From positions 14,562,378 through 14,626,377 of the forward strand of contig OY755240.1 in the NCBI GenBank assembly GCA_963576725.1: a stretch of 64,000 nucleotides of DNA. Direction: 5' to 3'. Made by a program: the position numbers and the translations under genes. The first letter of the stretch is position 1, and each line of letters opens with the position of its first letter. Positions 1 to 64,000 of the stretch are shown here, piece by piece. Source of the stretch: Azorinus chamasolen (Eukaryota > Mollusca > Bivalvia > Cardiida > Solecurtidae). The notes beneath the pieces are model-generated. The model was not told the DNA's origin and searched no databases. It saw nothing but the letters and a program-made list of their open reading frames with translations.

Positions 1-767
1 TTATAAAGATTTTTGCCATGAATATTCAGTAGGTTTTGAAACATGGAATAAACATAGAACAGGGAAAGGGTTAAAATTGTTTGCATATAAGTTGTCACAA
101 AAGCTTCTTTAACCTGTAAAGATTAAACTCGGTAATCACATGCTTTAATTTTTTTGCTAATAGAGTAGACCCAGATCAGACAACTCCTGTAAGAGCAGTG
201 TGATCAGGGTTTGCTCTGTTTGCTTATGGAATTATATAGATATCATTCTACAGATTCTGCCAAAAATTGGCCAAAATTTCCAAAAATAGAAAAATAATTC
301 TATTGATATTCATGATGTCATTATTTCTTACAAATTATTTATGGTGTAATGTGAAGTCATTGTTTTTAATGTGCTTAATGTCAATTATTCAATATTGTAA
401 TTTAATGAGCTAAATATATCTATACCCCTGCAAACTTGTTTTTTGGCACAGTAACTGATTTTCCTTCTGCAGATATTTTTATCCAATGTAAATTCTTATG
501 CATGTTTCAAGTGCTAAGTGTAAAGTTATTGTACAGATAACTGCACTTTCTGAAAAAAATTCTGTCTAATGTTTGCAAACAGTTTTTGTCCCTGTAAGAA
601 GTCTCATCAGGATCCAAACTGTTTGATTGTCTTTAAAGAACTGACAAATAACTTATTTTACAAAATATAAGGAGTCGAGCATTTCAAAAATGCTTTTAAT
701 TGTAAAGAATGTATTTACAATAGTGTTTGACCAAGTGATTATCTCCAATTTACCTGAATTGAATGAA

Positions 768-990
768 AACCCTTTCCCTGTTCAATATTCATGTAAGAAA
801 TAATAACATCATGAATATGTATAAGCTGCAAATATTTTTGCTTGGACAAAAACTGTAGAATCAGATCTATATCATGTCAAAAGCAAACAGAGCAGACCCT
901 GATCAGACAGCTCATATAGCCATCTGATTTGGGTCTACTCTCACAGTTCCAAATAGGTGAAAAGGCGTTTATATGAGGGGAAAAGGTTAA
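768..990 (-). repeat. H1 hairpin MITE (minus orientation)
   Basis: Bounded by AACCCTTTCC on the left and AAAAGGTTAA on the right. The core reads GCAGACCCTGATCAGACAGC and then its imperfect complement. It has the usual H1 subterminal TTCATGTAAGAAATAATAAC segment. Confidence 0.7.
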
Positions 991-1346
991 GTCTTGTCAA
1001 AGTGAAGTATTTTCAGTGTAGGTAATATAGAGTTGGTTCTGTTCTAGATAACCCTTCTTTGAATCTCCTGTTATAAAAATAATTTCGTCTGCTTCTTGTT
1101 TAGAATTAGTCCTAAAATAATGACCTATTAACATACAGATTGTATCCTGGTCAGATGTGCCGTTGCTTATTGTCTGATTTGGATTCAAGCTGTTTGCAAA
1201 TGCCAATGATGGCAGTTAGGGAGACAAAGGTGAACTTTTGAATGCAGGTATTTTGTGTACCAACATTTGCAACCAGTGCAGACCAAGTTCATGTGGCTCC
1301 TAGTGCAGTCTGCTGAACATGGTCTGCACTGTTTGTTATTGGTTAT

Positions 1347-1534
1347 TTAAGCCTTTCCTTCATATAAACACATTTGCAAACATAGTAGACCCAGATTAAA
1401 TGGCTCCTATAGGAGCTGCCTGATCAGGGTCTGCTCTGTTTGCTTATGGTATAATATTGTACATATGCCATTATAAAAACTCAGATATCATTATTTCTTA
1501 TTTAACATAAATATTTAACAGGGGAAAGGGTTAA
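1347..1534 (+). repeat. H1 hairpin MITE
   Basis: TTAAGCCTTTCC at the left and GGGGAAAGGGTTAA at the right frame a palindrome around AGACCCAGATTAAATGGC. The outer TTAA on each side fits a piggyBac-type target duplication. Confidence 0.75.
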
Positions 1535-1639
1535 AATGCTATTGAATATTTTACCTTTGTTACTGCTGTCTGTCAATAAACAATGGTGGACCATTCTACT
1601 TTGAATATTCAACATTGAGGGGGTTTATTGTTGGGGTTT

Positions 1640-1792
1640 AAGCTTGTGGTTGCCTTAAGGCATACCCGAGGTTATTAAACTTTTTTCTCGAGTCTGAGAT
1701 CATTCTCAAGCATCTGAGCAAGCTCAGAATCTGACCAATCAGATACTTGAGAATGATCTCAGAGTCAGAAGTTTTTTAACCTTGGACTGAGC
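1640..1792. repeat. Long imperfect inverted repeat
   Basis: The arms contain GAGTCTGAGATCATTCTCAA and, inverted, TTGAGAATGATCTCAGAGTC, with TCTGACCAATCAGAT near the centre. It is related to the longer hairpin at 46668-46801. Confidence 0.7.
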
Positions 1793-2428
1793 TTTCTGTT
1801 ACAAGACTCGTGCTATATGCTGATACAAGGTTCAGTTGTTGGGGTTGTCTGAATTGGTTTTTCTGTTACATGGCTCTTCTATTGTTGGACCTGCTTTGAT
1901 ATGCTTCATTCAGTGTAGATGCAATGTATGTTTTGGTATGACAAAAATTCCTGTAGACTTGAATGTTAATGTATTGTAGGTGCTACCAATATTGAATGAA
2001 AAGCAAGCATGATGGGGATTGTTCTGACCTTTTAACGTGTAAACAAGGCTTGTTTTAGTGCATGCCAGCAGACAAGTGTTCTATTATACATGATGATTGT
2101 CTTGCTTGCTATAGTGATGGCTACTGTTTTTACATTAAGCAAGTGTTCAATAAAGTGTTCAAATTTTTATCCACTTTCATTTTATGATACAAGTATAAAC
2201 TGTACCTGCCCCTAATGTCCAATATGAAACACATATACTTTTCTGCAAAAACATTTTGTATTATGGTAATACAACTTTCAATGCCCACCTTTTTTGTTGC
2301 AAGAGGAAATTAATTAAATCTGGATATAAACTGGAAAGGGTAGAGTTGTTGACATCTTGTTACGTTGTATAAGTTTAACCCCCTTACATGATGAATATTT
2401 GTATAATAAATAAAGACATCATGAATAT

Positions 2429-2686
2429 TTTAACCCTTTCCTTCATAATTTATAAACACCTTTTCAAGCATTTGCAAACAGAGTAGACCCAGCTCAGATG
2501 GCTCCTATAGGAGCCATCTGATCAGGGTCTGCTCTGTTTGCAATTGTGACATGATATAGATCGGATTCTGCAGTTTTTGTCAAAGCAAACACTAATTCCC
2601 TTGCGAAGTTTACATTATAAAAAATCAGCTAATAACTAATCATGATGTCATTATTTCATACATGCATTCTGAACAGGGAAAGGGAT
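2429..2686 (+). repeat. H1 hairpin MITE
   Basis: TTAACCCTTTCC and AACAGGGAAAGGG ends. The central arms GCTCCTATAGGAGC are perfectly self-complementary and are followed by CATCTGATCAGGGTCTGC. Confidence 0.8.
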
Positions 2687-2934
2687 ATAGCTGCGGGTGT
2701 TTGATGGTATATGAAATAAGGAATGTTTTGCCATAGCAGAAACTGTAGAATCAGATCTTTATAATTCCATAAGCAAAAAGAGCAGACCCTTATCAGGTGG
2801 CTCTTACAGGATCCATCTGATCTGGGTCTACTTCGTTTGCAAGATGAGTCCATCAAGTAAAGGGCTACAACTGGTGCTACCAATTAAACCTTTCCTCCAT
2901 AATACGTCTTTCTACACCTCTGTAATAACCACTT

Positions 2935-3015
2935 CTTGAAACCATTGTGTTAAATAGAGCATTTGCTCCTATAGGAGCAAATGCTCTATTTATCACAATG
3001 GTTTCAAACTACAAA
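2935..3015. repeat. H4 hairpin
   Basis: AACCATTGTG...TAAATAGAGCATTTGC pairs with GCAAATGCTCTATTTATCAC across a TCCTATAGGA centre. One arm differs slightly (TTAAATAG against TTATCACAA). Confidence 0.8.
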
Positions 3016-3106
3016 ATTCTAAAATTTTACTTTTCTCTAGTAAATGCTTCTTTTGGATAGGATCATTCAAAGAGGCCTATGGAGGAATGCACAATGAAAC
3101 CTGCTT

Positions 3107-3355
3107 TTACCCTTTACTCTATGAATATTCATGTAAGAAATAATGACATCTTGAGTATCAATTAGATTTGTTTTTATATGATGGTAAGCTACATGGACAC
3201 AGGAAGTTTTGGCAACAGTAAAAAGTGGAAAATCTTATCTATATTTTTCATTACCAAACGTTGCAGATTCTGATCAGAGGGCTCCTTCTGGAGCCATCTG
3301 ATCAGGGTCTACTCTGTTAGCAAAGGTGTAGAAAGGCGCATTTATGGAGTACCGG
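3107..3355 (-). repeat. H1 hairpin MITE, diverged
   Basis: CCCTTTACTCTATGAATATTC at the left and GCGCATTTATGGAGT at the right, with GCTCCTTCTGGAGC in the core. The TTAA ends have eroded. Confidence 0.65.
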
Positions 3356-3596
3356 TAAATGACTATGGAATTGCATTTTGAATAAAAATGGGCATTTTAG
3401 ATATCAGGTGATTTCTTAATTCTTTCACCCTAAACCGGAAAGTGACACATACAGCTTGCTGAAATTGTAAAATTTATGATTACATTTTCAAACAGTTTTG
3501 ATCTACATGAGACAAAGAGCAAGGTTTCTAGTCAGGATCAAAACTATTTGTGACTCCATTGTCTTGAGGAAATTTACGGAAATTCTATTCTGACTC

Positions 3597-3785
3597 TTAA
3601 CCCATTCCCTCATATTGACGCCTCTGCAAAAATCACTTTTTGAAACCATTGTGATAAATAGAGCATTTGCTGAATTATCACAATGGTTTCAGATCTACAA
3701 AATTCTAAAAAAAATCCTTTTCTCTAGTTAATGATCCTTTTCAGTAGGTTTATTCAAAGAGGTTGGGTCTAAAAATAGACTAAAA
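3597..3785. repeat. H4 hairpin MITE, full length
   Basis: Starts TTAACCCATTCCC. It contains the AAACCATTGTGATAAATAG palindrome, then the family's tail of AAAATCCTTTTCTC and GGTTGGGTCTAAAAATAG. Confidence 0.75.
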
Positions 3786-3954
3786 GGTTACTTAAATGAG
3801 TCATTTAAGACATTAATGTGTGTAGATGAAAACTGTTTGGCACCAAAAGAGCTAATGCAGAAGAAAGTAGTGCAGAAAGTTCACAGGAGCTTTCTTCATT
3901 ACTTTTGTCATAAATTGAGGTTCCAAAAGAACAACACAGACATTTTTTCATGCC

Positions 3955-4249
3955 ATCACAAACAGAGTAGACCCAGATCAGACAACCCCTGTGCAGCAGC
4001 TGTCTGATCAGGGTCTGTTCTGTTTGCTTATGAAATTGTAATAGATATGACTCTACAGTTTCTACAAATACAAAAAAATCCTGTGTACATAATCGAGGGC
4101 TTGGTGCAAAACTATTCTAACTCCTTCACTTTGTGAAGGAGTTAGAATAGTTTTGCACCAAGCCCTCGATTATGCCATCATAAAAAACCTGCTAATAAAT
4201 ATTCATGATGTCATTATTTCCTACATGAATGTTCAACAGGGAAAGGGTT
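3955..4249 (+). repeat. H1 MITE with a second palindrome nested inside
   Basis: The H1 core spans 3960-4030 and the H1 right end AACAGGGAAAGGGTTAA closes at 4249. Between them, at about 4091-4172, sits an unrelated near-perfect palindrome whose arms start GAGGGCTTGGTGCAAAAC. It has interrupted the H1 copy. Confidence 0.8.
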
Positions 4250-4778
4250 AAGCGATTGTTGTAGAGAATTTTTAGTGTGCAGTGTTCTGTGTATGAATTA
4301 ACTGTAAGGCATTAATAAGTAGCTAGATGTGAAGTGACACTTAGGTTTCATCTCTTCATCTCTCTACCCATCTGTCTATCTGTCATGCTTTTTGCATCAT
4401 GCCGGCAAGTGACACTGCTGTTCCTTTGAACATTCTTTTTTTGCATTTTTGATCTTGAATATAATTTGTGCATTTTGTTATGTTTGGAAGGCTTAACATG
4501 CTTCTTATGTTTTGCTCTGTTTGCTTGGATTACTTTTTGTAACCTTATGGTTTGTTTTTATGAGGTTTTGAATACTGATTTACTATCAGAGGCCTAGATA
4601 AGATGTGAAAATTAAAATAAAATTAATAATAGCTCCTTATAACCATAGCTATTGTCGTAACTCCAGCATCCCCATTGTCGTCGTTGTCATCATCGTTGTC
4701 GTCCAGAAACTTGGCTATTACTTCTTTACTATTCAGGCAAATCTTATGAAACTTTACACACTGATTCATTGTCACAAT

Positions 4779-4987
4779 TTTAACCCATTCCCGCATATTG
4801 ATGCCTTTTGACGCTTCTGTAAATGTCACTTTGTGAAACCATTGTGATAAATAAAGCATTTGCTCCTATTGTAGCAAATGCTATATTTATCACAATGGTT
4901 TCAAACTACAAAATTCTAAAAAAATCCTTTTCTCTAGTTAATGCTCCTTTTCGGTTTTCTAAAAATAGCATGTGCGGGAACGGGTTA
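4779..4987. repeat. H4 hairpin MITE, full length
   Basis: TTAACCCATTCCCGCAT at the left and GCGGGAACGGGTTAA at the right form terminal inverted repeats. The internal palindrome is AACCATTGTGATAAATAAAG and its inverse. Confidence 0.85.
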
Positions 4988-5029
4988 AGGGCTACAATCG
5001 AACAGAGGAGCGCTAGCACCCGCATGCAG

Positions 5030-5125
5030 TGCTCTTGTTTCTCCACCAAACCCTATGTTGTGACCACTCTTTAGAATTGTCTTGAAGAAAGGATTCTAAA
5101 GAGTGGTCACAACATAGGGTAAGGT
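5030..5125. repeat. H5 palindrome
   Basis: ACCCTATGTTGTGACCACTC...CTTTAGAATTGTCTT is followed by the inverted copy ending GGTCACAACATAGGGT. Confidence 0.85.
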
Positions 5126-5587
5126 TGAGAATTTTAAATACAAACCTTTATCTAACGCTCTGTAATATACTCTTATCATGGGACAATTAACTTGTTGGGA
5201 AAAGCCAGTTTGGGCTTCAGAATAAAATGTTTTAATGCCTTCCTCCTTATTTGGATTAATGAAAACCTGTATACATTTAAAGCATTACTTTGTCTACCAA
5301 AATGCAACCAGGGTGTCAAACAGTTTGGATCCTGATACTCGGCGTCTCACCTGGACCCGAACTGGTTGCATATTCACTCATCCTCCCATAGCAGGCTAAA
5401 GGTTAATTAACAATGATGAACAGATACAGATATAAACTTCTCTTCAGCCCTTACCTCCATAGATACACCTTTCTACACCTCTGTAAGTCACCTTTTGAAA
5501 CCATAATATTGTGATAAATAGTCTAGAGCATTTTGCTCCTCAGGAAACCATGGATTAATGGCCTCTCAAAATCTGATTCTAGGTAGT

Positions 5588-5844
5588 TTAACCCTTTACA
5601 CCATGAATATTCATGAAGGAATAAATGCCATCATGAATATTAACATCATTAATATTAATTAGATTAATTGTTAAAATAGCACATGGACACAGGGAGTTTT
5701 GTCCATGACAGAAACTGTAGAATCATATCTATATTAAATCACAAACAAACAGAGCAGACCCTGATCAGACGGCTCCTACAGGAGCCGTCTGATCTGGGTT
5801 TACTCTGTTTGCAAAGATGTAGAAAGGCTTATTTATGGAGTTAA
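5588..5844 (-). repeat. H1 hairpin MITE
   Basis: TTAACCCTTTACACC at the left, GGAGTTAA at the right. The core is GCAGACCCTGATCAGACGGC with a GCTCCTACAGGAGC centre. Confidence 0.8.
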
Positions 5845-5994
5845 ATGATATAGATCTGATTCTACAGTGGATGTCTTGAAAATGTGTTTTTTTTGCCACA
5901 ATAAACTTTAGCTAAATAATATTCATGCTTTCATTAGTTGTTACATGAATTATAACTCATGGAGAAAAGGGTGAAAGACATTCTCGTTTATGTA

Positions 5995-6242
5995 TTAACC
6001 CTTCACTTGCTATTCGCGTCAATATATCTACCTGTAAATAGTGAAGACCCAGATGAGACAGCTCCTGCAGGAGCTGTCTCATCAGGGTCTGCACTACATG
6101 TATTTACAAGTTGATTGTGCAACCAGCACTCCACAGCAGTGATTCCACAGCAAAATACTTGTACAGATATATGTAATTATACAAGCAGGGCATGGGTAAA
6201 GAAGGAGAAATGTATTTTAAAATTCAGCAAGAGAAGGGTTAA
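5995..6242 (-). repeat. H2 hairpin MITE
   Basis: TTAACCCTTCACTTGC at the left and GCAAGAGAAGGGTTAA at the right. The core is GACAGCTCCTGCAGGAGCTG. It carries the family's internal CATGGGTAAAGAAGGAGAAA segment. Other copies are at 17594, 29597 and 48706. Confidence 0.85.
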
Positions 6243-7038
6243 ACCTTTACTTGAATGAGACGTCTTGGCACCTTTGATCAAATGGCCCTGATCAAAAGGC
6301 TTCAATATGAGCCTTTTGATCAGTGTCAGCTGAATTTTTGCTTTATCGTTACAGAATCTCTTCTGATTGCATTGGCAATAAATTTCCTTATTGTATAATT
6401 TCATAGCTAAAATTATAATAATTAACATACAAAAAGTGGGGGAGTTATTATTCATCAGATAAATGGTTAACCCTTACTGTGCAGTTTACTGAGTCATTAA
6501 TGTCCTTAGGAAACAGTGTAGACCCAGATGAGAGGGCTCTTAGTGGAGCCCTTTCATCAGGGTCTGCACTGTTTGTCATATTACACTTTTCTTTAGCAAA
6601 ATCCCTAAATATTCACCGTAAGCTTGACCTGTTTGAATTTTGGAAGAGTCCATTTGAAAATTGAGCATTGTAAGGATGAACCCTTTACCTTGTTTGCCAA
6701 TAGGGAAGACCCAGATCAGATCTGGGTCTGTTCTCTTTGCTTATTGAATAATATAGATCTGATTTAATCGTTTTACAGATCTGTCACGGCCAAATTTTCC
6801 TGTGTTTATTATGCCATTATAAAGACACCTAATTAAAGTTCATGATGTCATTATTTCTTTCATGAATAGTCATCAGGTAGTTGGGTTTAGTAGTCAATAT
6901 TGAGGGGCTCTATTGTAGTTTTGCGCTTGCTCTGCTTGATTTTTTATTTATTTCATTCTGATTCTAATGATTGCAGAAACTTACGAAGTAAACCCCTCTA
7001 AACTGACGTTCAAATTACAGTAGTATCCATAACAAACT

Positions 7039-7251
7039 TTAACCTTTTACCCTGTTCGATATTCATAAATATATATAAGCTGAATTTAAATAATGTAAAA
7101 TTTTGACAAAAATTGAAGAATCAGATCTGCAATCATGTTGTAAGCACACAGAGCAGACCCAGATCAGATGGGTCCTACAGGAGTTGTCTGATCTGGCTCT
7201 ACTCTGTTTTGTAAAGGCGTGAAAAAGCATTTATGTGAGGGAAAGGGTTAA
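7039..7251 (-). repeat. H1 hairpin MITE
   Basis: TTAACCTTTTACCCTG at the left and GAGGGAAAGGGTTAA at the right bound a core with GGTCCTACAGGAGTT. Confidence 0.75.
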
Positions 7252-7253
7252 GA

Positions 7254-7352
7254 CAGGTGGCAGTTTAATGCAGGGTGAAAGTCATGCAGAAAGCTCCAAA
7301 AGTAGCTCTCTGCAGCAGTGCACACGTTTCACCCTTCATTAAGCAGCCACCA
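7254..7352. repeat. H6 palindrome
   Basis: GGTGGCAGTTTAATGCAGGG and its inverse CATTAAGCAGCCACC flank GCAGAAAGCTCC. It starts directly after the preceding H1 element. Confidence 0.75.
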
Positions 7353-7601
7353 GCCTGAAAAGATCTAAATTCTTCTTTATTAAACTTCCGGCTGAGAGGG
7401 GTTTTATAGTATCTTGTACTGTTTGAGAGTTGTTTGTATGAACTGAGTAAAGATTTGATACTCATATCTTGTGGAAATATCTGCCTCCATATTTTCTGTA
7501 AACACTCTCACAAATTTATTCAAGGCTTGTATTTTCTATTGTAACTGTATAATTATTAAAATACTGGCTTTCTGTGTATTGCAATTCATAGCTGTTGATT
7601 T

Positions 7602-8017
7602 TTAACCCTTTACCTCATAGAGATGCCTTTTACAAACAGACTAGACCAAGATTAGAGGGCTCCTGTAGGAGCCGTCTGACCAGGATCTGCTGTTTGCTTA
7701 TGCGATTATATGCAGAGCTACAGATAAAGGTGCATACCCAAATACTAAAATCATCATTTCTTTACCAAACCCTACACTGTGACCACTCTTTAGAATCGTC
7801 TCTTCGAGTGATCACAGTATAGGGTTTGTTGGAGAAATAAAGGAGATATTCTTGAAAATGGTTAAGTTTACGCATCTTATCTTGACCTCTGATATAGATC
7901 TGATTATACAACTTCTGGCAAGGCTAAAAAATCCTGTGCTCATTTGCCAGTATCTCAACCAATAAATATTCATGATACTTTTATTTCTTTTACAAATATT
8001 CATGAGTTAAATGGTTA
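7602..8017 (+). repeat. H1 MITE carrying a nested H5 palindrome
   Basis: TTAACCCTTTACCTC opens the element and GAGTTAAATGGTTAA closes it. The H5 palindrome at about 7764-7845 interrupts the right half, so the order of insertion is H1 first and H5 second. Confidence 0.75.
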
Positions 8018-8324
8018 AAAGCGTTAATATTTAACAAGGAATGATACTACTGTAGATAGATTTTTGCATAATAATTGAAATAAATATCTATTTAAAAATA
8101 AACTAATAGCTAGCTAGATGTCATGCATGATTCTTATTGAATACTTGGAGAGTTTAACTTAAGCATACTTACCCAGAATAGTCAACCAGAAAAACATAGT
8201 CAAAAGTCATAGTGCAAACCAAGAGACAAATAGGGCAAACCAAGCTCAAGCTGCTGCAGTTGTATCAGCTTGATCAATGTCTACACTATTTGCTATTCCG
8301 TTTCATTTAAAGCAAATTTGGTGC

Positions 8325-8575
8325 TTAAATTACTCCATAAATACACCTTTCTAATGCCTTTGCAAACAGAGTAGACCCAGATCAGACGGCTCCTGTAGGA
8401 GCCGTCTGATCAGGGTCTGCTCTGTTTGCTTATGATACAATACAGATATGATTCTACAGTTTCTGGCATGGCCAACATATATTTTGCCCATGTGCTGTTA
8501 TAACAATTAATTTAATTAATACTTGTGAGGTCATTATATCTTACATGAATATATATTTAGTAGTGCAAAAGGTTC
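8325..8575 (+). repeat. H1 hairpin MITE
   Basis: TACTCCATAAATACACC at the left. The core is a 68-70 nt near-perfect hairpin with centre GGCTCCTGTAGGAGCC, between GCAAACAGAG and CTCTGTTTGC. It ends shortly upstream of the exon at 8616. Confidence 0.8.
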
Positions 8576-8615
8576 ATCCATACCTTCTGTTACAGAAATG
8601 TTTTGTTTATTATAG

Positions 8616-8807
8616 CATTTGATGGATTCAACCTTGTTCCCTCACTGAAACCACTGGAGACGCTACATAACACCCTGACTCTGAGGGACATGGATGCCTT
8701 TCTGAGACGGGCAACAACCACCAAATTTTTCACCCCAGTCTCCTCACCTATGATAGCAGCCACACCTTTAGCCTCACCCAGATGCCCTGAACTTGCCAAG
8801 GCCAGAT
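8616..8807 (+). CDS. Internal exon of an unrecognised host gene
   Basis: This 192-nt exon is defined by an acceptor (TTTGTTTATTATAG before 8616) and a canonical donor (GTAAGT from 8808). It is open in the frame reading FDGFNLVPSLKPLETL from its third base and ends ...PELAKAR plus one base. Both flanking introns are phase 1. That one base and the first two bases of 13905-14317 make a Cys codon, so the two exons join in frame. The encoded segment is basic and Thr/Pro-rich in its second half (LRRATTTKFFTPVSSP). I do not recognise the family and no domain is evident. Its codon content and splice signals differ clearly from the AT-rich repeats around it. Confidence 0.7.
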
Positions 8808-8828
8808 GTAAGTCAGAGCATTGGCCGA

Positions 8829-9081
8829 TTAACCCATTACCTTTTACACTTTCCTTCATATAAATGCCTTTTCACGCATTAGCAAACAGAGTAGACCTAG
8901 ATCAGATGGCTCCTATAGGAGCCATCTGAATAGGGTCTGCTCTGTTTGCTGATGAAATTTGAAAGATGTTTCTTTAGTTTCTAAAATGGTTACACCTTCC
9001 ATGTTTCATTAAAACTGTTTTGTCCATGAATACTCAGAAGGTGTTGAAATTTGGAATAAATGTAGAACAGGGAAAGGGTCA
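8829..9081 (+). repeat. H1 hairpin MITE inside the host intron
   Basis: Begins TTAACCCATTACC only 22 nt after the donor at 8808. The core has GGCTCCTATAGGAGCC, and the element ends AACAGGGAAAGGG. Confidence 0.8.
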
Positions 9082-9950
9082 AACATTTAGTAAGAAATCT
9101 CTCTCTCTTTCTCTCTCTGTCAGTTTTATATTATATGAATTATTGAATGTTCAATTAAGTCGTTAAAGTAACGCACCATAAATCTAAGTTTTCCGCCCAT
9201 ACTGATGCCACTGATAACAATCTTAATAGTTAGACGTAGATATATTGAAATGAAACATTCAATACAGATGCAGCGAGTCGTATTACATTTATGTACTAAA
9301 AATCCATGTGGATGATAGATACATAGATAACAAATATGTAACCAGATATAACCTTACTGATCCATATTGATACAAGAAACTTTCCATAGCGGCACTTTAT
9401 TATTATGCTTTATTGTGTGAAAGCATGTGGCTGTGAATTTAAATTGACGTCTGATCGGGAATTCGGTGACAGCAAGTACATGTAACAGATCTAGTAACTT
9501 TGTTGATCACTTCTAAAATGCCAGGTTGTCACATAGTTCTTAATATTAACCCTTTACATGAAGAATATTCATATGGTTTCATTTAATAGTTTAGATAGGT
9601 TTACATTAACTCTATGGATGCTAGTTGCAAAACCATGATAACAGATTGGATCCATATTAGACACCGAGTTACACGGAGTTTCTTCAGTACATCTAAATGC
9701 ATGTCCTTGGAGAACTGAAGCATACATCTTATGATTACTTTAGATGCAAAATTACTTTATAGAATTGGCACTCTTGTATGTATTGTATTTACTCAAGTAT
9801 TTGGACATGTAAACCTATAGAAATAGCATAGTCCCCCATTAGAAAGTAGACACTAATAAAATCTTAAAATTATACAATTTAAATCAAATGCTTCATGTGT
9901 TAACCCTTGTTGCTTGTTAATAGCAACATAACTGGTATTTGCAAACAGTT
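9082..9950. other. Intron sequence without recognisable content
   Basis: AT-rich intron sequence of the 8616-14317 gene. It holds a short CT run near 9100-9118 and part of an H3-like end (AACCCTTTACATGAAGAATA) near 9550. I see no exon. Confidence 0.5.
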
Positions 9951-10242
9951 TGGATCCTGATGAGGTGCTGAGAAACATGATCTGGATCTACACTGTTTGC
10001 AAAGGGGTAGAAAGGCATGTTTACGGAATAAAGGTGTAGAACTAGATCAGACGGTGCCTATAGCAGTTGTCTGATCAGGGGTTTCTCTGTTTGCTTTTGG
10101 TATGATATAAATCTGATTCTACAGTTTATATCAAGACAAAAAAAAATCATCCCTTTAAAAGTTTACATTGTCAAAATTGAGCTGCTAAATATTCATGCTG
10201 TCATTACTTCTTATATGAATACTGAACAGGGAAAGGGTGAAA
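9945..10242 (+). repeat. Composite of H3-like and H1-like hairpin pieces
   Basis: GTTTGGATCCTGATGAGG near 9950 belongs to H3. It is followed by an H1 right half (GATCAGACGGTGCC...GTTGTCTGATCAGGG) closing with GAACAGGGAAAGGGTGAA. Confidence 0.6.
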
Positions 10243-10261
10243 TATATTATATTTATTTGTA

Positions 10262-10660
10262 TTTGTTTGGTTGAGAGAGAGGGAGAGATAGAATGAGAGA
10301 TACAGATAGAGAGAAACAGAGACAGGTAGATAGACAGGCATATACAGGGAAACACAGAAAAAAAAAGAGGAAGAGAGTGAGAGAAAGTGAGAGGAGAAAG
10401 AGAGAGGGTAAGCGTGAGCGAGAGTGGAGAAAGAGAGTGGGTGAAAGAGAGAAAATGAGAGAGGAGAAAGATAGACTATGGTTTGATGGATTGGTGGGGA
10501 GGTTGGTCGAGGATAGAGAGAGGGTGGGCCGGGGATAGAGAGATGGAATGGTGGTAAGTAGGTCGGGAATAGCACGAGAGAGATAGAGGGAGAGGGGGGG
10601 GGGAGAGAAAGATGAAAGAGACAGAAAGAGAGGAGAGAGAGAAAGAGCATCATATGCTGA
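10262..10660. repeat. GA-rich (purine) low-complexity tract
   Basis: About 400 bases of GAGA/GAAAG-type sequence with a short G run near 10595. The apparent reading frames in it are Lys/Arg/Glu-rich on one strand and Ser/Pro/Leu-rich on the other. I treat both as composition artefacts. Confidence 0.85.
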
Positions 10661-10763
10661 TGGACATATGGGTGGAGTGGTGGTTGGGGATATAGCAGAG
10701 ACCTAGGTATGTGATGTAGGTATGTGGCAGTCCATTCTCATATTAGGTCAACATCAGATTTAT

Positions 10764-12225
10764 TAGCTCACCTGAGCCAAAGACTCAGGATGAGCTATTG
10801 TGACCGCTATTTGTCCGGCGTCCGGCGTCCGTCCACATTTTCAAACGACATCTCTGATGAAACTGCTGACCCGATTTTAACAAAATTTTGTCAGAAGCAT
10901 CAGTGGCTAGGGGGAACAAAATGTTGTTCACATTATGACCCCCGGGCCAAAAATGGCCCCGCCCAAGGGCTTATCAGTTTTTCATAGGAAATTTTTTTAA
11001 AATCTTCTTCTCTGAAACTGTATGGCCTAGACCTTTGATATTTGGTATGTTGCATGATCTAATGGTCCTCTACAAAAATTGTTCAAATTATGACCCCTGG
11101 GCCAAAAATGGCCCAGCCCAAGGGCTTATCAGTTATTCATAGGAAAATCTTTAAAAATCTTCTTCTCTGAAACAGTAAGGCCTAGACCTTTGATATTTAG
11201 TATGTAGCATGATCTTATGGTCCTCTACAAAAATTGTTCAAATTATGACCCCCGGGCCAAAAATGGCCCCGCCCCGGGGCTTATCAGTTTTTCATAGGAA
11301 ATTTTTTAAAAACCTTCTTCTCTGAAACTGTAAGGCATAGACCTTTGATATTTGGCATGTAGCATGATCTTATGGTCCTCTACAAAGATTGTTCAAATTA
11401 TGACCCCCGGGCCAAAAATGGCCCCGCCCAAGGGCTTATCAGTTTTTCATTTGAAAATCTTTAAAAACCTTCTTCTCTGAAACTGTAAGGCCTAGACCTT
11501 TGATATTTGGCATGTAGCATGATCTAATGGTCCTCTACAAAGATTGTTCAAATTATTACCCCCGGGCCAAAAATGGCCCTGCCCAATGGCTTATCAGTTT
11601 TTCATAGAAAATCTTTAAAAATCTTCTTCTCAGTAACTGTAAGGCCTAGACCTTTGATATTTGGCATGTAGCATGATCTAATGGTCCTCTACAAAAACTG
11701 TTCAAATTATGACCCCCGGGCCAAAAATGGCCCTGCCCAAGGGCTTATCAGTTTTTCATAGGAAACTCTTTAACATTCTTCTTCTCTGAAACTGTAAGGC
11801 CTAGACCTTTGATAGTTGGTATGTAGCATGATCTAATGGTCCTCTACAAATATTGTTCAAATTATGACCACGGGCAAAACATGGCCCGCCCAAGGGCTTA
11901 TCAGTTTTTCATATGAAAATCTTTAAAAATCTTCTTCTGAAACTGTAAGGCCTAGACCTTTGATATTTGGCATGTAGCTTTGGCTTGTGGTCTTCTGCCA
12001 AGATTGTTCAACTTACGACCATGACCTCTGGGCGAAACTTGGCCCTGGCTTATCAGTTTTCATGGGAAAACTATATCATTTTTCTCTGAAACCATAAGGC
12101 TTAGACCTTTAATTAATGGCATACTGCTTTGCCTTGTGGTTCTCTACCAAAGTTGTACAAATGATGGCCCCGTCCCTAGGGTATCTCAGGTGAGCGCTTC
12201 AGGGCCTCATGGCCCTCTTGTTTCT
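10764..12225. mobile_element. TAGCTCACCTGAGC...GGGCCTCATGGCCCTCTTG element with ~155-bp tandem array
   Basis: The left end TAGCTCACCTGAGCC and the right end CTCAGGTGAGCGCTTCAGGG are inverted relative to each other, then comes the hallmark CATGGCCCTCTTG. The interior is a tandem array: the word TTATCAG recurs at about 10971, 11126, 11281, 11436, 11591, 11745 and 11898, so the unit is about 155 bp. Each unit has GACCCCCGGGCCAAAAATGG and CTTCTTCTCTGAAAC. No coding capacity is apparent. It lies in the intron of the 8616-14317 gene. It is a non-autonomous repeat widespread in bivalves; I do not know its class. Confidence 0.8.
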
Positions 12226-12232
12226 ATTAGGG

Positions 12233-12658
12233 ATGGAGAATCGGACCAAAATCATAATCAATTATCGAATTGAATTGCACATTTATTATCGATTAAAAAT
12301 CGATAATTAATTGAAAATACTATCAGAGATTCTGTGCATGTAAAGCTTGATGTAACAAGCTATTACCTAACTAAGCTTTTGTGTCAACCAAACAGTATGC
12401 TGTGACCATTCATTAGAATCATCTCGAAGAGACGATTTTAATGAATGGTCACAGAATACAGCTTGGTAGAGGCTTATTATAAAGGTAAAATACTTCATAC
12501 AGTTATATTCCCATTACAACGCCTACGAAAATTACTGATGCTGCTGTACAGATTATACAATCAGTAATCGATTATGGCAAAATTACTATCGATAGTAAAT
12601 CGAAAATACTTTTTCAATCAATCATCGATTATAATCGATTATCGGAACAACACTAATT
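12233..12658. mobile_element. ATCGAT-rich terminal inverted repeat element with nested H5
   Basis: The left end TTAGGGATGGAGAATCGGAC and the right end (inverted) TTAGTGTTGTTCCGATAATC are loosely complementary. Both are followed by repeated ATCGATTA words. An H5 palindrome at about 12378-12477 is nested inside. No transposase remains. Confidence 0.6.
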
Positions 12659-13058
12659 TCTATAACCCCATTTCTGTGTCAAATGTGCTAGTGGGGGTAT
12701 TAATCATCTTTAGTGATAGTTCTAATTTATGTCTTCAACCACCAGCAACCTTATTAACTATCATGATTGTACTTTGTCATGGTGTACAACTGTTTTGTGT
12801 GTTGTATTTCCTCTTGTTGCTCTCCGGTGCCTGAGATGTATAATTAAGTTCTGTTCTGTTCTTAAAGAGGGTCTAAATGCTGACCGTTTCGATAGTCCAT
12901 GAGCAGGCTATGCTGGCCGGTGGTTTACATGTAGGAGACATTGGATCAGGGTTTGCTTGGTTTGATTATGGAATTATATAGATCTGATTCTAGAGTTTGT
13001 GCAATGGCCAAATTGTATACCATTACAAAATTTCATATTCATTATATTATTTCTTACA

Positions 13059-13874
13059 TTAATCCTTTACTCCATAAATATGCCTTTCTATGCCTTTGCA
13101 AACAGAGTAGACCCAGATCAGACGGCTCCTATAGGAGCTGTCTCATCAGCGTCTGCTCTGTTTGCTTATTATATAATATAGATATAGTTCATGCCATGGC
13201 CAAAGTTTCCTGTGTCCATGTCCTTTTTAGCTCACAAGATCACAAAGTGCTCAGTGTAAGCTTTTGTGATCGCCTGATCTGTCAGTCAGTGTGCGTCGTT
13301 TGTCGTTTGTCATTCGTCGTCCGTCGTCAACAATTTGAACCTTTAAAAATCTTCTCCTCTGAATCTACAGGTTTCATCTTTGGCACATAGCATCATGTTC
13401 TGATCCTCTACAAAAGTTATTTAAATTATGCCCTTGGGGTCAAAATTGGCCCCGCCCCAGGGGTGCCTCGTTTTCTATAGATACATATAGTAAAACTTTG
13501 AAAATCTTCTCCTCTGAAACTGGAAGGTTCTCAGCTTTCATATTTTGCACATAGCATCATAATACATAATACACCCCAGGGGTGCCATTTTTCAATAAAA
13601 AACGTTTAGTGAAAACTTTGAAATTCTTCTCCTCTGAATCTGGAAGGTTCTCAGCTTTCATATTTGGCACATGACATCTGGGGTCAAAATAGGGCCCGCT
13701 CCAAGGGTGGCCAGTTTTCTATAGAAACATATAGTGAAAACTTTGAAAATCTTCTCCTCTTATTGTCTGGTGAGCGATATCAGGGCCATCATGGTCCTCT
13801 TGTTAACAATTAATTTAATTAATTTTCATGATGCTATTATTTCTTACATGAATATTCCTAGAGTAAAGGGTTAA
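13059..13874 (+). repeat. H1 MITE split by a TAGCTCAC element
   Basis: The left part (TTAATCCTTTACTCC, H1 core, to about 13226) and the right part (AATTAATTTTCATGATGC...GTAAAGGGTTAA) are the two halves of one H1 copy. Confidence 0.85.
13227..13804. mobile_element. Short TAGCTCAC...GGTGAGC...CTCTTGTT element
   Basis: Begins TAGCTCACAAGATCACAAAG and ends GGTGAGCGATATCAGGGCC...GGTCCTCTTGTT. It has the architecture of the 10764-12225 element, with about three diverged internal units carrying CTTCTCCTCTGAA. It is inserted into the H1 copy around it. Confidence 0.8.
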
Positions 13875-13904
13875 ATTATCGTCATACTATTTTCTCTCTT
13901 TCAG

Positions 13905-14317
13905 GCACCAGTGGACCTAGCTTACCATCCTCTAGCAGCTCAAGTGCTGGACCCTCATCCCCTACTTCTGCCTCAACACCTGTAGACTTCCTGAGCAAGC
14001 TGAAACTCTACATCATAGACAAAGCAAAACAAGAAGCCACTGACAATGATTTAGAATCAGAAAACTCCATCGTCAGCCCACCACTTGAAACTAAAAACTT
14101 ACCGACTCCAGTGGAGAATTCGCTAACGTCGCCCAACTCTCCATCGGCCTTTAGAATTGTGGCGCGTTCATCCGGTAGTCAAAGGACTTCACAGTTTAAG
14201 GTGACCCAGGTAGTGGAAAATGTGGCCCCAGCAGATAAAGTTGTAGCTCCGCCTATAGATAGTGATAAGCCAGCTAAGTCCGAGGACACCCAGGAAAAAG
14301 ATAATCAGAAATCTTGA
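13905..14317 (+). CDS. Terminal coding exon of the same unrecognised host gene
   Basis: A good acceptor (TTTTCTCTCTTTCAG ends at 13904) opens an exon that reads through to TGA at 14315-14317, about 136 codons. It begins TSGPSLPSSSSSSAGPSS, a Ser/Pro-rich linker, then a short charged segment (LKLYIIDKAKQEA). It ends in a Lys/Asp/Glu-rich tail after FRIVARSSGSQ and FKVTQVVE. The latter two could be short linear binding motifs, but that is inference. The first two bases complete a codon begun in the exon at 8807, so the pair is in phase. It is a disordered C-terminus with no domain I can name. The frame is open well upstream of any start codon, as expected for an internal start of an exon. Confidence 0.7.
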
Positions 14318-14331
14318 TGATAGAGATTAAT

Positions 14332-14572
14332 TTAACCTTTTATCTTCATGAATATTTCTGTAAAAAAAAAAATTGACTGAATGAATATTTTTATTAACTT
14401 AATTTGTATAATGACCTATGAACACAGGAGTTTTCGCCCATGGCAGAACCCATAAAATTATAGATCTCTTTCCTTCCACAAAGAAACTGATCAGACGGCT
14501 CCTGTATGAGCTGTCTGATCTGGCTGTACCCTGCTTGCAAAGGTGTTAAAATTGATATGTATGGAGTAAAGT
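14332..14572 (-). repeat. H1 hairpin MITE in the host 3' UTR/flank
   Basis: TTAACCTTTTATCTTC lies 15 nt after the TGA at 14317. The core is GATCAGACGGCTCCTGTATG. It may be part of the mature 3' UTR. Confidence 0.65.
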
Positions 14573-14661
14573 ATATAGGCAAAATATATCATTTTATAGG
14601 CAGAAAGTTAGTTATATCCAAATATAGTGAATTGCTACCAAGGATTCAGTGTAACACTCAT

Positions 14662-14896
14662 TTAACCCTTTACTCCATAAATACGCCTTTCTATGCCTTT
14701 ACAAACAGAGTAGACCCAGATCAGACGGCTCCTATAGGAGCCGTCTGATCAGGGTCTGCTCTGTTTGCTTATGATACTATAAAGATACGATTCTACAGTA
14801 CTGTTTCAGCCATTGCCAACTAGTCCTGTATTAAAAATAATAGATATTCATGATGTCATTATTTCTTAGATGAATATTCATGGAGGAAAGGGTTAA
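14662..14896 (+). repeat. H1 hairpin MITE, well-preserved reference copy
   Basis: TTAACCCTTTACTCC at the left and GGAGGAAAGGGTTAA at the right form clean terminal inverted repeats. The outer TTAA on both sides fits a TTAA target duplication. The internal hairpin runs from about 14700 to 14769, with centre GGCTCCTATAGGAGCC. Confidence 0.9.
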
Positions 14897-14939
14897 GCCG
14901 AAGAATTCAGACATGGCAATGAAGGCATGGAAAGAGGCC

Positions 14940-15187
14940 TAACGATTTACTCCAAGAATATTTATGTAAGAAATTATGACCTCATGAATATTAATTAGAT
15001 TAATTGTTATAATTGCAAATAGACAAAAGAACTTTTGACCATGTCAGAATGTGTAGAATCATATCTATATTATATCCTAAGCAAACAGAGCAGACCCTGA
15101 TCAGATGGGTTCTATAGGAGCCGTCTTATCTGGGTCTACTCTGTTTGCAACGGCTTAGAAAGGCGTATATATGGTGTAATGGGTTAA
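14940..15187 (-). repeat. H1 hairpin MITE
   Basis: TTTACTCCAAGAATATTTATG at the left and GGTGTAATGGGTTAA at the right. The core arms are GATGGGTTCTATAGGAGCC. Confidence 0.8.
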
Positions 15188-15426
15188 AACCCTTTACTTC
15201 ATAATCCTGCCAGTTCTTGCCTTTGCAAACAGAGTAGACCCAGATCAGACAGTTTCTGTTGCAGTTGTCTGATCAGGGTCTGCTCTGTTTGCTTCTGCAT
15301 TACAGATCTGAATCTCTTATAACAGCAATCCATTTCCTAGTGATGTATTTTTAATAGAAGAATTAAAGTAATATTCATAATTGTCATAGTCTTGCATAAA
15401 TAGTCACGAAATAATTAAAGGTTTAA
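15184..15426 (+). repeat. H1 hairpin MITE, abutting the previous copy
   Basis: Shares the TTAA at 15184-15187 with its left neighbour. The core is GATCAGACAGTTTCTGTTGC, closing with AAAGGTTTAA. Confidence 0.75.
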
Positions 15427-15555
15427 CACCATCTTTGACCTCATCAACTATCACAAAATTATTATCTGTGGCAATATTTGTGCCATCTGCTTTAGCACCG
15501 TGTTTCTGAGCCATAGATAAAGATCCATGCATACCCAAATACTAAAATCGTCATT

Positions 15556-15655
15556 CCTCCACCAAACCCTATACTGTGACCACTCTTTGGAATCGTCTTG
15601 AAGAGACGATTCTAAAGAGTGGTCACATTATAGGGTTTTGTGGAGGAATAAAGGA
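15556..15655. repeat. H5 palindrome
   Basis: CCTCCACCAAACCCTATACT...GAATCGTCTT and the inverse AAGAGACGATTCTAAAGAGT...TTGTGGAGG form an almost perfect hairpin. Confidence 0.9.
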
Positions 15656-15672
15656 GCTTTTCTAGAAAATGT

Positions 15673-15856
15673 TTAACCCTTTCCCTGTTCTAAGTTTAGT
15701 CCAAATTTCAATACCTACTGAATATTCATTAACAAAATAGTTATAAAGAAATATGGAACTTGGAACATTGCAGGCATTTTAGAAAGCAAAGAAACAGATT
15801 TATCAAATTCTATTAGCAAACAGAGCAGACCCTGATCAGACAGCTCCTCTAGGGTT
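15673..15856 (-). repeat. Truncated H1 MITE
   Basis: TTAACCCTTTCCCTGTTC at the left and the first hairpin arm GCAGACCCTGATCAGACAGC are present. The second arm is lost at about 15850. Confidence 0.7.
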
Positions 15857-15896
15857 AAATTCATGCATTTTATCTGAACCTCTGCTAAATTCTTCG

Positions 15897-15998
15897 TTTC
15901 TCCACCAAACCGTATACCGTGATCACTCTTTAGAATTGTCTAAAAGAGACAATTCTAAAGAGTGATCACATTATAGGGTTTTGTGGAGGAATAAAGGA
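15897..15998. repeat. H5 palindrome
   Basis: TTTCTCCACCAAACCGTATA...AGAATTGTCT with its inverse ending AGGGTTTTGTGGAGG. It is the second H5 copy within 350 bp. Confidence 0.88.
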
Positions 15999-16160
15999 GC
16001 TGTTCTAGAAATCTTATCTGGAGCTCTGTCCATCTGTCCACTGTGTGTACATCCCGTCCATATGTATTTTATGCTTATGTCATCACACTACTGCCAACAA
16101 GTCACTCTCACTTTTCACTTGATAAATATTCATTAAAAAAAAATAATGATGTCATGGTTA

Positions 16161-16370
16161 TTAACTCATTCTCCCCTAGGCTATTTTTAGACCAAACCTC
16201 TGAATTAATCTACCGAAAAGGAGCATTAACTATAGAAATGGAGAATTTTAGAATTGTGTGGTTTTGAAACCATTTTGAGCAATGGAGCAAATTCTCTATT
16301 TATCACAATGGTTTCAGAAAGTGACTTTTACAGAGGCAACAAAATGCGTCACTAGGAGGGAATGTGTTAA
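16161..16370. repeat. H4 hairpin MITE
   Basis: TTAACTCATTCTCCC at the left and GGAGGGAATGTGTTAA at the right. The central hairpin is AACCATTTTGAG...CAATGGTTTCAG. Confidence 0.75.
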
Positions 16371-16630
16371 TAAGCTGAATTTGTATCTTCCATTGGTCTT
16401 CAAAAAGCTCCATCAAAATGACAACCAATGTGGATCATTCTGCCAGTTTGTGTTATCTTGTTTGCAAAGGTATGTTCAGAAAGTTGTGAATATTTATGAA
16501 CGTTGAGCATGTTGAGCAGATTTCCCACTATTTTGTGTTGTCTGTTTGCATGAAATGATGAAATTGTGTGTTACGTTAGTTGAATTCCAGTGAGTCTCCC
16601 AGTAGTTTTAGATTAACAGTAGAACCTGTC

Positions 16631-16879
16631 TTAACCCTTTACTCCATGAATACACCTTTCTACTCTTTTGCAAACAGAGTAGACCTAGATCAGACAACTT
16701 CTGTAGTAGCCGTCTGATGAGGGTCTGCTCTGTTTGCTTATGATATAATATAGATATGATTCTACAGTTTCTGCCATGGCCAATCATTTCTGTGTCCATA
16801 TGAAAATTTAAAAAATAATCTAATTAATATTCACAATGTCATTATTTCTTGCATTAATATTCATGAGGTAAAAGGTTAA
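16631..16879 (+). repeat. H1 hairpin MITE
   Basis: TTAACCCTTTACTCC at the left and GAGGTAAAAGGTTAA at the right, with a diverged core (GATCAGACAACTTCTGTAGT). Confidence 0.85.
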
Positions 16880-16914
16880 ACGGTCATCAAAAAGAGGTCT
16901 AATTATGGGTGTGG

Positions 16915-17015
16915 TCTGTAAGGCAAGTGGTAGCTTAATGCTGGTCAAAAGTAATGCAGAAAGCTCCTATAGGAGCTTTCTGCATTACTTTTGCCCTGCA
17001 TTAAGCAACCACCTG
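16915..17015. repeat. H6 palindrome
   Basis: GTGGTAGCTTAATGCTGGTC with GAAAGCTCCTATAGGAGCTTTC at its centre and the inverse ending GCATTAAGCAACCAC. Confidence 0.85.
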
Positions 17016-17289
17016 GTTTTTAACACTCCTATTTTAAATAAATGAATGACCGCTTAGGACAGGTTCTGCTGTGTAGACTACTAGTAAATGTCATTTGATG
17101 AATCAATATTTATGCCTTTCAAACAACAGATTTTTACCAGTTCTAATATGTATATATGTGCCAAAATGTGAGACATTTAATAAAAACTAGTAGTGTATTT
17201 AAACCATTTTAATGCCTTGAAAAAAGAAGAAATGTTATGCTTATACAGTAAAACCCTTCTAAACCAGACATTAAAAGTAGTATAAATTA

Positions 17290-17402
17290 ACGATCTTGGA
17301 GACAAGTGGCTGCTTAATGCAGGGTGAAAGTCATGCAGAATGCTCTTCTAGGAGCTTTCTGCATGACTTTCATCTTGCATTAAGCAGCCACTTGTCTCCA
17401 AT
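17290..17402. repeat. H6 palindrome
   Basis: TTGGAGACAAGTGGCTGCTT and its inverse AAGCAGCCACTTGTCTCCAA enclose a GCTCTTCTAGGAGC centre. The arms are almost perfect over about 55 bp. Confidence 0.9.
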
Positions 17403-17593
17403 ACTGATATTTATACTAAATTTAATGTCTGGTTTGGACGGGTTTTACTTTATACATATTCATAGCTTGAACCATTTTGTGAAAGTATTGTTGTTGTTAT
17501 TATACATGCAAATTTTTGTCAACAATGTGTACAGAAATCACACAGTAATACCTCTATAAACTGACTACTCAAAGGAAGTCTAATTCTAGAATT

Positions 17594-17841
17594 TTAACCC
17601 TTCTCTTGCTGAATTTTAAAGTACATTTCTCCTTCTTTACCCATGCCCTGTTGTATTATTACATATATCTTCACTGTGTACAAGTATTTCGCTATTCAAT
17701 CATTGCTGTAGTGCACTGGTCACACAATCAATTTGTAAATAGTGCAGACCCTGATGAGACAGCTCCTGCAGGAGCTGTCTCATCTGGGTCTTCACTATTT
17801 ACAGATAGGTATATTGACGCGAATAGCAAGCGAAGGGTTAA
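17594..17841 (+). repeat. H2 hairpin MITE
   Basis: TTAACCCTTCTCTTGCTG at the left and AGCAAGCGAAGGGTTAA at the right. The core is GACAGCTCCTGCAGGAGCTG. Confidence 0.88.
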
Positions 17842-17934
17842 GACAAGTGGTAGCTTAATACAGGATTAATGTAGAATTTTCTTTATTCCTTTTGCCCTGC
17901 ATCAAGCAACCACCTACTTTAATGTCCATCATAT

Positions 17935-18156
17935 AATAGCCTTTTCACACCTTTGCACACTGCTTAGACCTAGATCAGATAGCTCATGTAGGAGCTGTCT
18001 GATCAGTGTCAGCTCTGTTTGATTGTGCGATATTATTGATCTGATACTACGTACAGTGTCTGTCTACCAATACTTCTCTCGCAAATATGCTGTTTTCAAT
18101 AAAAATGTAATTAGTATGCATTATGTCACTACTTCTTACATAAGGGAAAGGGTTAA
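17935..18156 (+). repeat. H1 hairpin MITE, diverged
   Basis: The core GACCTAGATCAGATAGCTC with centre ATGTAGGAGCT. It ends AAGGGAAAGGGTTAA and shares that TTAA with the next copy. Confidence 0.75.
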
Positions 18157-18398
18157 CCCTTTACTCCATAAATACGCCTTTCTGCGCCTTTGCAAACAGA
18201 GTAGACCCAGATCAGACGGTTACTATAGGAACCATCTGATCAGGGTCTGCTCTGTTTGCTTATGATATAATACAGGTATGATTCTACAGCTTCTGCCATG
18301 GCTTAAAATTCCTGTGTCCATGTGCTATTATCACAAATCAAATTAATATCCATGACGTCATTATTTCTAAAATGAATATTCATGGAGGAAAGGGTTAA
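18153..18398 (+). repeat. H1 hairpin MITE
   Basis: TTAACCCTTTACTCC to GGAGGAAAGGGTTAA. The arms near the tip are GGTTACTATAGGAACC instead of the usual GGCTCC, changed on both sides. Confidence 0.9.
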
Positions 18399-19140
18399 GA
18401 GACTCCAATTGTTGATAAGTTACCTGGTTATTTAAGTGACATTCTGTTGTATATCTGTGATACAATGTGAAACAGAAAAATCCAGATAAAGCATAATTCA
18501 TAAGATTGAGAGACTAGTCTTATTGATATGTACTATTTACATATTCATTGTTATGTCATTGTGATGACGTGTGCTAATCAGAATATATATTTTAAGGATA
18601 TTTGCTGTTTGTTATGACTTTTTCAGAAAGGTATTATCAACGATTTTGTTTACCCAATATAATGTACCGGTATTGACATTATTATGTTGGCTCGTTTTAA
18701 GTTTCCACATATACATTTATGCATGTACAGTAACCCCCCCCCCTCCCACTAATGCGACCAGCAAAAAGGGCATAATTCATAGTGGCAAAGGCAGGTGGTA
18801 GCTAGAGCTTTCTGCATAACTTTCGTCCTGCATTAAGCAACCACCTGCTTATGATGTTCATTAAGTGGTCCCATTAGAGGGGTTTTACTGTATTTTAAAA
18901 CACCTTTGCAATATGTTTGCAAGCAACGTCCTAGAAAGTTTTCTGCTCTCAAACAGGAGAGGCTTTTGCCTAATTTTCACTAAAATTTGGAAGTATAGTA
19001 AAGCCTCTCTTTAACAGCCACTTATTTGTGTTAAGTAGTTAGTATTTAGGGCAGGTGGCCACTTAAAGCAAGGTGGAGCGTTCTGTTTGACTTTCATCTT
19101 GCTTTAAGCAGCTACCTACCTTTAACAAAATATTTTATTC
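18399..19140. other. No gene; two partial H6 palindromes
   Basis: Partial H6 pieces lie at about 18788-18847 and 19045-19118, with GCATTAAGCAACCACC-type arms. A C run sits near 18733. The rest is AT-rich and I see nothing in it. Confidence 0.55.
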
Positions 19141-19294
19141 ATTTAGTGGTCGTTACAGAGAGGTTTTACTGTACATGTAATGTCTATTGGTATGATATCG
19201 GGTCAAGTTCAAACCCCAGTTTTATCAGTCCCATAGCAAGTTTTATCAGTCCCAGAGCAACAGATAAAGATGTGTATTCAACTACTATAATGTC

Positions 19295-19400
19295 ATTTCT
19301 CCAACAAACACTTTATGCTGACCTCTTTAGAATCGTATGGAAGGGATGATTCTCTAAGACAGTCTAAAGAATGGTCACAACACTGGGTTTGATGGAGAAA
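19295..19400. repeat. H5 palindrome, diverged
   Basis: TTTCTCCAACAAACACTTTA...GAATCGT at the left and AAAGAATGGTCACAACACTG at the right. Confidence 0.7.
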
Positions 19401-19675
19401 TGGATGAGCTATTCTTGAAAATATTTACTCTACGCATCTTATCTGGAACTCTGTCGGTCTGGTTTGGGGTGCATCAGTGGTTCTGCACGGATGATATGTG
19501 CACGAAATGATGCATTTTGTTCCGTTTATGGATAAACATCTAGGGCATTCCACCTGTAATTAGTTGAACGTCGCGATATGATTGAACTACTGTTAAAATC
19601 GTCACAAATGCTGATAAACAAACAAAACGGCCACTTATGACAATTAATGACCACTTGTTTACAGAAACTAGTCAA

Positions 19676-19918
19676 AATAAACATTTTCTGCTCTTTAACT
19701 TGAACTATTTTACCAACTCTTCTCCAAAGTTGGAAGTACAGTTGAAATTCTGATAAGTCGAACTTCGCGAGAACTCAGTAAAAGTTCTGTCCTTCCAAAA
19801 TGTACAATACAGAATTGTTCTAAAATGTATCACTACGCATATCTTGAAACGCATATGCCAGCTTAATGCAGGTTGAAAGTAATGCCGAAAGCTCCTACCT
19901 TGTGCACTCTTATAGCAA
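19676..19918. repeat. Partial H7 element
   Basis: Contains GTTGAAATTCTGATAAGTCG, the shared CTTCCAAAATGTACAATACA segment and GCTTAATGCAGGTTGAAAGT. It stops where the H3 copy at 19919 begins. Confidence 0.65.
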
Positions 19919-20136
19919 TTAACTCTTTCAATGCCTGAGAATTGCCGTCTGCTAGACATATTTTCGCCTGCTTCAAGTTTTAGAATTGACGTTTGTTCAC
20001 TGTCTTTGTAAAAAGATAAACAGTGTGTCAAACAGTTTGGATCCTTATGAGAGACCGAGTTAGTCACAGTCTCATCTGGATCCAAACTGTTTTGCATATG
20101 ATAATACAGACCCGTTCATGGCACTGAAGGGGTTAA
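19919..20136 (+). repeat. H3 hairpin MITE
   Basis: TTAACTCTTTCAATGCC at the left and GGCACTGAAGGGGTTAA at the right form inverted ends. The core is GTTTGGATCCTTATGAGAC with its inverse. Confidence 0.8.
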
Positions 20137-20504
20137 TGTCTGCAAATATTGTCGTCTGCTTCATTTTTTCCTTCCATATCTATTCAAAAAAATATCACAG
20201 TGAAAAACAGTTTTGACCCTGATGAGGTGCCAAGTTACTAGGTGTCTCATCTTGCAAAGTTTGTTATAAATGCTAAGAACCAAAGCAAAAACAACTGGAA
20301 CAAAACTCATACCTGTTTAGAGGAACAGTTGCTTATATTTCAGAAGTCGGTTAATTGTCTTTGGTCAGAATTTGTATGTCCTTGCATAATAAAAATTACT
20401 AAATAATACTACTACTCTGTTTTATCTCCTACCCTGCTTAAACATGCTTTACGCAGCCATTTTACGCTTGCGTAAAACCTCGCTTGTTTGCAATTTTATT
20501 GAGA

Positions 20505-21075
20505 TTTTGAGTATCCATAGCAGACGTACGTCCGGGCAGCGTCAGCCCATAGAGTAGATAACATTATATCTCATGGCCTTCGAGAGCTGGTAGGTAACAG
20601 TATCAATTTGTTACACAACATAAAATAAACACACCGGTCTTTGATTTAGAATGTTATGCTGTTAATAAGCTAATTAGCATATTCATGCATATTAATAGGA
20701 AACCCCCTAAAAATAGAGACAAAGACAGGGAAACGGTGCAAACTAGATCTGTAATAATTTGTGATGCTCCAAACGCATAAAGATATGTTCTTATACATAA
20801 AACCACCCCACGGAGAGTAATCTAGCTGATACTATGTAAAAACGTGTCTCTTTGGGTCATCTGTATGTTATTAAGTTTTAGAGTTTCCATCGCAAATGTA
20901 CGTCCGGACAGCGTCACCCCTTAGAGAAGGTAAAAACGTTATAATATGACCAGCCTTGGGCAGATTGCAGCTAACATTATCAATCTGTTACCAAATATGT
21001 AAGAACTGCAATGGTCTTTGATTTAGAATATCATATTGTTAACCAGTTCATTAGCATATTCATGAATATTAATGC
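20505..21075. repeat. Two direct copies of an unidentified ~200-bp unit
   Basis: Copy 1 (about 20505-20700) and copy 2 (about 20870-21075) share ACGTACGTCCGG/ATGTACGTCCGG, CAGCGTCA, TGGTCTTTGATTTAGAAT and TTAGCATATTCATG in the same order. They are spaced by about 365 bp. They do not resemble the hairpin families. They lie just upstream of the LINE fragment and may be part of it or a separate repeat. Confidence 0.6.
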
Positions 21076-21336
21076 TTAAATCAAACAAAAAGAAAGAAAA
21101 CATTATTTAAAAACTAGAATGAACCTTTCTGTTATGAAAACAAATTAACCATTAAGATAAAGATAACAGACTGTTTCAATTCCCAAGTATGATATGAAAA
21201 TTTAAACCACGTTCAAATAAAAAACTTGAAGGATTAAGATTAAGATTTACCTAAATCATCCTGCCTACTTGCTTATTTATAAATAATGAGTTTATTATTT
21301 CAAGTATTTAAACTTATTAAGTAAACTAAACGTATC

Positions 21337-21788
21337 ATGTCACGTGTAATCTCAACAACAGCTTTTAGTCTCTATGTTAACGACTTAAGTAGTGAACTGG
21401 ATGCGTTACACAAAGGACTTTGTGTTGAAAATACAATCATAAGTCACCTATTCTATGCAGTCGATTTAGTTTTAATAGCGGAAAATGAATCGGACCTTCA
21501 GGCGCAACTTCAGACGACAAATGAAATGCCTATTAACCAGAAGAAAACGAATATTATGCATGTTAGGAATAATTCTGTGCAACGCTCAGAATACAAGTTT
21601 ACATGCGCGAATCAAACGATAGACTATACAGATAAATACAAGTACCTTGGATTAATCCTAAGTGAAACACTCGATTATAATATCACGGCAAACTATGTTT
21701 CACAGTCGGCAACTAGAGCGCTCTGTCTACTAATGGCGAAATTCAAACATATGGGTGGAATGCCTTTTGAAGTGTTTACCAAACTTTA
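21337..21788 (+). pseudogene. LINE reverse transcriptase fragment
   Basis: The frame includes SLYVNDLSSEL, then FYAVDLVLIAE where active LINE reverse transcriptases have a YADD-type box. The first catalytic Asp is therefore replaced by Val. It continues through KTNIMHV and YKYLGLILSETLDY, both characteristic of the RT thumb border, to KLY, where the reading frame is cut by the insertion at 21786-22078. The same protein continues directly at DSMVWPIIAYGA after the insert. Confidence 0.8.
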
Positions 21789-22078
21789 TTTGTAGATTAG
21801 TCGGAGAGGGGATACGTTTATTTACACTGCTTGTCTTTTAGGGTGGGGATGGAATAAGTGTGAGGTTGGGCGCCCATAAACCGGTTTAACCCCCCCCCCA
21901 GTGACTGACCGTTCCAAGGCGGTACTTCCATCTTCCCCCTATTGTATGTTTGTTTTGTCTTTATGCGTCTCTTGATGTTTTTATAGTTATGTACATTTGC
22001 TGTTTCATTGTGTTGCTGTTCGGGGGACTGTTTGTTCTGTATGTGGTGTTTCCTGCATTACTCATTTTTGTACTTTTA
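21786..22078 (+). mobile_element. 3'-terminal fragment of a Naiad-type Penelope-like element inside the LINE
   Basis: About 293 bp starting near TTGTAGATTAGTCGGAGAGG and ending ACTCATTTTTGTACTT. It matches the minus-strand insert at 55289-55855 almost along its whole length: the same GGTTGGGCGCCCATAAACCG block, GCGGTACTTCCATCTTCC and GTGGTGTTTCCTGCAT. The LINE codons for Lys-Leu-Tyr and Asp-Ser-Met flank it, with TTTAT/TTAT on both sides as a possible short target duplication. It is therefore an autonomous insertion event and not a chance gap in the LINE. Confidence 0.8.
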
Positions 22079-22938
22079 TGACAGTATGGTGTGGCCAATT
22101 ATAGCCTACGGGGCAGCCGTCTGGGGGACAAGAGAATTTTCTTCGATCAGTGCTGTACAAACTCGCGCTTGTAGATTTTACCTTGGAGTTGGTAAATATG
22201 CCCCGAATGCAGCTGTGCATGGATACATGGGTTGGGTGCCATCATCAGTAAGACTATGGAAGTGCGTTTTAGGACACTGGTTTCGTTCCAATAACATGAG
22301 TGACACTAGAATGAAAAAATGTGTATTTATATGGTCACACCGACTGAGGAAACAAACGAAGAACTGGTGCTATAGACTAGAAAATGAGCTTGAAATAGCA
22401 AATATTAAATTAAGCATAGGTCAGTTTTATGGGAAAACAGAATCTAAGTCTATAAAAGATAGACTACAAGAGAATATATTTAAACGTTTTAAAAGCGACT
22501 GGTACATGTGTATAAACTCTGAGAGAAGTATTAGAAATTCACACTCAGGAAATAAACTTAGAATGCACAGACTATATAAACAGTGTACGAAACAGAGCTA
22601 TGTCAAAACATGTATACATATTATCCAGAAGTCATCGTAGTGCGTTGGCAAAATTTAGATGTGGAATTGCTCCACTAAATGTTGAAACCGGTCGGTATCA
22701 AGCTTTACCTTTAGAAGAACGGACTTGTTTTAACTGTAGAAACGAGATCGAGGATAAAATACATGTTCTGATAAAATGCCCATTATATAGAGAAATTAGA
22801 AATAGCCTATATGTGAAAATATCGGAAAGCAGTGATTCTTTCACAACGTTTAGTGATTCTGAGAAATTTGAATTTATTCTGTCTGATGCTCATGTTGTTA
22901 AATATAGTGCCAAGAACTGTCACGATATTTTAATATAA
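22079..22938 (+). pseudogene. LINE ORF2 C-terminal part, frameshifted
   Basis: Resumes with SMVWPIIAYGAAVWG and QTRACRFYLGVGKYAPNAAV, the conserved post-RT region of many invertebrate LINEs. A frameshift near 22610-22630 moves the continuation to another frame. That part contains a Cys/His cluster (CFNCRNEIEDKIHVLIKC) typical of the C-terminal zinc-binding region. It ends at the stop at 22936-22938. Confidence 0.75.
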
Positions 22939-22939
22939 A

Positions 22940-23470
22940 GACGACAGCAATTGTATAAATAATGCTGTGATGATGTATATAATTAACATGTATATTTTGA
23001 AACGGTTTAGCCTGCTGATTGTTTAATTGTTTAAAGTATTTTATAAGCATACGCTTTTAACCGTACGTCAAGTTACATGGTTTTATGTTTGTAGTTAATT
23101 GTCACATTTTAAGGTTTGCACTGTCTCTCATAACTCATATGTAAGTGGTTCTATACATTTTACTTACTCATGTTTGTATATTTTATCATGTATAGAAGTG
23201 AGACATAAATAAAATATATGTCTGTCTGTCTATGTCTGTAGGCTGGTGTCTCGGCTCATATGAATTACACATTTCGTTTGCGTTATCCGCATCAGTACAT
23301 CATAGCAATGGTGACTGAAAAAGCTATTTCGATTACAAGTATCAACTTTTGAGGAGATGCAAATCTAATAACTTGTACACTACAATCTACCATGTAATCT
23401 GCCAGGTATGTAAATTAGAATTAGAATAGACAGAAACATAGAGAAATCAAGGCTTAGTGGTGTTTAACTG
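22940..23470. other. LINE 3' UTR and unassigned AT-rich sequence
   Basis: From 22940 to about 23225 is the probable 3' UTR of the LINE, ending in AATAAA-like and TCTG repeats. I see nothing recognisable from about 23240 to 23470. Confidence 0.5.
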
Positions 23471-23594
23471 GTACAACTCGTGACATGCAAGTCGATAACT
23501 CGAAGTAAAAGTTATGTCCTTCCAAAATGTACAATACAGAATTGTTCTAAAATGTATCAACGCATATCTAGAAATGCATATGCCAGCTTAATGC

Positions 23595-23602
23595 AGGTTG
23601 AT
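23595..23602. repeat. Target-site duplication of the minus-strand LINE (left copy)
   Basis: AGGTTGAT here equals 27169-27176, on the far side of the LINE. Confidence 0.8.
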
Positions 23603-24149
23603 TATCATAATTATTATTATTATTATACCACATTTATATAGCGCTCTTTTCACACAGGATGTGTGCGTTCAAAAGCGCTTCACATGATTAAATTGCATGT
23701 ACAGACTTGAATATATATAATGCGTATAGAATATTAAAAACAAATGAAATTTAAGATAGAGATATCAATAAAACGATCAAAAATTGAATTAATTTAAGAA
23801 TTATAGATAAAAACAAAATCATCCTTTTCTGTACATTTTTTGTCCTCAATTCAAGGGAAACAGACGCACACCGTGACTACCGGTATATTGCGTCCGCCCA
23901 CTTATGTCACCAAACTCAAACATCATACAGTTACGACCCAAAATCATCTGGATCGAGTTTATGTATGACATACAACACTATACATAAGATATTGCCTTAC
24001 ATATGTAGGACAATGGGTTAACAGAATAGGTTAATTTTGTAGCTAATGCATATAAACAAACACAATGCAATTACAACAATAACAAACAAACCACCAATAT
24101 ATACACCCCGTATGCAAAATTGGCAAAGGAGTATCGTAATATCAATCCA

Positions 24150-24645
24150 ACCGACACTGAACGAGACAAACAATGCCGTGCCAAGCCGCGATCCAGGCGG
24201 TTTCAAAGAGATTGGGCTATCCCTACCATCAAGATCCACCACCCTGCACAAAGCGACACACACACATCAAGTGCCTACGAACAGTGCCCATCCAAACAAC
24301 TGACAGGATATTCCTTGACCAATAATTTGCAAGTAACAAAATTCTCGAGATGGGAGGGATTCGAAAATGTCCTGTGGTCAAAGCAACAGTCATCATGATT
24401 GATAATTTAGCTACGTTCTCTTAATTTCCCTAATACTTTCCTAGTAAAATATGCCAAAGAAACGCGTTTTTCAGACATCAACTGACACTGAATGAGACAC
24501 ACAATGCTGTCCCGAGCCGCAATCCGAGTGGTTTCAAAAGAGATTGGGCTATCCCTACCGTCAGGATCCACCACCCAGCACAATGTGACACACAAAGTGC
24601 CCTCAAACAGTGCCCAAATAAATAACTGACAGGTAATTACTCGAC
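24150..24645 (-). repeat. Direct duplication in the LINE 3' UTR
   Basis: About 160 bp are present twice (about 24150-24310 and 24480-24640). They share CACTGAATGAGACA-like sequence, GGTTTCAAA(A)GAGATTGGGC and GATCCACCACCC. The copies are about 330 bp apart. Confidence 0.75.
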
Positions 24646-24659
24646 TAATATCTGCCATC

Positions 24660-25075
24660 CTAGTAAAATATGTTGAAGAAATGCGTTTTTAGACATCTTT
24701 TAAAAGATGCCAGTGAGGTGGCATCTTTGATGCCAGACGGCAGAGCATTCCAAAGTTTTGGAGCTGCATACATGAAACTTCTATCCCCGTATTTTACCGT
24801 CCGACTTTTTGGCACAACCAACGACACTGAACTACTTGCTGACCTTAACTCTCTGCGAGGCCTGTACACGTCAAGCATGTTGACAATGTACTTGGGGGAT
24901 TCATTGTGCATGGCTTTGTACGTAAGTGTCAAAATTTTGAATTCGATCCGATGTTGAACCGGAAGCCAGTGAAGTTCCTTCAAGACCGGAGTGATATGAT
25001 TATATCGAGAAGTCTTGGTTATGATACGTGCTGCTGTGTTTTGCACCCTTTGAAGTTTTCGCAGTGTGTTTTCTT
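24660..25075 (-). pseudogene. LINE ORF2 C-terminal domain
   Basis: Contains VQNTAARIITKTSRYNHITP, LHWLPVQHRIEFK and APKLWNALP, then stops at 24660. These are hallmarks of the C-terminus of CR1/Jockey-like ORF2. One extra G near 25080 separates it from the upstream RT frame. Confidence 0.85.
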
Positions 25076-26160
25076 TTAAATCCCCTGCATCAATGAGTTG
25101 CAGTAGTTAAGTTTTGATGTAACCAGGGAGTTTACCAAAGTCTTGGTAGCATCAGGTGATAGGTATTGTCTTATATGACCTGTTTTCCGGAGCTGTGCGT
25201 AACTAGATCTACACACGGAATTCACGTGCGGTGTCATATCCATTTGCGAATCAAGCCTTGCATCAAGATTCTTCACACACAGCGATGGTTTGATTTTAGA
25301 GGAGCCTACTTGCACATGCAAGTCTTCAGGCACTTTTGTGTTTTTTGTGTGGAACAAGATGACCTCAGTTTTTTCGGTATTGAGCTTCAGCATGTTCTGG
25401 TGCATCCAAGAGACTAGAATTTTTAGACAGTCCTCGACTCGTGTTAGAGCTACTTGTTGACAGGAAATGTCCTTTGGCTTAAAGGACATGTATAACTGCG
25501 AGTCATCGGCATAAAAGTGGTGGTCAAGTCCATGGTTTCTGCAGATTAAGCAGACAGGTTTTGTGTACATGATGTAATGTTTCGGTCCTAGGACCAATCC
25601 CTGTGGCTCGTTAAATTTCATGTGAACTGGGGTGGACAATTCTCCATCTATTGAGACTGTTTGGAAGCGGTCTTTCAGATAGGAGGACATCCACTCAATG
25701 GGGTTTTCCAATGATTCCGAAGTCATTTTCCAGGCGTTTTAGCAACTTTTTATGATCAATAGTATCAAACGCAGCCGATAAGTCCAGCATCACCAGAATT
25801 GTAATTTCGTTTTTATCCAGGGATTGAAGGATGTCGTTCTGAACTGATGGTCATGCAGATTGTTTGAGGTCAGGTGTGACCCTATGCGTTTGTCGACCAC
25901 TCTTTATAACACCTTGGAGACAAATGGCAAATTTGATACAGGCCTATAGTTTCCAAGTTCATTTGAATCGAGACCCGGTTTTTTTAGAAGGGGCCTGATA
26001 TGTGACACCTTGAACTGTTTTGGAACGTACGCCGTGTCTAAAGAGGAGTTTACAATTTTTGTCAAAAACGGTAGGAGTTCATCAAGGCATTACTTTAACA
26101 GCCATGTAGGTATCGGGTCCAGTTCACAGGACTTGTAGGGGGAGGGGGATGCCTTAATTA
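25076..26160 (-). pseudogene. LINE reverse transcriptase, frameshifted
   Basis: On the minus strand the first RT block (about 25745-25830) reads ILVMLDLSAAFDTIDHKKLL and carries the motif A Asp. The next frame (25076-25726) has PQGLVLGPKHYIMYT and the catalytic FYADDSQLY. GLVLGPKH replaces the usual GSVLGP-type sequence. Frame changes occur near 25730 and upstream of 25850. Confidence 0.82.
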
Positions 26161-26166
26161 TTTCTT

Positions 26167-27168
26167 CTACTTCTGCTGGTGTAGCTGGATTAAAATATCT
26201 AAAGAGTTTGTTGAATGCTGCGTTTCAGTGGTAACTGGACCACAACTGGGTACAGAGCCTGATGCAATATCTGCCCGTATTCTGTTTACTTTGTCAATGA
26301 AAAATTCGCAGAAGTCTTGCGCAAGTTTTTTTTTAAGAAGACGTTTCAGGCAATGTGATGACGCTAGTAGCACCCAGCAGATGCTTGGTGACTTTGAAAA
26401 GATTCTTTGGGCCTCTTTGGTATGATTCTAATTTCTCTGAGTAGAAATCAACCTTTGACTTTGCAAGCAGTCTGTTCACTTTGGTGCACTGTTCTCTGTA
26501 CAGTTGATGATCTACCGTGAGTCTGGAATTTTTCCAGTTCCGTTCCCACTTGCGCCTTACATGTTTAGCATCATGCAGTTCCTGGGTATACCACGGACAA
26601 GATGGTCTGAGAGTTATGGTTTTAGTACACAATGGTGAATGTTTATTGGCAAGTGCCGCCAGTGTTTGCGCATATGTGTTGACCAGCTCATCAACATCTG
26701 TCATTTGCATACTTGCTTTGATGGATCCAGAGTTGAGGAGATCTCTTTTGAATGAATCGACGTTAATTGCCCTAAGTTTCCGAAAAGAAACAGGTTTTCT
26801 CACTGTATGAGGTTTTGCAGCCTTTGCTTCGAAAGTTACAGCGAAATGATCACGCGAAATTTTACCACTATTGTCAGAAAGTCCTGGGTCGGTGACTTCA
26901 ATATTTGACACACAGTCATCACCATCTCTCGTAATAATGACATCAAGCGTATGTCCGCCAATGTGAGTGGTTTCACTCACATGCTGTTGCAATCCAAATG
27001 AATCCAGTGTACTAACAAAGTTAGCCGTGTTTCTGTCATCTGGAATGTCAAGATGAATGTTTAAGTCTCCCACAATGACGACTGGTCTGTCTGTGGTCGT
27101 AAATTTAGATAAGAAAAGTGGCCATTCATTCTCAAGAAAATCTCCAGTTTTAAGATCATTTCCCCGCG
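26167..27168 (-). pseudogene. LINE APE endonuclease C-terminal part and linker
   Basis: On the minus strand GDLNIHLD, THIGGHTLDVIITR and SDHFAV-like (SRDHFAV) are the last motifs of an apurinic endonuclease domain. They are followed by a linker with RKLRAINVDSFKRDL, a typical CR1/Jockey junction. A frameshift near 26340-26370 leads into the 26167-26373 frame. The N-terminal catalytic part of the nuclease lies beyond the truncation. Confidence 0.82.
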
Positions 27169-27309
27169 AGGTTGATAGTAGTGCTGAAAGCTCCTACAGG
27201 AACTGAAAACATTGCTTTAGACCTGCATTAAACTGTGAACTTGATAAAATGTTCAGACTAAATTTCAGATGACTCGAACCTCTCTTATCTGGAAGTAATT
27301 GATGTTTGA

Positions 27310-28092
27310 GACATCGAACTTTAACTCGGTCAAGTATAACCGATGATATCGCTTCAGTCAACGTGAGGTTGTGTCCCTTTGCAGATATGACCTATCTAAA
27401 GCTTCTGATTGGCATATATTGTGTCATTTCGTACCGTTGTTGACCAAAAGGAAAGTGAAAATGGGGTTGATTTATTTGCAACCAGAATTAAAACTATCAG
27501 TTTACATTAGTTTGAGCTATAGTACATTTGTGTAAGTCAAACTTTAGATATGTACGATATTCTATCGTTTAAAAACGTCTGGAACTACAATAACGATTAA
27601 AATATTTTTGTCCAGGGTTAAAAGGATATAGGCAAACAGTGTAGACTCAGATCACAAGTTCTGCTCTGTTTGCTGAACCCATCGATGGCATATGCTTATA
27701 CCTGCAACTACATGTATTTTGTTTACAGTGTCGACATAGAAATGGATTGGTCCAAAATAAGATCTTGGCGGGTTTACCTTAAATATAATGGGAATAGATG
27801 GGTTAAGTGCAATATGTTCTACATATTAAGATGAATCGATCGAGAAACTTTAAATGTTTGACCTTGAAATATCTTGGGAAGCACGTTTCCACATATAAGT
27901 GTCACTTGCTCTGAAATATCACGTCCCCGTAGTCTCACCGTCTGTCTATCACACTTAATTCATCACACATTTTTTATCACACTTGTGTCTGCTGGTCATA
28001 TATAATATGATATTTCAGTTACACAGACTATGTAGAAACTTTATCGGTAAAATTGTTGAAGAAGTCTGAACCCTGCTAATTTTTGTTACTGT
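27310..28092. other. Gene-free stretch
   Basis: AT-rich unique-looking sequence. It has only a small hairpin remnant near 27630-27675 (GCAAACAGTGTAGACTCAGA...CTGCTCTGTTTGC). I see no exon. Confidence 0.5.
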
Positions 28093-28339
28093 TTAAGCCT
28101 TTCCCTGTTGAATGTTCATGCAATAAATAATAACACCATTAATATTCATTAACTGAAATTATACACTGTAAAATTTTCCAAGATAATTGTTTGCTTTGAC
28201 AAAAGCTGTAGAATCAGATCTATATAATCGAAAGCAAACAGAGCAGACCCTGATCAGGCGGCTCCTATTGGAGCCGTCTTATCTGGGTCTACTATGTTTG
28301 CAAATGCGTGAAAACGTGTTTATAGGAGGGAAAGGTTAA
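28093..28339 (-). repeat. H1 hairpin MITE
   Basis: TTAAGCCTTTCCCTG at the left and GGAGGGAAAGGTTAA at the right. The core is GCAGACCCTGATCAGGCGGC with GGCTCCTATTGGAGCC. Confidence 0.85.
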
Positions 28340-28579
28340 TACAAGAATTAAGTTGATTTATAAGTAAAGGGTTAACATTTCGAATACGGTACATGTATGC
28401 ACTGGTAAACAGTGCAGACCCAGATCAGACAGCTCCGGAACCCTCTGACCAGAGTCTGCACTGTTTGTCATTCAAAACCAATTAGCAACTTGCTGCAAGT
28501 TTAAACCTTTCACACAGAATGGACTTTACAGTTAAACTATGATGGATTATTCCACTCTGTAAATCTAGCGTTGAAAGGG

Positions 28580-28794
28580 TTAACCCTTTCGCTGCCAAAC
28601 TCTGTCGTCTGCTAACTTTGTCGTCTGCTGCAAATTTTCATTATTTTGATTTTCTTCATTTTTGTTTCAAAAACATAGTAACAGTAACAAACAGTTTGGA
28701 TCCTGATGAGACGCCGAGTTACTCGGCGTCTCATCTCGATCCAAACTGTTTGCATAGGTAATCACAGATCCGGCATTGTCAGCGAAAGGGTTAA
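28580..28794 (+). repeat. H3 hairpin MITE immediately upstream of the MIF promoter
   Basis: TTAACCCTTTCGCTGCCA at the left and TGTCAGCGAAAGGGTTAA at the right. The hairpin centre is GACGCCGAGTTACTCGGCGTC. This is the best-preserved H3 copy. It ends 29 bp upstream of the TATA box at 28823. Confidence 0.9.
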
Positions 28795-28822
28795 CCCGTC
28801 TTTGGTTTGATGTTAGCTGAGC

Positions 28823-28830
28823 TATAAATA
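28823..28830 (+). promoter_or_regulatory. Candidate TATA box of MIF gene 1
   Basis: TATAAATA in the context GAGCTATAAATAGACC lies 123 bp upstream of the ATG at 28946. This would give a 5' UTR of roughly 90 nt. A second TATATAAAC at about 28866 is an alternative. Confidence 0.5.
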
Positions 28831-28945
28831 GACCGGTTCATCTTAAATGTCCTTAATACCTACATTATATAAACTAGCATAACCTTGATTTGAATGAATA
28901 GTTCAGCTGTGTCGTCGTGCGCTGATAGCTCACATTCGCCCAACC

Positions 28946-29056
28946 ATGCCAGTATGTTACTGTTACACCAATTTACCGGAATCGGCCATTCCGGATGGAT
29001 TCGAGGAGAGGTTTACTAAGTGTCTAACAGGGGTCCTCCCTAACAAACCCATCGAG
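28946..29056 (+). CDS. MIF-family gene 1, exon 1
   Basis: Starts at ATG (CAACCATG context). It encodes 37 residues beginning MPVCYCYTNLPESAIPDGF and ends exactly before a GTAAAT donor. Pro2, which becomes the N-terminal catalytic proline of MIF tautomerases after Met removal, is present. So is the Lys of the KP dipeptide near residue 34, which matches the conserved active-site lysine. The TNxPxxxxPDGF pattern is diagnostic of the family. Phase 0 junction with exon 2 at 30610. MIF proteins are about 115-residue homotrimers acting as secreted or cytosolic cytokine/tautomerase. The spliced product here is 112 residues, within the family range. Confidence 0.88.
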
Positions 29057-30609
29057 GTAAATACACTTACACAACTTTTGTTATCTGTGACTAACATTTA
29101 CATGTATAATGTGTAAGACAGACTTGGTGTAGATAATCAGTACATCTCTACAGCTGTACATAAAGTAGTCTTAATTCTGAAGCTACAAGTCAGATAAAAG
29201 CTTAACCCTTTACACCATGAACGGGCTCTATTCGGGGGTCAGAAGCACATCCCTTAATGTTTGCATGTTTCATTAATCTATTCAACACTTTAGCATTTAC
29301 TGCGGTAGTGCATCAAATCAGACCAACTAACATTTTCTAGCAAATAACCCCACTAGAGTGGGAACCCAACTATCCCTTTACTCCATGAATATTCATGTAA
29401 CAGATATTTACATCATGGATATAATTGGATTATTTTTATATACATGTATATCACATCGACACATGCTTTTTAGGCACGACAGAAACTGTCAAGTCATATA
29501 AATATTAAGCGAACAAAGCAGACCCTGGTCAGACGGCCCCTACATGTAGGAGCACTTTGTCTCGACATGTTACATGTTATACTTTGAATGAAAAGTTTAA
29601 CCCTTCTCTTGCTGAATTTAAAATACATTTCTCCTTCTTTACCCATGCCCTGTTGTATAATTACATATATCTTCACTGTGTACAAGTATATCGCTGTGCA
29701 ATCACTGCTGTGTAGTACATTGGTTGCACAATCAACGTGTAAATAGTGCAGACCCTGATGAGACAGCTCCTGCAGGAGCTGTCTCATCTGGGTATTCACT
29801 ATTTACATGTAGGTTTATTGACGTGAATAGCAAGCGAAGGGTTAAAACAAATTGTGAATCAGAATTTTACATAACTAACGTCGAACAAAGGGTCATACTT
29901 CAGTCAAAAAAGTCGCATTTGCAATGTTTTCCTTTACGGACATCTGTAGATCAAGACTGACCATCTGTGAAAATTTCAAACATATTGATTTCACACACTC
30001 ACACATACAGCGTGTGTGTGTGTGTGTGTGGGGGGGGGGGATAACACAGTTTTAACACACACTATCTGCAGTGAAAAGGTGATCTATACACAATGAATAG
30101 GTGTTGTTTGGTTACCTTGTATATTCATGTGCGAAATAATGTATCTATTTCTAACATTAGCTTAATATTTGTAATATATATTATTCTATATAATTTTATA
30201 AGCAAACAGAGCAAATTCTGTGCCGTCTGATCTGGGTCTACTATGCATGAAAGCGTTTAAAAGCGAATGGGTTAACCAAGGAGTTGGGATTCCCCGATCT
30301 GGTAGAGCGTGAAGCATAATGTAAACATGCAAGAAATATAGTCCAAGGAAGTATATCTTCTTACTTGAAATCAAGCAATATGTCATGGTTGTAGGTCGAA
30401 GGTTAACTCTTTGTCAGGTAAGCGCGACCTAACTCTCATTTCCTAACAGCTGATATCCAGATGAAAAACAGAGTAGCTCGACTTATCACCGAGATTCATA
30501 CCGTTTGCCTCTCGGTCAACATTCTCAAAAGTACAAATGGAAAGTAAATTGTACAGCGCTGACGTATTTCCCACTATTTAGTCAAAGTTAACCATCTTTT
30601 CCCTTGCAG
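29057..30609 (+). other. Intron 1 of MIF gene 1
   Basis: GTAAAT donor and a CCCTTGCAG acceptor bound a 1553-nt intron. It holds H1 fragments (29370-29560 and 30107-30275), a full H2 MITE (29597-29845) and a TG/G microsatellite near 30008-30040. Confidence 0.8.
29597..29845 (+). repeat. H2 hairpin MITE
   Basis: TTAACCCTTCTCTTGCTG at the left and AGCAAGCGAAGGGTTAA at the right; it lies in MIF intron 1. Confidence 0.88.
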
Positions 30610-30782
30610 ATAATTTGTGTAATAGTGGTTCCCGGTGCCCGGATCTGTAAAGGCGGGAGCACAGACCCTGCAATGGTTGTACAAATGCTTTCAATTGGCG
30701 TGTTCAACTCCGAGGCTAATCCAACTTACTTTCCACCGCTGTTTGCTTTCTTGACATCGGACTTAAAATTACCAGAAAATAG
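30610..30782 (+). CDS. MIF-family gene 1, exon 2
   Basis: 173 nt from after CCCTTGCAG to before a GTATGT donor. It reads IICVIVVPGARICKGGST and ends KLPENR with the last codon split (AG|G). The GGS of MIF (after the second beta strand) is kept as KGGST. The C-x-x-C redox motif of vertebrate MIF is absent, so thiol-oxidoreductase activity of that type is not expected. Exon 2 of the second MIF gene in this window (63234-63406) has exactly the same length and phase. Confidence 0.9.
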
Positions 30783-30794
30783 GTATGTCCATTG

Positions 30795-31025
30795 AACATT
30801 ATCCCTTCACTCCATAAATATGCCTTTCTGCGCCTATGCAGACAGAGGAGACCCAGATCAGACGGCTCCTATCTGCTATTTGCTTATGATATGATATAGC
30901 TATGATTCTACAGTTTCTGCCATGGCCAAAACTTTCCTATGTCATTGTACTATTATAATAATTAAACTAATTAGTATTGATGAAGTCATTATTTCTTACA
31001 TGAGTATTTATGGAGAAAAGGATTA
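30795..31025 (+). repeat. H1 MITE, deleted core, in MIF intron 2
   Basis: CCCTTCACTCCATAAATATGCC at the left and TATGGAGAAAAGGATTA at the right. The hairpin has lost most of its second arm (GACGGCTCCTATCTGC). Confidence 0.7.
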
Positions 31026-31412
31026 TACATATATTTAGTATTCAAATGTTACATATAGTTAGTATTCAAATGTTACAAATATTCAGTATTCAAATGTTTA
31101 CATATATTCTATATTCAAATGGTTACATATATTCAGTATTCAAATGGTTACATATATTCAGTATTCAAATGTTTACATATATGCAGTATTCAAATGGTTA
31201 CATATATGCAGTATTCAAATGTTTACATATATGCAGTATTCAAATGGCTACATATATTCAGTATTCAAATGGTTACATATATGCAGTATTCAAATGGTTA
31301 CATATATTCATTATTCAAATGGTTACATATATGCAGTATCCAAATGGTTACACATATGCAGTATTCAAATGTTTACATATATTTTATATTCACATGATTA
31401 CATATATTCGTT
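31020..31412 (+). repeat. 25-bp minisatellite in MIF intron 2
   Basis: About 15 copies of a unit close to ATATATTCAGTATTCAAATG plus GTTAC, with two alternating variants (GCAG or TCAG; GGTTA or GTTTA). Because 25 is not a multiple of three, the array stays open in all three + frames and yields a meaningless 25-residue periodic translation. Confidence 0.92.
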
Positions 31413-31426
31413 GTTATGTTTTGCAG

Positions 31427-31481
31427 GTTCACCATTGAGTTCGTGGATGTCAAGTCCGTGATTGCCATGGATGGGAAATAG
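31427..31481 (+). CDS. MIF-family gene 1, exon 3
   Basis: After the acceptor TATGTTTTGCAG, one base completes the split Arg codon. The exon then reads FTIEFVDVKSVIAMDGK and stops at TAG 31479-31481. This is the short last strand of the MIF fold, shorter than the vertebrate C-terminus. A candidate AATAAA polyadenylation signal is at 31870-31875. Confidence 0.85.
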
Positions 31482-31497
31482 AACATCGACAAATCAC

Positions 31498-31705
31498 CGC
31501 CTTAACCAACCGTAGTGTCTTCTGCAAAACTACTCGCCTGCTTCAATTCTAGATATACATTGTTTTCTTCTGTTCCTTTTCGGAAACGATGGTACTTGGT
31601 TGTTTAACTGTTTGATGCCTGATAAAATGCCGAGTTACCCGGCGTCTCATCTGGATCCAAACTGTTTGCAAAGGTTATCATAAGCGCGTACAGTGCTAGG
31701 GTTCA
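31498..31705 (+). repeat. H3 hairpin element, diverged
   Basis: GATGCCTGATAAAATGCCGAG...GGCGTCTCATCTGGATCC, followed by AAACTGTTTGCAAAGG. The TTAA ends are eroded. Confidence 0.7.
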
Positions 31706-31936
31706 ATTGGAGCATATTCGTACCACAAAGGCAGAATCAACGTTTATGAACAATCATTTATCAGAGTCAAATTCAAAGTGATAGTTTCGACTTGGAATGT
31801 ACTTTAAAAATGCTTTACAATTTACACAAATCATTCATGCAAGGAAGCATATCGTAAGAAATCCAATCGAATAAACGCCGAAGAAGACAAAATAAAAAAA
31901 CACATGCGTTAGATATCACAGACCCGATATTAGTAC

Positions 31937-32140
31937 AGTTGAACTTCAATATCTCGAACTCGGACAACTCGAAATTCGGGATAACTCGTACTAAAAGTTC
32001 GATCTTTCCAAAATATTACAATACAGAATTGCTCTAAAATGTATCACTACGCATATCTAGAAATACATTTCACAGCTTAATGCAGTTATACAGTAATGCT
32101 GAAAGCTCCTGCAGAAGCTTTCAGCATTACTGTATACCTG
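31937..32140 (+). repeat. H7 element, left half, interrupted by the gypsy element
   Basis: CAGTTGAACTTCAATATCTC begins the copy. The hairpin TTTCAGCATTACTGTATACC runs up to 32140. The right half (GCATTAATCTATGAAC...TTATCTCGAAC) resumes at 44203. Confidence 0.85.
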
Positions 32141-34023
32141 TATAATGCCCCAAAAATGTGTAAAGAAAGAGCGACAGGGAGAAAGAAAGAATGAGAGAGA
32201 ATCATAGATAAGGAATGATAGACAGAAATAATAACAAAGAAATGTACATGACAGACAAATGATTAAGCATGGGAGTGGGTGAAATAATGGAGGAGTGAAT
32301 TGTATTTGAGAGAATGTGCAGTGATAAAAGGGTAGTTTTAGAGAAAACTTGTTTTATAAATGAAATGTATATGATATTTTTCCATAATTTGTTAATATCC
32401 TGATCATATTAGAATGTATACCTTTCTTCAAACTTTGGGGAAATATGTAGGAATGTAACATATGTTAGTGTTGATTGCTTTTCCTTTTAAGTAACTATTG
32501 GGCTATTGTGTAAAAGGCTTGCCTGTTGAAAGCTGCTAATTATAATAACAACATTGTAACTTAAGCACCTGACTTTTAGTCTCCATGCTGGACACTTTAA
32601 TTACCTACAGTTAAAAGTGTTAATAGGTTGGCTTGGAAATAGGGTTGATAGTGTTAACATGCTATCACCTTGTTTTCATGAAACTTCACACTTCTAGATT
32701 GTGGACATTTTAAGTAAATGCCACAATGGACTCGGTATGCTTAAAAGGAAAGTAATACTCAAATAGGAATTTGACATCTGTTGAGCAGATTTGGGATATA
32801 AACCCGAGCAATTTCAATGTACAGCATAATATACTGTACAAGAAGAAATAAACGAACAAGAAATTGAACTCGGGACCTCTGCTCTTTTCAGGTATGTTAA
32901 ATATAATTATGTTATCTTCTTTTCTAATAATGTACCTACATTGTGATATGTTTGTTACCAATCTAATGATTGGAAATTGTATCATTTGTAGCAGAATTGT
33001 AACTAGCGTTGCTGCAGTTTTCAATAAGTATCTGAAATACTGTATTTGCTGTAATTTATATCAAAATTATAGCTAATATGGGAGAAGCCTGATATTTTAC
33101 TAAATAAACTTTGGCTGGACTCGGATACATGTTATCACTAAATTGGTGATACAGAAAATCAAATGGAAGTTTGCTCATGTTCAAAATTGTAAAACTGCTA
33201 CATTTATAAATTTGCTACACTTATCCCATGGATTATGTAAATATGTTTGATCAGGATTATCTGTAACTTTAAATTAATCCTTAAACTGGTTTTATATATG
33301 TCTCATTCATCTGAGCCTACAGGCTCCTGTAAACTGATAGAGGAATACAGAGTAGACCTAGACCAGAAGCCACTCAAAGAGTCCTGGTTTGGGTCAGCAC
33401 TGTTTGCAGAGTTGTTCTATTGTCGAATATAGTTCAGCTACAATTACTGGTTTTGTAATAGACAGGGACATACAGAGTAGACCTAGACCAGAGGGCTGTA
33501 TGAATAGCTATCTGGCTAGGGTCTGCACTATATGCATGATTGTGCATTACTTAGTCATCTGAATCTATATGATATGCTGAACGTATTTCATATGGTAGAT
33601 TAGTTTTAAAATGACATTTATTTTTGTCTAGTAAAGCATATACTGTTTTAGGTTCAGATTAGTATTAGGTACTAAGTACTTTTGGTTAATAGAAATGCAT
33701 GTTTGTTTCTATGTAAATCATGGATGAAGGAATCAAGTATTTAAATCCATTTAAGTCTGCGAGCGTTGTCTGTGTCAACCTCTCGCATGTTTAAGTGAGT
33801 CTTTACCTTTTCTGTTAATTCCCCATTTAAAAGCAGATACTGTTAACCCTTCATCTTTGGTTTAAATTATGCAATTGATTTGATTAGATAATATACTGTA
33901 CAAGAAGAAATAAACGAACAAGAAATTGAACTCGGGACCTCTGCTCTTTTCAGCTCGCCCCTCGTAACACTTATAAGTCACACACACATAAGCTTCTAAG
34001 GGACCGTGAATCGACGGCATCAA
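32141..34023 (+). repeat. 5' LTR of the gypsy element
   Basis: Starts TATAATGCCCC and ends GGCATCAA; the ends are not TG...CA. It contains AATAAA words (for example at about 33102), a 66-bp direct duplication (32826-32891 and 33888-33953), and two degenerate host-like hairpin modules near 33345-33420 and 33475-33535 (CAGAGTAGACCTAGACCAGA). At 1883 bp it is long for the group. Reading frames inside it are shadows repeated in the 3' LTR. Confidence 0.9.
32826..33953 (+). other. 66-bp direct repeats bounding an intron-like GT...AG segment
   Basis: The words at 32826-32891 and 33888-33953 are identical by eye (both start ATAATATACTG and end CTCTTTTCAG). The first is followed by GTATGTT, a good donor. 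The second ends with a pyrimidine-rich acceptor. Removal of 32892-33953 (1062 nt) would leave exactly one 66-bp copy. The same arrangement is at 43005-44132 in the 3' LTR. Confidence 0.75.
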
Positions 34024-34027
34024 ACCG

Positions 34028-34045
34028 TGGTGGAGTAGTCAACGA
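34028..34045 (+). promoter_or_regulatory. Candidate tRNA primer-binding site
   Basis: TGGTGGAGTAGTC begins 4 nt after the LTR and just upstream of the gag ATG at 34049. A TGG start is expected for a site complementary to a tRNA CCA end. I could not assign the tRNA. Confidence 0.45.
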
Positions 34046-34048
34046 TCC

Positions 34049-34999
34049 ATGACAACGCCAAGAAATAGGTACTACCTTAGAAGCATCCAAGATTCGGACT
34101 CTGAGACATCGGACGGTGAGGAACAGCCAACTGAGTACTGCTCACTAGACGACTCAATCAATCTAAGTGACATAAGTGATTCCGAGACAGAGACATCAAT
34201 GGCCAATCTTGTTAAGCTTAGTGCCTTTACGGGTGGAAATGGTGAAAAGGCGTCAGCATGGTTGTCCGAGTTCGAGGCATTTATAGCACTGAACAAGGTG
34301 CATAATGACCTCAGAGCAAGTACCCTGCCCTTCTACTTGGACGGAAAAGCTAAAGTGTGGTACAGGTCTCTCAATGAGGAGACCAAGACAAACTTTGACC
34401 TCCTCAAGGAAGCACTACAAACCAGGTTCAATGGAGATGATGGACTAGGCTTTGATTTTGCCATTTGGGCCCTGCATAAGCTGCCCCATGAGTCCGTAGA
34501 CGACTACTTCATGAGGGTCCAAACTTTCTCGGCAGAACAGTACCCATCATCGTTTCTGGTCAACGCAGCAATGCGGGGACTTACTGAGGACCTCCAGAGA
34601 ATTGTTATGCCACAAGGACTGACAACTCTGGAGGACCTGCGCAAGGCAACACTCCTTGCAGAAAGAACTTTAACAAATGCTGGACCAAGGGTAAATACCG
34701 TTCGACCAACAGAAATGGATGATATCAGGGGTCAACTGGCTGACCTGGCGAAACGGATGGACCAGTGCATGAGCCCGAGACATCCTGAGGAAGAGAAAAG
34801 GCCACAGCGACGGATGGAAGGACCCAGACGTCCAAACTATGCAAGAAGCTACGCCTGCAGGAATTGTAGAGGTATGGTTCCTCATTCTCTTAAACAATGT
34901 CCAGCATTTAATAAGCAATGTACTTATTGTAGGCGCCCCCATCATACTGAAGCAGTATGTGAAATTAAAGAGAGAGAAAGGGGTTTAGGTAACCAATAG
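34049..34999 (+). CDS. gag: Gag polyprotein of the gypsy element
   Basis: 316 residues from ATG at 34049 to TAG at 34997. The N-terminus is acidic and Ser-rich. A Ty3/gypsy capsid-type (retrotrans_gag-like) region follows, with LPFYLDGKAKVWYRSL around residues 90-110 and LHKLPHESVDDYFMRV further on. Two zinc knuckles lie at the C-terminus: Cys270, Cys273, His279, Cys284 (one extra spacer residue), then a canonical CX2CX4HX4C at Cys291, Cys294, His299, Cys304. It packages the element RNA. The frame continues without any further stop into pol, so the UAG is probably suppressed to give Gag-Pol. Confidence 0.92.
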   Translation: MTTPRNRYYLRSIQDSDSETSDGEEQPTEYCSLDDSINLSDISDSETETSMANLVKLSAFTGGNGEKASAWLSEFEAFIALNKVHNDLRASTLPFYLDGKAKVWYRSLNEETKTNFDLLKEALQTRFNGDDGLGFDFAIWALHKLPHESVDDYFMRVQTFSAEQYPSSFLVNAAMRGLTEDLQRIVMPQGLTTLEDLRKATLLAERTLTNAGPRVNTVRPTEMDDIRGQLADLAKRMDQCMSPRHPEEEKRPQRRMEGPRRPNYARSYACRNCRGMVPHSLKQCPAFNKQCTYCRRPHHTEAVCEIKERERGLGNQ

Positions 35000-35020
35000 G
35001 GGTGCGAGCCTGTCCGTAAG
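34997..35020 (+). promoter_or_regulatory. In-frame UAG readthrough site between gag and pol
   Basis: Context CAA-TAG-GGG-TGC. The gag and pol frames are the same. The seven codons after the UAG are open and reach the first Met of pol at 35021. A G directly after UAG resembles the gammaretroviral readthrough context. Reinitiation at 35021 is the alternative. Confidence 0.6.
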
Positions 35021-38000
35021 ATGAAGCCATCTGCGGATAGGCAAAGCAATGAAAAGTTAGCAGACTCGGCAACTGGGTCTAACTCAAATTCAAAGCTTAA
35101 GGCTAAAATTAGAGTTGATAAAGTGTTAGAAAGACAAAATCAAAAATCTTCTGCCAATAAATCACATAGTGCTCAATCTGTTAAGACTTCTGCCATAAGA
35201 GATTCTAAACCAAAGTTAAACTTAAAGCAGTCAAAAACACAGAGTAGTTTTAAAAATTCACAAAAAGCAGAAAATACGATTACGGTAGCTACATCTTTGA
35301 CAAGAAATTTGATAAATGTAAAAATATTTGACAAAAATGTTCAGGTTCTCGTAGACTCTGGAGCAAGTATCAGCTGCCTAGACAGAGGCATGTTTGAAAA
35401 GTTAGCATCTAAAACTCAGTTCAAACTTGAACCTTCAACTCTGCGAAATGTGGTTGGTGTTGGTGGTGAAAGGCATTCAGTGCTAGGTGATGTTCATATT
35501 CCTGTAGTGATAGCAGGATTGAAAATCATTCAGAAATTTGCTGTCATTGGTGGGCTTCACCAGTCTGTAATTTTAGGCTTGGATTTCATGACTGAAAACC
35601 ATGTCAAAATTGACTTTCACAGCCGTTTGCTTTCCATTGGCGATGATATTGCTGTGGTTACTCTCAAATGTGATAGTAAATTTGGTTATGCTAGGCCTCG
35701 TGATAGGGTTACTATTTCGGCACATTCTGAAACAGTCATTCCTGTCAAGCTCTCAGGGGCTTACAAGAATGCAACCGTTTTGCTGGAACCTTCAGAAAAC
35801 CTTCAATCCATGATGATAGCAGGAGCAAGGTGCTTAGTATCACCAAACAAAAAGAAGGCATCTTTCAAAATTTTGAATCCAACTGACCAGGATATCACTC
35901 TGTCACCAACCACAGTTGTAGCAAACATAAACTTGGTAGATAATTCAAAAGTGTTTCCTTTTGGGCAAGAAAAACATGCGTCTGTGCAAAATGTAAATCT
36001 GACCGAGTGTCGTGCAGAACAACAGAAATCTGACTTGCAGTTCAATATAAATAGTTCAAATCTAACAGAATCTGAACGACAGAAACTTGAGAACTTTCTC
36101 CATCAGAATAGTGATGTTTTTGCTTCATCATTGTCAGAAATAGGAAAAACTGGTAATTTCAAACATAAAATTGACACTCTGCCAGGATCGGCTCCTGTTC
36201 ATTTACCACCTCATAGAGTAGATCCAATTAAAAAGAAGGAAATTGAACGCCAATGTTTGGAAATGAAAGAAGCTGGTCTGATTGTACAATCTGATTCGGT
36301 TTGGCATTCCCCAGTAGTTTTGGTCAAAAAGAAAGACAGTTCATGGAGGTTTGCTATTGATTTTAGGAAATTAAATAGTATAACTATCCCAATCTCTCAT
36401 CCATTACCTAGAGTTGAGGATGTCTTTGATGCTCTAGGGGAATCAAAAGCGAAAGTATTCTCTACTCTAGATTTAAACTCTGCATATTTCCAAATTGAGC
36501 TTGACCCTGAAACCAGACATAAGGCTAGTTTTGTCACACATGAAGGGGTTTTTGAATTTTTAAGGATGCCTTTCGGCCTTCGGAACGCTCCCCAAAGTTT
36601 CCAATTTTTGATGTCTGTTGTTCTCCGAGGGATGAACTGGAAATTCGTTCTATGTTACATAGACGATATTCTGGTTTTCAGTCCAGACTTTGAAACACAT
36701 TTGGAACATTTGGATGAAGTTTTTCAGAGGTTACGGGATGCAAATCTTACTTTAAAACCCACAAAATGCAACTTCGCATCTGACAAAATCATGTTTTTAG
36801 GTCATGTTATTTCGGCACAAGGTGTTCAGGTTGATGCGTCCAAAACAGAAAAGGTTCAAAATTTTCCGCAACCTAAAACTCAGAAAGAACTGAGAAGTTT
36901 CATGGGACTATGTAACTATTACAGACGTTTTGTGTTAGACTACTCTAAAATCTGTGTACCACTCAATAAGTTATTAAAGAAAGATGTCAGAAGAGTTTTC
37001 TCAGTCTCTGATTGGACTGATGAGTGTCAAACTGCATTTGACACATTGAAGCAAGCCTTAGTTAGCCCGCCAATATTGAAATTTCCAGACATGAATAAAC
37101 CATTCATCTTGACGACTGATGCAAGTGGCTCTGCAATTGGCTACATACTTGGTCAGCTGGATGAAGCTGGTAGAGAGACTGTAATTGCTTATGGCGGTAG
37201 AGCTCTAAGGCCTGAAGAGATGAAATGGGCTATCACAGAATTAGAGTGTCTAGCTGTTGTCAATGGGATAGAAGCATACAAACACTACCTGACATCTAAT
37301 AAATTTACAGTTTACACTGATCATTCAGCTCTGAACTATCTGTTTAGTAAGAAAGAACCAACTGGTAGACTATATCGTTGGGCTTTAAAACTTCAGGCAT
37401 ACAATATGGAAATCAAGCATAGGAAAGGCTCAGCTAATCAAAATGCAGATGCAATTTCTAGGATAGATTACTCAAGGTTAGGGTCCACTGGAAATGAATC
37501 AAATGCATCTGTACATGTAACCGAAACTGTCAAATTGTCAAATGCAAACTCTTGGGTAAACTCTGCAAGCCCTGCTAAGACTGAGGTAAAGGAAACCCCT
37601 GAGAACAATGTAGAACAGTCAAATATTGCAAAATCTTCAACTAAAGAGATCAGATCAAATACCTGTCATATTGTTGAAAATAAGTCTGAAGAATTTGTGC
37701 AGTTATTGGAACCAAATGAAGCTGTAGAAGTTGAATTAGATTTTTCTGATCCCCCGCAAGTTAATTTGGTTGCAGAAGATGACATTACTGCAAAACAAAG
37801 GGAATGTGACTATTGTATGGATTTCATAAATGCTTTGGAGAACAATGTCTTCCCAGATAATCTTGATAGGGCTAAGGTTATTTCAATTCAATGTGATAGT
37901 CAGTTCGTAACAAAATATGGGGTTCTGTATCATATTTACACTCCTAGGGCAAAACATTCAAAGGGTGTGAAAGATCCAGACAAAATGGTTTTTCAGGTTG

Positions 38001-39577
38001 TCGTTCCAGTTTCCTTAAGAAAGTCTGTCTTGGAAAACTATCATGACTGTCTAGCTGGGGGTGGACACTTTGGTGTCAAACGCACTTTCGCAGCCATTAG
38101 GGAAAAGTACTTTTGGCCCAAAATGTGGCAAGAGATAAATGATTATGTCAAATCTTGTCATGTTTGTCAGAAGTCAAAGGTAGATAGACGGGGAAATCGT
38201 GTCCCGTTGCACCCACTGCCTGTTGAAAGTAGATTCTCTCGGATCCATATTGACATACTATGTTCATTGCCTAAAACAAAAGAGGGTCATCAGTACATTC
38301 TTTTGATTGTTGACAGTTTCACAAAGTGGACTGAATGTTTTCCATTAAAGACACAAGAGGCTAAAGAAATAGCAGAAACACTGTATAATGAATTCATCAC
38401 TCGGTATGGAGCACCAAGAACAATAGTTAGTGACCGTGGTCGAAATTTCATGTCAAAATTAGTCAGTGCACTTTGTGAATTGTTTGAAATCAAAAGGCAT
38501 CACACAAGTAGCTACCACCCACAAACAAATGCAACAGTCGAACGAGCAAACAGTACACTGTTGCAGACTATTCGGTCTTATGTTAGTAAGGATCAAATGA
38601 ACTGGCCAAAACTTCTTCCCAGTATCATGATGGCATTTCGATCTACTCCAAACACAGAATCGACCGGTTTTAGTCCATATGAGATGGTGTTTGGATCACT
38701 AATGAATCTGCCTATTGATACTAGTCTTGTTCCGAAATCCACTCTGCCACAATCGGCACAACAGTACCTTCATGAATTGACAGGCAGATTAAAGATTGTC
38801 TCTGATTTGGCAAAATTCAATCAAGAATCCAAACAGACTCAGGCAAAAGAACGATATGATAAGAAATCTAAGGCACCAACTTTCAGGGTAGGAGATAGAG
38901 TCTGGCTTAAACAGGACATGATTCCCCTTGGCCAGTCATCAAAACTTACGAATAAGAGGAATGGACCATATGTCATTACAGAACTAGGCCCTTCCTTTAC
39001 TTACAAAATTAGGAATGTGGACTCTAACAAGGTTCATAAATCATTGGTAAATGCGTCAAGGCTGAAGCCTGTAATCCAGAGACAAGAAATGCCTGATCCG
39101 GCGATTGACAGACCAGAGAGACCGGATCCGGTAATTGAGAGGCAAGAGATGCCAAATCCTGCAATTGAGAGGCAAGAGATGCCAAATCCTGCAATTGAGA
39201 GGCAACAGATGCCAGATGCAGAAGAAATTCAAGGGGATGATCACATTCCCGAGCCAAATCCACAACCAAAGCCCCCTCTTCCAGAGAAAAATGAAGGTGA
39301 ACCAAATGATGCCCAAGAAGAAGAGCCAAAAGACAATGCTAATAATACCCAGAATGCCCCTTTGAATGATATGGGTTCTGGACGTATTATCCATGCAAGT
39401 CGGAAGGGTGGTGTTCAAAGGTTTAGGATTGAATTTACAAATGGGAACAAAGCATGGTATTATGAAAATCATATTCCTCCAGAACTAGTACAGTTGTATC
39501 TTCGTAAATACAACAGACATGGCAAGAAACGTAAACGCAAAACAAGACCTAAATTCCTTACTCCGTCAAACAATTAG
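35021..39577 (+). CDS. pol: Pol polyprotein: protease, reverse transcriptase, RNase H, integrase
   Basis: 1518 residues, intact. In order: a Lys/Ser-rich leader; an aspartic protease with DSGA at residues 112-115; reverse transcriptase with LDLNSAYFQIEL, MPFGLRNAPQSF and the YIDD catalytic box near residues 546-549; RNase H with TTDASGSAIGY near 697 and YTDHSALNYL; integrase with an HHCC zinc finger (from about residue 1007, ending CHVCQ), a DDE triad (HIDIL, IVSDRG, TVERAN near 1076, 1136 and 1172) and a GPY module (NKRNGPYVI). The C-terminal tail has imperfect 11-residue repeats (IERQEMPNPA) and a basic end (KKRKRKTRPK). All catalytic residues that I can identify are present. It replicates and integrates the element. 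Expected to be made by readthrough of the UAG at 34997. Confidence 0.95.
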   Translation: MKPSADRQSNEKLADSATGSNSNSKLKAKIRVDKVLERQNQKSSANKSHSAQSVKTSAIRDSKPKLNLKQSKTQSSFKNSQKAENTITVATSLTRNLINVKIFDKNVQVLVDSGASISCLDRGMFEKLASKTQFKLEPSTLRNVVGVGGERHSVLGDVHIPVVIAGLKIIQKFAVIGGLHQSVILGLDFMTENHVKIDFHSRLLSIGDDIAVVTLKCDSKFGYARPRDRVTISAHSETVIPVKLSGAYKNATVLLEPSENLQSMMIAGARCLVSPNKKKASFKILNPTDQDITLSPTTVVANINLVDNSKVFPFGQEKHASVQNVNLTECRAEQQKSDLQFNINSSNLTESERQKLENFLHQNSDVFASSLSEIGKTGNFKHKIDTLPGSAPVHLPPHRVDPIKKKEIERQCLEMKEAGLIVQSDSVWHSPVVLVKKKDSSWRFAIDFRKLNSITIPISHPLPRVEDVFDALGESKAKVFSTLDLNSAYFQIELDPETRHKASFVTHEGVFEFLRMPFGLRNAPQSFQFLMSVVLRGMNWKFVLCYIDDILVFSPDFETHLEHLDEVFQRLRDANLTLKPTKCNFASDKIMFLGHVISAQGVQVDASKTEKVQNFPQPKTQKELRSFMGLCNYYRRFVLDYSKICVPLNKLLKKDVRRVFSVSDWTDECQTAFDTLKQALVSPPILKFPDMNKPFILTTDASGSAIGYILGQLDEAGRETVIAYGGRALRPEEMKWAITELECLAVVNGIEAYKHYLTSNKFTVYTDHSALNYLFSKKEPTGRLYRWALKLQAYNMEIKHRKGSANQNADAISRIDYSRLGSTGNESNASVHVTETVKLSNANSWVNSASPAKTEVKETPENNVEQSNIAKSSTKEIRSNTCHIVENKSEEFVQLLEPNEAVEVELDFSDPPQVNLVAEDDITAKQRECDYCMDFINALENNVFPDNLDRAKVISIQCDSQFVTKYGVLYHIYTPRAKHSKGVKDPDKMVFQVVVPVSLRKSVLENYHDCLAGGGHFGVKRTFAAIREKYFWPKMWQEINDYVKSCHVCQKSKVDRRGNRVPLHPLPVESRFSRIHIDILCSLPKTKEGHQYILLIVDSFTKWTECFPLKTQEAKEIAETLYNEFITRYGAPRTIVSDRGRNFMSKLVSALCELFEIKRHHTSSYHPQTNATVERANSTLLQTIRSYVSKDQMNWPKLLPSIMMAFRSTPNTESTGFSPYEMVFGSLMNLPIDTSLVPKSTLPQSAQQYLHELTGRLKIVSDLAKFNQESKQTQAKERYDKKSKAPTFRVGDRVWLKQDMIPLGQSSKLTNKRNGPYVITELGPSFTYKIRNVDSNKVHKSLVNASRLKPVIQRQEMPDPAIDRPERPDPVIERQEMPNPAIERQEMPNPAIERQQMPDAEEIQGDDHIPEPNPQPKPPLPEKNEGEPNDAQEEEPKDNANNTQNAPLNDMGSGRIIHASRKGGVQRFRIEFTNGNKAWYYENHIPPELVQLYLRKYNRHGKKRKRKTRPKFLTPSNN

Positions 39578-39804
39578 ATTGATTGATAGTTAGTCACCTC
39601 CATGTTGTTGGTAAATCTGAACAAAAACCTACCTAGGATTCTATCCCTCTTAACCTGTTCTACCCATATTAGATATCAGCATTGAAACCTACGACTCCTT
39701 CAAGTCGTCTACTAGTGCTATTCTCCCTTCTTGCTTCCTTGCTGATATTTGAGCAAACTCCTTCTTTCTCTTCAGGGTTTCCAACTATACATTGTCTGTT
39801 TGGC

Positions 39805-42141
39805 ATGCTTATCTTCATCTTGGTTGTGGGTATGAGGGAAGGAACTAGGACTCAGCAAAGGATCAACTATGGAGTAGTTTTTCAACACACTAATGACCTG
39901 TACTTTGCCATGGATGATTGGTATCACACATTTGAGATATTTCTTCCAGAAGTAAATGAATTGCCATTGTTGCCAAACTGTAAATTGAACAATAATTCTT
40001 GCATGGTTATCTCGCATGTCTTGAACCATTTGAATGTACTCAGAACAGAAATGAACGCTAGGATCAATGACACATTAAACTCTATTTTCGAGCTCATTCC
40101 AGAGACTAGGGTACACAAATCCAGGAGTAAACGGTCACTCCTGCCTTTTATTGGGAAATTAAGTAGAGGGTTATTTGGCACCGCAACTATGGATGATGTC
40201 AACTTGTTGGCAACACACATGAATCGGTTAACGAAAATGAATATAGGCCTGACACAAGCACTCAGGCAGCATGAAGACCACCTCAGTTCATACATTAAGG
40301 GTGCAAACCATCGAATGGATAATCTAATGGCAGGAATTAAAGATAACATGCTTGCCATAAAATTCATTCAGACAGAATTATTCACAACTGAAATCAATAT
40401 AGATCAAACCATTGAATATATCATGGATATACTCATTGATCAAATCAAAACTGCAAATGAGATTAATAGTGAATTAACTGACCTGAAGTATGGTGTTCTA
40501 GAACTTTTAAATGAAAAGTTGTCTCCTCTTCTGATAGATGAGCAAACAATGCAGCAAACTGTGTATGACATTCAGAATATTCTGCAGACAAAATTTACTG
40601 GGTTTCATTTGGCTATCAGTAACATACAGGACATTTACTCAAAGACTAAGATTTTGTTTGTCAGGAATAATACCAGACTTTATGTTACATTAAAATTTCC
40701 GGTTTCCTATTTGCATAAACCTCTTCAGCTGTATAAGGTGCTGACCTTTCCGGTGCCCATTAACACTACTTCTGAACATGCTACCCAGCTCCTTGATCTT
40801 CCAAAATATTTTGCAATCACAAATGATCATCAACACTATTCTCAAGTTGAAGAATCAGTTTTAAGAGAATGCAGTGGTTCTGAAACAAAGACATGTTCAT
40901 CTAATATACCATTAATTCCAGTAACTGAAACGACATGTGTTTTAGCACTTTTTGCCAATGACAAGCACCAAGTGATTACCCAGTGTAACTTTAGGTTTCT
41001 TCACAATGCCATTGAACCAAAAATGATAGAGTTATCTCCTAATTCACTTGTATTGTACAGAAATCCTCTATTATCGGTCGAATGTGGTCATGAACATAAA
41101 ATGGTGGCTGGTTGTGACTTCTGTATTTTCCATCTGTCTTGCAGATGTTCATTATCAACAAATAAACAATACTTCATTCCACGCCTTGGTTCATGTCATA
41201 AGGAAATTGATAATTTTACAATTCTCCATCCCGTCAATCTTGCTCTGTTGCAGCACTTCTTTGATAATGAATTCGTCAGCAAAATCTTCGCTGATACTAC
41301 CTTTCAAAAACCTGTCAACATGACAGTTCCAGAGATGAAAATCTATCAGCATGAAATTTCCGATATAATTGCCTCTGATGCTAAAGCTCATCTAAATCTT
41401 TCCAAAATGGCTGAAGCAGCTAAAAAGGATGTATTAATATTCAAGTCTCTTACTGATCCATTGCTTTATAGACAAATTAAGCTGGAATCTGAATGGCCGA
41501 CAACTGAAAATATTATGACTTATTGTTCTCTTGTTGCCTCCTGCATCTTGACTGTTCTTCTTTTAATGATTATCATAAAAGTACGCAAATTAACAGTTGT
41601 AATAGCTACCTTGCAGAATGTTAAGAAATCAGAATCTCTGTTAACTGATATTCCATCATTCATTTACACAAGGCGACCACCTGCATCCATTGGTACCACT
41701 GAATCAGGACAAAACTTTAACTTCGCATTCGATCAAGCAAATTTTGTTATACTTTGCACAGTTTTGATATTTGTCTTGATTGCTATTTTGCATTATCTAT
41801 GTCGTCAGCACAAGTCAAAGCTTAGTCTAGAAATAACCAATGGTAAACAATGTATTTTGATTGACTTAGTTCAGTTGCCGGTGTGCTCTTCTCATTGCAA
41901 AGTCAAAGTGCCGTATGATATCAATAACATATCAGTCACAGGTTACTTGAGGCCTAAATTGCACGTTACCTGGCCCGATTTTGAAATTATAAATTTAATG
42001 ACAGATAAGTCCATCACAGTCAAAAACGAAATCTCTCTCTCTATTCTCATAGCATACAAAATTAGGTCCATTATAGCAAAACCATATGATGTTTACTTAT
42101 ACAAAATCAATCATGGTGTCATGATACCTTTACGACAATAA
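39805..42141 (+). CDS. env: Env-like glycoprotein, baculovirus F/errantivirus type
   Basis: The frame is open from before 39682, but the first true ATG is at 39805, giving 778 residues. A strong splice acceptor (pyrimidine tract ending TTCAG at 39775) lies just upstream, as expected for env made from a spliced RNA. Features: a short hydrophobic start; a furin-type RSKR site at about residues 107-110, followed by a hydrophobic fusion-peptide-like stretch; a helical region with heptad-like spacing; clustered cysteines; and two hydrophobic segments near the C-terminus (about 41510-41580 and 41740-41800). The RSKR-plus-fusion-peptide layout is that of F-type envelope proteins carried by errantiviruses. 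It is in a different frame from pol. No internal stop is present. A second membrane segment and a long C-terminal domain after it are unusual. Confidence 0.85.
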   Translation: MLIFILVVGMREGTRTQQRINYGVVFQHTNDLYFAMDDWYHTFEIFLPEVNELPLLPNCKLNNNSCMVISHVLNHLNVLRTEMNARINDTLNSIFELIPETRVHKSRSKRSLLPFIGKLSRGLFGTATMDDVNLLATHMNRLTKMNIGLTQALRQHEDHLSSYIKGANHRMDNLMAGIKDNMLAIKFIQTELFTTEINIDQTIEYIMDILIDQIKTANEINSELTDLKYGVLELLNEKLSPLLIDEQTMQQTVYDIQNILQTKFTGFHLAISNIQDIYSKTKILFVRNNTRLYVTLKFPVSYLHKPLQLYKVLTFPVPINTTSEHATQLLDLPKYFAITNDHQHYSQVEESVLRECSGSETKTCSSNIPLIPVTETTCVLALFANDKHQVITQCNFRFLHNAIEPKMIELSPNSLVLYRNPLLSVECGHEHKMVAGCDFCIFHLSCRCSLSTNKQYFIPRLGSCHKEIDNFTILHPVNLALLQHFFDNEFVSKIFADTTFQKPVNMTVPEMKIYQHEISDIIASDAKAHLNLSKMAEAAKKDVLIFKSLTDPLLYRQIKLESEWPTTENIMTYCSLVASCILTVLLLMIIIKVRKLTVVIATLQNVKKSESLLTDIPSFIYTRRPPASIGTTESGQNFNFAFDQANFVILCTVLIFVLIAILHYLCRQHKSKLSLEITNGKQCILIDLVQLPVCSSHCKVKVPYDINNISVTGYLRPKLHVTWPDFEIINLMTDKSITVKNEISLSILIAYKIRSIIAKPYDVYLYKINHGVMIPLRQ

Positions 42142-42319
42142 AGTCACCTATAAAGCTGGACATTGTGGATGGTTTGAGAAACCATATATCTGCTTTAATT
42201 TTGTACAATGTTGTATATATGTTACCTGTTACCTTGTTTTATATTTTTCATACGTTATGTATCAGCTCTCTAGAAAATTTCAAACTTTGGGGACCAAAGT
42301 CTCTAAACAAGGGGGAAAG
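42142..42319 (+). other. 3' internal region with polypurine tract
   Basis: Non-coding sequence after env ending in AAGGGGGAAAG directly before the 3' LTR. That is the expected polypurine tract priming plus-strand synthesis. Confidence 0.75.
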
Positions 42320-44202
42320 TATAATGCCCCAAAAATGTGTAAAGAAAGAGCGACAGGGAGAAAGAAAGAATGAGAGAGAATCATAGATAAGGAATGATAG
42401 ACAGAAATAATAACAAAGAAATGTACATGACAGACAAATGATTAAGCATGGGAGTGGGTGAAATAATGGAGGAGTGAATTGTATTTGAGAGAATGTGCAG
42501 TGATAAAAGGGTAGTTTTAGAGAAAACTTGTTTTATAAATGAAATGTATATGATATTTTTCCATAATTTGTTAATATCCTGATCATATTAGAATGTATAC
42601 CTTTCTTCAAACTTTGGGGAAATATGTAGGAATGTAACATATGTTAGTGTTGATTGCTTTTCCTTTTAAGTAACTATTGGGCTATTGTGTAAAAGGCTTG
42701 CCTGTTGAAAGCTGCTAATTATAATAACAACATTGTAACTTAAGCACCTGACTTTTAGTCTCCATGCTGGACACTTTAATTACCTACAGTTAAAAGTGTT
42801 AATAGGTTGGCTTGGAAATAGGGTTGATAGTGTTAACATGCTATCACCTTGTTTTCATGAAACTTCACACTTCTAGATTGTGGACATTTTAAGTAAATGC
42901 CACAATGGACTCGGTATGCTTAAAAGGAAAGTAATACTCAAATAGGAATTTGACATCTGTTGAGCAGATTTGGGATATAAACCCGAGCAATTTCAATGTA
43001 CAGCATAATATACTGTACAAGAAGAAATAAACGAACAAGAAATTGAACTCGGGACCTCTGCTCTTTTCAGGTATGTTAAATATAATTATGTTATCTTCTT
43101 TTCTAATAATGTACCTACATTGTGATATGTTTGTTACCAATCTAATGATTGGAAATTGTATCATTTGTAGCAGAATTGTAACTAGCGTTGCTGCAGTTTT
43201 CAATAAGTATCTGAAATACTGTATTTGCTGTAATTTATATCAAAATTATAGCTAATATGGGAGAAGCCTGATATTTTACTAAATAAACTTTGGCTGGACT
43301 CGGATACATGTTATCACTAAATTGGTGATACAGAAAATCAAATGGAAGTTTGCTCATGTTCAAAATTGTAAAACTGCTACATTTATAAATTTGCTACACT
43401 TATCCCATGGATTATGTAAATATGTTTGATCAGGATTATCTGTAACTTTAAATTAATCCTTAAACTGGTTTTATATATGTCTCATTCATCTGAGCCTACA
43501 GGCTCCTGTAAACTGATAGAGGAATACAGAGTAGACCTAGACCAGAAGCCACTCAAAGAGTCCTGGTTTGGGTCAGCACTGTTTGCAGAGTTGTTCTATT
43601 GTCGAATATAGTTCAGCTACAATTACTGGTTTTGTAATAGACAGGGACATACAGAGTAGACCTAGACCAGAGGGCTGTATGAATAGCTATCTGGCTAGGG
43701 TCTGCACTATATGCATGATTGTGCATTACTTAGTCATCTGAATCTATATGATATGCTGAACGTATTTCATATGGTAGATTAGTTTTAAAATGACATTTAT
43801 TTTTGTCTAGTAAAGCATATACTGTTTTAGGTTCAGATTAGTATTAGGTACTAAGTACTTTTGGTTAATAGAAATACATGTTTGTTTCTATGTAAATCAT
43901 GGATGAAGGAATCAAGTATTTAAATCCATTTAAGTCTGCGAGCGTTGTCTGTGTCAACCTCTCGCATGTTTAAGTGAGTCTTTACCTTTTCTGTTAATTC
44001 CCCATTTAAAAGCAGATACTGTTAACCCTTCATCTTTGGTTTAAATTATGCAATTGATTTGATTAGATAATATACTGTACAAGAAGAAATAAACGAACAA
44101 GAAATTGAACTCGGGACCTCTGCTCTTTTCAGCTCGCCCCTCGTAACACTTATAAGTCACACACACATAAGCTTCTAAGGGACCGTGAATCGACGGCATC
44201 AA
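42320..44202 (+). repeat. 3' LTR of the gypsy element
   Basis: 1883 bp, the same length as the 5' LTR with a constant offset of 10179. One substitution was noted (43876 A against 33697 G). It is followed by ACCTG, the right copy of the target duplication. Confidence 0.92.
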
Positions 44203-44290
44203 ACCTGCATTAATCTATGAACTTATGAAATTGTCCAGATTACAAATCGGATAACTCGAACTTCTGTTATCTCGAACTAATTTATATAGT
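44203..44290 (+). repeat. H7 element, right half, after the gypsy insertion
   Basis: ACCTGCATTAATCTATGAAC, then TCGAACTTCTGTTATCTCGA. It completes the copy that begins at 31937. Confidence 0.8.
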
Positions 44291-44484
44291 CCCATGAAGT
44301 TGGCTAAAATTTAGTTTCGTTAACTGTTCAACAAAGACCAATAATATTGTGTTGTAGAACAAACATTATAAGTATCGATAAAAAACAATAATGTTATTGA
44401 AAATATGCGTTTGTTATATGGACTTGCTCCTTAGACACGATGTGTTAGAATTGATTTTATGGACTAGAGTGGAGATAAGATTTA

Positions 44485-44935
44485 CTGAGTTTCGCTACCC
44501 TGGCCATTTCGCTATAGTCATTTCGCTACCCTGCACTTTCGCTACCTCATTAAATATGATTATTCACACATTTCATTGATTTGGACGATAATAGTTTAAC
44601 AGATGAAACGAGACGCGTTTGCCAATTTTAACTACCGAGCGTAGCAGCATAGGCAAACAGTTTGAACCGAATGAGACGTCCACAATAAATGAGTTAATTC
44701 GCATATAAGATCGGTGACTAACTGTTCGGAATAATGTTTAACGTAAATATATCACAAAACTAACAATTATACATGTTCCACCGCGGCAGCAATATTGTTT
44801 TTCCTATTAAAGTCGACAGGCAGCGAAACGTACAGGAAGCGAAATGGTCAGGGTAGCGAAATTAAATCCCGGTGAGTAGCGAAATGACTGTTTGCGAAAA
44901 GGTCAGGGTAGCGAAACGTCCGGTAACCGGAGATA
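44485..44935. mobile_element. Inverted-repeat element with TTTCGCTACCCTG ends
   Basis: The left side carries TTTCGCTACCCTGG, CATTTCGCTATAGTCATTTC and CTTTCGCTACC. The right side carries the inverse motifs (AGGGTAGCGAAATTAAATCC, GTAGCGAAATGAC, CAGGGTAGCGAAACG). The ~350-bp interior is non-coding. A non-autonomous DNA element is the simplest reading. Confidence 0.7.
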
Positions 44936-45099
44936 ATGGTCTCTAGGTTTCTTTCAAAGCATGATCACATCTTAACATTTTCAGTGTGTGAAACGAGTCA
45001 CTAATAGTCATGTTACATTTTTCTTTCAAAGAAGTTTATGAAAAGTTTCACGTAAAACTTGACCTACTTGAATTTCAGAATAGTCGGTTTTCAAAATCA

Positions 45100-45300
45100 G
45101 CATTGAAAAGGTTAAGTATGATTATAATTTATTCCAGTTTAGAGTGATAACTTGCAACATGTTTTAGAAATGCCTAACAAGTACACAAACCATTGGTTTA
45201 CATGCTGAAAAGAAGTATATCGCAAGAAAACCAATCGAATAAACGCCGAAGAATATAACACCTTCATTTGTTTGATATCGAAGATCCGGTAGTTAATCAA
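45100..45300 (+). repeat. Diverged direct copy of the MIF gene 1 3' flank
   Basis: Resembles 31740-31935 in order and orientation: AGAGTGATAACTT, ACACAAACCATTGG, TATATCGCAAGAAAACCAAT, CGAATAAACGCCGAAGAA and GATATCGAAGATCCGG. Without the 12-kb gypsy element the two copies would be about 1.3 kb apart. I could not find MIF exons beside this copy. Confidence 0.55.
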
Positions 45301-45743
45301 CAAATGTATTAATTAGTGCTTTGTTAAACGTTCGACACAGGACGATACTATGTTGTTGTGTCTAAAAATCATAAGTATCCATGGAAACGTTTTTTTTTGT
45401 ATTACAGGGGCAATTTTCGATATAAGGCATATTTTCAATAACACCATCTAACTTGATATTTCTTATGTTCAATCATTATTATTACCAATTTCAACTTATA
45501 TCGAAAAATGCACCTATGATACAAGATAACCCGTTTCCTTCTATATGCTTATATTTTTATTATACAACACAATAGTATCGCCTTTGTCGAATAGTTGACG
45601 TTTTAATTGAGTAGACCCATATCAGACGGTTCATATTTAAAACTTATCTTCTAAGGTAAAATATCCCGTTTTCATATGCCAGAGGTCCAGATAAGATGCT
45701 TACTTCTAAACATTTTTAAGAACAGTTCTTTTATTTTCCCATC

Positions 45744-45835
45744 CAACCCTATACCGTGACTACTCTTTAGAATCGTCTCTTCGAGACGATTCTAAAGAGA
45801 GGTCACAGTATAGGGTTTAATGGAGACATAACGAT
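45744..45835. repeat. H5 palindrome
   Basis: CCAACCCTATACCGTGACTA...GAATCGTCTCTTCGAGACGA and the inverse ending CACAGTATAGGGTTTAATGG. Confidence 0.85.
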
Positions 45836-46014
45836 TTTAGTACGTATCTTCATCAGTAGCTCTGATTTATTATACCATTATAAAAAATAAGCTAATAGAT
45901 ATTTTTTTCTTTCATGTATATTGAACATCGCAATAGTTAATTGTGGTGCAAGTAAATCTTATAAATAAAACTTATCAAAGAATAGTCTAGGATACTCTTA
46001 GTCGAATCCCTTCT

Positions 46015-46170
46015 GTAAAAGTCACTTTCTGAAACCATAGTGATAAATAGAACATTTGCTGCTATAACAATGGTTTAAAAACTACCCAATTATTTTTATC
46101 CTCTGCCTTTGTTTCTAGTAAAAACTCAATTTCCGTAGATTTATTCAAAGAGGATGGGTCTAAAATGGCC
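46015..46170. repeat. H4 hairpin, diverged
   Basis: GTCACTTTCTGAAACCATAG...GATAAATAGAACATTTGC with a short imperfect second arm and the family tail AAGAGGATGGGTCTAAAATG. Confidence 0.65.
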
Positions 46171-46504
46171 CACGATGGAATGGCATACCTTAAAATGTTT
46201 CAGCTCCAAACTATTGTAATTTTTACCTGCTTCCGATTTGTGTTAGTGTTTAATCCTCACGATGCTGAATTTTCAGATGGAATATTCCAAACTTCAAACA
46301 TGTCAAGTTTATGGCGAATATTAGGGATTTTTCTAAGGAGCCCTCTTATCTGGGTCTACGCTGTTTGCAAATGTCAGTGATTCGTTTCCTCTATTGTAAG
46401 GGTTAATATATACATGATGCTCTGTTATTTCTCTAGAAACCCTCTGATCTGGGTCTACACTGTTTTCAAAGGTCATTAGTGAGTCGTGCCCAGCGCTATA
46501 AGGG

Positions 46505-46890
46505 CTAAGCCTTTACTACATGAATATGAATTTCATGTAAGACATAATGGCATATAATATTTATTTCATTATTTTTATAATGAATATATAAGTGTTTAGC
46601 CATTGCAGAAACTGCTGAATCATATTATTCCCTAAGCAAACAGAGCAGAATCTAATCATGGTCCATGCTTATAAAGCTTTTAGTTGAGTCTGAGTTTCGT
46701 TCTCAAGCTTTTGATTGGTCAGATTTGAGCCTTTGGCTCAAATCTGACCAATCAAAAACTTGAGAACGAACTCAGACTCAACTAAACGTTTTATAAGCAT
46801 GGATCCGGACTGCTACTTACAGAGCCGTCTGAATTGGTTCTACTCTGTTTGCAAATGCATAGAAAGACGTATTTATGGAGTGAAAGTGAA
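46505..46890 (-). repeat. H1 MITE interrupted by a long perfect hairpin
   Basis: The H1 left flank (AAGCCTTTACTACATG) and the arm GCAGAATCTAATCATGG precede the insert. The other arm GAGCCGTCTGAATTGG and GTATTTATGGAGTGAAAG follow it. Confidence 0.7.
46668..46801. repeat. ~134-bp near-perfect hairpin
   Basis: CATGCTTATAAAGCTTTTAG...TCAGATTTGAGCC and the inverse GGCTCAAATCTGACCAATCA...TTTTATAAGCATG meet with almost no loop. CATGG/TCCATG and GCATGGATCC at the borders suggest a small target duplication. Confidence 0.85.
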
Positions 46891-47026
46891 GGTTTTGAGA
46901 AACTACCAGTGTCAGAGTATCCAACAACTTGAATCCTGTTGAGATGCCGAGTTACCCCGGGTCTTATCTTGATCGCATGTATTTGCTAGTGTCGGACAGG
47001 TCGTGTTTATATTAGCATGACAAGAG

Positions 47027-47267
47027 TTAAATCTTTCCCTGTTCTACCTTTATTCCAAATTTCAATGCCTACTGCATATTCATGGAAAGAAGAGTTATAA
47101 CGAAATATGGAAGATAGAATATTGTAGCCGTTTTAGAAAGTAAAGAAACAAATTCTATCAGCAAACAGAGCAGACCCTGATCAGAAGTCCCCTAATGGGG
47201 CCGTCTGATCTGGGTCTACTCTGTTTGCAAATGCGTGAAAACACGATTATATGAAAGAAAGGGTTAA
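47027..47267 (-). repeat. H1 hairpin MITE
   Basis: TTAAATCTTTCCCTGTTC at the left and GAAAGAAAGGGTTAA at the right. The core is GCAGACCCTGATCAGAAGTC with CCCCTAATGGGG at the tip. Confidence 0.8.
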
Positions 47268-47369
47268 AATCAGTGCATTGATAGTACATGTGTATACGAA
47301 ACACCTTTGTTGCAACTTAACGTACGTTAAGCAACCGAAGTATGTTCAGTCGCGGATTGGCTTTCAACC

Positions 47370-47560
47370 TGTCAACCCTTTCCCTCTTGTATATTTAGTC
47401 CAAATTTCAATACCTACTGAATGTTCATTGAACGAATATTTGTAATGGAAGAAGGAACATTGTAGCAATTTTAGAAACAAAAGAAACCAATCTATCAAAT
47501 TTCATACACAAACAGAGCAGACCATGACCAGACTATAGCATTCTGTCAGCATAAAACCTG
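47370..47560 (-). repeat. Truncated H1 MITE
   Basis: CAACCCTTTCCCTCTTG at the left and one hairpin arm CAGAGCAGACCATGACCAGA. The rest is missing. Confidence 0.65.
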
Positions 47561-47892
47561 CATGAGAAAATGGTGATTAACTGTCGCATTTAAAGTACAT
47601 ATCTTAGTGGAACATACCAAAATGTAAAGTACATTCACGGCTCACTGCTCGTTATTTACCTATACAGCTTATCAACCCTAAAATTCAATACACGGCTTTG
47701 GTCACGTTTTGTGAGCCTGGGTGATAGAATATCATACTATACATCAGCATTGATCGCGGTAATTAACCTTGGACTTTAGTCAACTGTTGTAACGGATAGC
47801 CTTCACATTTAAAAGTACAGCTCGCCTCAATTTCAACCCGTATTATCATACTGGTATGATAAAGAGGAATCTCTAGTTAACCCTACATAGCA

Positions 47893-48132
47893 ATTTTAAG
47901 TATTTCCCTGTTAAATATTCACGCAAGAAATAATTACGTCATGCATACGTATTAGCTGTTTTATTTAATAATGGTATTTGTATACAGGTTTTTGTTTGGT
48001 ATTGGTAGAAAAATACAGATCCATAATGATTTAATAACCAAACAGAGCAGACCCTGATCAGACGGCTGTAAGAGCAATCTGATCTGGGTCTTCTCTGTTT
48101 GCAAATGCGTTCATATGAGGGATATGATTAAC
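47893..48132 (-). repeat. H1 hairpin MITE, diverged
   Basis: TATTTCCCTGTTAAATATTC at the left. The core is GCAGACCCTGATCAGACGGC with a shortened tip, ending CATATGAGGGATATGATTAA. Confidence 0.7.
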
Positions 48133-48154
48133 CATCTAATATCCTTTGAGGTTA

Positions 48155-48351
48155 TTAACCCTTTCGCTGACAATGCCGGATCTGTGATAACCTATGCAAA
48201 CAGTTTGGATCCAGATGAGACGCCGAGTAACTCCAAACTGTTTGTTACTGTTACTATGTTTTTGAAACAAAAATGAAGAAAATCTAAAAAATGAAAATTG
48301 TAGCAGACGACAAAGTTAGCAGACGACAGAGTTTGGCAGCGATAGGCTTAA
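48155..48351 (-). repeat. H3 hairpin MITE
   Basis: TTAACCCTTTCGCTGACA at the left and TTGGCAGCGATAGGCTTAA at the right. The hairpin has lost part of one arm (GAGACGCCGAGTAACTCC). Confidence 0.8.
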
Positions 48352-48705
48352 ACTTCATGTAATGGATTAGAATGAAATCCAATATATTTGAAGGTCCCCC
48401 CGGCCTTGTTTGAGATCTGGGTTAACCACCATAAAACCACAAATATGGCCTGCTTTTACCATACTACATGTAGTATATATTATGAAAAAAACTTATCAGC
48501 AGCATCCACGTGTACTGTGTAAATCCACGACTATCAGAATTAAGCAAAACAAACCGACTATAGCAGAATCTCTTTACAGCGACCACTTTATCAACACACA
48601 TTTGCCCTGGTATCGATGTAGAAGCTGATCAATATCTCACAGTTCACAGCTTAGTGCAGGTATAAAGTAATGCTGAAATTGATTATATAGTTCATCAAAT
48701 TGATT

Positions 48706-48955
48706 TTAACCCCTCGCTTACTGAATTTTGAAATACATTTCTCCTTCTTTACCCATGCCCTGTTGTATATTTACATATATCTTCACTGTGTACAAGTATT
48801 TCGCTGTGCAATCACTGCCGTGGAGTGCACTGGTTGCACAATGAACTTGTAAATAGTGCAGACCCTGATGAGACAGCTCCTGCAGGAGCTGTCTCATCTT
48901 GGTCTTCACTATTTACAGGTACGTATATTGACATGAATAGCAAGCGAAGGGTTAA
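48706..48955 (+). repeat. H2 hairpin MITE
   Basis: TTAACCCCTCGCTTACTG at the left and AGCAAGCGAAGGGTTAA at the right. The core is GACAGCTCCTGCAGGAGCTG. Confidence 0.88.
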
Positions 48956-49149
48956 AATGTTAACTATATAAAAGTTAACATGTCATATCATTGATATATA
49001 CATGTACCATGTAATTCAACAATTTCCTTTTTCATTTGATCAGTAAATAGGAATACAGATCAGTAGACATACGCATTATGTTAATATGGCCACAGATTTT
49101 CTTTTTTGTTTGTTTAATCTCTTTTTTAAAGATTCTGCAATGTAAAATA

Positions 49150-49390
49150 TGATCTAGCTCTCTACTCCGTGAATATTCATGTCAGAAATAATCTATATGA
49201 ATGCTAATTACATTAGATTTTATAATAGCGCGTGAACAAAGAAAGTTTGGTAATAAATGAAAGTGTACAAAAATGTCTAAATTATATCATAAGCAAAAGG
49301 AGCAGACCCGGATCAAGAAACTCACATAGAAGCCGTCTGATCTTGGTCTACCCTGTTTTTGCGAAGACGCAATTTTATTTATTTATGGAG
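49150..49390 (-). repeat. H1 MITE, diverged
   Basis: CTCTACTCCGTGAATATTC at the left, GAGCAGACCCGGATCAAGAA and AGCCGTCTGATCTTGG in the core, TTTATTTATGGAGGA at the right. Confidence 0.65.
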
Positions 49391-49679
49391 GATAGAGATA
49401 CAATAGTATGACAAAGAAATAGCATTATGCTTGATAATTGTACGGTGTGGAGAGGGATGGATCTCCGACCCTTACATACCAATGACGGGGATAATAAACG
49501 AGGTCCCGTCATTATAGCAGGACTTGAAAAACAAGAGTACCGCATACGGTACATAATACGCCCACTTGCAAACTTTCTCTGATTCAGCATGCCTTATAAG
49601 TGTTGACATTTTCTAATCTGTGCTTCAGATCTTGATTTCCATATTAAGGTGATACTATTTTTTAAAACAATGAAGTGAA

Positions 49680-51165
49680 TATCTTATTAAATAAAAAAGT
49701 TACAGCTAATCCTCATTTTTGCAGATTTTTGTAAAGTGCAACGGCCATAACTCAGTCTCTGTAAAGACAAACTGAATAAACCTCAAAATAAACTCAGCTT
49801 CAAATTTTGTTGCTTAAAACATTTGTGTTCAGTTTCATATATATCATTTTAATAGTTTTCCCAGAAAACAACAGACAAACTAAAAGTTGACCGACAAACA
49901 AAGCAACTAACACACAAAGTTCAAGGACCATAACTTTAGAATAAAATGACATATCAAAACCCCCGCAATATTTGTGAACATTCACATTAAGGTTTAACCA
50001 TATAAAAAATTGAATCGACTTAGCTTCAGGTCTTGATGCATTAAACATGTGTATGAAGTTTCATTAATATCTGTCAAACAGTTTTTCCAGAAAACAGCGG
50101 ACAAACTATATGCATATATTTGCATTATTTTTTAATTAAAAGGGCCATAACTCCGAAACGACAAATCAAATAAACCTCAAAATCGACTCAACATCAGATC
50201 TTGATGCATTAAACATTTGTGTGAAGTTTCATTAATATCTCTCAAATAGTTTTCCCAGAAAACAGCGGACAAACTATTTGCATGTATTTGCATTATTTTT
50301 TAAATACAAGGGCCATAACTCCGAAACGACAAATAAAATTGACTCAGCTTCAGATCTTGATGCATTAAACATTTGTGTGAAGTTTCATTAATATCTCTCA
50401 AATAGTTTTCCCAGAAAACAGCGGACAAATTATTTGCATATTTTTTAAGGACAATGGCCATAACTCTGAAATGAAAAATCAAATGAACCTCAGAATCAAC
50501 TCAGCTTCAGATCTTGATGCATTAAACATTTGTGTGAAGTTTCATTAATATCTGTCAATTAGTTTTCCCAGAAAACAGCGGACAAACTATTTGCATATAT
50601 TTTAAGGACAAGGGCCATAACTCTGAAATGAAAAATCAAATGAACCTCAGAATCAACTCAGCTTCAGATCTTGATGCATTAAACATTTGTGTGAAGTTTC
50701 ATTAATATCTGTCAAATAGTTTTCCCAGAAAACAGCGGACAAACTATTTGCATGTATTTGCATTATTTTTTAAGTAAAAGGGCCATAACTCCGAAACGAC
50801 AAATAAAATGAACCTCAGAATCGACCCAGCTTCAGATCTTGATGCAATAAACATTTGTGTGAAGTTTCATTAATATCTCTCAAATAGATTTCCCAGAAAA
50901 CAGCGGACAAACTATTTGCATATATTTTAAGGACAAAGACCAGAACTCTGAAATGAAAAATCAAATGAACCTCAGAATCAACTCAGCTTCAGATCTTGAT
51001 GCATTAAACATTTGTGTGAAGTTTCATTAATATCTGTCAAATAGTTTTCCCAGAAAACAGCGGACAAACAAAATGTTGACGGACGAACGAACGAACGAAC
51101 GAACGGACGGACGGACAGGGCCACGACAATATACGACCACCTTTATTAGGTGGGCGTATAATCAA
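49680..51165. mobile_element. Repeat with ~150-bp tandem array and GACGGACGAACG...GGGCGTATAAT end
   Basis: About eight diverged units, each with AGATCTTGATGCATTAAACA, GTGTGAAGTTTCATTAATAT, CCCAGAAAACAGCGGACAAA and GGCCATAACTC. The array ends in a CGAACGAACG/GACGGACGGA tetranucleotide run and GGTGGGCGTATAAT. TTATACGCCC at 58021 is the same terminus inverted, so both belong to one bivalve repeat group. No coding potential. Confidence 0.8.
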
Positions 51166-52328
51166 AGTACTGACAGTACTGAAGGTTTCGGACATAATAT
51201 ATATTATATTGATTGTTTGCTGTGGATTTTTCTGAAAATCATGTCAGTAGTTTGGAAGACATTTAAAGAATTGTTTTATGAACATGTCACACACAGGACG
51301 ATTCCAATAGCTCAACTTGCCACTTTGTGCCAATAGAGCCAACATTGATGTTTAATGTAGTATAGAGCCATCACTCCATTATTTGAAAGTAAGGGTCATA
51401 CTTCTGCTACTATCTGGTGGACCATAACAGTAATTAGCATGCATCATTCACTTATCCATATATACACTTCCACCAATTTTAAACATATATTTCCTTGTGA
51501 TTCTAAATACCCTACAAATAATTGCCAAATATACTGTGGGGTGATATTAACAATATGACAAATTACAAAGTAACAAATATATTTCAACTTAGCATGGCAG
51601 GATACAAAAGGGAAAATAAAATTAACTAGAAAATTGTTTCCAAGTCACTGATGCACCCCTCCCACTAACAATAGTGCCTCTATATCAAGCACTTTTGGCT
51701 ATGTGTTATACAGTGAAGAAAATTTCAGAGTCCCATAACTCTGGTAAAATGATCAGAGCATAAATTACTTTCTCTAAGAAAATCTTCACATCAAGGTTGA
51801 CAGATTATCATGGGTGAAATTTTGAAGTAAAACCTCCTATTGGTATATGGGTTGTTAGACACATAATATTGTTTCACTTTATATTATATAGTGAAGACGA
51901 ATTCAAGGTTCCATATTACAATTGGTTTGAGCAAAAATAAGCCTATCTATGCTTTTGAAAACAGAAAAGACCCTGAAGTTCATAGAATAGTTTATCCATG
52001 CCTATACTTTGTCTTTGCGTGTGATTGCATTGTATTTTCTTACTTTTTCCTGAGGAGACTGCGAGTGTGAGTCTGTTCAGGGCCAGTTTGTGAGTCTGTG
52101 CTGCAAACAATACATACCCCGATCAGTTACCACAACTGGACAGGGTCTTCGCTATTTGCAGCATCATACATGTAACAAGTATATCAATAAATGATATATT
52201 AAAAATAAATTATAGTCATACATGTACATGCAAATAACAGTTAGTGTTGTAGTAAACACTCCAGACCCTGATCAGTAACCGGCGTCATAGAAATAAATGA
52301 TATGAATAAGAAATAAATTACATACATT
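51166..52328. other. Gene-free stretch left of the Penelope-like element
   Basis: AT-rich. It has weak H3/H2-type remnants near 52080-52150 and 52255-52285 (CCAGACCCTGATCAGTAACC). I see no exon. Confidence 0.5.
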
Positions 52329-52346
52329 ACTATAAGATACTATACG
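52329..52346. repeat. 18-bp target-site duplication, left copy
   Basis: ACTATAAGATACTATACG, identical to 57898-57915 at the other end of the Penelope-like element. Confidence 0.9.
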
Positions 52347-52866
52347 ACACTTCCCTGTCGTGCCCTTAACGGCTTACCTGCAGGTGCTCTGTCTTCAGCA
52401 AAGTCATTGAGTACATATTTGACGGATTGTCACAGTTATTATGCTATGTTTTACATGTTGTCCTGTGTTCACCGTCGTCTATGTTGTGGGTAAGTCCAGC
52501 GGGGATACCTTTATTTACAATATTTGTAAAGCTAGGGTGACTTTGAGAGAAGTGTGAGGTTAGGACGTCCGTAAACCGGTTTAAACCCCCAGTGGTGTTT
52601 TTGCTGCTGACCGTGCCAAGGCGGTACTCTCTTTGTCACCCTTCCTTTTGTTTGCCTTGCGTCTTTGTGCTTGTGGTTTGTTCATGTTGTGGAACGTTTG
52701 TCCCTGGTTCTTGTGTGTCTTTTGGTGTATTCTGTGTTCATTTCGTGTGTGTGTGCGTTTGGGTGTGTGGTTGTGTGTGTGTGTGTGTGTCATGCTGTCT
52801 ATCGGTGTTTGGGTGGTGGTTGCGTCTTGCCTGTGGCTTTGCCTGCTTGACTTTACTACTTTTCCA
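52347..52866 (+). repeat. 5' pseudo-LTR of the Naiad element
   Basis: From TTCCCTGTCGTGCCCTTAAC (52351) to CTACTTTTCCA it matches 57380-57897 nearly base for base, apart from small differences in the GT microsatellite. The reading frames within it are GT-rich artefacts. It lacks the SECIS-like motif found upstream of the 3' copy. Confidence 0.88.
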
Positions 52867-53698
52867 TTTATAAGCACAATAGTGTTGTTTGTGCAGTGTG
52901 GCGGCGGTGAAACGTCTCCCCGTACATCCAATCAATATTGTTTTCTTCCTCTTGCAGGAATTGCTCTACATTCAATGTGTTTCCTCATACCTTTACACCG
53001 TACTTTGCACTTCATGGTGGCTTCCGTACTCACCGACATATTGTGTGACTATTTTAATTTCCCTTTTAAGATTTGTGCCCTTTGCGTTTTCTCTAGTGTG
53101 ACTTTACCTTATTTGTGTTTCTTCTTACTTTTTACCCATTCAATGTTTTACTATTCAATGTTTCATTCATATTCTTAGTCTTCTTTATTTTTGTCATAAC
53201 CTCTGGTATGTTTTTTATTATTTTACACCATTTTTCGTTACATACGTATGTCGCTTTTTACAGAAGGGTGCTACAATTACTACACAAAATATGAATAGTC
53301 TCCCTAAACTCAAAATTAATAACTTAAACTTACACTCTGTGTCTTCCGTTCAGATTCCTCATAACCTGGCTAATTTCCAATCACTACAGCCGTCAGTTTG
53401 TATTAAACCTCTAAAATTGTCTTCTGTTTCATCTTTTCATGTTCCCTCTTCGGCTATTAGTAACATTTTTCATAATGGACCTAAAATCGTTTTGTCTCCT
53501 TTAAAGCAATCTATCATTCGTTATAGTAAAGTCCATCTAAATTCACATTATTTGAACAAAAGACATAGGGTGTATCCAATAATTACTAAGTGCAATAGTA
53601 AGAGGTGTATGTGTTGCAATTTCATTTCTACTAGATCAACAATTAAATCTCTTGTTAATGGTAGAGTGTTTAGTGTGAAGATTAATTCTGATTTAGAC

Positions 53699-53734
53699 TG
53701 AAACTCATCTAATATTATATATGTTCTTACATGA
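53699..53734 (+). other. Two in-frame TGA codons in the nuclease zinc-binding segment
   Basis: TGA at 53699-53701 falls at the Cys before NSSNIIYVLT, and TGA at 53732-53734 at the Cys after it (followed by NAPRC). In relatives these are metal-binding cysteines. Either selenocysteine codons or Cys-to-stop decay. Confidence 0.7.
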
Positions 53735-54595
53735 AATGCGCCACGTTGTGGCATTCAATATGTAGGTCAGACAGGACGTTCTTTAAAAACTAGGTTTCGT
53801 GAACACAGTTACCATTGCCGGATCAAAAAAGTACGCAATTTTCTTTACCAGCATTTTCGTCATACAGGACATTCTTTCAAATATGTTTCGGTTCAACCAG
53901 TAGAACAAATTTATTATGATTCTAAAACTACTGGTAGATTAAAATCTAAAGCTCGTTTTATCACAGAGCTAGACTGGATAAAGAAATTACAAACACCTTT
54001 TCCTTTAGGCCTTAATGATAACATTTTCCAAAGCGGCAACATTTCTAAAGATCCAAGTATCGATATTTTCTCTATATTTTCTATTCGAAAACGTAAAAGT
54101 AGATCACATGACAGACGTAGAAATGGTAATATTAAGCGTAAATTACGTCGTAATATGTCTATTCATGATTTACATACTATTCTAAAACAAACTGGTAAAC
54201 ATTCTATGTTATCTTGTTTATCGTCTTTACCCTTTTCCTGTCTTAAGTCAATAGACGAAGAGGCTGATAAAATCTATATGCGTACAGATCCGTTAATTAA
54301 TACTGCCTCACTTATACAAAGTTACACACAGCATGTTCTTCGTCCTCGTATTGATAAAGAATCTGAACATAAAAGACATTTTCTGAAACTTCAGTTCCTA
54401 AATAAAGGTATCGGTTTTATTGATATTCAAAGTATATTTCGTGATAAGAATGTAATCGATGCTATTCCCAAATATTTCATCAACTCTGAATCACCTATCA
54501 TCTTTTATAAATATAATAAACCTATTAGAAATGTTATTTTTAACTACAATAAAATTGTCTCTGACTTAAATATTGATGTTAATACCCCTATTTCT

Positions 54596-54598
54596 TGA
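54596..54598 (+). other. In-frame TGA at the first Cys of the CxC motif
   Basis: Reads PIS-TGA-D-C-SISSF. The CxC motif between nuclease and RT characterises N-terminal-nuclease Penelope-like elements; its first Cys is replaced by TGA here. Confidence 0.7.
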
Positions 54599-54628
54599 GA
54601 TTGTAGCATTTCTAGCTTTTGCTATAAA

Positions 54629-54738
54629 TGGAAAAGTAGTAAAGTCAAGCAGGCAAAGCCACATGCAAGACGCAACCACCACCAAAACACCGATAGACAG
54701 CATGACACACACACACACACACACAACCACACACCCAA

Positions 54739-54790
<52 letters not shown>

Positions 54791-54892
54791 AATGAGCAAA
54801 GAAAACACCAAAAGACACACAAGAACCAGGGACAAACGTTCCACAACATGAACAAACCACAAGCACAAAGACGCAAGGCAAACAAAAGGAAA
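54629..54892 (-). mobile_element. Inverted pseudo-LTR fragment nested in the Naiad frame
   Basis: The reverse complement matches the right part of the 52347-52866 pseudo-LTR, from about the GTTTGCCTTGCGTC word to CTACTTTTCCA, including an expanded CA/GT run. It lies between SISSFCYK and PVGHVITG of the Naiad protein. GGAAA at both borders may be a target duplication. Length 264 nt, a multiple of three. Confidence 0.8.
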
Positions 54893-55225
54893 CCAGTTGG
54901 TCATGTCATTACTGGTAATTTTGATGTCATTAAGGATAAACGTCTCAGGACCCTCCTAACTAAAGGACCTAAATATAGATTACCTTCCCTTATTGATTTT
55001 GACGCTTGTCGAACTCATATTGCGGAAGCTATTCAAGAATTCTGCATCAAATGGTGTCGACGAGAACATGCTGATGTTAATGCCCTTTCGGATTGGAAGA
55101 AATGTATTTTCGATATTATTGATACGCGAATAACTTTTTACAAATCAAATTACCATCTTTTACCACCTCGACCTAGAGTTACATTTCGCTACTTGAAGAA
55201 AAACATTTCTAATTTTCATTCAGAT

Positions 55226-55228
55226 TAA
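55226..55228 (+). other. In-frame TAA in the RT N-terminal region
   Basis: HSD-TAA-VLVPADKAS. This is the only non-TGA stop in the frame and a genuine nonsense mutation. Confidence 0.75.
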
Positions 55229-55273
55229 GTTCTTGTTCCTGCTGACAAGGCATCAAACAATGTAATCATTATT

Positions 55274-55276
55274 TGA
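55274..55276 (+). other. Fourth in-frame TGA at a conserved Cys position
   Basis: PADKASNNVIII-TGA-RLYY. Relatives have Cys (often C-K/R-x-Y-Y) right after the hydrophobic strand. The reading frame is then cut by the insert at 55289. Confidence 0.65.
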
Positions 55277-55288
55277 AGATTGTATTAT

Positions 55289-55855
55289 AAGTACAAAAAT
55301 GAGTCATGCAGGAAACACCACATACAGAACAAACACTCGCCCGAACAGCAACACAAGGAAACAGCAAATGTACATAGGTAGAAAAAACAACAAGAGACTC
55401 ACAAAGACAAAACAAACATACAATAGGAGGAAGATGGAAGTACCGCCTTGGAACGGTCAGTGACAAAAGTCACCGGGGGTTTAAACCGGTTTATGGGCGC
55501 CCAACCTCACCCTTATTCCATCCCCATCCTAAAAGACAAACAGTGTAAATAAACGTATTCCCTCTCCGACTAATCTACAACAACCGCGACAGCAAAAACA
55601 GTGGTAAAGTGCATGTATAACAAAAAAACATTTTATTGGAAATACTGTATCCACCTATCGCTATTGTACTCAATGATTGAGCTGCAAACAGAGTAACTGT
55701 AGAAAAGTAATAAAGGGTACGACAAAAATGAAATAGTACAGATATCCGACGTTCTCCTTCCAATTCTGGATTTAAGAGGTCGCCTTCATAGAGTACTAAA
55801 CCTTTCTTGTCGGCGTACATGCAAAGAGGCCAGCGTGATTGCCAACTGTAAAAGG
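55289..55855 (-). mobile_element. 5'-truncated copy of a second Naiad subfamily, inverted
   Basis: The reverse complement begins in the C-terminal coding end (FTVGNHAGLFACTPTRKV, then TAG), aligned with FTVGSYASLFVCAMTGRG of the host element. It then runs through a 3' UTR and terminal region ending CTCATTTTTGTACTT. It shares the GGTTTAAACC...CCTTGGAACGG region with other copies but is clearly diverged from the 5' and 3' pseudo-LTRs. The 21786-22078 insert belongs to this same subfamily. It interrupts the host protein between RLYY and VDVLKKEL. Confidence 0.82.
55747..55802 (-). promoter_or_regulatory. SECIS-like motif in the nested inverted copy
   Basis: On the minus strand TAGTACTCTATGA (ATGA at 55789-55786) is followed by 12 nt and AAA (55773-55771), then GGAG. 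This is the same layout as 57309-57362, although the intervening 12 bases differ at several positions. Confidence 0.5.
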
Positions 55856-57308
55856 GTTGATGTTTTAAAGAAGGAGCTAACTGATTCAAAAACTTATATA
55901 ACAGTTCAAACACCTGAAAAAGATATAGTCTCGGAACATGTAAAAATGTGCAATAATTTTAAGTCTGGTCCTAACATAAAACAACATAAACTTTCTACTT
56001 TGTACTGGATTCCGAAACTACATAAAAACCCTTATAAGTCGCGTTTTATTGCCAACTCTAGCTGTTGTACCACTACTAAGTTATCTATACTTTTGACGTC
56101 CTGTCTTACTACGATCAAAGAACATGTTAAACGCTACTGTGATAAAATATATGAAAATTCTGGTATTAATGTTTTTTGGTCCATAACAAATTCAAATGAT
56201 GTTTTAACAAAACTTGAAAATGAACAGTATAACATTTCTTTACTGAGCTCTTATGATTTCTCTACACTCTATACTACTCTACCTCACCATCTTATAAAGG
56301 ATAAACTTATTAAATTAATAGCAAAAACCTTTGCCAGAGAAAACAAAATGTTCATTGCTTGTAATGTTCAACGTTCATTCTTTTCAAATTCAGAAGTTGA
56401 ACATTACACAATGTGGACTTGCCTTGATGTTTGTAGATCTCTTACCTTTCTTTTAGATAATATATTTGTGCGTTATGGGGATACCATATATCGTCAAGTT
56501 GTTGGTATACCCATGGGTACAAATTGTGCCCCTCTTGTTGCAGATTTGTTTTTGTATTGCTACGAGAGGGATTTTATGCTTAGCTTAAAACCTGATACAC
56601 AGACCGATATTGTTAATGCTTTTAATAAAACTTCAAGGTATTTAGACGATATTTTGAATTTAGATAATCCTTATTTTGATACTATGGTTTCTTCAATCTA
56701 CCCAAAAGAACTGTCTTTAAACAAAGCTAATCAATCTGACATTAATGCTTCATTTTTAGATTTGAATCTTTCAATTACAAATGATAAAGTTTCGTCCAAA
56801 GTATACGATAAAAGAGAAGATTTTAATTTTAAAATTGTTAATTATCCTTTTCTAGATGGGGATGTGCCACGTTCTACATCTTATGGGGTTTATATTTCTC
56901 AACTTATTAGGTTTGCCCGAGCCTGTTCTTTGCTTGAAGATTTTAACAGACGTAATTTAGTTATAACTGATAAACTTCTTAAGCAAGGTTACAGATATCA
57001 CAAACTTCGGAAAACCTTTTCTAAATTTTATTATCGAAATTTACCTCTCATTAGTAAATATAATTGCAATCTACGGACGTTACTGCGACAAGGCATTTCT
57101 CAACCAGAATTTTATGGGGATGTTATCTACAAACTTAGGAAAATTCGGGGTCATATCCATTTTCATGATTTGTTTATAAAAAGCATTAAAACATTTAAAA
57201 AGAAAGGTTATGATCCTATTATATTGCAACACACTGCATGTTTGGTTATCGACCCTTTTACAGTCGGTAGCTACGCTTCCCTCTTTGTTTGCGCGATGAC
57301 AGGCCGAG

Positions 57309-57362
57309 GGTAGTACTCTATGATGGTATACTCTTAAACTTGGATACAGGAGGAGCTTACCA
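57309..57362 (+). promoter_or_regulatory. Candidate SECIS element in the Naiad 3' UTR
   Basis: Starts at the stop codon. ATGA at 57320-57323, 12 nt, AAA at 57336-57338, then GGATACAG and GGAG near 57350-57355. CTCT before ATGA pairs with GGAG, and GTAT pairs with ATAC around the apical loop. The ATGA-to-AA spacing fits eukaryotic SECIS elements. The pairing I can draw by hand is imperfect. Confidence 0.5.
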
Positions 57363-57379
57363 GACTCATGTATTACTTT

Positions 57380-57897
57380 TTCCCTGTCGTGCCCTTAACG
57401 GCTTACCTGCAGGTGCTCTGTCTTCAGCAAAGTCATTGAGTACATATTTGACGGATTGTCACAGTTATTATGCTATGTTTTACATGTTGTCCTGTGTTCA
57501 CCGTCGTCTATGTTGTGGGTAAGTCCAGCGGGGATACCTTTATTTACAGTATTTGTAAAGCTAGGGTGACTTTGAGAGAAGTGTGAGGTTAGGACGTCCG
57601 TAAACCGGTTTAAACCCCCAGTGGTGTTTTTGCTGCTGACCGTGCCAAGGCGGTACTCTCTTTGTCACCCTTCCTTTTGTTTGCCTTGCGTCTTTGTGCT
57701 TGTGGTTTGTTCATGTTGTGGAACGTTTGTCCCTGGTTCTTGTGTGTCTTTTGGTGTTTTCTGTGTTCATTTCGTGTGTGTGTGTGTGCGTTTGGGTGTG
57801 TGGTTGTGTGTGTGTGTGTGTCATGCTGTCTATCGGTGTTTTGGTGGTGGTTGCGTCTTGCATGTGGCTTTGCCTGCTTGACTTTACTACTTTTCCA
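57380..57897 (+). repeat. 3' pseudo-LTR of the Naiad element
   Basis: 518 bp matching the 5' pseudo-LTR. It includes the GCCAAGGCGGTACTCTC block and a GT microsatellite, and ends CTACTTTTCCA directly before the 18-bp duplication. Confidence 0.88.
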
Positions 57898-57915
57898 ACT
57901 ATAAGATACTATACG
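57898..57915. repeat. 18-bp target-site duplication, right copy
   Basis: ACTATAAGATACTATACG, identical to 52329-52346. Confidence 0.9.
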
Positions 57916-58020
57916 CCTGACACGTAAATCAATAAATGATGAAATGTATATAAATTAAAAGATAAGAAAGTGCTTTGTCTCATTTTGTTTACCTTTCTGC
58001 CTTTTTGCTGTTAATGATTT

Positions 58021-58470
58021 TTATACGCCCGTTTAAAAAAACTGGACGTATTATGGAATGGCGCTGTCTGTCCGTCTGGTTGTCCGTCCGTCTGTAACAT
58101 CTCTTACTCAAGTTCCGCTTGGTGGATCCTTCTCAAATTTAGTCAAAATGTTTATCTAGACATGCTACAGTAGCCTGCTAAGTCCCGGTTTGTTTATCCA
58201 AGGTCAAGGTCACACAATTGGACTTAGAATTTGTGTTTAGCAAAAATGTTAACCGGTCTGTCTGTAACATCTCTAACTCAAGTCCCGCTTGGTGGATCCT
58301 TCCCAAATTTAACCAAAATGTTTATCTAGACATGCTACAGTAGCCTGCCAAGTCCTGGCTCATTTATCCAAGGTCTAGGTCGCTTAATTGGACTTAGAAT
58401 TTGCGTTTAGCATTTGCGTTAAGCAAAAATGCTGTAACCTCAATTTATGTGGAACAAGTCCACTTATTTA
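58021..58470. repeat. TTATACGCCC-ended repeat with two ~180-bp units
   Basis: GTCTGTAACATCTCTTACTC (58094) and GTCTGTAACATCTCTAACTC (about 58260) begin two direct units. Both hold GGTGGATCCTTC, AAAATGTTTATCTAGACATG and ATTGGACTTAGAATTTG. The terminus is the inverse of that at about 51150. Confidence 0.75.
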
Positions 58471-58860
58471 CATAACACTTTGTGATAAGGCTTTGAAACT
58501 TGGAACACTTGTTCACCGTCACAACCTACACCTGTAGGCAAGAGTAAATAACTCTGTCAAGCATTTTGACTGAATTATGCCCCTTTTTAACTTAGAATTT
58601 TTGGTTAAGGCTTTGTTAAAGTCCATTTATTTATATAACCCTTTGAGATAAAGCTTTTAACTTAGAACACTTGTTCACCGTCACAACCTTCACCCTGTTT
58701 GGATTCAGATCTAATACCAAGTAACTGTTTGACCTAAGTCTAAACTGTTTACAACTTGTGACAATTTTGCCTTAGGTCAAAATGCCTAAATCTGATCTTT
58801 TAGAAATTCAAATGATGACAAACCTGAAGCAGACGATATTACAGCATAATCCTTACAATG
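58471..58860. other. Gene-free stretch
   Basis: Weak internal duplication (AACTTGGAACACTTGTTCACC near 58497 and a similar run near 58660) and a partial H3 arm near 58700. Nothing coding. Confidence 0.5.
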
Positions 58861-58861
58861 C

Positions 58862-59057
58862 TGAGTGATTTTTCGTTTGCAACAATTGCCGTCTGCTTCA
58901 ATTCTTCAATAAACTTTCTTTCATTTTATGCAAAAATATGATCAAGATGACAAACAGTTTGGATCCTGATGAGACGCAGAAATATGTGGCCTCTCATCTG
59001 GATCCAAACTGTTTGCAAAGGTAATCACAGTTTCGCCGCTAGCGTGCAAAGAGTTAA
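58862..59057 (+). repeat. H3 hairpin MITE
   Basis: GCTGAGTGATTTTTCGTTTG at the left and CTAGCGTGCAAAGAGTTAA at the right. The core is GTTTGGATCCTGATGAGACG with GGCCTCTCATCTGGATCC. Confidence 0.7.
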
Positions 59058-59462
59058 ACGTATGACCTCGAGAGATTTTAGCATGATGTAACAGTTGCCC
59101 TGCACTACTGACCACCAGTGCTCTAACCTTTATACTGTAGCTTTTGATGTGAAGAACAGAAGAAGTCTATTTAACCCTTAATTTACCTCATATAAGCTTG
59201 TTTTCATGCCTCTGCAAACAGATTCGACCCAAATAAGACAGCTCGCTCCCATATGATCAGGGTCTACTCTGTTTGCTAATGGATCCAACTTCCATATCTC
59301 ATTATAAATATTTGGTAAGATTCCGGAACCGGATTGTAAGCCATGCACTGCACATGCGCGTATTCTCTTAGGGGGATTCCCGCTAGGTAGAGCTCGTGCA
59401 ATAGGGTTTTCCGCCATAGTTTGAGTCGCAATCCATTTTATAAGGATTTCGGCAAAAGCCGA

Positions 59463-59650
59463 AACCCTAAAAAGTAATGCTGAAATCTCCCATAGTAGCT
59501 CTCACCATTACTTTCGACCTGCATACATTTTAGTGATACATTTTTAGAACAATTCTGTACTGTAAATTTTGGAAGGACCGAAGTTTTAGTTCAAGTTATC
59601 CCGAACTCGAGTTTTTCGCGTTCGAGATATCGAAGTTCAACTGTACTGCT
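59463..59650. repeat. Partial H7 element
   Basis: AGTAATGCTGAAATCTCC...CATTACTTTCGACCTGCAT, then the right part CTTTTTCGCGTTCGAGATAT-type end with GAAGTTCAACTG. Confidence 0.7.
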
Positions 59651-59799
59651 GTCTGTAAAAGGTGTCGTTTACTACAAACATACAATAGAAGTCAGGCAGA
59701 AAATCTGGAAATGACACACGAAAGCACACAGCAGCTTCTGATGCAAACTTCATTTGTTTAATTTCCACTTTCTTCTTTCAATATATATTACCAAAGAAA

Positions 59800-59871
59800 C
59801 AAACAGTTTTGATATTGATGAGACGTCGAGGTATTCGGCGTCTCTTCTGGATTAAAACTGTTTTCACCGGT
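59800..59871 (+). repeat. H3 hairpin core that borders the minisatellite
   Basis: GTTTTGATATTGATGAGACG...GGCGTCTCTTCTGGATTA, then ACTGTTTTCACCGGTAATCA, which grades into the array. Confidence 0.75.
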
Positions 59872-60370
59872 AATCACAGATGCGACACAGACACCGGTAA
59901 ACACAGATGCGACACAGACACCGGTAAACACAGATACGACACAGACACCGGTACTCACAGATGCGACACAGACACCGGTAAAACAGATGCGACACAGACA
60001 CCGGTAAAACAGATGCGACACAGACACCGGTAATCACAGATGCGACACTGACACCGATAAACACAGATGCGACACAGACACCGGTAAAACAGATGCGACA
60101 GACACTGGTAAAACAGACCCGACACAGACACCGGTAAAACAGATGCGACACTGACACCGGTAATCACAGATGCGACACTGACACCGGTAAAACAGATGCG
60201 ACACTGACACCGGTAATCACAGATGCGACACTGACACCGGTAAAACAGATGCGACACTGACACCGGTAATCACAGATGCGACACTGACACCGGTAAAACA
60301 GATGTGACACAGACACCGGTAATCACAGATGCGACACAGACACCGGTAAAACAGATGCGACACTGACAGC
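59866..60370. repeat. ~26-bp minisatellite (CACCGGTAA...CAGATGCGACA)
   Basis: About 19 units of CACCGGTAATCACAGATGCG ACACWGA type, alternating a GTAATCA/GTAAACA form with a shorter GTAAAACAG form. Open in several frames on both strands because of the repeat; not coding. Confidence 0.92.
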
Positions 60371-60770
60371 AAAACAGTTAAAACAGGACGAACATAATAT
60401 AAATTCACGAACGATGCAGATACAAAGAACAAATACTCCGCTCTTTTGCATAGGAAATTTCTCGTAATCATGACAGTCAATATTATATTCATTGCTTGGG
60501 TATAATCTATTGTACTCTATAACTGTCAAGTAATGAATACAGTTAAATCCCTCTAAACAGGAATACTAATAAAGAATAATTTAGAGGACCTTTATGTACG
60601 CATTTCACCCTGCATTAAGCTGTCCACTGTTTCCAAGATCGATATTTATTCTAAATTGAACGCCGGGTTTAGAGCAGCTTTACTGTTTATACGTAATTGT
60701 TACTGTATGATATGTCTGTTTCACAATCATTATTTTTATATTGGTTAACAAACAAGCTTCATTGGATGCA

Positions 60771-60825
60771 TCATTTCCCACTCATAGCGTTTTCTGCCTG
60801 GATGTCGACGAGCTCTATGGTGAAT
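60771..60825 (-). CDS. MIF-family gene 2, exon 3
   Basis: On the minus strand the acceptor TGTCTTTCAG precedes 60825. One base completes a split Arg codon from exon 2. The exon reads FTIELVDIQAENAMSGK and ends in TGA at 60773-60771. Length (55 nt), phase and sequence match exon 3 of MIF gene 1 (FTIEFVDVKSVIAMDGK). A minus-strand AATAAA lies at 60650-60645. The open frame on the + strand here is only its shadow. Confidence 0.82.
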
Positions 60826-61138
60826 CTGAAAGACACAGACAATGCGAATTTACCCATTTGAATGACAAACTTTCAAAGCGGAGAAGGCCAAAACTGTTAC
60901 ATAGTACATTGTTTTCAGCATTAAACTTGAACATGAATGACTAAACCCGATAAAATGAATCTTCTCAGAGCCCTCTGATCTGGGTCGTCGCTCTTTACAA
61001 ATGACATTTAAGTGGTTTCCCAAATTCAAAGTGCGGATTCTTTCCTTGCAGTTTTATTTCTTTCTTTTTTCCAGATAAAGTTTGCATCCTGATTAAGTGT
61101 CGAGTTACATGGCTTCTCACATGAATCCAAATAAACTA

Positions 61139-61455
61139 CAGTTTATCTATCTCGAATTTCGAGGGGCCATAAAAATTACTTCGAGATAACAGAGCTTCGA
61201 GTTATCCGATTTCTAATCTGAACAATTTCTCAAGCCCACAACTTAATGCAGGGCTAAAGTAAAGCTAAAAGGTCCTGTAGGAGCTTTCAACATTACTTTA
61301 GACCTGCATTAAACTGCTACGTGTATTTCCATACATGCGTAGTGATACCTTTTAGAACAAATCTGTATTGTAAATTTTGCAAGGACCGAATGTTTACGAG
61401 TTATCACGAATTTTCGAGTTATTCGAGTTCGAGATATCGAAGTTCAACAGTTTTT
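61139..61455. repeat. H7 element, most complete uninterrupted copy
   Basis: Left end TATCTATCTCGAATTTCGAG and right end CGAGATATCGAAGTTCAAC. The central hairpin is CTTAATGCAGGGCTAAAGTA...AGGTCCTGTAGGAGCTTTCA...GACCTGCATTAAAC. Confidence 0.82.
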
Positions 61456-61614
61456 ACAAACGTTATCTCGGTGTCGCCATTGACATCAAAATAGTGTTTT
61501 CTCCATGAATATTCATGTAAGCATTGACATCATGAATATTAATTAGATTATTTTTTTTATTATAGTAACCGGTTTTAAATGTGCCGGCTCCCGGATCATC
61601 GCAAATTTATCAGC

Positions 61615-61765
61615 TTAACTCTTTCGCTGCCTATGTCGCATCTGTGATTACCGGCAAACAGCTTGGATCCTGATGAGACGCCGGGAAACAAACAATGAAT
61701 AAAAATGAAAATTGTAGCAGACGAGAACGTTTGCAGATGACAAAATTTTACAGCGAAATAGTTAA
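61615..61765 (-). repeat. H3 MITE with deleted hairpin arm
   Basis: TTAACTCTTTCGCTGCC at the left and ACAGCGAAATAGTTAA at the right. One hairpin arm (GGATCCTGATGAGACGCCGG) remains. Confidence 0.75.
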
Positions 61766-62053
61766 AATACACAGCGTGTAATGCAAAATCCGAACTACCA
61801 CATATTTCGGCAATGTTAGGAGAGCAATATTGTGCATAGCATACATTGCGTTCATCATCTGGTTCAATTCTAATATATACTTTATATCAACCCTTTCAAT
61901 GCAGGAAACGAGTGCAGTGTCATTTGCAAACAGTGTAGACCAAGACAAGGGGGGCACCTAGTGGAGCCCTTTGATCAGGATCTGCATTTGTAACCAAAGT
62001 GGTCCAGATGATGTGTAAATTAAAACATTTTCAACAACAAAAAAATCTTTATT

Positions 62054-62150
62054 TCTCCACCAAACCCTATATTGTGACCACTCTTTAGAATCGTCTCGAA
62101 GAGACAATTATAAAGAGTGGTCACAACATATGGGTTGGTGGAGAAATTGC
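62054..62150. repeat. H5 palindrome
   Basis: TTTCTCCACCAAACCCTATA...GAATCGTCTCGAAGAGACAA with the inverse ending GGTTGGTGGAGAAA. Confidence 0.88.
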
Positions 62151-62317
62151 GATTTTAGTTTTATCTGTTTTACGCAAGTTCATCTGTTAGCCTACTCTGT
62201 TAGATTTCTAAATCATTCAAACTCCTGTCGCGATTTTTTTTTATCCCTTCATTCTCTATTTACTCTATGAATAAAGAATGATTGACTATTCCACTCTGTT
62301 AATTTAGTTCTGAAAGT

Positions 62318-62376
62318 TTTGAATATCGCCATGGTGTCAGACAGGGTCGTCATTAGACACCATTCTTATTATTAAC
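62318..62376 (+). pseudogene. Short reverse transcriptase relic
   Basis: The + strand reads YRHGVRQGRH, a stop, then TPFLLLTR, resembling the GVRQGxxxSPxLF motif of LINE reverse transcriptases. No longer context remains. Confidence 0.4.
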
Positions 62377-62758
62377 TCGTTGCACGCTAAGAATTTTTTC
62401 GTCTGCAACAATTGTCGCCTGCTTCAATTCCTAAAATAAAATTTCTCTCGTTTCTTTGCAAAAATATGGCCAAAGTGTCAAATATCTTTGATCCTAATGA
62501 GACGCCTTATTCTGCTTACATAGGTCACGGTTTCACCGCTACCATACAGAGATAGTCACTAATCTCGGTCATACAAGAAGCTGGGAAACGAATACACATG
62601 TTAAGAAAGAATATGCTTGAGTCCCGGGGTTGAGACTTACCCCAGGACTGAGACTACATTAGTGATTCTCCCGTCCCCTAATGCCATTGGGAACGTTTTA
62701 CAAAAACGTGTTTGATTAAATTTATCGCAAGTTTAACATGAAACGATCACATTGTAAA

Positions 62759-62945
62759 TTTAACCATTTCCCTGTTCAATGTTCATATTAGAAATACATG
62801 TCACGTGACGGCGTAAACAGTAAAAAATCATAAGCGAACAGAGCAGATCCAGATTAGACGGCTCCTATAGGAGCCGTCTGATTATAGGAGCCGTCTGATC
62901 TGGGCCTACTCTGTTTGCAAAAGCGTGATAATATATTTAAATGAT
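62759..62945 (-). repeat. H1 MITE with a duplicated hairpin arm
   Basis: TTAACCATTTCCCTG at the left. The core reads GACGGCTCCTATAGGAGCC, GTCTGATT, then ATAGGAGCCGTCTGATCTGG: the second arm is present twice. Confidence 0.8.
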
Positions 62946-63084
62946 GGCACGGCTTTATTGTATCTAACATTTATTTTACCTTAGTCACCAGCTAAGACAT
63001 AATGCTTTGTTTTCATTTACACAATGACCCTTATATGGAAAAATAAGCAACGGTGTCTTAGACAAGGTGCTTAATTCAAATTTC

Positions 63085-63180
63085 TTCACCAAACCCTATG
63101 TTGTAACCACTCAATTTTTCGTCCAGAATAAAAACAATTCGAACGAGTGGCCACAGCATAGGAGCTTGAAGCAGACATAA
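63085..63180. repeat. H5 palindrome, diverged
   Basis: TTTCTTCACCAAACCCTATG...CCACTC at the left, GAGTGGCCACAGCATAGGAG at the right, with a changed centre. Confidence 0.65.
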
Positions 63181-63233
63181 CTAGGACGAAAAAAGAGGTA
63201 TTCTTAACGAAACAATTAATACAGCGGACCTAC

Positions 63234-63406
63234 CTGTTTTCTGGTATTTTTAATTCTTCTGTAAGGAAATTGAAGAACTCCTGAAAGTATTTGGGATTGG
63301 AGTCCGGCTTAAACACGGCGATGGAACGTATTTGTACTATCATAGCTGTGTCCGTACTTCCGCCTTTACAGATTCTGGCACCGGGAACCACGATTACAGA
63401 AATTCT
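63234..63406 (-). CDS. MIF-family gene 2, exon 2
   Basis: 173 nt on the minus strand, bounded by GGATCTTTCAG acceptor and GTAGGT donor. It reads RISVIVVPGARICKGGST and ends EELKIPENR with a split Arg codon. It is closely similar to MIF gene 1 exon 2 (VIVVPGARICKGGSTD identical). Like gene 1 it lacks the CxxC motif. Exon 1, with the catalytic Pro, would lie beyond 64000 if its intron is as long as in gene 1 (1553 nt); I found no trace of it in 63407-64000. Confidence 0.88.
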
Positions 63407-63520
63407 CTGAAAGATCCAAATATAATAATAATTAGTAATCATGTAAATCATATAAATTATGTTAAATATGTTAGAAGGTGTCTGTGCATGAGTTTAAGAT
63501 ACATTTGAGATATAATCTCT

Positions 63521-63722
63521 TTAATCCTTTCGCTGCCAACTCTGTCGTCTGCTAACTTTGTCGTCTGCTACAAATTTTCATTCTTTTGATTTTCTTTATT
63601 TTTGTTTCAAAAACATAGTAACAGTAGCAAACAGTTTGGATCCTGATGAGACGCCGAGTTACTCGGATCCAAACTGTTTGCATAGGTAATCACAGATCCG
63701 GCATTGGCAGCGAATGGGTTAA
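63521..63722 (+). repeat. H3 hairpin MITE
   Basis: TTAATCCTTTCGCTGCCA at the left and TTGGCAGCGAATGGGTTAA at the right. It has an internal deletion in the second arm (GTTACTCGGATCC). Confidence 0.85.
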
Positions 63723-63934
63723 TCCTTTACTCCATAAATGCGCCTACATGAACAGGCTTATCCAGATCAGAAGGCGGCGATCCGTCTGATCAGGGTCTGC
63801 TCTGTTTGTTTATGATATATTTCTGCCATGGCCAACATTTCCTGTGTCCATTTTCTATTATAACAATAAATCTAATTAATATTCATGATGTACTAATTAT
63901 TTCGTACATGAATATTCATAGGGTAAAGGATTAG
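63719..63934 (+). repeat. H1 hairpin MITE abutting the H3 copy
   Basis: Shares TTAA at 63719-63722 with the H3 element. TTAATCCTTTACTCC at the left and TAGGGTAAAGGATTA at the right, with a reduced core (CAGAAGGCGGCGATCC). Confidence 0.78.
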
Positions 63935-63964
63935 TGAAGGTGTTCACCATATATTATATCATGA

Positions 63965-64000
63965 TAGAGTGAGTGAGTGAGTTGGGTTTTACGACATTGC
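63965..64000 (+). repeat. Start of the molluscan GAGTGAGTGAGT repeat
   Basis: GAGTGAGTGAGTGAGTTGGG followed by TTTTACGACATTGC. This word order is very common in mollusc genomes and supports the taxonomic reading. The window ends inside it. Confidence 0.65.

Follow-up and report, generated by a model that had tools for sequence, protein, structure and literature searches.

Four in-frame TGA codons at conserved cysteine sites suggest that a clam Penelope-like retroelement is decoded as a selenoprotein

The window analysed here, a 64,000-nucleotide stretch of the Azorinus chamasolen genome, contains an open reading frame at 53291-57313 (forward strand, as are the parts of the element below unless described as antisense) that raises the question of whether the TGA codons interrupting it are scars of decay or codons that are read. 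On the basis of its domain order, its CxC motif and its pseudo-LTRs (pLTRs), the frame is assigned to the N-terminal GIY-YIG Penelope-like elements (PLEs) of the Naiad type. Naiads are defined by a GIY-YIG nuclease located N-terminal to the reverse transcriptase (RT), with a CxC motif in the linker. The translation from ATG to TAG gives a single nuclease-linker-RT frame of 1063 native codons with two antisense pieces lying within it; when these pieces are removed, the native frame has 1061-1063 codons, depending on where the piece ends are placed, and five stops, namely four TGA and one TAA. The GIY-YIG core (53714-53860, residues 142-190) matches Pfam PF01541 at E 0.0026 with 18.5 bits, below the cut-off of 22.6. 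The same N-terminal position is found in a full-length relative, P0002, where the GIY-YIG domain (107-193) is above the cut-off and the RVT_1 match (625-826) falls just short, with 28 bits against a cut-off of 29.6. The CxC motif reads UDC in the window element and CDC, CNC, CTC and similar in relatives. The RT part (55856-57310) has 3321 homologues with E<=0.001, the best 120 of which were listed. It has no match of its own in Pfam or in PDB sequences, and when its predicted model (pLDDT 69) is compared with the PDB by Foldseek, the top eleven hits are all telomerases, each of them weak (E 0.005-0.39, none at E <= 0.001).

The element is flanked by a 5' pLTR (52347-52874) and a 3' pLTR (57380-57897); 52351-52874 aligns with 57380-57905 over 522 bases with 6 substitutions, two of them at the extreme edge. 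An exact 18-mer occurs twice in the window, at 52329-52346 and 57898-57915, and forms the left and right copies of an 18-bp target-site duplication. Inverted partial copies accompany the pLTRs at the locus, RT copies lie 4192 bases apart on C4, and no hammerhead ribozyme family is present among the 46 matches that Rfam gives across the window up to E 3. The copy itself has decayed, as the preliminary description had held on the strength of its single TAA: this codon (55226-55228) is private to the window copy and is TAT (Tyr) in 44/44 other copies. The frame is further broken by two antisense insertions. The first (54629-54892) is the 3' end of an element of the same subfamily, with 54623-54891 matching 57903-57671 reversed; junctions were set against an uninterrupted copy (L019), and that of this piece is ambiguous by three bases (AAA). 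The second (55289-55855) is the 3' end of an element from a three-TGA sister subfamily, comprising the end of the ORF, the stop, the SECIS and the pLTR, and adds six TAA/TAG codons to the frame. Its antisense SECIS (55735-55797; 26.5 bits with Rfam SECIS_1, cut-off 35) is one base apart from that of L052, another genomic copy. The window copy has 3 synonymous, 9 non-synonymous and 1 stop variant of its own, in a tally that includes 201 doubly counted cells, and these are too scarce to be informative. The preliminary description mentioned neither the SECIS nor the pLTRs and their 18-bp target-site duplication, nor that the interruptions are of antisense origin.

The four TGAs lie in the ATG-to-TAG frame where that description had placed them, and each occupies a codon that is Cys in the family. 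Eleven Cys-type relatives, hand-picked from P0001-P0020, were used for the alignment. Site 1 (53699-53701), just upstream of the GIY motif, is Cys in 9/9 aligned relatives; site 2 (53732-53734), between GIY and YIG, in 9/9; site 3 (54596-54598), the first Cys of CxC, in 11/11; and site 4 (55274-55276), after PADKASNNVIII, in 11/11. In ten columns, at least 90% of the 11 relatives have Cys, and the window element has TGA at four of these and TGT or TGC at the other six. By a rough estimate with mutational weights, the chance of four random TGAs all falling on such Cys columns is 2.5e-5. Whether the TGAs are private to this locus had been set beforehand as a test that could refute the selenocysteine reading, and it was run on copies from the window's own genome, chosen as the best-scoring, near-identical ones. 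TGA is kept at site 1 in 20/20 copies, at site 2 in 22/22, at site 3 in 30/30 and at site 4 in 43/44, the remaining copy having TCA. Elsewhere, these copies contain one stop, a TAG, among 36,737 other codon cells, and no TGA at a non-Cys position. Since the copies are best-scoring and near-identical, they are not independent events, and their near-identity indicates that the element has been moving recently.

Independent evidence comes from sister subfamilies in the same genome. Two of them carry three TGAs, at sites 2-4, with TGT at site 1. In one, the three TGAs are present in 46/46 rows of the matched stretch, with an extra TAG in 2/46, and site 1 is TGT in all three copies read; another subfamily has one nuclease row with TAA in place of TGA. 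Between subfamilies, dN is 0.209 and dS is 1.976 over 1029 codons. The expectation that codons around the TGAs are under purifying selection was borne out before, between and after them, with pN/pS values of 0.45, 0.29 (over 10 codons only), 0.22, 0.31 and 0.24 in the five TGA-bounded segments, a pattern read from sequence comparison. A control PLE with a C-terminal nuclease in the same genome has stops in 9 of 94 rows (8 TAA, 3 TAG and 3 TGA), and recurrent TGA was not found in those rows.

A SECIS-like hairpin begins at the stop codon (57312-57374), with ATGA at 57320-57323 facing GA at 57363-57364 and an apical AA at 57336-57337. Its core is identical in 45/45 copies, and each of the three subfamilies read has a hairpin of this kind in the same place 3' of the ORF. 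Under a strict descriptor, the sole place with 10 pairs on either strand of the 64 kb is the one at the stop codon; a looser descriptor gives a further 10-pair place in the window. When the 300 bases that follow the stop were shuffled 2000 times, no shuffle reached 10 pairs and two reached 9. Shuffled 64-kb windows also yield descriptor matches (on average 2.6 of at least 9 pairs and 0.5 of at least 10), so the weight of the hairpin lies in its position and not in its score alone. Five distinct sequences of the hairpin show 11 double-sided pair changes, a value as high being reached in 0/500 shuffles, and two of the five covariation measures lie within the shuffled range (number of pairs with changes on both sides, 43/500; pair types, 464/500). 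The genome also encodes a tRNA-Sec (80.7 bits, G000:C15:42628169-42628254), the same model giving weaker matches in 14/14 control genomes and exceeding the cut-off in 5. Together with the conserved TGAs and the selection on every segment, the hairpin and the host tRNA-Sec support the reading of the locus as a selenocysteine retroelement that had been put forward from the window alone.

It is conceivable that the UGAs are read through with another amino acid, either leakily or by a near-cognate tRNA for Trp, Arg or Cys, and that the hairpin is incidental. Such a reading could draw on the score of the window hairpin, which is 23.2 bits with Rfam SECIS_1, below the cut-off of 35, and on the absence of this hairpin from the Rfam matches to the full window at E values up to 3; Sec itself, moreover, is deduced here from nucleotides rather than from protein. 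However, the hairpin has the SECIS quartet, the apical AA and a paired helix with compensatory changes, the sites are Cys sites, and in one sister subfamily the hairpin exceeds the cut-off (36.3 bits in copies L055 and L057; L056 gave no Rfam SECIS match). We therefore consider incorporation of another amino acid very improbable.

Alternatively, the TGAs may be genuine stops that divide the element into several separate proteins (an N-terminal piece, nuclease, linker and RT), made by reinitiation or from several RNAs. The stops are conserved in position, gene callers predict such pieces, and selection on all segments would be expected here too. However, each stop coincides exactly with a codon for which relatives have Cys, the SECIS is kept, no stop other than TGA occurs at these sites where this subfamily was read as DNA, and Cys and stop have switched at sites 1 and 3. 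Among homologues from other sources, 120 of which were listed for the segment between sites 2 and 3, 66 end exactly before site 3, 42 carry Cys at that position and 12 are unscorable; the tree needs 17 Cys/stop changes at site 3, of which well supported branches force 10. At site 4, 40 of 120 homologues end exactly before the site. Separate proteins are accordingly given only a very small chance. The remaining reading, random nonsense mutation in a dead copy, fits the private TAA and the two insertions but is considered refuted by the presence of TGA at these four codons in almost every copy read, by its presence at sites 2-4 of sister subfamilies with a dS of about 2, and by homologues from other sources with stops at the same codons.

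Among other observations on these homologues, P0001 and P0100 have W at sites 3 and 4, and P0097 has W at site 4, which suggests that a gene caller applying code 4 had translated TGA; we do not rely on this. Comparison by eye of equal-sized contigs suggests that nuclease and RT pieces of homologues share one contig. In genome_contigs, three loci were found in assemblies titled as Bathymodiolus symbionts or Thioglobus, two with parts of the RT only and one with Cys at site 4; none gave a SECIS match, though their 3' ends may fall outside coverage. Scans of viral_contigs with the RT and nuclease-linker alignments gave 27 and 158 pattern matches, none confirmed as a relative.

Taken together, we propose, with a probability of roughly 0.93, that the window holds one copy of a Penelope-like retroelement of the Naiad type and that the mRNA of this element is translated into a selenoprotein; Sec insertion itself, its efficiency and the steps of transposition are what we infer. 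A host ribosome initiating at 53291 would encounter four UGAs. A SECIS-binding protein, a Sec elongation factor and tRNA-Sec are the host factors of UGA recoding, and their recruitment by the hairpin at the end of the ORF would cause the UGAs to be read as selenocysteine in place of Cys. Sec would thus occupy one position immediately ahead of the GIY-YIG nuclease and one within it, a third in the CxC linker and a fourth in the N-terminal part of the RT, and the complete nuclease-linker-RT protein would nick DNA and then reverse-transcribe its own RNA. More tentatively, and with odds somewhat against it, gain of a SECIS may have made Cys/UGA switching reversible and recurrent, as three and four UGAs in one genome and the Cys/stop switching at site 3 would suggest, so that transposition could be gated by the host selenium supply. 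This doubtful scenario extends to some related lineages, in which the reading frame continues into the SECIS as far as the apical AA, where it ends (27 of the 120 homologues examined have proteins with a tail of MM plus three residues), so that termination and recoding signals may share the same bases.

Most known selenoproteins contain one selenocysteine and are owned by the host. Here, a mobile parasite appears to use selenocysteine at up to four conserved Cys sites. Three- and four-UGA subfamilies in one genome, with the SECIS in the same place, offer a natural experiment on Cys/Sec replacement and on whether retrotransposition depends on selenium.

Naiads with several in-frame UGAs, and with selenocysteine, have reportedly been described from clams and spiders (Craig et al. 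2021, Mol Biol Evol 38:5005), and the present element would be a well-supported member of that kind. Among the papers listed by searches of a largely open-access collection, none deals with selenocysteine in Penelope-like elements, a result that does not extend to the literature at large. Naiads are not known to carry a canonical hammerhead ribozyme, have an insertion-in-fingers domain and show a microsatellite insertion bias. Like them, the window element combines an N-terminal GIY-YIG nuclease, a CxC linker, an RT, pLTRs, tandem and inverted pieces, and several UGAs; in its genome, three- and four-UGA subfamilies occur side by side. With canonical Penelope/Poseidon elements, as set out in one account (PMC11167929), it shares an RT, a GIY-YIG nuclease and a pLTR-ORF-pLTR structure, whereas the nuclease of those elements is C-terminal and accompanied by a hammerhead ribozyme, and that of the window element is N-terminal with no hammerhead match listed up to E 3. 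Multi-UGA messages also occur in bivalves in the form of mollusc Selenoprotein P, which has 46 Sec in oysters and 132 in one bivalve (PMC8230778), but Selenoprotein P is a host gene.

The ATG-to-TAG frame of the Penelope-like element (PLE), translated from the window, spans 53291-57313 and, minus two inserted pieces, holds 1063 codons with five stops: TGA at 53699, 53732, 54596 and 55274 (sites 1 to 4) and TAA at 55226. Its protein runs from GIY-YIG (residues 142-190, a sub-threshold Pfam match at E 0.0026) through a linker with a CxC motif, reading UDC here, to the reverse transcriptase (RT). The preliminary description had placed each TGA at a family cysteine, and this holds: in 11 relatives with Cys at the TGA sites, every aligned residue at all four is Cys. 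These relatives were picked from the predicted proteins P0001-P0020, omitting P0001 (W at two sites), three without a linker match and near-duplicates. Ten columns of the frame are Cys-conserved (in at least 90% of the 11), and the window copy has TGA in four and TGT or TGC in six.

An 18-bp duplication (52329-52346 and 57898-57915) and two pseudo-LTRs bound the element, and since the latter differ by six substitutions in 522 aligned bases, it looks young. Two antisense pieces lie inside the ORF. The first (54629-54892) is a same-subfamily 3' end and adds no stop to the frame; the second (55289-55855) is a sister-subfamily 3' end with ORF end, stop and its own SECIS, and adds six stops, none of them TGA. 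A fragment at 21790-22078, beside LINE-like ORFs and approximately 90% identical to the end of the second piece (55286-55580), probably represents a further 3' remnant left by the three-TGA subfamily.

Other repeats share the window. An apparently intact LTR retroelement (33000-43478), with 300 bases of flanking repeat at 100% identity, has ORFs of 329 aa and 1525 aa, by eye gag-like and pol-like, joined in frame by one TAG; a further ORF of 822 aa has no Pfam match. Broken LINE-like RT and endonuclease ORFs were seen by eye at 24660-27193 (minus strand). Hairpin elements matching miRNA models (4094-4168, 15558-15644, 16933-17006, 46700-46766 and 32073-32149), several on both strands, are palindromic repeats, perhaps MITEs, and tandem arrays occupy 10916-12020, 50012-51069 and 59865-60368, with units of 155, 157 and 27 bases.

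Searching the 1.72-Gb assembly containing the window (137 contigs) with the RT piece yielded 88 scored matches from 48,628 first-look candidates, 98-100% identical and none with a stop inside the RT. We read 40 regions covering 44 of the 87 other listed RT places, and removed cells counted twice in region overlaps. TGA is not private to the window locus: it occupies site 1 in 20/20 copies, site 2 in 22/22, site 3 in 30/30 and site 4 in 43/44, the sole exception being TCA in one copy (L028), and fewer copies are counted upstream because many are 5'-truncated. Away from the four Cys sites, the other 36,737 codon cells contain a single stop, a TAG. Codon 55226 is TAT in 44/44 copies, which bears out the earlier suggestion that the TAA marks decay of the window copy itself. 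Shared variants (22 synonymous, 15 non-synonymous) give an N/S of 0.23 of the neutral expectation and singletons (68 synonymous, 78 non-synonymous, one stop) 0.39; unlike the TGA tallies, these counts precede the removal of the doubly counted overlap cells.

Queries with the Cys-type relative P0002 and with P0010 uncovered sister subfamilies in the same genome (G000). All 46 rows returned by P0002 show three TGAs where they match, and two have an extra TAG; the three loci read all have TGT at site 1 and TGA at sites 2-4. P0010 returned 68 rows: 18 long rows (some the same places as P0002 rows) with three TGAs, plus a TAA in one and a TAG in two; 25 two-TGA rows, one also carrying TAA; and 25 nuclease rows, 24 showing one TGA (one of these with TAA as well). 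The remaining nuclease row, with TAA alone, lies at G000:C8:12503882-12504352 and belongs to a sister subfamily. The three loci read from the P0010 query, L055-L057, share 98% identity and make up a third subfamily, with TGT, TGA, TGA, TGA at sites 1-4; in L056, Tyr replaces the second Cys of CxC. Protein identity among the three subfamilies is 69-73%. Between an uninterrupted copy of the four-TGA subfamily (L019) and a three-TGA sister (L052), dN is 0.209 and dS 1.976, and the purifying selection anticipated around the TGAs was found: pN/pS is 0.22-0.45 in each segment before, between and after them (the site 1-2 segment having only 10 codons), so all segments have been translated over a long time.

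As a control we queried the same genome with a PLE of 804 residues, P0018, which carries its GIY-YIG motif at 604-628. Nine of its 94 rows have stops, 14 in total (8 TAA, 3 TAG, 3 TGA). The lack of recurrent TGA here indicates that it is a property of the element's clade, not of PLEs generally nor of the assembly. A tRNA-Sec search of this genome gave 35 matches, 3 above the cut-off, among them one clear tRNA-Sec at 80.7 bits. Weaker matches (41-47 bits) cluster at G000:C1:60683786-60699209 and C8:93460576-93511879, and are perhaps tRNA-Ser or tRNA-derived repeats.

Rfam SECIS_1 matches 57312-57374 at 23.2 bits and the second nested piece, antisense, at 26.5 bits (cut-off 35); a whole-window scan up to E 3 lists only the latter of these two. 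The score is 26.0 bits in L052-L054 and rises above the cut-off in L055 and L057 (36.3 bits, E 2.3e-4); no match occurs in L056, whose frame passes into a repeat ahead of where it normally ends. In L019, L052, L053 and L057 the hairpin begins 9 bases past the ORF end, with unchanged spacing; in L055 it lies 236 bases beyond an early TAA. A strict descriptor run on both strands of the 64 kb found six places, including the element's and the nested piece's SECIS, and the sole 10-pair place is at the element's ORF end; shuffled 64-kb windows average 2.6 hits with at least 9 pairs and 0.5 with at least 10, and shuffling the 300 bases after the stop gave 10 pairs in 0/2000 and 9 in 2/2000. The stretch is identical in 41/45 copies, and eight core bases are kept in 45/45. 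In the five different sequences compared, pairing holds in 87.1% of 70 cells (0/500 shuffles as high), falling to 39-54% when the partner is shifted by one to three bases, and double-sided changes number 11 (shuffled mean 4.6; 0/500 as high). Pairs changed on both sides (6; 43/500 shuffles) and pair types (10; 464/500) are unexceptional, and the outermost pair fails in 3/5 sequences. A neighbouring copy's 3' end (L015, 643-708) has a diverged SECIS with some helix pairs lost. Taken with the SECIS and the Cys sites, selection in the segments points most plausibly to a single frame read through its TGAs.

A search of a predicted-protein database with the site 2-3 segment gave 366 relatives, of which 120 were listed. 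Sixty-six of these break off immediately before site 3 and 42 carry Cys at that position; the other 12 could not be scored and were set aside. A quick tree including the window (41/106 inner branches open) needs 17 Cys/stop changes at site 3, 10 forced by well supported branches. Forty of 120 listed relatives end exactly before site 4; among the 119 listed RT homologues P0021-P0139, 104 fall short of it, nine span it with Cys and two with W, and four have other N-termini. MM plus three residues forms the C-terminus of 27/120 listed RT proteins, which, judged from the proteins alone, fits a SECIS with a coding 5' arm and its apical AA within the stop codon. Homologues P0114, P0138 and P0235 are named from Thiodiazotropha and Lucinoma-symbiont assemblies.

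The element would work like a multi-Sec message served by one SECIS; PMC8230778 describes heavily multi-UGA selenoprotein P genes in its host group. On sequence evidence it is best taken as a Naiad, a PLE with an N-terminal GIY-YIG nuclease, decoded as a selenoprotein, its Naiad membership resting on structure. Selenoprotein-decoded Naiads are reportedly a kind known from Craig et al. 2021, so any novelty here would lie in details: the Cys/Sec difference at site 1 between subfamilies within one genome, the turnover between Cys and stop at site 3, and a SECIS positioned at the ORF end may be new.
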